From a virus, in the IMG/VR virus record IMGVR_UViG_3300004463_000253, positions 1-22,036 of that record: a stretch of DNA of 22,036 bases; one strand, given 5' to 3'. Shown here piece by piece: positions 1 to 22,036 of this stretch. The notes beneath the pieces are model-generated. The model saw nothing but the letters and a program-made list of their open reading frames with translations, was not told the DNA's origin and searched no databases. Position 1 is the first letter of the stretch, and each line of letters starts with the position of its first letter. Position numbers and translations under genes: made by a program.

Positions 1-2262
1 AATCTCGGCAACATCGACAAAGAGACCGACCCGGCGGCGCAAGCGATCAAACGGCTGGGCTTGAGCCTCAACGATCTGCGCAACTCGACCCCCGACGACT
101 TCATCAAAAAAGTTACCGACGCTCTGGGGAGGATCGAGAATCCGTTAGAGCGCAACACGGTGATGTTCAATCTGCTCGGCAAGTCGGCCAAGGAGCTTGG
201 CCCCGCGCTCGCTGCGTTGGCTGGCAACTTCGACCAACTAAAGCGCTCCGGGCTAACTGCCGCCGATGTCAAAGCGCTTGACGATGTCGGCGACGCGCTG
301 ACGCGGCTCAAAAATCAAGCGCTCTTGCTCGGCGCCGAGGGCGTCGCCGGTATCCTGCGCTTTTTCGGCGCGCTGCGCGATGCGCCGAAGGTGGCGGCCC
401 AACTCGCCGATGCCACCAAGAAATTTGCCCAACTGAGCGGCATCCCGGAAGGCCGCGTCGAGGGCATGACCAGCAAAGAGATCATCGGCGCTGGGGAAAA
501 GCCCGGCTTCGGCATCAACCCGCAGGCGCTGCGACAGGCGCGCGATGGCGTGCTTGATTTACGCGAGGAGTTCAATCGGCTGAATGCCGTCAACGTCGTC
601 AAACCCCAAGCCGTCTTCAAGGGCATCAGCGACGGCGCCAAGAAGGCCAAAGACGATGTTAAGAACTTGGTCGACGGCTTTCTCGACAGCCTAGAAAAGC
701 AGCTGGGCCAGATCGAGAACAAAAAGATCGAGCTACGCTTCGGCGCCGACTTCGCGCTAGGCGCCGAACTTAATAAACAGTTCGAAGACTTCAAGGACAA
801 GCTACGCGAAAAGCAGTTGCCGATTCCCAAGGGGCTCGATGAGTTTTTCAAATCGTTAAAGGATCGCATCGTCGCCAGCAACGATGAGCTAAAGCGCATG
901 CAGTTCGAGCTCGCGCGGCTCGACGATATCGGCAAGGCGTTCGACCAGGACTCGCAGGAGTGGGGCAAGGCTATCGAGGAGAACGCCAAAAACGCTGCCG
1001 AAGCTCTCGCCAAGCTGGAGCCGGCGTTTAGCGACCTGCAGAAACAGATGGCGATTGACATCCTGCCGACGATCGACCAGCAGGACGCGGCAAGGGCCAA
1101 CCAGGAATTTGAATCAAGGATCAAGGTCATCAATGAATGGCGCGACGCCGCGATCCGCGACGGCCAGGACGTCGCCACCGTCAATGCCGAGGCCGCGCAA
1201 GCCACCGCCGACGCCTGGGTCACTACATATGACAAGATCAAGGAAAAGAGCGACGAAACCTCGGAGTTTATCCGCACCGCATTCGAGCGCGGCTTTGGCG
1301 CCGTCAGCGATGCGTTAGAGGAATTTCTCAACGAAGGCTTCACCAGCTTCGAGGACTTCGGCAAGAAGATTCTGCGCACGATCAATAAGCTACTCGCCGA
1401 CCAAATCACGCTGGGACTCAAAGATCTGCTACTCGGCGAGGACTTCGGCAAGAAGGGCGCCGGTGTTGGCGGCGTGCTGGGTGATCTCTTCGGCGGGCTC
1501 TTCGGGTCGTCAAAGAAGGCTTCGCGTCAACTGCCTGGCACCACAGGTGAGGACACCAAGGACGCCCAGGAGGGGCAGATCCTGCGCGACGCGGCCACGG
1601 CGATCACGGCGCAAGGGACAACTGCTGAGGCAACGATTCAAGCCCTGTCAACGACGGCGACCGCGGCGATTCAGACCGAGTCAGTGATGGGCCAAACGGC
1701 AATCCAGACGACCGGCGCCACGGCCCAGGCCGGCATTCAGGCGGTGCTATCGGCGGCGCTCGCCGCGATCGAAGGCGCATCGGCGGCTGGCAAAGGTTCC
1801 AGCAGCAGCGAAGGCGGCATGGATTTAGGGCCGTTGTTTTCGATGTTTCAGATCGGCGACGGCTCGGCCTCGGCAGGTGACGCCGGAATGTATTCCGAGG
1901 GCGGCGGGCTGGTCGGCGGCATGGGGTATCACGCCGGCGGCTTGGTCACGCCAGGCGGTGAACACGCGACTTTCCGGCGCCGGCTGCCGCGCTACCACGT
2001 CGGCGGCGAAGTCAACGCGGTCCTTCGATCCGGCGAGTACGTTGTCAACGATCGATCCGTCCGCCGCATCGGTTTACAAAACCTCGACTATATGAACAAC
2101 ACCGGCGCGATGCCGTCGGCCTGGCGCAATGGTGCGACTAGCGGGCGCGGCTCGACGGTCAACAATTTCAACATCTCGACGCCTGATGCCGGCAGTTTCC
2201 AGCGCAGCAAACGCGCGATTGCCGGGCAGATAGTGTCATCTCTGCGCCGCCTAAGAGATTAA
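1..2262 (+). CDS. Phage tail tape measure protein, 3' part (5' end outside window)
   Basis: The frame is open from base 1, so the true start lies upstream; 753 residues are visible. Tape measure proteins span the tail tube, set its length and are ejected during infection. The visible N-terminal part has the family pattern of a helical stretch with a conserved 'LLGKSAKEL' segment (compare LFGKSG in relatives). A long charged, helix-forming region (about residues 220-420) and an Ala/Thr/Gln-rich region (about 540-600) follow. The C-terminus has several GG-L/V-x-GG boxes ending in 'LRSGEYVVNDRSVRRIG', the typical GE-(Y/F)-V-V-N end of lambda-like and GTA-like tape measures. I see no cysteine in it. 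It is followed one base later by the DUF2460 gene, the usual neighbour. Family call secure; exact subfamily not. Confidence 0.87.
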   Translation, partial: NLGNIDKETDPAAQAIKRLGLSLNDLRNSTPDDFIKKVTDALGRIENPLERNTVMFNLLGKSAKELGPALAALAGNFDQLKRSGLTAADVKALDDVGDALTRLKNQALLLGAEGVAGILRFFGALRDAPKVAAQLADATKKFAQLSGIPEGRVEGMTSKEIIGAGEKPGFGINPQALRQARDGVLDLREEFNRLNAVNVVKPQAVFKGISDGAKKAKDDVKNLVDGFLDSLEKQLGQIENKKIELRFGADFALGAELNKQFEDFKDKLREKQLPIPKGLDEFFKSLKDRIVASNDELKRMQFELARLDDIGKAFDQDSQEWGKAIEENAKNAAEALAKLEPAFSDLQKQMAIDILPTIDQQDAARANQEFESRIKVINEWRDAAIRDGQDVATVNAEAAQATADAWVTTYDKIKEKSDETSEFIRTAFERGFGAVSDALEEFLNEGFTSFEDFGKKILRTINKLLADQITLGLKDLLLGEDFGKKGAGVGGVLGDLFGGLFGSSKKASRQLPGTTGEDTKDAQEGQILRDAATAITAQGTTAEATIQALSTTATAAIQTESVMGQTAIQTTGATAQAGIQAVLSAALAAIEGASAAGKGSSSSEGGMDLGPLFSMFQIGDGSASAGDAGMYSEGGGLVGGMGYHAGGLVTPGGEHATFRRRLPRYHVGGEVNAVLRSGEYVVNDRSVRRIGLQNLDYMNNTGAMPSAWRNGATSGRGSTVNNFNISTPDAGSFQRSKRAIAGQIVSSLRRLRD

Positions 2263-2263
2263 A

Positions 2264-3169
2264 ATGTTTTACGATGATATCAATTTCCCGACTGATATTA
2301 GTTTTAACAGTCCAGGCGGCCCAGCGTTTTTAACGGCTATCGCCAAAGTTCCTTCGGGTCATCATCAGGCAGATATTCGGCGCGACACACCACTTTGCCA
2401 ATGGGATGTTGGTTACGGCGCCCGCACCATCGGTAAAATTTACGATCTTTATAAATTGTTCATGGTCGTGCGCGGCCAAGGCCATATGTTTCTGTTCAAA
2501 TATTGGCTCGACTACACCAGCCAGGACGGCGCGCAAGACCCGACGGGCGTGACCGAGCTTGACCAAGTGATAGCCACCGCGACCGCGGGGCAAACTCAAT
2601 TCCAGTTGATTAAGACGTACAGCGTCGGCTCGGCCTCTCTGGTGAAAACAATCCACAAGCCCAAGGCGGGCACGCTCAAGGTCGCCGTCGACGGCACGCC
2701 GGAATTATCGGGCTGGACGATGGATGCGGCAACCGGAATCATTACCCGATCATCGGGCTTGACCGGCGGCGAAGTGGTTACTGCCGGTTATGAGTATTAC
2801 CATCCCGTCCGTTTTTCGTCGGATGATTTCGATCCTTCGTTTATCGCTTGGCAGGCTGGCGAAGCATCGGTCCAAGTCGAGGAGGTGAGGATCAGTGCAT
2901 CAACCCCGCAGGCCGCTGGCTTTGGCACGTTCATGTCCGAAGTGCCGGCGGGCGTGCGCGACGGCGTCAACGTAACTTTTACTCTGTCGCAAGACCCAGA
3001 CCCGGACTCGATTGTGCTGTTTTGCTTTGGCGGCTTGGCAATCGAGAAAGTCGCGTCGAGTCCTGGTCAGTTGGAATACACGCTCTCGGGAACTGGCAAC
3101 CGGACTATCACGATGGGCCTGGGGCCAACGACCGGATATCCGTTCCGGGCGCATTACGTTACCGCGTAG
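2264..3169 (+). CDS. DUF2460 / TIGR02217 family distal tail protein (GTA g12-like)
   Basis: The N-terminus 'MFYDDINFPTDISFNSPGGP' followed by 'CQWDVGYG', 'L..LYKLFMVVRGQGHMFLFKYW' and 'YYHPVRFSSDDFD' is diagnostic of the TIGR02217/DUF2460 family. In Rhodobacter GTA the homologue (g12) forms the distal tail ring between tube and hub. The usual length is about 210 residues; this one is 301 because an extra domain of about 85 residues (217-301) follows the normal end near 'EEVRI'. That extra domain carries 'DGVNVTFTL' and resembles the small protein encoded next. The start overlaps nothing and lies one base after the tape measure stop, with an AAGAGA-like ribosome site. Family assignment is strong; the role is taken from GTA homologues. 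Confidence 0.9.
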   Translation: MFYDDINFPTDISFNSPGGPAFLTAIAKVPSGHHQADIRRDTPLCQWDVGYGARTIGKIYDLYKLFMVVRGQGHMFLFKYWLDYTSQDGAQDPTGVTELDQVIATATAGQTQFQLIKTYSVGSASLVKTIHKPKAGTLKVAVDGTPELSGWTMDAATGIITRSSGLTGGEVVTAGYEYYHPVRFSSDDFDPSFIAWQAGEASVQVEEVRISASTPQAAGFGTFMSEVPAGVRDGVNVTFTLSQDPDPDSIVLFCFGGLAIEKVASSPGQLEYTLSGTGNRTITMGLGPTTGYPFRAHYVTA

Positions 3170-3179
3170 AGCAGAGAAG

Positions 3180-3419
3180 ATGCCGTGGAAAAAAGAACAG
3201 TTGAGCGGAACTCTGGACGGTATCAACAAGGATTTCACCGTAACTGAGACGCCGCTGGTGGAGAGCCTGATGATTTTCTTCCCAGCCAATTATTGCGAAT
3301 CGGCGGTCATCGGCCAGCCGCAAGAGAGGCAATACCGAATCAGCGGCACGACGATAACTTTCGCAGTGGCCCCAAGCGGACAACGCCCATGGGCGCGTTA
3401 TTTCTACTATGAGGCGTAA
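3180..3419 (+). CDS. Small phage protein, probable copy of the DUF2460 C-terminal extension
   Basis: A 79-residue protein starting at ATG 3180, just after an AGAGAAG stretch; the next gene starts directly after its stop (TAAATG). It has 'GTLDGINKDFTV..TPL.ESLMIFF', later 'QYRISGTTITFAV..SGQ.PWARYFYYEA'. This lines up with the last 80 or so residues of the upstream DUF2460 protein, which has 'GVRDGVNVTFTL..DPDPDSIVLF', then 'LEYTLSGTGNRTITM' and 'PFRAHYVTA'. Both look like small all-beta domains of the kind used as baseplate or fibre attachment modules. I infer a tandem duplication of that domain; function is not known. It could bridge the distal ring to the appendage proteins encoded next. 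Confidence 0.7.
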   Translation: MPWKKEQLSGTLDGINKDFTVTETPLVESLMIFFPANYCESAVIGQPQERQYRISGTTITFAVAPSGQRPWARYFYYEA

Positions 3420-5342
3420 ATGAAAAAACTCTTATTCTCACTCTTGACGCTACTCATCGCTCACAGCGCCGCGGCCCAACAGTACATAGACGACCGCATC
3501 ATTTCCCCAGCGATAACGCGTGACGCCGAGATAATCCCGACAGGCGAGACCAACGCAATTTGCATTTCCAACACCGGCACGACGACGCCGGCTATCACAC
3601 TCTGCTCGACGCTCGATCTCACTAGCAAGACTGTTCTTTTCAAGTTGCCCGAATACACGGTGGCAACTCTGCCGGCATCTCATCCGCTCGTAATCGTCAT
3701 AGATGGTAACAGCTCGACGGATTGCAGCGTCGGCAAAGCCGGGACGCGCGTTTTATGCCACTGGAATGGCTCAGCCTACGCATCCCTTGGCGGCGGCGGC
3801 GGTGGATCTCCAGGCGGAGCGGACACTCAGGTTCAATTCAATGACGGTGGCGCCGCGTTCGGTGGTGATGCCGGAATGGTGTTCAACAAGACAACGAACG
3901 TACTGACAGTTTCCGGCGATATTCTCATCGGCGCTCAAAGCGTCTGTCAAGAGAACGGCACCAACTGCCCAACGGCGGGAGCGGAAAGCGATCCGGTAGT
4001 CGGCGCAATCAACGGGATCGTCAAGGCCAATGGCGCGGGAACCATCAGCGCGGCCAGCGCGGGGACTGATTATGTCATACCGGCCGGCAATGTCGCGACG
4101 GCCTCGGCTCTAGCGGCTAACGGGGCCAATTGCAATGCGGGAGCCGGCGCGGCTGGTACGGATACCGCTGGGGCCGCGGAGAACTGTGTCGATTTTATGG
4201 AAGAGCCAGGCGGCAACGGTATCGTTGCGCGCACGGCGGCCAACACGTCGGCCAACAGGACGATCACCGGCACTGGTACTAATATCACCGTCACAAACGG
4301 CAACGGCGTTTCCGGTAATCCTACCCTCGATGTCGGCACCAATGTTGTGAAGCTCGACACGCCGGCAACATGGATACCGCCACTTGTGACCGTCGCCACT
4401 CTCCCGGCTACGCCATCGGACGGCCAAGAAGCTACGGTGACGGACGGCGCTACGGCTGGCGATTGTGAAACCGGCCTTGGCTCCACTCGCGTGCGCTGCG
4501 TTTATAATTCTACGGCTGTGGCATGGGAACCGGCCACGGCCTCGGCGGCAACACCAACGCTCGAAGCCGTAATGACGGCGGGCAACACAACCACCAAATG
4601 CACCGAGGCAGACCCTTGCCAGTTCGGCAATGGGACCGTCTACATCAACGTCTATGTGTCAGACGCTAACCAGATGGTCATCGAGCCTAGCGTTGCGGCT
4701 GACCGCTACTTCACTTGCATGACCAACCAAGTGTGCGGGTTTTACGATACCGAAGGGGCGGCGGCAATACTGACCATCGACCCCGACGCAGCCAGCCAGC
4801 TAGGCAAGTACACTTTCGGGACCGCCTACAAGCCGACAAAGACCGTGGACTTTCCTGCGGCGGCACTCACCACGGATACCGCACAATGCGCGTCACCGGC
4901 ATTGGCGACCATCAACAGCGGTGCTCCACGCTATACCATTATTTGCGCTGACAACGATGCCAGCAGTATCTACGGCGAAGTCGTTATGCCGGATGCTTGG
5001 GACGGAGGGACAGTTACCTTTACTCACCGTTACGTCCAGACGGCGGCAGACACTGGGGTGCTAAATGGGGATATTTCAACGGCATGTCGTTTAGCGACAT
5101 CAACTATAAATGCAACCTGGGGGTCCGAGGTTGCAATTGATGATGCCGCTGTTACAGGTTCAAACGCCATAGATATGACAACAAGCGGGGCCGTGACAGC
5201 GAATGGTACATGCACAGCGGGTGTGCCACGACTACTCCAGTTCCGTTACCAACTCGATGCCGCTGGCACAACCACTGCCGTTGCGACTTTACATCATCTA
5301 GGATTCACGATGCGCTATTCCGTGACTTCACTCTCAGATTGA
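3420..5342 (+). CDS. Putative secreted tail-appendage protein with Sec signal peptide and paired cysteines
   Basis: 640 residues. Residues 1-19 form a classic Sec signal peptide (two Lys, Leu/Phe-rich core, small-residue end 'HSAAA' before QQ). A Gly-rich linker near residue 125 leads into 'GGADTQVQFNDGG..FGGDAG' and 'NKTTNVLTVSGD', a segment I know from phage fibre proteins. Two segments repeat the pattern 'VATLPA...DG....DC..G...TRV.C.W/YN' (about 80-120 and 325-365). I count 18 cysteines, mostly as neighbouring pairs, consistent with disulfides formed outside the cytoplasm. The gene starts on ATG directly after the preceding stop with GAGG upstream. It sits inside the tail operon, so an adsorption fibre or a surface-exposed accessory protein is the best guess. 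No enzymatic motif seen. Confidence 0.72.
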   Translation: MKKLLFSLLTLLIAHSAAAQQYIDDRIISPAITRDAEIIPTGETNAICISNTGTTTPAITLCSTLDLTSKTVLFKLPEYTVATLPASHPLVIVIDGNSSTDCSVGKAGTRVLCHWNGSAYASLGGGGGGSPGGADTQVQFNDGGAAFGGDAGMVFNKTTNVLTVSGDILIGAQSVCQENGTNCPTAGAESDPVVGAINGIVKANGAGTISAASAGTDYVIPAGNVATASALAANGANCNAGAGAAGTDTAGAAENCVDFMEEPGGNGIVARTAANTSANRTITGTGTNITVTNGNGVSGNPTLDVGTNVVKLDTPATWIPPLVTVATLPATPSDGQEATVTDGATAGDCETGLGSTRVRCVYNSTAVAWEPATASAATPTLEAVMTAGNTTTKCTEADPCQFGNGTVYINVYVSDANQMVIEPSVAADRYFTCMTNQVCGFYDTEGAAAILTIDPDAASQLGKYTFGTAYKPTKTVDFPAAALTTDTAQCASPALATINSGAPRYTIICADNDASSIYGEVVMPDAWDGGTVTFTHRYVQTAADTGVLNGDISTACRLATSTINATWGSEVAIDDAAVTGSNAIDMTTSGAVTANGTCTAGVPRLLQFRYQLDAAGTTTAVATLHHLGFTMRYSVTSLSD

Positions 5343-5934
5343 AGGCATCATGCACAGACCACTTATAAGCATTCAATCTTGCAGACAGAACCTTCGGGGA
5401 CATTCCAAGTTTCGCCGCCCACTGGCTGAGTGTCATAGTCTCGTTTTGATATGTAATGCGTCGATTGCGGCGGGTATTATTTTGCTGCTCCAGGCGAGTT
5501 CCCCATTTACAATTAGCTTTGCAGTAGGATTTGTCATTATCAATTCTCTCTATGGAATGCGCCGGAGATGGCATTGGTCCCATGTCTCTAATGAAAGCCG
5601 CGAACTCTCGCCATTCTTCACTGACTGTAATACCTCTAGCTCCATAGTATTTATAGTCAGCGGAAAGTTTATTGAAGCAGCGTTGACGCATTCGTTTCCA
5701 CACATGATATTCCGGTGTTTTTCCGCTACGTCTGGAATTGCCATGTTTAAGCCTTTTGCAACCGCAATTGGTGCTTCGTCCATCGCGGAGGTTTTGTGTG
5801 GGAATATCCCTTATGGTTCCGCAGGTGCAAAGGCAAGTCCAATAGACCGTTCGCTTGGATTTATCGCTGCGCTTCAGAACGGTCCATTCACCAAAAACTT
5901 TATCAACCAAATTGTATTGGATAATTCCACTCAT
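5305..5934 (-). CDS. HNH-like free-standing homing endonuclease, copy A
   Basis: 209 residues, start chosen at ATG 5934 because family similarity begins there ('NLVDKVFGEWTVLKR'); the longer upstream frame is unlike the family. Order: N-terminal zinc-ribbon-like part with Cys34, 36, 38, 57 and 59; 'EYHVWKRMRQRCFN'; 'YYGARGITVSEEW' (96-108); 'RDMGPMPSPAHSIERIDNDKSYCKANCKWGTRLEQQNN' region (116-153), which resembles the HNH fold core of phage mobile endonucleases; then a C-terminal 'MTLSQWAAKLGMSP' DNA-binding-like segment. Such proteins nick or cut DNA and spread their own gene. It is antisense to the tail operon, visibly AT-richer (about 35% GC at 5881-5940), and overlaps the last 38 bases of the 640-residue gene. 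The family is recognised by eye; cleavage activity is inferred. Confidence 0.82.
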   Translation of the reverse strand: MSGIIQYNLVDKVFGEWTVLKRSDKSKRTVYWTCLCTCGTIRDIPTQNLRDGRSTNCGCKRLKHGNSRRSGKTPEYHVWKRMRQRCFNKLSADYKYYGARGITVSEEWREFAAFIRDMGPMPSPAHSIERIDNDKSYCKANCKWGTRLEQQNNTRRNRRITYQNETMTLSQWAAKLGMSPKVLSARLNAYKWSVHDAFNLRVKSRNSAS

Positions 5935-5983
5935 GGGTTTATTTCTAACACATGCTATCAGGAATGTCCAGCTTGAGCGACTA

Positions 5984-6967
5984 ATGAAAACCATACTTGC
6001 CGCACTTCTGTCGCTTTTACTTGCTACTCCCGTCCATGCCTTCCGCTTTGAGGTGGGCATGTTCAGCGGCAACGGTGCCGACAACCGCAATATATCCACC
6101 GTTGCATCGTTTGCTATCTCCGCCATGCTGATAAAGTGCAACGGCGCAACATATGCGCCAATGAAAACGTCTTCGATAGCTGGGGATGGCGCCGACGATT
6201 TAGGCGGTGGTGGGGGCATTGCCACCAATAAGATTCAATCTCTTGGCACTGGCACCTTTCAAGTTGGATCGAGCAGTACAACGAATGTTAGCGGCACGGA
6301 CAACTGCTTTTACGTTGCCTGGGGCGCCGACGCCAACAACGATCTGGCGGTGGGAACCTATGTCGGCGACGGAACAAACGACAGGAATATAGTTATAAGT
6401 CCAGCGTTTCAGCCCGGCGCGGTTATCATATTAGGGGAGATGGACGACTCGAATGTATGGCGTCTAAGCGCAATGGCTGGAGATGCGTCTTTGGATTTTG
6501 CTCTAGGCGGCGCAGGCACTAACGAAATCCAGGCATTCAACGCAAATGGTTTTCAAATCGGCACCGATATTCAGGTAAACGACGGCACAGGCGGCACCGT
6601 TGACTACTATCCGCTGTCCGTCAAAGATGTTGCCAATTACGCAACGTCGGGGACTTATACCGCTACTGGATCACCGTCCGACGGCTTGGAGATAACGGTC
6701 GGCTTTCAGCCCGATATGGTAATCGTCAAGAGCGATACGGCTGACGGCGTTGCTATTATTCGCACCTCCGCCATGACCGGCGATTTCGCCTGTCCGATCA
6801 CCAACGTCGCCTGCGGTGCAAACTTCATTCAGAGTTTCACGGCAACGGGCTTTACCATTGGCACCAGCGCCAGCGTACAAAGCGCCAGCGTCAAATACTG
6901 GTGGTGGGCGATAAGGACTCCGGTGTATTCAACAGCACGGCCAATTTCACCGATTATGTTTCAGTGA
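5984..6967 (+). CDS. Putative secreted appendage protein with three tandem ~100-residue repeats
   Basis: 327 residues from ATG 5984, chosen because a Sec signal peptide begins there (positive Lys2, Leu-rich core, 'TPVHA' cleavage end at about residue 19); the longer frame from 5855 lies inside the antisense endonuclease. The mature part has three repeats, each starting like 'VG(M/T)(F/Y).G.G...R.I', followed by 'F.P..VII', 'RLSAM.GD' and 'GF.IGT..' and ending in a 'Y..W/S.' strand (about residues 25-125, 126-222, 223-320). This repeat type occurs in phage receptor-binding or decoration proteins. Four cysteines in two pairs (about 54/109 and two close together near 277/284). The ribosome site is weak. 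Function: likely virion or cell-surface decoration; no catalytic motif. Confidence 0.68.
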   Translation: MKTILAALLSLLLATPVHAFRFEVGMFSGNGADNRNISTVASFAISAMLIKCNGATYAPMKTSSIAGDGADDLGGGGGIATNKIQSLGTGTFQVGSSSTTNVSGTDNCFYVAWGADANNDLAVGTYVGDGTNDRNIVISPAFQPGAVIILGEMDDSNVWRLSAMAGDASLDFALGGAGTNEIQAFNANGFQIGTDIQVNDGTGGTVDYYPLSVKDVANYATSGTYTATGSPSDGLEITVGFQPDMVIVKSDTADGVAIIRTSAMTGDFACPITNVACGANFIQSFTATGFTIGTSASVQSASVKYWWWAIRTPVYSTARPISPIMFQ

Positions 6968-6974
6968 GGTAAAG

Positions 6975-9074
6975 ATGAAAAGACTCTTTTTGGTTTTAGC
7001 TCTGCTTTTGTTCTCAACCCAGGCTCACGCTACACGCTATTGGGTGGCAAAGACCGGCAGCGACTCAAATGCCTGCGCTGCCATTGACGGCGCCGCCGAT
7101 CCTGGCGTGTATAAACTGACCATTGCCAGCGGTTTAACCTGTCTCGCCGCAAGCGATACCTTGACCGTCAAGTCGGGAACCTACGTCGAGAGTTTTACCA
7201 ATCCACTGCCATCGGGCACTTCGTCCTCGACACCGACTACACTCGAAGGACTGAGCGGCGATACCGTTACTCTACGACCTACGACTGGCAGCAATATCAT
7301 CCTTCTCAATTCAGCCCGGACCAATTTAACTTTCCGCAATCTGAAAATTGATGCACAGGCGCTTGGTTTGGCCGGAGAAAAGACCGGCTTCCGTATCTCT
7401 GAGACTGGCACCTATTCAAATTTGATACTTGAGGACCTCGAAGTTAAAAACATGCACGGCCCCGGCATCGTGCTATCCACTACCACCACCGCCTGCACTC
7501 TACGGCGCATACATATACATGACAGCACCGGGGATGATACCACCAGCGGCACTGGCATCTATTGGCGGGGTACCTTTTGCACGGGTGAGGATCTGTTGAT
7601 CCACGATATCCCGATCAATGGCATAAGCATCTATTCATCCACCACTGGCGCGACGGATAATGTCATCAGGAACAGCCGCATTTACAATACCGGCACGGGG
7701 GCGTCACCGCCGCAGGAAACCGCTGGCGGGATCAATATCTATCGTTCACGCAACACGGTTTACAACAACATCATCGGTCCGAACACGGACAAGGGTATCC
7801 GCGTCGAGGGCACGGCAAACACTAGCAAAGTCTACAACAACACGATTTACGGCAGCGGGCTTCAGGGAATAAACTGCGCCAGCGGATTAACAGGGCTTGC
7901 CATCGTAAACAACATTTCACTGGGCAACACCGGCAGTAATATCTCGGCATTATGCACCGGCACGACTACCAACCTTACAACAGGGACGGTTGCCGATGTA
8001 TTCATAGATGCCGCAGGCGGCAATTTCAGCCTGAAGGAGTCCAGTGCGGCTATCGACACGGGCACGGTTATCAGTGGCTTTAGCGCGGGGCGATACGTCG
8101 GGAGTCTACCGGATATAGGGGCGCTTGAGTCGTGTATCCGCAACAAAGCCGCGGTCGAGAACGACGAGCCGACACATTATCACATCGCCTATGACTGCCC
8201 TATCCAATCGTCACGCAATAACTTAACTCTGCAAACGCCGACCGCCGGTAATTGGGTGATAGCGGTTGCCGGGGTGAACAAGACTCTCGGCAATGGCGGG
8301 ATAGTCAGCGCGACCATCAATGGGCAGTCTGCCGTTGAAGTGGTCTTGGCTACAGCCGTCACCAACGGGCAAAGCCTGACCGACGCCATGACGCGCAGCG
8401 CGGCGCCGACACTTACCGACTCCGTTTGTATCGGCGACCCCAACACCACTTGCTACAACGCGGTCGTAAGAACGCACGCGGCTTCAAGCGGCACCAACAA
8501 CGTGGGGGCTGCGCCTTCGCATGTCGTTGTCCAGTCACGCTTCCGCTTTCACAAACTGCGCGGCGCCGAGGATGCGGCGGTTGTCCAATGCGCTACCTGC
8601 ACCGAGAACGTGCCGATCACCCTACCGCCAGGCGCGGCATTCCGCCTGCGCGTCAAGTTTCGCAGTGACGACAACGTGGGCGCATTGTACGTTTTGCGCT
8701 ATGCGATAGACACCGGGGGCGGCTTCGGCGCTTATACGCTTACACCGGACGCGATGGGCGCCGATAACATCAGTTGGTACGGCATCACATCAGACACCGA
8801 CATTCCGGCAGCCGGCACACCGACCACCGAACTGCTTACCAGCGACGAAGCCAGCAATACCGCTTGCGCCGTGGTGCGCACTTCCAGCGACTACCCGACG
8901 ATCATTCTGAACAACCAGGAAACGGAATGCGAATACATCTTGAAGATAAGCACCAGCGCAGCCGTTGGCACGAAGTATCGTTTTCAGGTATGGGGTAGCG
9001 GTGGCACGCCGCTCGATACCTACATTAACACCCCCGAGCTTACCGTCGGCTCCTACACCATGATGGAGTCGTGA
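6975..9074 (+). CDS. Putative secreted right-handed beta-helix (pectate-lyase-like) appendage protein
   Basis: 699 residues, ATG 6975 with GAGGT nine bases upstream. Residues 1-19 are a Sec signal peptide ending 'TQAHA' before TRYW. The mature start 'RYWVAKTGSDSNAC' and 'SDTLTVKSGTYVE' are typical of DUF1565 / pectate-lyase-like beta-helix proteins. Parallel-helix rungs follow ('NLTFRNLKIDA', 'NLILEDLEVKN', 'CTLRRIHIHDS', 'NVIRNSRIYNTG', 'NTVYNNIIG', 'SKVYNNTIYGSGLQGI', 'LAIVNNISLGNT') to about residue 375. The C-terminal 300 residues form a separate beta-rich region of unknown type. I count 14 cysteines, mostly in near pairs. Beta-helices of this kind are common in phage tailspikes that bind or cut surface polysaccharide, but no active site can be named. 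Last gene before a 120-base gap. Confidence 0.72.
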   Translation: MKRLFLVLALLLFSTQAHATRYWVAKTGSDSNACAAIDGAADPGVYKLTIASGLTCLAASDTLTVKSGTYVESFTNPLPSGTSSSTPTTLEGLSGDTVTLRPTTGSNIILLNSARTNLTFRNLKIDAQALGLAGEKTGFRISETGTYSNLILEDLEVKNMHGPGIVLSTTTTACTLRRIHIHDSTGDDTTSGTGIYWRGTFCTGEDLLIHDIPINGISIYSSTTGATDNVIRNSRIYNTGTGASPPQETAGGINIYRSRNTVYNNIIGPNTDKGIRVEGTANTSKVYNNTIYGSGLQGINCASGLTGLAIVNNISLGNTGSNISALCTGTTTNLTTGTVADVFIDAAGGNFSLKESSAAIDTGTVISGFSAGRYVGSLPDIGALESCIRNKAAVENDEPTHYHIAYDCPIQSSRNNLTLQTPTAGNWVIAVAGVNKTLGNGGIVSATINGQSAVEVVLATAVTNGQSLTDAMTRSAAPTLTDSVCIGDPNTTCYNAVVRTHAASSGTNNVGAAPSHVVVQSRFRFHKLRGAEDAAVVQCATCTENVPITLPPGAAFRLRVKFRSDDNVGALYVLRYAIDTGGGFGAYTLTPDAMGADNISWYGITSDTDIPAAGTPTTELLTSDEASNTACAVVRTSSDYPTIILNNQETECEYILKISTSAAVGTKYRFQVWGSGGTPLDTYINTPELTVGSYTMMES

Positions 9075-9194
9075 CCCGAATGCGTAGCCGCTCTGTTAGA
9101 GCGGTTTGACAAAGCACTCAAGCTGATATGCGCCAGCCTTGTGACGACGACAGCCAACAGAGCGGCTTGCGCAAAGGTGATAGGACCATAGGAA
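9075..9194 (+). promoter_or_regulatory. Intergenic gap with a strong hairpin and a competing inverted repeat
   Basis: This is the longest gap in the tail operon. CCGCTCT at 9088-9094, loop GTT, AGAGCGG at 9098-9104 makes a perfect 7-bp stem, extendable by G-T and A-T pairs; only three T follow, so it is a poor intrinsic terminator. GCCGCTCTGTT (9087-9097) is also the exact inverse complement of AACAGAGCGGC (9156-9166), so the first arm could pair with either partner. It could attenuate transcription or protect a processed mRNA end between the appendage cassette and the hub genes. No promoter is obvious. Confidence 0.4.
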
Positions 9195-10754
9195 ATGAAA
9201 ACGATTCCCGCGGGTCTTCTCGCGCACTATCAACAGCAGGTGCAAACAACTGCGTTTTGCACGATCCTATCGCTCGCCGCGCGTCAGCCTCGGGTGATCA
9301 ACATTACCAACTCAGATCCCGGCGTCGTCACGACGCTTTGGCAACATCGACTGACAACCGGCGACGTGGTCAAGTTCATCGGTATCGAGGGCATGACCGA
9401 TATCAATTTCGTTGGTAACGTCAACGAGCTGTACTTTCTCGTGACCGTGCTCTCGCCGACCGAGTTTGAGATCAACGTCGACACGACCAATCTTAGTCCC
9501 TACGCCAAGGGCTCGAATTACGGCCAGGCCAGGCGCTGTCTCGGATTTACCTCATTCGAGCGCGACCTCGTATGGAATAACATCATCCTGCACGCCAAAA
9601 CTGGCTCGGTGGAAACCGCCGCGACGATTGACTCGGAATTCAAGACGCCGAGCCGCGAGGTGCGCGCGCTGCTCGACTCCGATCAGATAGTCGCCAAAGA
9701 CATAGAAGAGGGGCTATACAGTGGCGCCGAATACGAACACTTCGAGTTGAATTACCAAAACATCAGCCAAGGACGAAACGTTTTGCTGTATGGCCGGCTC
9801 GGCGATATTACCTGGGGCGATCAAGTGTTCAACGCCGAGGGTCTTGGCTTGATCTCTCTATTGCAACAGGATGTCGGCCCGAAGATTTCCGTGACCTGCC
9901 GCGCCGAGCTCGGCACCCGAATCCAAGACACCTGGAACGAGCGCTTTGGTTGCAAGGTACGGCTCAACCCTTACGAGTGGACACCTTCTACCGCCTACAC
10001 CGCGGTGCAAGCGGCAGACGCCGGACTTGGTTCGGTAGTCAAGCCGTCAGTTTACAATGGCTTTCGATACGCGGCCCTGACCAACGGCAATTCGGCGCTG
10101 ATCGAACCGTCATGGCCGACGACCATCGGCGCTACCGTTAGCGATGGCGGGATGATATGGGAATGCCGCGAGGCGCTGACAAAAGAGGGGTTTGTAACCG
10201 CCGTTGTCGATCGCCGGCAGTTCAGCGATTCCAGCCGGCTCGAACCGAGCGGCTGGTTCATGCACGGCCTGCTTACGTTTCTCGATGGACCGAACGCCGG
10301 TTTTTCCTCCGAGGTCAAAAGCCACAAGCGTGCCGAGTATCCAATCATCTCGATCGATGTCAACGGTCCGCATTTTTTCATTACCGGCGATCATACGGGT
10401 AACTTTACCGCGGGCGATGTCTTTACGGTATTTGGTTCCACCGCCAATGACGGCAACTATACGGTGGTCGCCGAGATTTACCAGTCCGGCCCGAATAACA
10501 CGAGGATCAGCGTCGCCGAGACTATCGCCAGCGATGTAGCTTCGGGCGTCATCGAGTGGCGGCCGGCGTCGTTCGTGCTACGCGATGCGGCGTTTAGCGA
10601 TATCAGCGTCGGCCAAAAATATCTGGTAGAGGTCGGCTGTGATAAGCGCGTCGAGACCTGCATCGACAAGTTCAACAACGTTTACAACTTTCGCGGCGAG
10701 CCGTACATCCCAGGCATTCATCAACAACTAAACTTCCCGGATCAACCGGCATGA
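9195..10754 (+). CDS. DUF2163 / BR0599-type baseplate hub protein (GTA g13-like) with inserted domains
   Basis: 519 residues; ATG 9195 behind AGGA-type sequence. The N-terminus 'MKTIPAGLLAHYQQQVQTTA' and later 'FTSFERDLVW', 'YEHFELNYQN', 'GRLGDITWGDQVFNAE' and 'ISVTCRAELGT' follow the DUF2163 family, whose GTA member g13 is the tail hub. The C-terminus 'GCDKRVETCIDKFNNVYNFRGEP.IPG' is the BR0599 signature, which includes its paired cysteines. Three segments look inserted: residues about 34-95 ('ITNSDPGVVTTL.HRLTTGDVVKF.GIEGMTDIN') like the FCCH-type fold seen in phage proteins; about 258-325 ('W.PSTAY..VQ', 'SALIEPSWPTTIGATVSDGGMIWEC'), a known phage decoration motif; and about 395-455 ('F.ITGDHTGNFTAGDVFTVFGST'). 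Usual family length is nearer 290, so the extra mass is these insertions. The next gene overlaps by ATGA. Confidence 0.85.
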   Translation: MKTIPAGLLAHYQQQVQTTAFCTILSLAARQPRVINITNSDPGVVTTLWQHRLTTGDVVKFIGIEGMTDINFVGNVNELYFLVTVLSPTEFEINVDTTNLSPYAKGSNYGQARRCLGFTSFERDLVWNNIILHAKTGSVETAATIDSEFKTPSREVRALLDSDQIVAKDIEEGLYSGAEYEHFELNYQNISQGRNVLLYGRLGDITWGDQVFNAEGLGLISLLQQDVGPKISVTCRAELGTRIQDTWNERFGCKVRLNPYEWTPSTAYTAVQAADAGLGSVVKPSVYNGFRYAALTNGNSALIEPSWPTTIGATVSDGGMIWECREALTKEGFVTAVVDRRQFSDSSRLEPSGWFMHGLLTFLDGPNAGFSSEVKSHKRAEYPIISIDVNGPHFFITGDHTGNFTAGDVFTVFGSTANDGNYTVVAEIYQSGPNNTRISVAETIASDVASGVIEWRPASFVLRDAAFSDISVGQKYLVEVGCDKRVETCIDKFNNVYNFRGEPYIPGIHQQLNFPDQPA

Positions 10755-11083
10755 CCATGAAACAATGCGAGGCCAAAATAACGGTTATCCAAAAAGGCGT
10801 GCTGGCGCCGTTCTACGCGCGTTGCATCGGCGCCGAGGGACACACGGGGATGCACTATTGGGAGCAAGAGCCGTTCAGCCTGGTCGCGCACCGCTTGCAC
10901 GCCGAGCCCTTATGGCTGCATGGCGCCGCGCGCATTGGCTGGGATGATCCCGAGATCTACGGCGCCGAGGCGAAGGCGTACATCTTGGATGGCCTTACCG
11001 TCAGCGAGAACGGCAACGAGCGCGCGCCAGAACTAACCGTGCAACCCTACGAGGTCCAGTCGTGGTCGAACCCAAGGCGATAA
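10751..11083 (+). CDS. Small phage protein of unknown function between hub and NlpC/P60 genes
   Basis: 110 residues, starting on ATG that overlaps the previous stop and overlapping the start of the next gene by 22 bases, so translational coupling is likely. I do not recognise the family. Near the N-terminus Cys6, Cys26, His31 and His35 are spaced as 'C(19)C(4)H(3)H', which could bind a metal, followed by 'YWEQEPFSLVAHRL'. The rest is acidic with no membrane segment. The position, between the DUF2163 hub and the cell-wall peptidase, suggests a virion or assembly role, but nothing in the sequence proves it. Confidence 0.65.
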   Translation: MTMKQCEAKITVIQKGVLAPFYARCIGAEGHTGMHYWEQEPFSLVAHRLHAEPLWLHGAARIGWDDPEIYGAEAKAYILDGLTVSENGNERAPELTVQPYEVQSWSNPRR

Positions 11084-13677
11084 TCGACGCGGCTAGGACT
11101 TGGCTCGGCACGCCGTTCCGCCACCAAGGCAGGGCCAAGGGGCAATGGGTGGACTGCATCGGTCTGGTGATCGGCGTGGCGAAGGAAACGAACTTGGTTG
11201 TCAAAGATTTTGATTATTGCGGTTACGGTCAACTGCCGGTGCCGACGGCGATGGAAAAAGCGCTCGATGAAAACATGATCCGCGTTGCGCCTGGCGCCGA
11301 ACGGCCCGGCGACGTGCCATGGATGTCGGACCCGATCTACGGCGGCCAGCCGCGCCATTTAGGTATTCTCACCGACTGCGGCACGATCATCCACGCTCAC
11401 AGCCGCGTCGGCAATGCCGCGCGCAAGGCGGCGGGGCGAGTGGTCGAGCAACGCATGGATGACAATCTCAAGCGCCGCGTGCGCCGTTATTACCGATTCC
11501 GGGCGCTTGCGATATTCATCGGCGCGCTATTGGGCGCTCTGATGCTGCCCGAGCTCGTCCAAGCCGGCGCGATGATTGTCCGCTCGGGCTTCACCATGGC
11601 CGGGTCATATTTTTTTGGCCCTGTCGGCGGTGTTGTCGGTGGGCTACTCGGCGGATTTCTCGGCAACCTGATGTTTCCCGAAGAGGGCAAATTGATTGGC
11701 TCGCAGTTGACCGACTTGATGGTTACGTCGAGCGCTTACGGCGAGGACATCGCCGACAGCGAGGGCACGTTGGCGCTGCCGGGATACTTGATACAATCGA
11801 GTGAGCTCAAACCGATCAAGCACGACGTTTCCGGCAAGGGAGCGTCGGCCAGCCCAGCCGGTTATTACTTCAGCTATTCCGCCGACTCGCTCTGGTTGTT
11901 TCGCCGTCGATCGGCCGCGGGCATCCTGCGCGTCTGGATGCAGGGGAAGCTTAGGCGCAATCTTTCGCCCGACGCCACGCTCGATGAAGTCATCGCGACA
12001 CAATCTAAGATCAAAGGCGGCCGGCTGGTGTTTTACATGGGCGCCGAGACTCAATTGCCTGACTCGACGATGGAGGCGCTTCATGGCGTCGGCCGCGTAC
12101 CCGCTTATCGCGGCCTGGTGACCCTGGCGGCGCTCGACCTGGAGTTGGCCGACTACGCCAACACGGTGCCGCAGTGTGTCGCCGAGGTCTATGACAATGG
12201 AAATTTTTACTATCGCAATTTCGGCCCGTTTATAGATCCTGATGTCGGGACGTCGTGGATATGGAAACAGACCTGGAATTATATCGACGACAACCACGAG
12301 GTCACGTCTTTAATCATTGACACCAACTGGGGCGCGATGGCGTATGCGCCTTATTCCGATCCGCGGGCATATTACTGGAGACGCTTCACGCCGAGCGGCG
12401 CCTTCCCGGAGTTGAAATTTGAATCATCTATTTTTTCAAGCTTCATCATTCACGACAACGGGGCCGGTTGGTCTGACGTCAACATGACTCTGGTTCATGC
12501 GGGCGCTGGTTATTTCATGATTTTCTACGATACGAATTTCGAGGTTGCTCTACAGCCGTATCCGGCGCAGTCCCTGGTCGATAGCGTGTCGAGTTGGGTT
12601 TATAAAGCCGGGCGGCTCTTAATTTGGATGAATAGCGGGTCGGGCACGATATCACACACCTTTGCCGAGTTCGATTCCGCTGGTCAATTCATTCGCTACT
12701 ACGATGGGCCGACGGACATGCTCTTGATCCGAGAATCGGATTTCTACGTTTATGGCCTCGCCTCGCCCGGTATCGGCAGCTTGTCGGAGGCGCCAAACTC
12801 CAAGCTCTACAAGATGGAGAAATACAGCTTGCAGATAGTCGAGATTTGGGATTTGGGCGTGCAGAAAATAGCCGCCTTCGACGTTGTCTCTGACGATGAG
12901 ATGTATTTCATGCAGACCGGCTTCGGCTTCGGTACGGTGGCGATCTTCGAGCTTAAAAACAAGCAAGCGGTGCAGATCGGCACCGTCGGCAACGTCTTTG
13001 GCGTAAACTTCAGGCAAGGCCAACTGATCTACAAGGACGGGATTCTTTACTACGGTCAAATCAACGGCGCCTATTGGGCGGTGACTCCCGCTGGTGTCGG
13101 CGATTGCGTGCCGCTGTCGCAAATAGTCGGTGACGCCTGCCGGATCGCCGGCATCGAGGAAACCCGCTTCGACGTTAGCGAGTTGACTGATTGCGTGTAC
13201 GGCTACGGTCGGGACGGCGCCATGTCGATGGTCAGCTGGTTATCACCGCTCCAGCCACATTACTTTTTCGATCCGGTCGAAAGTGGTGGTCTGCTCAAGT
13301 TTCGCAAGCGCGGCAAGCCGGTGGCGTTTACCATCCCGCTCGAAGACCTGTCCGCCTATGAGCCCGGCCAGGAGGTGCCCGATCGCCTGGAGCGCAGCCA
13401 GATCCATGAGCGCGCGCTGCCGACGACGGTGCGCGTGCACTACATCCAGCGCGACAAGGAATATGAGCGCGGCATGCAGCATGAGGAGCGCATCTTGACC
13501 GACTTCCGCCATGACATGGACGTGCGGCTAGCGGAATCAATGAGCGATAACGAGGCGCGCAACATGGCGGCGCGGCTGTTGCCGGTGCTGCACTTCGAGC
13601 GCAATGAATTAACGATCAAGTTGACGCGGAAATACGTCCGCATGGAACCGGGCGACCCGTTTGAGATCACACTATGA
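11062..13677 (+). CDS. NlpC/P60 cell-wall peptidase fused to the first part of the tail-tip 'megatron' protein
   Basis: 871 residues from GTG 11062, with GAGG nine bases upstream. Residues 1-150 are an NlpC/P60 peptidase: 'GTPFRHQGRAKGQWVDCIGLV' places the catalytic Cys at 32; His99 in 'PRHLGIL' and His111 complete the likely site. Residues 150-375 match the N-terminus of GTA g15-like megatrons: hydrophobic Gly-rich stretch, 'LTDLMVTSSAYGEDI', 'FYMGAETQLPDSTMEALHGV', 'VPAYRGLVTL'. Residues about 378-680 are an insert of repeated beta strands, perhaps a propeller. Residues 683-871 match the Phage-tail_3 region ('ESMSDNEARNMAARLLP', ending 'YVRMEPGDPFEITL'). In GTAs these are two genes (g14, g15). 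The megatron stops early here; its remaining parts appear at 16066 and 17433. Role: cell-wall opening and tail tip. Confidence 0.82.
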   Translation: MVEPKAIIDAARTWLGTPFRHQGRAKGQWVDCIGLVIGVAKETNLVVKDFDYCGYGQLPVPTAMEKALDENMIRVAPGAERPGDVPWMSDPIYGGQPRHLGILTDCGTIIHAHSRVGNAARKAAGRVVEQRMDDNLKRRVRRYYRFRALAIFIGALLGALMLPELVQAGAMIVRSGFTMAGSYFFGPVGGVVGGLLGGFLGNLMFPEEGKLIGSQLTDLMVTSSAYGEDIADSEGTLALPGYLIQSSELKPIKHDVSGKGASASPAGYYFSYSADSLWLFRRRSAAGILRVWMQGKLRRNLSPDATLDEVIATQSKIKGGRLVFYMGAETQLPDSTMEALHGVGRVPAYRGLVTLAALDLELADYANTVPQCVAEVYDNGNFYYRNFGPFIDPDVGTSWIWKQTWNYIDDNHEVTSLIIDTNWGAMAYAPYSDPRAYYWRRFTPSGAFPELKFESSIFSSFIIHDNGAGWSDVNMTLVHAGAGYFMIFYDTNFEVALQPYPAQSLVDSVSSWVYKAGRLLIWMNSGSGTISHTFAEFDSAGQFIRYYDGPTDMLLIRESDFYVYGLASPGIGSLSEAPNSKLYKMEKYSLQIVEIWDLGVQKIAAFDVVSDDEMYFMQTGFGFGTVAIFELKNKQAVQIGTVGNVFGVNFRQGQLIYKDGILYYGQINGAYWAVTPAGVGDCVPLSQIVGDACRIAGIEETRFDVSELTDCVYGYGRDGAMSMVSWLSPLQPHYFFDPVESGGLLKFRKRGKPVAFTIPLEDLSAYEPGQEVPDRLERSQIHERALPTTVRVHYIQRDKEYERGMQHEERILTDFRHDMDVRLAESMSDNEARNMAARLLPVLHFERNELTIKLTRKYVRMEPGDPFEITL

Positions 13678-14060
13678 GCACAACCACCAATTTGAAACTT
13701 CCCGAGATAGCTGTCGGCCAGTCGCAAAAAGAGACCACGCACAACGCCGCGCTGACTATCCTCGACAAGGTTCTGGGAACCAAGCTCGACATTGCGGTAA
13801 CCGCGGCCGACGTGACACTTACCGATTCACAGCACGACGGCGCGGTGTATTTCAAATTTACCGATACCATGACGGCGCCGCGCGCAGTGATCTTCCAGGG
13901 GCGCGGCAAACTCGCCATGGTCGAACACGCGGCAGCGGGGAGTCATAACATCACGCTCAAATCCGGCAGCGGCGCCGGTGCAACCGTGACCCTTGCGCCT
14001 GGCGATATCAAAATGATCTACGTCGACGGCGCCAACAACGCCGTCATTAAACCGACATGA
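13674..14060 (+). CDS. Small tail-fibre-associated protein with DUF2793-like N-terminus
   Basis: 128 residues, ATG overlapping the previous stop (ATGA). The first 35 residues, 'LKLPEIAVGQSQKETTHNAALTILD', resemble the DUF2793 start (LPYI-AxQAQK-xxTHNEAL-xxLD) found in phage tail proteins. The rest is a beta-rich domain with 'GAVYFKFTDTMTAPRAVIFQGRGK' and a C-terminal 'GDIKMIYVDGANNAVI', common in fibre head domains. It is the first of five genes that separate the two halves of the megatron. Possibly a cap or attachment protein at the tail tip; no catalytic residues are evident. Confidence 0.68.
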   Translation: MSTTTNLKLPEIAVGQSQKETTHNAALTILDKVLGTKLDIAVTAADVTLTDSQHDGAVYFKFTDTMTAPRAVIFQGRGKLAMVEHAAAGSHNITLKSGSGAGATVTLAPGDIKMIYVDGANNAVIKPT

Positions 14061-14068
14061 GGTAACAA

Positions 14069-15079
14069 ATGATTATCGATTGGGCGGAATCATACGGCTA
14101 TAGCACAACCCTAGCGCAGATTTTTGATTCAGTTTCGCAGTTCGGCGGGACAGTGACCACGGTCGAAAGCGGGCAGAGCCCGTCGGGGGGGAGCGTGCTG
14201 CAGGTGGCTTATACCTCTGGAGGGCAGTTTTTTCTTAAAAGCATGACCGCGCGATCGACGAAATTCGAGGCGTTTAGGTTCCGTGTCAGTACGAGTTTCA
14301 CAGGGGAAGTTACGATCTTTCGTTGGTTCGAATCAGGGACGATCCATTGCGATTTGCGAGTGACCGACGCTGGAGCGCTAAAAGTTACGCGCAACGGCAC
14401 CACGCTTGCGACCTCAGCCGCTGGAATCATGCCGCTCAACAATACTTGGAAGCACATCGAGACCAAGCTGGTGATCCACGACAGCACCGGCACGGTTGAC
14501 GTTTGGGTCGATAGCGTCAGCGTTATCAGTGCGAGCGGCCTCGATACCCGCAACGGCGGCACTGGGGTTATCGATCAAACGGGCCCGTGTATCAACGTGA
14601 CGGCGGACTCTGTTATGACGTTTCAATTCTGCGATAACGTTTCCGCCGACTCACAGATCAATCAGGCGCGCGTCGACTATTTTCCGCCCACCGGCGCCGG
14701 CACCTCGGCGCAGTTCACGCCGACGGCGGGCTCTAACTTTCAGACTGTCGACGAGACCGGATCGCCGAACACATCGGACTATAACGCCAGTTCGACGGTG
14801 GGGCATATCGACTCGTTTGCGATGGGTGACGTACCGGCGACGGCGGTCATTATCGCGCTCGGGCAAGTCGCCTTGGTGAACAAACAGGACTCGGGCAGCG
14901 CCACGGTCAACTTCGTCAATCGTCAGAGCACGACGAATTATAACGGCACGCCGTTCAGTCCGCCGTTCGGTTCGAATCAATACTTTCGAGAGTGGTTTCC
15001 GCTCAACCCCGACACGGCGGCGCAATGGACGCCGGCTCAAGTCAACGCCAACGAAATCGGCTACAAACGCGCAGCTTAG
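14069..15079 (+). CDS. Putative tail-tip decoration protein with concanavalin/LamG-like fold
   Basis: 336 residues, ATG 14069 with GAGGT upstream. Residues 10-195 read as a jelly-roll lectin-type domain: 'EAFRFRVSTSFTGEVTIFRWFESG', 'DLRVTDAGALKVTRNGTTLATS', then 'NTWKHIETKLVIHDSTGTVDVWVDSV', a pattern of many phage LamG-like proteins. The C-terminal part ('GDVPATAVIIALGQVALVNKQDSGSA' onward, about 245-336) is a second beta-rich domain. I expect binding to a surface glycan or a structural role in a side appendage. The family assignment rests on pattern and not on a named motif. Confidence 0.68.
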   Translation: MIIDWAESYGYSTTLAQIFDSVSQFGGTVTTVESGQSPSGGSVLQVAYTSGGQFFLKSMTARSTKFEAFRFRVSTSFTGEVTIFRWFESGTIHCDLRVTDAGALKVTRNGTTLATSAAGIMPLNNTWKHIETKLVIHDSTGTVDVWVDSVSVISASGLDTRNGGTGVIDQTGPCINVTADSVMTFQFCDNVSADSQINQARVDYFPPTGAGTSAQFTPTAGSNFQTVDETGSPNTSDYNASSTVGHIDSFAMGDVPATAVIIALGQVALVNKQDSGSATVNFVNRQSTTNYNGTPFSPPFGSNQYFREWFPLNPDTAAQWTPAQVNANEIGYKRAA

Positions 15080-15089
15080 GAGGCTTCAG

Positions 15090-15497
15090 ATGGCAAATGG
15101 ATTTTATACCAAGGGCTTAGAAAATATGTGCAGCGCCGGTTTCAACTGGACCGTCGACGATTTCAGAATCTTTTTCTGCGATCACGGTGTCGACGTGCCG
15201 AACACCGCGACCGACGATGCCCTGGACGACATTACCGGCGGCGCGGTGATCGCTACGTCGCCGGCGCTATCCGGCAAGACCAACACTGGAGGCGTGCTCG
15301 ACGCCAGCGATCCGACGTTCAGCGCAGTTACCGGGGCGTCGTTCGAATCGGCGACGATTTACAAGCACACCGGAACGCCGTCGACGAGCAAGCTGTGGGG
15401 CTATTGGGACACTATCACCGGCCTGCCGTTCACCCCGACCGGGATCGATGTTCTGTTCATTTTCGACAACGGGGCCAACAAGGTGATGGCGCCATGA
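15090..15497 (+). CDS. Small phage tail-associated protein of a widespread unnamed family
   Basis: 135 residues from ATG 15090 with a strong AGGAGG site. The layout 'MANGFYTKGLENM', 'DDFRIFFCDHG', 'DDALDDITGGAVIATSPALSGKT', 'GVLDASDPTFSAVTG', 'IYKHTGTPSTSKLWGYWDTITGLPFTPTGIDV.FIFDNGANKV' is one I recognise from many siphophage tail regions, where the protein is annotated as hypothetical or structural. It is an all-beta protein without signal peptide or membrane segment. Its stop overlaps the start of the next gene (ATGA), so the two are probably made together. Role likely structural at the tail tip. Confidence 0.72.
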   Translation: MANGFYTKGLENMCSAGFNWTVDDFRIFFCDHGVDVPNTATDDALDDITGGAVIATSPALSGKTNTGGVLDASDPTFSAVTGASFESATIYKHTGTPSTSKLWGYWDTITGLPFTPTGIDVLFIFDNGANKVMAP

Positions 15498-15868
15498 GCA
15501 CGATCAGGATTCGCAGCGATGGGACGCACGTCGTTTTGATCGACGAAACGAGCGGCCACTATTGGAAGATGCCCTGGAATCAAGCCGACGAGTTGGCTCA
15601 ACAAATCAGACTTGTCGCGCGCGAGGCAGAAGCCATCGCCAAAGTGGAACAGATCACCTTCGATCAAGCCGTGGTGCTGCGCACCGGCTTTCCGGCTGGC
15701 TTCACCGACGACCCGCGAGTGCACGATGCCGCGCGCAAAGAGGCCGGCTGGAATGACAAGATCAGGCGCTGGTTTCGCAAGACGCCAGACGTGCGGCGCT
15801 CCGAGATTGGCACGCCGAGCGTGGCCGGTATTCAGACCATCGAGGACTGGATGGATCGCCCGCGATGA
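15494..15868 (+). CDS. Hypothetical phage protein, 124 aa
   Basis: Start chosen at ATG 15494, which overlaps the previous stop; the same frame is open to 15128 but that part lies inside the previous gene and reads as a shadow (Arg-rich). I do not recognise the family. The N-terminus is a short beta-hairpin type stretch ('IRIRSDGTHVVLIDETSGHYWKM'), followed by a helical segment rich in Ala/Glu (about 28-55) and a basic C-terminal part ('KIRRWFRKTPDV'). No signal peptide, membrane segment or cysteine. It overlaps the following gene by ATGA. Confidence 0.6.
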   Translation: MSTIRIRSDGTHVVLIDETSGHYWKMPWNQADELAQQIRLVAREAEAIAKVEQITFDQAVVLRTGFPAGFTDDPRVHDAARKEAGWNDKIRRWFRKTPDVRRSEIGTPSVAGIQTIEDWMDRPR

Positions 15869-16065
15869 TACCCGACACCCGCGCCGCGTTGGAAAAATGT
15901 TCCATGGACGACCTCTGCAAGTTTCGCAGCGAGCTCGAAAATGAACGGCTCGCCCATGCGGCCAAAACTAAGCTGGTCAACGATCTAATCGCCGAACGCG
16001 AAGAGGCGCTGCGCATAGCGCGTGGGCCAAACCCTCTTGGAGTCGGAACCATCGGCAAAAAGTAA
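15865..16065 (+). CDS. Small helical hypothetical protein, 66 aa
   Basis: Begins on ATGA overlapping the previous stop and ends exactly one codon before the next start (TAAATG), so it is tightly coupled on both sides. Nearly the whole protein up to residue 52 is predicted by eye to be an amphipathic helix ('LCKFRSELENERLAHAAKTK'), compatible with a short coiled coil. I do not recognise it; it may be a chaperone or assembly factor for neighbouring tip proteins. Confidence 0.55.
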   Translation: MIPDTRAALEKCSMDDLCKFRSELENERLAHAAKTKLVNDLIAEREEALRIARGPNPLGVGTIGKK

Positions 16066-17436
16066 ATGGCGACGGAAACCCGGATACTTCAGCACGGCGC
16101 CCAGGTCATCAGTGAGGAAACGGACGTCGAGACTCGCGTGCTTCAGGAAGGCGCGCAGGTCATCCGGCAAGAAACGAGTTTGGCGACCCGCGTGCTCCAG
16201 CACGGTGCCCAGGTAGTGCGCGAAGAAACCAGCCTGGCGACTCGCGTTCTGCAATTCGGCGCGCAGCTGGTTTACATTCCGTCAACCTTAGTTGCGACGG
16301 CACTCGTCGGCACCCGCTTAATGGGCGTTGCCGGGGTCTTTGTCGCGTTGACGGCGCCGGCTCTGGTCGGAACCCGGGCAATCGGTTCGGCGACATTCGG
16401 CATTGCCGTCCAATCGACTTCGCTCGTAGGCAACCGCGGCATCGGCGACGGCTACGTCATCGATTCCAACATGCTCGTCGGGCCGTCGCTGGTCGGCACC
16501 AGGGCGATCGGCAATCCTTCTGTCCAGATCCAAGTCACCGCCGCGGCGCTAGTGCGCGCGCGCGCGATCGGCGCCAACGCGCTGGTTATCGACGAAAGCA
16601 CCCTGGTGGCGGTCTCGCTGGTCGGTACGCGCCGCGTCGGGGTCGTCACAATCGGGGCGGTGGGCGCGCAGCGCACGCTGCGCTTTCGCGCCACCTCGGT
16701 CGAGTATGGCGCGCCGGGCATTGTCATCGTCAAGGCGGTTTCCGAAGATCCTGGTTTATACACGGGGTATGTCGCCACCGGCGGCTCGCCTTTGCCTATG
16801 TTCCGCGGACCATCACTCGCCGTGCCAGGATCGACGCGCTTGGTCGTTTTCGACTCTGTACTGTTGCGCGACGACGACGCTGGCATCGGCTATTACATCG
16901 CCGTCACCGGCTACAATCCCGGCTGGCAGGGCTGCATCGTCAGCAAGTCGGCCGACGACGGGCAAACTTACGAGGATATCGCCACCATCGACCAACAAAG
17001 TTGCATCGCTTACGCTCTGGCGGCGCCCGGTTCGCCACCCGATGTCAATACTTGGGACGATACCAACACGATCACTGTCAAGCTGGTGCGGCCGGATATT
17101 TTCATGCTCGCCAGCGACACCGAGGCCAACGTGCTCAACGGCACCAACGCCGCGGCGATGATAAAGCTCAACGGCGATGTCGAAATAGTGCAATGGACGA
17201 CGGCAACATCCCTCGGCTCTGGTAAATATCAATTAACCCATCTACTGCGCGGCCGGCGTGGTAGCGAGTTCGCCGTTGACGGCCATGAAATAGGCGAGCA
17301 GTTCGTTGCGCTCGACGCGGCGGCGCTACGGCGTATCACCGCGACTTCGTTGGAGATCGGCCAGCCGCAGATATTCAAGGCAACGACCTTGGGCACTTTG
17401 ATCGGTAATGCCGTGGAGGTTCCGTTTACGTTATGA
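16066..17436 (+). CDS. Megatron-type tail-tip protein, C-proximal part, with two families of tandem repeats
   Basis: 456 residues. Residues 5-70 hold four 18-residue units (T-R-V-L-Q-x-G-A-Q-V-x-x-E-E-T-S-L-x). Residues 80-192 hold six units of about 20 residues starting LVGTRxxG. From about 210 the protein matches the C-proximal part of GTA g15-like megatrons: 'MFRGPSLAVPGSTRLVVFDSVLL', a 'GWQGC...KSADDGQTYEDIA' strand, 'NTWDDTNTITVKLV', 'NVLNGTNAAAMIKLNGDVEIVQW', and the hallmark 'YQLTHLLRGRRGSEFAVDGHEIGEQFVALD' region near 385-415. In GTAs this lies on the same chain as the Phage-tail_3 region that here ends at 13677. No signal peptide. The start directly follows the previous stop without a clear ribosome site, so coupling is likely; the next gene overlaps by ATGA. 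Confidence 0.82.
   Translation: MATETRILQHGAQVISEETDVETRVLQEGAQVIRQETSLATRVLQHGAQVVREETSLATRVLQFGAQLVYIPSTLVATALVGTRLMGVAGVFVALTAPALVGTRAIGSATFGIAVQSTSLVGNRGIGDGYVIDSNMLVGPSLVGTRAIGNPSVQIQVTAAALVRARAIGANALVIDESTLVAVSLVGTRRVGVVTIGAVGAQRTLRFRATSVEYGAPGIVIVKAVSEDPGLYTGYVATGGSPLPMFRGPSLAVPGSTRLVVFDSVLLRDDDAGIGYYIAVTGYNPGWQGCIVSKSADDGQTYEDIATIDQQSCIAYALAAPGSPPDVNTWDDTNTITVKLVRPDIFMLASDTEANVLNGTNAAAMIKLNGDVEIVQWTTATSLGSGKYQLTHLLRGRRGSEFAVDGHEIGEQFVALDAAALRRITATSLEIGQPQIFKATTLGTLIGNAVEVPFTL
16078..16275 (+). repeat. Tandem 54-bp / 18-residue coding repeat, 3.7 units
   Basis: Units start at residues 5, 23, 41 and 59 of the 456-residue protein, with an exact 18-codon period; the last is cut short at 'LQFGAQLVY'. 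The core T-R-V/I-L-Q-x-G-A-Q-V is kept in all, and DNA similarity is visible ('GGCGCGCAGGTCATC' against 'GGCGCCCAGGTCATC'). Such units are found in several phage tail proteins; variation in copy number is possible. Confidence 0.75.
16303..16641 (+). repeat. Six coding repeats of about 20 residues with LVGTRxxG core
   Basis: The cores begin at residues 80, 100, 120, 142, 162 and 185 (spacing 20, 20, 22, 20, 23). The first two-residue hydrophobic pair, Gly and Arg are kept in most; unit 5 reads LVRARAIG. The spacing varies, so the array is old compared with the 18-residue array before it. Probably a stack of beta strands forming a shaft. Confidence 0.7.
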
Positions 17437-17771
17437 CCGCGAGCTTGAAACCACTGTCGCCGGTCCATATCGCCGGCAGCCGGGACGGCTCGGACAATCT
17501 GACGATTACCTGGATTCGCCGCACGCGGGTCAATCAGGAATGGCGCGATCAAGTCGACGTGCCGCTCGGGGAAGAAACCGAGGCTTACGAGGTCGATATC
17601 CTGAACGGGGCATCGGTGGTGCGGACGATTACGGCGGCAGCCCAGACGGCGCCCTACAGCGCGGCAAACCAGACGACGGACTTCGGATCGCCGCAGGCCG
17701 CCGTGGTGGTCAACATTTACCAGATGAGCGAGCTGGTCGGGCGCGGGTTTCCAGGGACAGCGACCGTTTAA
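17433..17771 (+). CDS. Megatron C-terminal fibronectin-like domain encoded as a separate gene
   Basis: 112 residues, ATGA overlap with the preceding gene. 'LKPLSPVHIAGSRDGSDNLT' then 'ITWIRRTRVNQEWRDQVDVP' and 'LGEETEAYEVDILNG', followed by 'VVRTI', 'QTTDFGSPQAAVVVNIYQMS' and 'GRGFPGTATV', is the normal C-terminal end of GTA g15-like megatron proteins, where it is fused to the preceding part. Here a stop and restart divides them. The isolated domain is likely made in equal amount by coupling and may bind its former partner. No other function is suggested by the sequence. Confidence 0.8.
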   Translation: MTASLKPLSPVHIAGSRDGSDNLTITWIRRTRVNQEWRDQVDVPLGEETEAYEVDILNGASVVRTITAAAQTAPYSAANQTTDFGSPQAAVVVNIYQMSELVGRGFPGTATV

Positions 17772-17773
17772 GT

Positions 17774-17803
17774 TTGTCCGATTTGTGCGGTGTATGGTAT
17801 ACA
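17774..17803 (+). promoter_or_regulatory. Candidate promoter ahead of the lysis genes
   Basis: TTGTCC at 17774-17779 and TATACA at 17798-17803 are spaced by 18 bases, and each keeps four of six sigma-70 consensus bases. The second element lies in a short inverted repeat, TGTAT-GGT-ATACA (17791-17803). It is in the 67-base gap between the last tail gene and the endolysin start, a sensible place for a lysis promoter. Weak evidence. Confidence 0.3.
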
Positions 17804-17838
17804 TCGAACGATTGAGTGAAGAGGTGCAGGCTACTGCC

Positions 17839-18408
17839 ATGATTGACCGCCGACTATTCTATTCCCGTATTCGATCCGCGCTATTTGGCGGCACTCTCCA
17901 ACAATCCCAAGTGAACGGCATCGAGGCCATTCTCAACTGCTGGCAGCGCCATTATCCTAATGGCGATCCGCGCTGGCTGGCCTATATTCTCGGCACTGCA
18001 CACCACGAGACCGACCGCACCATGCAGCCGATCGAAGAGTACGACAAGGGCGGCAATCGACTCTACGGGCGAGCCGATGGCGAAACCGGCTGCACCTATT
18101 ACGGGCGCGGCTTTGTGCAACTCACTTGGAAAGAAAACTATGAAAAGGTCGGCAACATACTCGACATGGATCTAGTTCGCCATCCCGAAATTGCCTCTAA
18201 GCTCGAACCCGCGGCAGAGATAATTGTCAAGGGTATGGTAAACGGCTGGTTCACCGGCGCGCGCTTATCGTGGTATTTCAACGGCGAGAAAGAGGACTGG
18301 TACAACGCCCGGCGGATCGTCAATGGCTTGGACCGGGCTAACCTCGTGGCTGGTTACGCTAAAACTTATTATCAAGCCGGAACAGAGGCGCCGTCGATGT
18401 TTATCTAA
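17839..18408 (+). CDS. Endolysin, glycoside hydrolase family 19 (chitinase-like) type
   Basis: 189 residues. Start placed at ATG 17839 because family similarity begins 'MIDRRLFYSRIRSALFGGTL' and GCAGG sits eight bases upstream; an in-frame GTG at 17785 would add unlike residues. 'WLAYILGTAHHETDRTMQPIEEY' carries the likely catalytic Glu57 and second acid Glu66, and 'YYGRGFVQLTW' (88-97) is the conserved GH19 endolysin segment; 'NGDPRW' precedes. The enzyme would cut glycan strands of peptidoglycan. No signal peptide or signal-anchor, so a holin is needed for release, in keeping with the small membrane genes that follow. Confidence 0.87.
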   Translation: MIDRRLFYSRIRSALFGGTLQQSQVNGIEAILNCWQRHYPNGDPRWLAYILGTAHHETDRTMQPIEEYDKGGNRLYGRADGETGCTYYGRGFVQLTWKENYEKVGNILDMDLVRHPEIASKLEPAAEIIVKGMVNGWFTGARLSWYFNGEKEDWYNARRIVNGLDRANLVAGYAKTYYQAGTEAPSMFI

Positions 18409-18448
18409 ACCTGAGATGTAAACGCAGCCCTGACGAGAGGGGTTATGT

Positions 18449-18712
18449 GTGGCAGCGAACAACGAAAACAATGGTTCTAAAATACTTTTACTTGTTCTTG
18501 GCGCTGTTGCCAATCTTCTTCTTGGCTTTATTACTCTCTATGTTTCCATACTTTCAACGGACATTGGACAGATTGAAGCAATCGCAAGAACTGGTGCTGC
18601 AAACTCAACTCTCCTTGCGAAGGACGTTGACATCCTTACCAAATGGACAGTCGAAGAAATTAGAGAACTCAAAGAGCGAATCAGGGCAGTAGAGAGAGGG
18701 TCAAAACCATGA
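18449..18712 (+). CDS. Small membrane protein with C-terminal coiled coil, holin or spanin candidate
   Basis: 87 residues from GTG 18449 with GAGAGGGG upstream. Hydrophilic N-terminus (1-10), one long membrane segment (about 11-36, 'KILLLVLGAVANLLLGFITL'), then a helical charged tail ('EEIRELKERIRAVER'). It ends overlapping the next start (ATGA). This is the layout of many phage proteins called holin or anti-holin next to the endolysin, and also of inner-membrane spanins, though those are longer. A second reading frame starting two bases earlier also has a hydrophobic segment; see rejected items. AT-richer than the tail genes. Confidence 0.62.
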   Translation: MAANNENNGSKILLLVLGAVANLLLGFITLYVSILSTDIGQIEAIARTGAANSTLLAKDVDILTKWTVEEIRELKERIRAVERGSKP

Positions 18713-19155
18713 TTGGGATTGCGACCGTCATAAGTCCGGAAAACATGCCCAGCTTCATGCAGTTCACCGCCGCTGAGTGGGCCATGATAATCGGCGCCAT
18801 CGGCTTGATTATTTCAAACTGGCGAAATGGCAGTAAGACGGAATCGGTAATTAAAAGACAGGCCAGCACCGAAGTAAAGCTAGACCAAATCCACGAGGTA
18901 ACAAATTCTAATATGACGGCGGTCAAGAATGACATGAGAGCGTTGGCCGTGAAGCTGGAAGCGGCGATTACGGCAAATGCGTCGTTGCAACTGATAATTC
19001 AAGACCTGCACACTCAACGCGATAAGGTTGCCGAGATAGCGGCGAGAGTGGCGGAAAAGACACCGGCTGCGGCAGCGCCTCCGCAGGCTGAGGTTGTCAA
19101 AATGGAAGTCTCGCAGATGGACGTAAAAACTATGACAGGGCCTGAAAAGAAGTAA
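18709..19155 (+). CDS. Membrane protein with long coiled coil, lysis-associated (inner-membrane spanin-like or holin)
   Basis: 148 residues; ATG overlaps the previous stop and has GAGAGGG upstream. A membrane segment at about 22-39 ('EWAMIIGAIGLIISNW') is followed by a predicted helix from about 50 to 120 with Asn/Lys/Ala-rich heptads and an Ala/Pro-rich then acidic tail. One membrane anchor plus periplasmic-length coiled coil fits an Rz-like spanin subunit, but no overlapping Rz1-type lipoprotein frame was found, so this remains a guess based on layout and position. Confidence 0.62.
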   Translation: MIGIATVISPENMPSFMQFTAAEWAMIIGAIGLIISNWRNGSKTESVIKRQASTEVKLDQIHEVTNSNMTAVKNDMRALAVKLEAAITANASLQLIIQDLHTQRDKVAEIAARVAEKTPAAAAPPQAEVVKMEVSQMDVKTMTGPEKK

Positions 19156-19165
19156 GGAGGGTTTC

Positions 19166-19306
19166 ATGATTACAGTTTTTTTGATTCTAGCTTTGGCAGC
19201 GTTTGTTGTCACTATTGTCAGCGCGATGGGGAGATGCCCACTTTGGCCCGCCGTTCTGATTCTGACCGTGATAGAACTGATGCGGGCATTGCCGCTTGGA
19301 AGATAA
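19166..19306 (+). CDS. 46-residue hydrophobic peptide, holin-like
   Basis: ATG 19166 is preceded by a near-perfect AAGGAGG, the strongest ribosome site of this cluster, which supports a real gene despite its length. Residues 2-20 and about 27-39 are hydrophobic, separated by 'MGRCPLWP', so one or two membrane passes are possible; the end is basic ('RALPLGR'). A gene with its own good ribosome site follows 15 bases later. No family recognised. Confidence 0.55.
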   Translation: MITVFLILALAAFVVTIVSAMGRCPLWPAVLILTVIELMRALPLGR

Positions 19307-19321
19307 ATAAAAGGAGATTTT

Positions 19322-19693
19322 ATGGCTGAACCAAAAGAAGAAGTAATCAAAACAGTCGTCACCGATCGGGGCGCAGGCGAAGGCCCGAAGGACCGCTCGA
19401 TTCTCCACACGCCAGCGGGGCAGGCTAACGTCGAGATTGTCGCATTGAGCGTGTGGGCTCAGGTTGGGATTCGCGTCTTGAGGACGTTTCTTCAAGGGTG
19501 GGTAGGGATATTGATTGCGGGCGGAACGGGCGCAGCCGCTGCGGTTGGTGTCAACATGCCCGTCGGCGACTTTGGTGCGCTCCTGGTGCAATCCGCCTCG
19601 CTAGCGGTGGCTCCTGCGGTAATCTCAGCCTTACAGAATATTATCGAGTTGTTAGGGCGTGTCGATGTTAACAACCCTGGAATGCGCGCTTAG
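19322..19693 (+). CDS. Probable holin, 123 aa
   Basis: ATG 19322 with AAGGAG seven bases upstream. The N-terminal 45 residues are hydrophilic; two membrane segments follow (about 47-72, 'RVLRTFLQGWVGILIAGGTG', and 84-106, 'GALLVQSASLAVAPAVISAL'), then 'IIELLGRVDVNNPGMRA'. The Arg-x-Phe-Leu-Gln segment followed by an Ala/Gly-rich pass and an Asn-containing end resembles holins of the r1t-like type found beside endolysins. Its last 26 bases are overlapped by the antisense endonuclease gene; the C-terminus looks normal for the family, so I think insertion did not cut it. Confidence 0.66.
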   Translation: MAEPKEEVIKTVVTDRGAGEGPKDRSILHTPAGQANVEIVALSVWAQVGIRVLRTFLQGWVGILIAGGTGAAAAVGVNMPVGDFGALLVQSASLAVAPAVISALQNIIELLGRVDVNNPGMRA

Positions 19694-20318
19694 TATATCG
19701 CACCGGGCGAAAGACGGCATCCTCTGGGCTCCAACCGTCTCGCAGTCTTATTTGAATAAGGCCAGGTCTTACTTTTCTAAGCTCGGTCCATTCTGCGAGA
19801 GAGCGCGTTTTCCCGTTTACGGTAAGCATATGAGTATTTTGTCTATTACGCATTTGCTCTTTTCTCGTAGCCCATCGACAGTTCGATTTACGATAATTCC
19901 CGTTGTTATCAATACGTTCAATTGTATGTTCAGGAGGGCAATGTCCCATGTCATTCAGAAATGTTTCGAAACTATCGAGCCATTCCTTACACACAGTAAT
20001 TCCCCGAGCGCCGTAATTTTCGTACCGATTGTTGCTCGGGTTAAAGCATCTAGATTTCATACCAAGCCATGCGCGGTATTCATGAGTCGTGCCGCCTCTT
20101 GTATGCCCGTGTGTCGTAGCCCGTTTAACCCTGAGCTCTATACAGAGACAGCCGCAACTATGAGTGTTTCCAGATTTCAAACTTGTCCCGCTGACAATTC
20201 TTTCGCTTCCGCATTCACAACGACACAGCCATTGAGGGCGATTACGAGAATCATTAGAAACCCTATCAAGAACTTTCCAGCGGCCAAACTTACGATCAAT
20301 GAGATTTATGAATTCCAT
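19668..20318 (-). CDS. HNH-like free-standing homing endonuclease, copy B
   Basis: 216 residues, start set at ATG 20318 ('FINLIDRKFGRWKVLDR') where similarity to copy A begins. Same order as copy A: Cys32, 34, 36, 55 and 57 (spacing identical to copy A), 'EYRAWLGMKSRCFNPSNNRY', 'NYGARGITVCKEW' (101-113), 'NDMGHCPPEHTIERIDNNGN' region with 'NCRWATRKEQMRNR', then 'RSLAEWTELRKVRP' and 'IRLRDGWSPEDAVFRP'. Copy B keeps the canonical I-E-R-I-D-N-x-G-N-Y, while copy A has IDNDKSY. The two are clearly homologous but not recent duplicates. It is antisense to the lysis genes, AT-richer (about 40% GC at 19861-19920), and overlaps the end of the holin gene by 26 bases. Confidence 0.84.
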   Translation of the reverse strand: MEFINLIDRKFGRWKVLDRVSNDSRNRPQWLCRCECGSERIVSGTSLKSGNTHSCGCLCIELRVKRATTHGHTRGGTTHEYRAWLGMKSRCFNPSNNRYENYGARGITVCKEWLDSFETFLNDMGHCPPEHTIERIDNNGNYRKSNCRWATRKEQMRNRQNTHMLTVNGKTRSLAEWTELRKVRPGLIQIRLRDGWSPEDAVFRPVRYTKRAFQGC

Positions 20319-20396
20319 ATTCAACACAATATCGGTGAAGTAGGTGAATATCAACGGCGAGTATTGAGTAAGATAGACAAGGCGTAGGAGGTTTAT

Positions 20397-20675
20397 ATGC
20401 GACCGAAGAACAAGCCGAAGTTGCCGGTTAAGAAGGCCAAGCTGGTGAACCACGCCAAGAAACTCGGCACGCTTGCCAAGAACAAGGCAATGGTGGTTGC
20501 CGCCGACGTGGAAATAATGGACGACATCATCATGCAAGTGCTCGCCCACGAGGGCAGGCTCATGGCGCTCGAAGCGCGGGTGTTGGAACGGGGCGAGAAG
20601 GGTGCCAAGGGAGATATTGGCGAGCGCGGCATGGAAGGCCAGCGTGGCCCGAAGGGCGGCGGCTGGTTCTCATGA
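20397..20675 (+). CDS. Small basic protein ending in a collagen-like Gly-X-Y tract
   Basis: 92 residues; ATG 20397 with AGGAGG eight bases upstream. Residues 1-30 are very basic (Lys/Pro-rich, 'RPKNKPKLPVKKAKL'). Residues 33-65 form a helix ending 'RLMALEARVLERG'. Seven Gly-X-Y triplets follow (Gly at 66, 69, 72, 75, 78, 81, 84, then GGGW). Phage collagen-like tracts trimerise fibre or appendage proteins, and the helix before it could be the trimerisation start. A Lys-rich tail could bind DNA or envelope. The next tiny gene starts immediately after its stop. Confidence 0.65.
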   Translation: MRPKNKPKLPVKKAKLVNHAKKLGTLAKNKAMVVAADVEIMDDIIMQVLAHEGRLMALEARVLERGEKGAKGDIGERGMEGQRGPKGGGWFS

Positions 20676-20774
20676 GTGATTCCGCCCGATCCGTCTTGGC
20701 TGCTCGAGGTATTATTCTGGCTGCGCCTGGTTGGCGTTTGCGCGCTGATTTGGTGGCTGTGGTTTAGAGAGTGA
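20676..20774 (+). CDS. 32-residue membrane peptide
   Basis: GTG 20676 directly follows the previous stop (TGA 20673-20675), no strong ribosome site. It reads 'MIPPDPSWLLEVLFWLRLVG' then 'VCALIWWLWFRE', a Pro-rich start and one Trp/Leu-rich membrane segment. Its end overlaps the next start by GTGA. Very short hydrophobic genes coupled like this occur in phage lysis regions, but I cannot name a family. The alternative frame from ATG 20672 gives a 31-residue peptide without a clear membrane segment and is less likely. Confidence 0.42.
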   Translation: MIPPDPSWLLEVLFWLRLVGVCALIWWLWFRE

Positions 20775-20872
20775 GACTCGTAGAATTATTACTGATGGTC
20801 ATTGCCGCCGTTGCGACTGCTTGGGTGGTGATCGTTCTGGCATGGATGGGTGTACTATTTTTCGCAAGCTGA
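20771..20872 (+). CDS. 33-residue membrane peptide
   Basis: GTG 20771 overlaps the previous stop (GTGA). The peptide starts 'MRLVELLLMVIAAVATAWVV' and runs as one hydrophobic segment to 'IVLAWMGVLFFAS'. It overlaps the next reading frame (from ATG 20842) by 31 bases. A pair of coupled short membrane peptides is compatible with accessory lysis or envelope functions. Supported only by hydrophobicity and overlap. Confidence 0.4.
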   Translation: MRLVELLLMVIAAVATAWVVIVLAWMGVLFFAS

Positions 20873-21159
20873 TTAAATTCGGCGATGGCTGCACCTGGTT
20901 TCCCGACGTACTTGACGGCGTAAACATATCCTTGGAATGACAAGAACACGACATTGCTTACCAGTTGGGAGGCACGCAGGAAGACAAGAACCGCGCCGAT
21001 GCGCGGCTACGGCGGCGAATCTACAAGAAACTCCGGGAAGCAGGTTACAACGGTACGATTGCATGGATGATGTTGGCCGGTGTGGCGATCGGCGGGATTC
21101 CGCGGTTCAACTATCATTTTGTCGGGCCGCCGGAGCCGCCAGATTACGGTGATGATTGA
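20842..21159 (+). pseudogene. Phospholipase-A2-like small phage protein interrupted by an in-frame TGA
   Basis: One frame from ATG 20842 to TGA 21157-21159 is broken only by TGA at 20938-20940. Before it: 'MDGCTIFRKLIKFGDGCTWF' and 'PDVLDGVNISLE'; after it: 'QEHDIAYQLGGTQEDKNRAD' and 'ARLRRRIYKKLREAGYN'. I recall a class of small phage proteins with DGC(S/T), then C-x-x-H-D-x-A-Y-x-x-GG-T and R-x-x-A-D, similar to phospholipase A2 cores. The TGA sits exactly at the cysteine of C-x-x-H-D, and TGA is one base from TGC or TGT. A recent nonsense change, a sequencing error or recoding are all possible; TGA is a normal stop elsewhere in the window. I favour a disrupted gene. Confidence 0.5.
20965..21159 (+). 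CDS. Distal open part of the interrupted gene (64 aa if started at TTG 20965)
   Basis: This is the part after the internal TGA, listed because it may be read independently. The TTG start has no ribosome site and falls inside 'AYQLGG', so the H-D pair would be missing and the piece should lack the presumed active site. It contains a basic helix ('ARLRRRIYKKLREAGYN') and one hydrophobic segment ('TIAWMMLAGVAIGG'), ending 'PPEPPDYGDD'. Treat as part of the entry from 20842 unless a start is shown. Confidence 0.3.
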   Translation: MGGTQEDKNRADARLRRRIYKKLREAGYNGTIAWMMLAGVAIGGIPRFNYHFVGPPEPPDYGDD

Positions 21160-21170
21160 AGGGGTGTGAC

Positions 21171-21419
21171 ATGCTCGAAACCTTGAAACTACTGCTGCAG
21201 CTAGACTTGCCGGCGCCGGAAATCCTGCTCGAAGAGGATGGCTGCTTGAATCTGGAATGGTACTGGAGCGAAGAGCATTACAAGTTTGGACCGCGCACGA
21301 TTGACGTGAGTATTTGGCCCGATGGCAAAGTCAGCTGGGCCTGTTCGGAGCCGCGCCGGCATGGCGCCGACATTGAAGAGTTGAAAGCCTTGTTGAAGGA
21401 GTCGCACCATGCGCCGTGA
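21171..21419 (+). CDS. Hypothetical small acidic protein, 82 aa
   Basis: Start at ATG 21171, preceded by AAGGGG with six bases spacing. I do not recognise it. 'CLNLEWYWSEEHYKFGPRTI' then 'DVSIWPDGKVSWAC' reads as a small beta sheet, after a helical start ('LETLKLLLQLDLPAPE') and before a helical end ('ADIEELKALLKESHH'). No membrane segment. Similar short 'D.s..pdG.v.W' proteins occur in phages and bacteria without known function. The next gene starts 11 bases before its stop. Confidence 0.55.
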   Translation: MLETLKLLLQLDLPAPEILLEEDGCLNLEWYWSEEHYKFGPRTIDVSIWPDGKVSWACSEPRRHGADIEELKALLKESHHAP

Positions 21420-21684
21420 ATGGATCGAAAACCTAATCATCGCCGCCGTTCTGGTGCTGTTCCTGTCACTGGTCGGTTGCACGTCCATGCTCATCGGCAA
21501 CGCGCTCGGCCAAGGGCAGAACTTGACGCCGGAACAAGTCGAGGCTTACAACAAGCTAGGCCAGAAAGTTTACGGGTGCTTCGTTGTCGTCGGTCCACCG
21601 CCATCCGGCGCAACCATGTGGATCGTCCTACCGAAAGACGCACAGATGAACTTCAAGTTCGGCGATAACTGCCGGGTGCTGTAA
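21409..21684 (+). CDS. Small lipoprotein, possibly phage-encoded outer-membrane or lysis protein
   Basis: 91 residues; ATG 21409 with AAGGAG eight bases upstream, overlapping the previous gene. The N-terminus 'MRREWIENLIIAAVLVLFLS' followed by 'LVGC' is a lipobox, so Cys24 should be lipidated after cleavage. The mature part has two cysteines ('YGCFVVV' and 'DNCRVL') and 'GPPPSGATMWIV'. It is the last plus-strand gene, two bases from the convergent regulator. An outer-membrane spanin role is conceivable but the Pro-rich Rz1 look is absent; it may instead alter the lysogen surface. Confidence 0.66.
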   Translation: MRREWIENLIIAAVLVLFLSLVGCTSMLIGNALGQGQNLTPEQVEAYNKLGQKVYGCFVVVGPPPSGATMWIVLPKDAQMNFKFGDNCRVL

Positions 21685-21685
21685 C

Positions 21686-21943
21686 TTACGATCGACGCCG
21701 AATCTTCACAGCATACAGGTGGGCTCTACTTTTGGTGTCAGACAGCATGGCGCTCGGGTCAATCCCGGTCAGATTGCACAGCTCGACGAACTTTTCCAAT
21801 GACGGCCGCTTGCGCCCGGTCTCGTAGCCGTTCCAGTCCGAATAGGCAATCTTGTGGATCTCGGCAAACTTGCGCACCGATAAAGGACCGCGGAAGTCAC
21901 GCAGCTTCTTGGAAAAGTAGTCGGTTGTCCACTTGCGCTTCAT
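21686..21943 (-). CDS. XRE/Cro-type helix-turn-helix regulator
   Basis: 85 residues from ATG 21943. Residues 5-70 form a helix-turn-helix domain: 'YFSKKLRDFRGPLSVRKFAE' then 'IHKIAYSDWNGYETGRKRPSLEKFVELCNLTGIDP'. The recognition helix contains 'SDWNGYETGRKRPS', which follows the XRE pattern of a small residue, aromatic, E-x-G-x-x-x-P-S. It is minus-strand, convergent with the late operon, and the second gene of a minus-strand pair: the stop of the upstream minus gene is three bases before its ATG. Possible roles: phage repressor-like control or antitoxin-like regulator; the sequence does not decide. Confidence 0.8.
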   Translation of the reverse strand: MKRKWTTDYFSKKLRDFRGPLSVRKFAEIHKIAYSDWNGYETGRKRPSLEKFVELCNLTGIDPSAMLSDTKSRAHLYAVKIRRRS

Positions 21944-21946
21944 TGC

Positions 21947-22036
21947 CTAGCGACTTACCAGGACCGGCGCGAAGTGCAGGATCTGGTCATCGCGCTTGAC
22001 TTCAATCTTAATCGAGTCGCCGCGCTTCTTTTTGTT
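21947..22036 (-). CDS. Unknown minus-strand gene, 3' end only
   Basis: The frame runs off the window at 22036; 29 residues and the TAG stop (21947-21949) are visible, reading 'NKKKRGDSIKIEVKRDDQIL' then 'HFAPVLVSR'. It directly precedes the XRE regulator (TAG-GCA-ATG), so both are probably one transcript. A basic beta-type end next to a regulator would fit a HigB/RelE-type toxin before its antitoxin, but too little is visible to claim it. Confidence 0.5.
   Translation of the reverse strand, partial: NKKKRGDSIKIEVKRDDQILHFAPVLVSR

Follow-up and report, generated by a model that had tools for sequence, protein, structure and literature searches.

A mobile late-gene cassette of putatively Sec-exported, disulfide-bonded spike- and fibre-like proteins in tailed phages

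Exported and receptor-binding proteins of phages

Morphogenesis of tailed phages is, in the textbook view, cytoplasmic, whereas pIII of the filamentous phages is a Sec-exported, disulfide-bonded, receptor-binding protein. The insertion of pIII into the membrane has been described (PMC8310372), and for tailed phages Lom is an example of an exported protein encoded in the tail-fibre region (PMC12309495). In a 22,036-nucleotide stretch of viral DNA (IMG/VR record IMGVR_UViG_3300004463_000253; here called the window) we analyzed a cassette of three late genes, P1, P2 and P3, which appear to encode exported, cysteine-rich, fibre- and spike-like proteins. Literature searches turned up no account of a cassette of this kind.

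The resemblance to pIII lies in the way of working only, and we claim no homology; pIII is incorporated into the virion at the membrane, while tailed phages assemble in the cytoplasm. With the Lom/Bor-type proteins of lambda, P1-P3 share a signal peptide and a gene position near the tail genes. Lom, however, is a β-barrel expressed in lysogens, while P1-P3 are Cys-rich spike or lectin modules without promoter signals of their own, and their cassette occurs in T7-like phages too.

A β-helix body together with a lectin/CBM-like β-sandwich is a combination familiar from podophage tailspikes and fibres (P22, Sf6, CBA120 and T7-type), and Foldseek returned weak structural matches of cassette proteins to the Sf6 and CBA120 spikes. 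In contrast to these, P1-P3 have no recognised N-terminal head- or tail-binding domain, carry a Sec signal in its place and contain many cysteines. Collagen-like phage fibres (L119, L121, L124, L126, L129 and L130) end in a tip homologous to that of P1, but they have an N-terminus of their own, a G-X-Y shaft, 0-2 cysteines and no signal. P3 is homologous in its β-helix to the lyase Pel9A (PDB-code: 1ru4), and both are secreted, in the case of P3 by prediction. P3 differs from Pel9A in an additional C-terminal domain of ~300 residues and in lacking the DDGFD and K positions, which we take to be the Ca-binding Asp cluster and the catalytic Lys.

The insert and its recurrence in late gene regions

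The DUF2460 (distal-tail-type) protein of the window (301 aa, 2264..3169, plus strand, like all features below except one; Pfam PF09343, E 3.8e-47) is 78% identical over residues 2-210 to its counterpart in L091, the closest tail relative (BLASTP). Compared to L091, the window contains an extra 6.3-kb block (2891-9195), which begins 5' of P1 and takes in the 3' end of the DUF2460 gene (~93 codons) along with a 79-aa ORF (3180..3419). The latter, a putative adaptor domain located directly 5' of P1, is homologous to the extra C-terminal domain of the DUF2460 protein (residues ~209-301, 2888-3169; E 2e-10). P1 (640 aa, 3420..5342) starts directly at the stop of this ORF and is followed by P2 (327 aa, 5984..6967) and P3 (699 aa, 6975..9074). 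The right border of the insert is the gene of a DUF2163-type hub protein (Phage_phiJL001_Gp84_N / Phage_BR0599, 9195..10754), where the homology to L091 resumes. The DUF2460 and DUF2163 genes are adjacent in L091 and, going by annotation, in Desulfofustis phage LS06-2018-MD02, which supports the view of a first-pass annotation of the window that the cassette was inserted between them.

A minus-strand HNH-type (homing-endonuclease-like) ORF lies between P1 and P2 (5305..5934); it falls inside the interval marked in that annotation but had gone unremarked there. It is absent from the podophages L003 and L005, in which P1 and P2 adjoin. An Rfam scan and PADLOC gave no match, and a tRNA scan found none.

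Phages whose tails and capsids are unrelated carry the same P1-P2-P3 cassette, again with signals and numerous cysteines, in their late or structural gene clusters, and the family is conserved in at least ten distinct phages. It is absent from L091, and it is the sole DNA that the window shares with L003 and L005. Its neighbours are portal and tail-tube genes in L109, an SU10-type adaptor in L006, capsid genes in L110 and L112 and terminase in L116, and it is also found among the structural genes of T7-like podophages. This distribution gives good support to a cassette that is mobile as a unit and horizontally exchanged among late regions. Hence the same cassette does exist in other phages, as had been envisaged, although in unrelated late regions and not between DUF2460 and DUF2163 genes. 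In a descriptive sense, the recurrence justifies speaking of a new exported phage system, as that annotation had also proposed.

On the side of the host, the P1 tip turned up in a single MAG contig, L097 (titled Proteobacteria), and a scan of 395 phylum genomes hit just this one. A tblastn search of 50,697 GenBank phage records with P1, P2, P3, the P1 and P2 of L116 and the P3 of L109 gave no match. With the L059 fibre, only short pieces matched in the phage records, and the two matched records that we inspected (L140 and L141) contained no fibre genes bearing signals.

Signals, cysteines and domains of P1-P3

All three N-termini have the features of clean Sec signals, ending in AAA for P1 (MKKLLFSLLTLLIAHSAAA^QQ, 3420-3476), VHA for P2 (MKTILAALLSLLLATPVHA^FR, 5984-6040) and AHA for P3 (MKRLFLVLALLLFSTQAHA^TR, 6975-7031), as read in the first-pass annotation. 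Our simple scorer for a basic n-region, a hydrophobic h-region and an A-X-A c-region gave 8.06, 7.51 and 8.64, respectively; in the same scorer, 3 of 6,505 shuffled proteins reached 7.5 and 20 reached 6.3. Sec-type N-termini are also present on homologues in L003, L005, L006, L087, L097, L102, L108-L112, L116 and L118, some of them lacking a basic n-region and judged by eye. Export of P1, P2 and P3 via Sec and signal peptidase I is therefore a well-supported prediction. That such signals arise by chance or as an annotation artefact is practically negligible as an explanation: the calls do come from a simple scorer alone, but there are three in succession, the false-positive count is 20/6,505, and the family is conserved in at least ten distinct phages.

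The cysteine counts are 18, 4 and 14, all retained in the mature parts, compared to none in the tape-measure ORF and 0-7 in other tail ORFs. These totals agree exactly with the earlier reading, which had also stressed that all three are even. Among related loci, 52 of 65 signal-bearing proteins with at least three cysteines have an even number versus 161 of 340 others (uncorrected); once each homology cluster is reduced to a single member, the proportion is 12/22 and no longer significant. Parity is weak evidence by itself, and we abandoned it as an argument.

Better evidence for disulfides is the paired gain and loss of cysteines. In P1, the pair 556/598 gives pairwise presence/absence counts of 16-0-0-10; both residues are shifted in L114, and Cys-490 and Cys-509 are both missing in L110. 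In P3, the pairs 631/652, 539/542 and 387/408 are all-or-none. Furthermore, four cysteines of the P1 tip domain are conserved in proteins that start with a signal peptide, and all four are absent where the domain ends a collagen-like fibre without a signal, although the two forms may simply be two clades. Because signals recur throughout the family, cysteines vary pairwise and the tip shows this contrast within one domain family, the earlier proposal of export with disulfide formation is well supported; P1-P3 are probably secreted and disulfide-bonded, unlike normal tail parts, which fold in the cytoplasm. Partial effects of dsbA on Klebsiella phages have been ascribed to host surface components (PMC13412088).

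Could the hydrophobic N-termini instead belong to tail fibres of the ordinary cytoplasmic kind, as helices that act on membranes or trimerise? Hydrophobic virion helices are known from phages, but the n-h-c layout with A-X-A sites is typical throughout a divergent family and the paired cysteines are plausible only for proteins in an oxidising compartment, so that we regard this as very improbable.

The bodies of P1-P3 are of receptor-binding type (β-helix, lectin-like tip, fibre motif). P1 contains the fibre motif ADTQVQFNDGG, a fibre-like repeat region and a lectin/CBM-like β-sandwich as C-terminal tip (4782-5339, with the Cys pairs 490/509 and 556/598), which has a weak structural match to the Klebsiella K2-2 spike. 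P2 matches a tail fiber family (phrog_24898, E 4.8e-13) and, marginally under Pfam's cut-off, DUF7483 (E 4.5e-06). P3 matches Pfam Beta_helix (E 7.5e-09), and its PL9-like helix (residues ~21-386) is followed by a C-terminal domain (~8160-9071). The profile alignment with Pel9A (E 1.7e-20; Foldseek E 1.1e-07) spans nearly the entire mature enzyme, but the PL9 catalytic residues are not kept in it (SDDGFDLF versus kggGiqly, GFKLG versus Giily). Searches of Pfam and PHROGs found no N-terminal virion-anchoring domain in P1 or P3; the signal peptide is at that place.

The TGA of P3 is directly followed by 38 in-frame codons and a TAG (9075..9191), with no ATG, GTG or TTG start. Such an extension of 33-47 codons in the frame of P3 is conserved in four phages; a DNA-pattern scan found no carriers beyond those already known. 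The region folds (z -2.9), but coding fits better than a rho-independent terminator (third-position bias 12:3:2), and recoding of TGA across the whole genome is ruled out because P1 here and the extension in L005 terminate in TGA. These features suggest that the P3 stop codon is read through. The interval of the first-pass annotation ends just short of this extension, which it did not remark on.

Possible destinations of the putatively exported proteins

The presence of signals, the pairwise coevolution of cysteines, the mobility as a unit and the late-gene position are well supported by sequence comparison. For the destination, our preference is a cassette of three glycan-recognition bodies (a lectin-tipped fibre, P1; a fibre/lectin domain, P2; a PL9-like β-helix, P3) that dock on virions at lysis, to which we give slightly less than an even chance. 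A Sec signal peptide would replace the usual N-terminal virion anchor, and P1-P3 would be produced together with the structural proteins, exported via Sec, cleaved by signal peptidase I and disulfide-bonded in the periplasm. At lysis, in line with the earlier idea of addition on release, they would encounter virions and dock on adaptors, namely the C-terminal extension of the DUF2460 protein together with the homologous 79-aa protein in the window and the T7-type fibre N-terminal proteins in podophages, yielding disulfide-hardened receptor-binding appendages. A P3 with a ~40-aa readthrough tail might, more speculatively, serve as a minor variant for docking or display. L003, L118 and the phage of L109 encode short T7-type fibre N-terminal proteins, although the podophage fibre proteins of 418 and 446 aa could be complete short fibres. 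In L147, an independent phage, a domain of the 79-aa type (34% identity) lies 5' of two signal-bearing genes.

Docking at lysis has to be weighed against a set of proteins that are exported and disulfide-bonded but never enter the virion, acting in the envelope or in the medium once the cell has lysed. There they might mask receptors on debris or the infected cell, or bind or clear surface polysaccharide, and so favour the spread of progeny. Both readings fit, and we hold this second one to be a serious, if tentative, contender. The signal occupies the place of the virion anchor; P1 and P3 have no recognised N-terminal attachment domain; the P3 helix begins right after the signal, resembling secreted PL9 enzymes from the first mature residues on; two fibre-like genes in L050 carry lipobox-type signals, which point to the envelope; and the cassette lies beside tail, capsid or terminase genes, with no fixed tail part. 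In addition, lysis is the sole point at which virions and periplasmic proteins could meet. On the other hand, P1 retains fibre-like repeats, of use mainly when attached, and adaptor-like domains accompany the cassette here and adjoin signal-bearing genes in L147. Simple lyase action of P3 is doubtful because the PL9 catalytic residues are absent.

A role on the lysogen surface, as had also been suggested, would make P1-P3 lysogenic-conversion (moron) genes like lambda lom. Lom is a precedent for an exported protein encoded in a tail region (PMC12309495), and the close relative L091 lacks the cassette. Nevertheless, we consider this unlikely, because there is no evident promoter and the genes lie in a late setting that includes the structural genes of T7-like podophages. 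A consensus scan against shuffles gave 6 promoter-like sites (5.4 expected) and 6 terminator-like sites (7.7 expected), and the P1 start coincides with the stop of the preceding ORF.

If docking at lysis is correct, some tailed phages may finish their particles outside the cytoplasm, with Sec-exported spikes from a mobile cassette that serves unrelated tails and includes a UGA-readthrough form, a broader proposal that we consider possible but less likely than not. An exported, Cys-paired module set common to siphophages and podophages would mean either virions completed after export and lysis or secreted versions of receptor-binding proteins. Either outcome, if true, would change the reading of signal-bearing fibre-like genes in viral metagenomes, where β-helix genes are at risk of being mislabelled as host-derived metabolic enzymes.

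Insertion and recurrence of the cassette

The complete IMG/VR record of 22,036 bases is a linear phage fragment, in which the tape measure gene (ending at 2262; no cysteine in its product) is followed by the DUF2460 protein (2264-3169), a 79-aa ORF (3180-3419), P1 (3420-5342), an HNH-type ORF on the minus strand, P2 (5984-6967), P3 (6975-9074) and a DUF2163-type hub. Further downstream lie a 110-aa ORF, an NlpC/P60 and Phage-tail_3 fusion, more tail genes, with an Rcc01698-C-type protein (16066-17436) among them, and a GH19-type endolysin. The fusion is a single 871-aa ORF (11062-13677), while L091, the closest tail relative among the metagenomic sequences compared, has two genes of 149 and 735 aa.

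The tail DNA common to the window and L091 is 67-78% identical, and the DNA homology covers window positions 1-2890 with one small gap, breaks, and restarts at 9196. In L091 the two flanks of the missing block meet within 10 bases, and therefore the window carries a 6.3-kb block that L091 is without. Within this block lie the codons for the last ~93 residues of the DUF2460 protein, the 79-aa ORF, P1, P2, P3 and sequence 3′ of P3. Residues 2-210 of the DUF2460 protein are 78% identical to L091, and the 79-aa ORF is homologous to the DUF2460 C-terminal extension (E 2e-10). The flanking genes are adjacent in an annotated Desulfofustis phage as well, which agrees with the first-pass annotation's proposal of an insertion between the DUF2460 and DUF2163 genes. 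DNA similarity of the window to L003 and L005 (73-77%) is limited to 4370-5348, 5968-7102 and 8082-9197, which is the cassette; judged from these comparisons, the module has passed between phages that show no DNA-level match in their other genes.

P1 and P2 adjoin in L003, and the window has an extra HNH ORF insert of ~620 bp between them, which leaves a second copy of the P1 3′ end before P2 (around 5968-5985). The HNH/homing-endonuclease-like ORFs at 5305-5934 and 19668-20300, both on the minus strand and opposite to the operon, are 40% identical to each other; neither matched anything in a Pfam search at E 0.1.

The same cassette had been suggested for a search in other phages, and scans that used P1, P3 and the C-terminal domains of both as queries recovered a family with differing neighbours. 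Its members encode, in series and with signal peptides, a P1 of 339-769 aa, a lectin/fibre-type P2 of 224-344 aa and a beta-helix P3 of 650-955 aa with 13-25 cysteines; L097 and L117 fit this pattern more loosely. Among the neighbours are portal, capsid-type and tail-tube genes of a T7-like phage (L109), an SU10-type adaptor (L006), capsid genes (L110, L112) and terminase (L116). Six cassette-family queries gave 0 matches in GenBank phages. Short proteins of L003, L118 and the L109 phage combine a T7-type fibre N-terminal domain with 100-300 residues; directly behind that of the L109 phage is a small signal-bearing ORF of 153 aa (L132, 15603-16064, minus strand).

With the 79-aa ORF as query we found L147, where a related domain lies upstream of two signal-bearing genes. 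At 7830-15054 of L147 this 79-aa-type domain is part of an adaptor-like protein of 409 aa. Two large proteins with signals come next, and Ig-like and chitobiase-C-type domains occur in the second of them. The fibre loci L050, L059, L066 and L007 show a similar trend with different proteins. In L050, fibre-like proteins (2498-3799 and 7463-11032) near several SPI-type signal genes have lipoprotein-type (lipobox) signals, LSGC and MFGC, by which they would be tethered to the envelope.

Signal peptides, cysteine pairs and folds

The translations of P1, P2 and P3 agree with the first-pass annotation, including Sec-like N-termini and exactly 18, 4 and 14 cysteines. Our own scorer gives the weakest of the three signals 7.5, and 3 of 6,505 shuffled proteins score as high. 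Some cassette homologues have little positive charge ahead of the hydrophobic stretch, and signals there were called by eye.

The cysteines had also been described as even in number and paired. Pairing is upheld by all-or-none alignment columns: in the P1 tip, the C-terminal beta-sandwich domain, Cys-556 and Cys-598 are both present in 16 sequences and both absent in 10, neither 490 nor 509 survives in L110, and in L114 both cysteines of the second pair are shifted by two residues. P3 has such pairs at 631/652, 539/542, 387/408 and others. Even parity was strong before clustering and gone after it, and we do not rely on it for the disulfide argument. Signal-less homologues, in which the tip terminates a collagen-like fibre, contain 0-2 cysteines and none at 509, 556 or 598; the signal-plus and signal-minus groups may be two clades, and therefore represent one contrast rather than many independent events. 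Signal-bearing proteins contain 1.86 cysteines per 100 aa vs 0.69 in others unclustered, and clustering narrows the difference to 1.28 vs 0.79 (P 0.0045).

The beta-sandwich predicted for the P1 tip (pLDDT 86.8) weakly resembles CBMs, ephrin-receptor ligand-binding domains and the Klebsiella K2-2 tailspike and, among viral models, collagen-like fibre proteins. P2 matches a tail-fibre PHROG. For P3 (pLDDT 70), model and profile match the PL9 pectate lyase Pel9A along the whole helix, but the Pel9A DDGFD and Lys positions, which we take to be catalytic, are not kept. P3 is probably not a PL9 lyase but a relative that binds glycans or is active in some other way.

A candidate readthrough extension of P3

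Directly behind the P3 TGA, an in-frame open frame of 33-47 codons is conserved in the window (9075-9191, plus strand), L003 (14726-14842), L005 (14660-14761) and L006 (14338-14481). Differences between the window and L003 fall at third, first and second codon positions in the ratio 12:3:2. Translation from a non-standard start is an alternative; no ATG, GTG or TTG was found where the conservation begins. The simplest reading of the sequence is candidate programmed UGA readthrough of the spike-like P3, which we liken to the A1 protein of Q-beta, a stop-codon readthrough product.

Proposed export and possible sites of action

The sequence data give good support to the signals of the cassette, its paired cysteines, its movement as a unit and its late-gene position. 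P1-P3 would be exported by Sec while the late genes are expressed, would form their disulfides in the periplasm, and would be set free at lysis. Docking of the exported proteins on virions is our tentative preference: their receptor-binding-type bodies, the fibre-like repeats in P1 and the adaptor-like domains linked to the cassette count for it. Against it count the lack of a recognised anchor, the architecture of P3, which resembles that of a secreted enzyme, and the lipobox versions in other loci; that P1-P3 act free or in the envelope is a lesser but real possibility.
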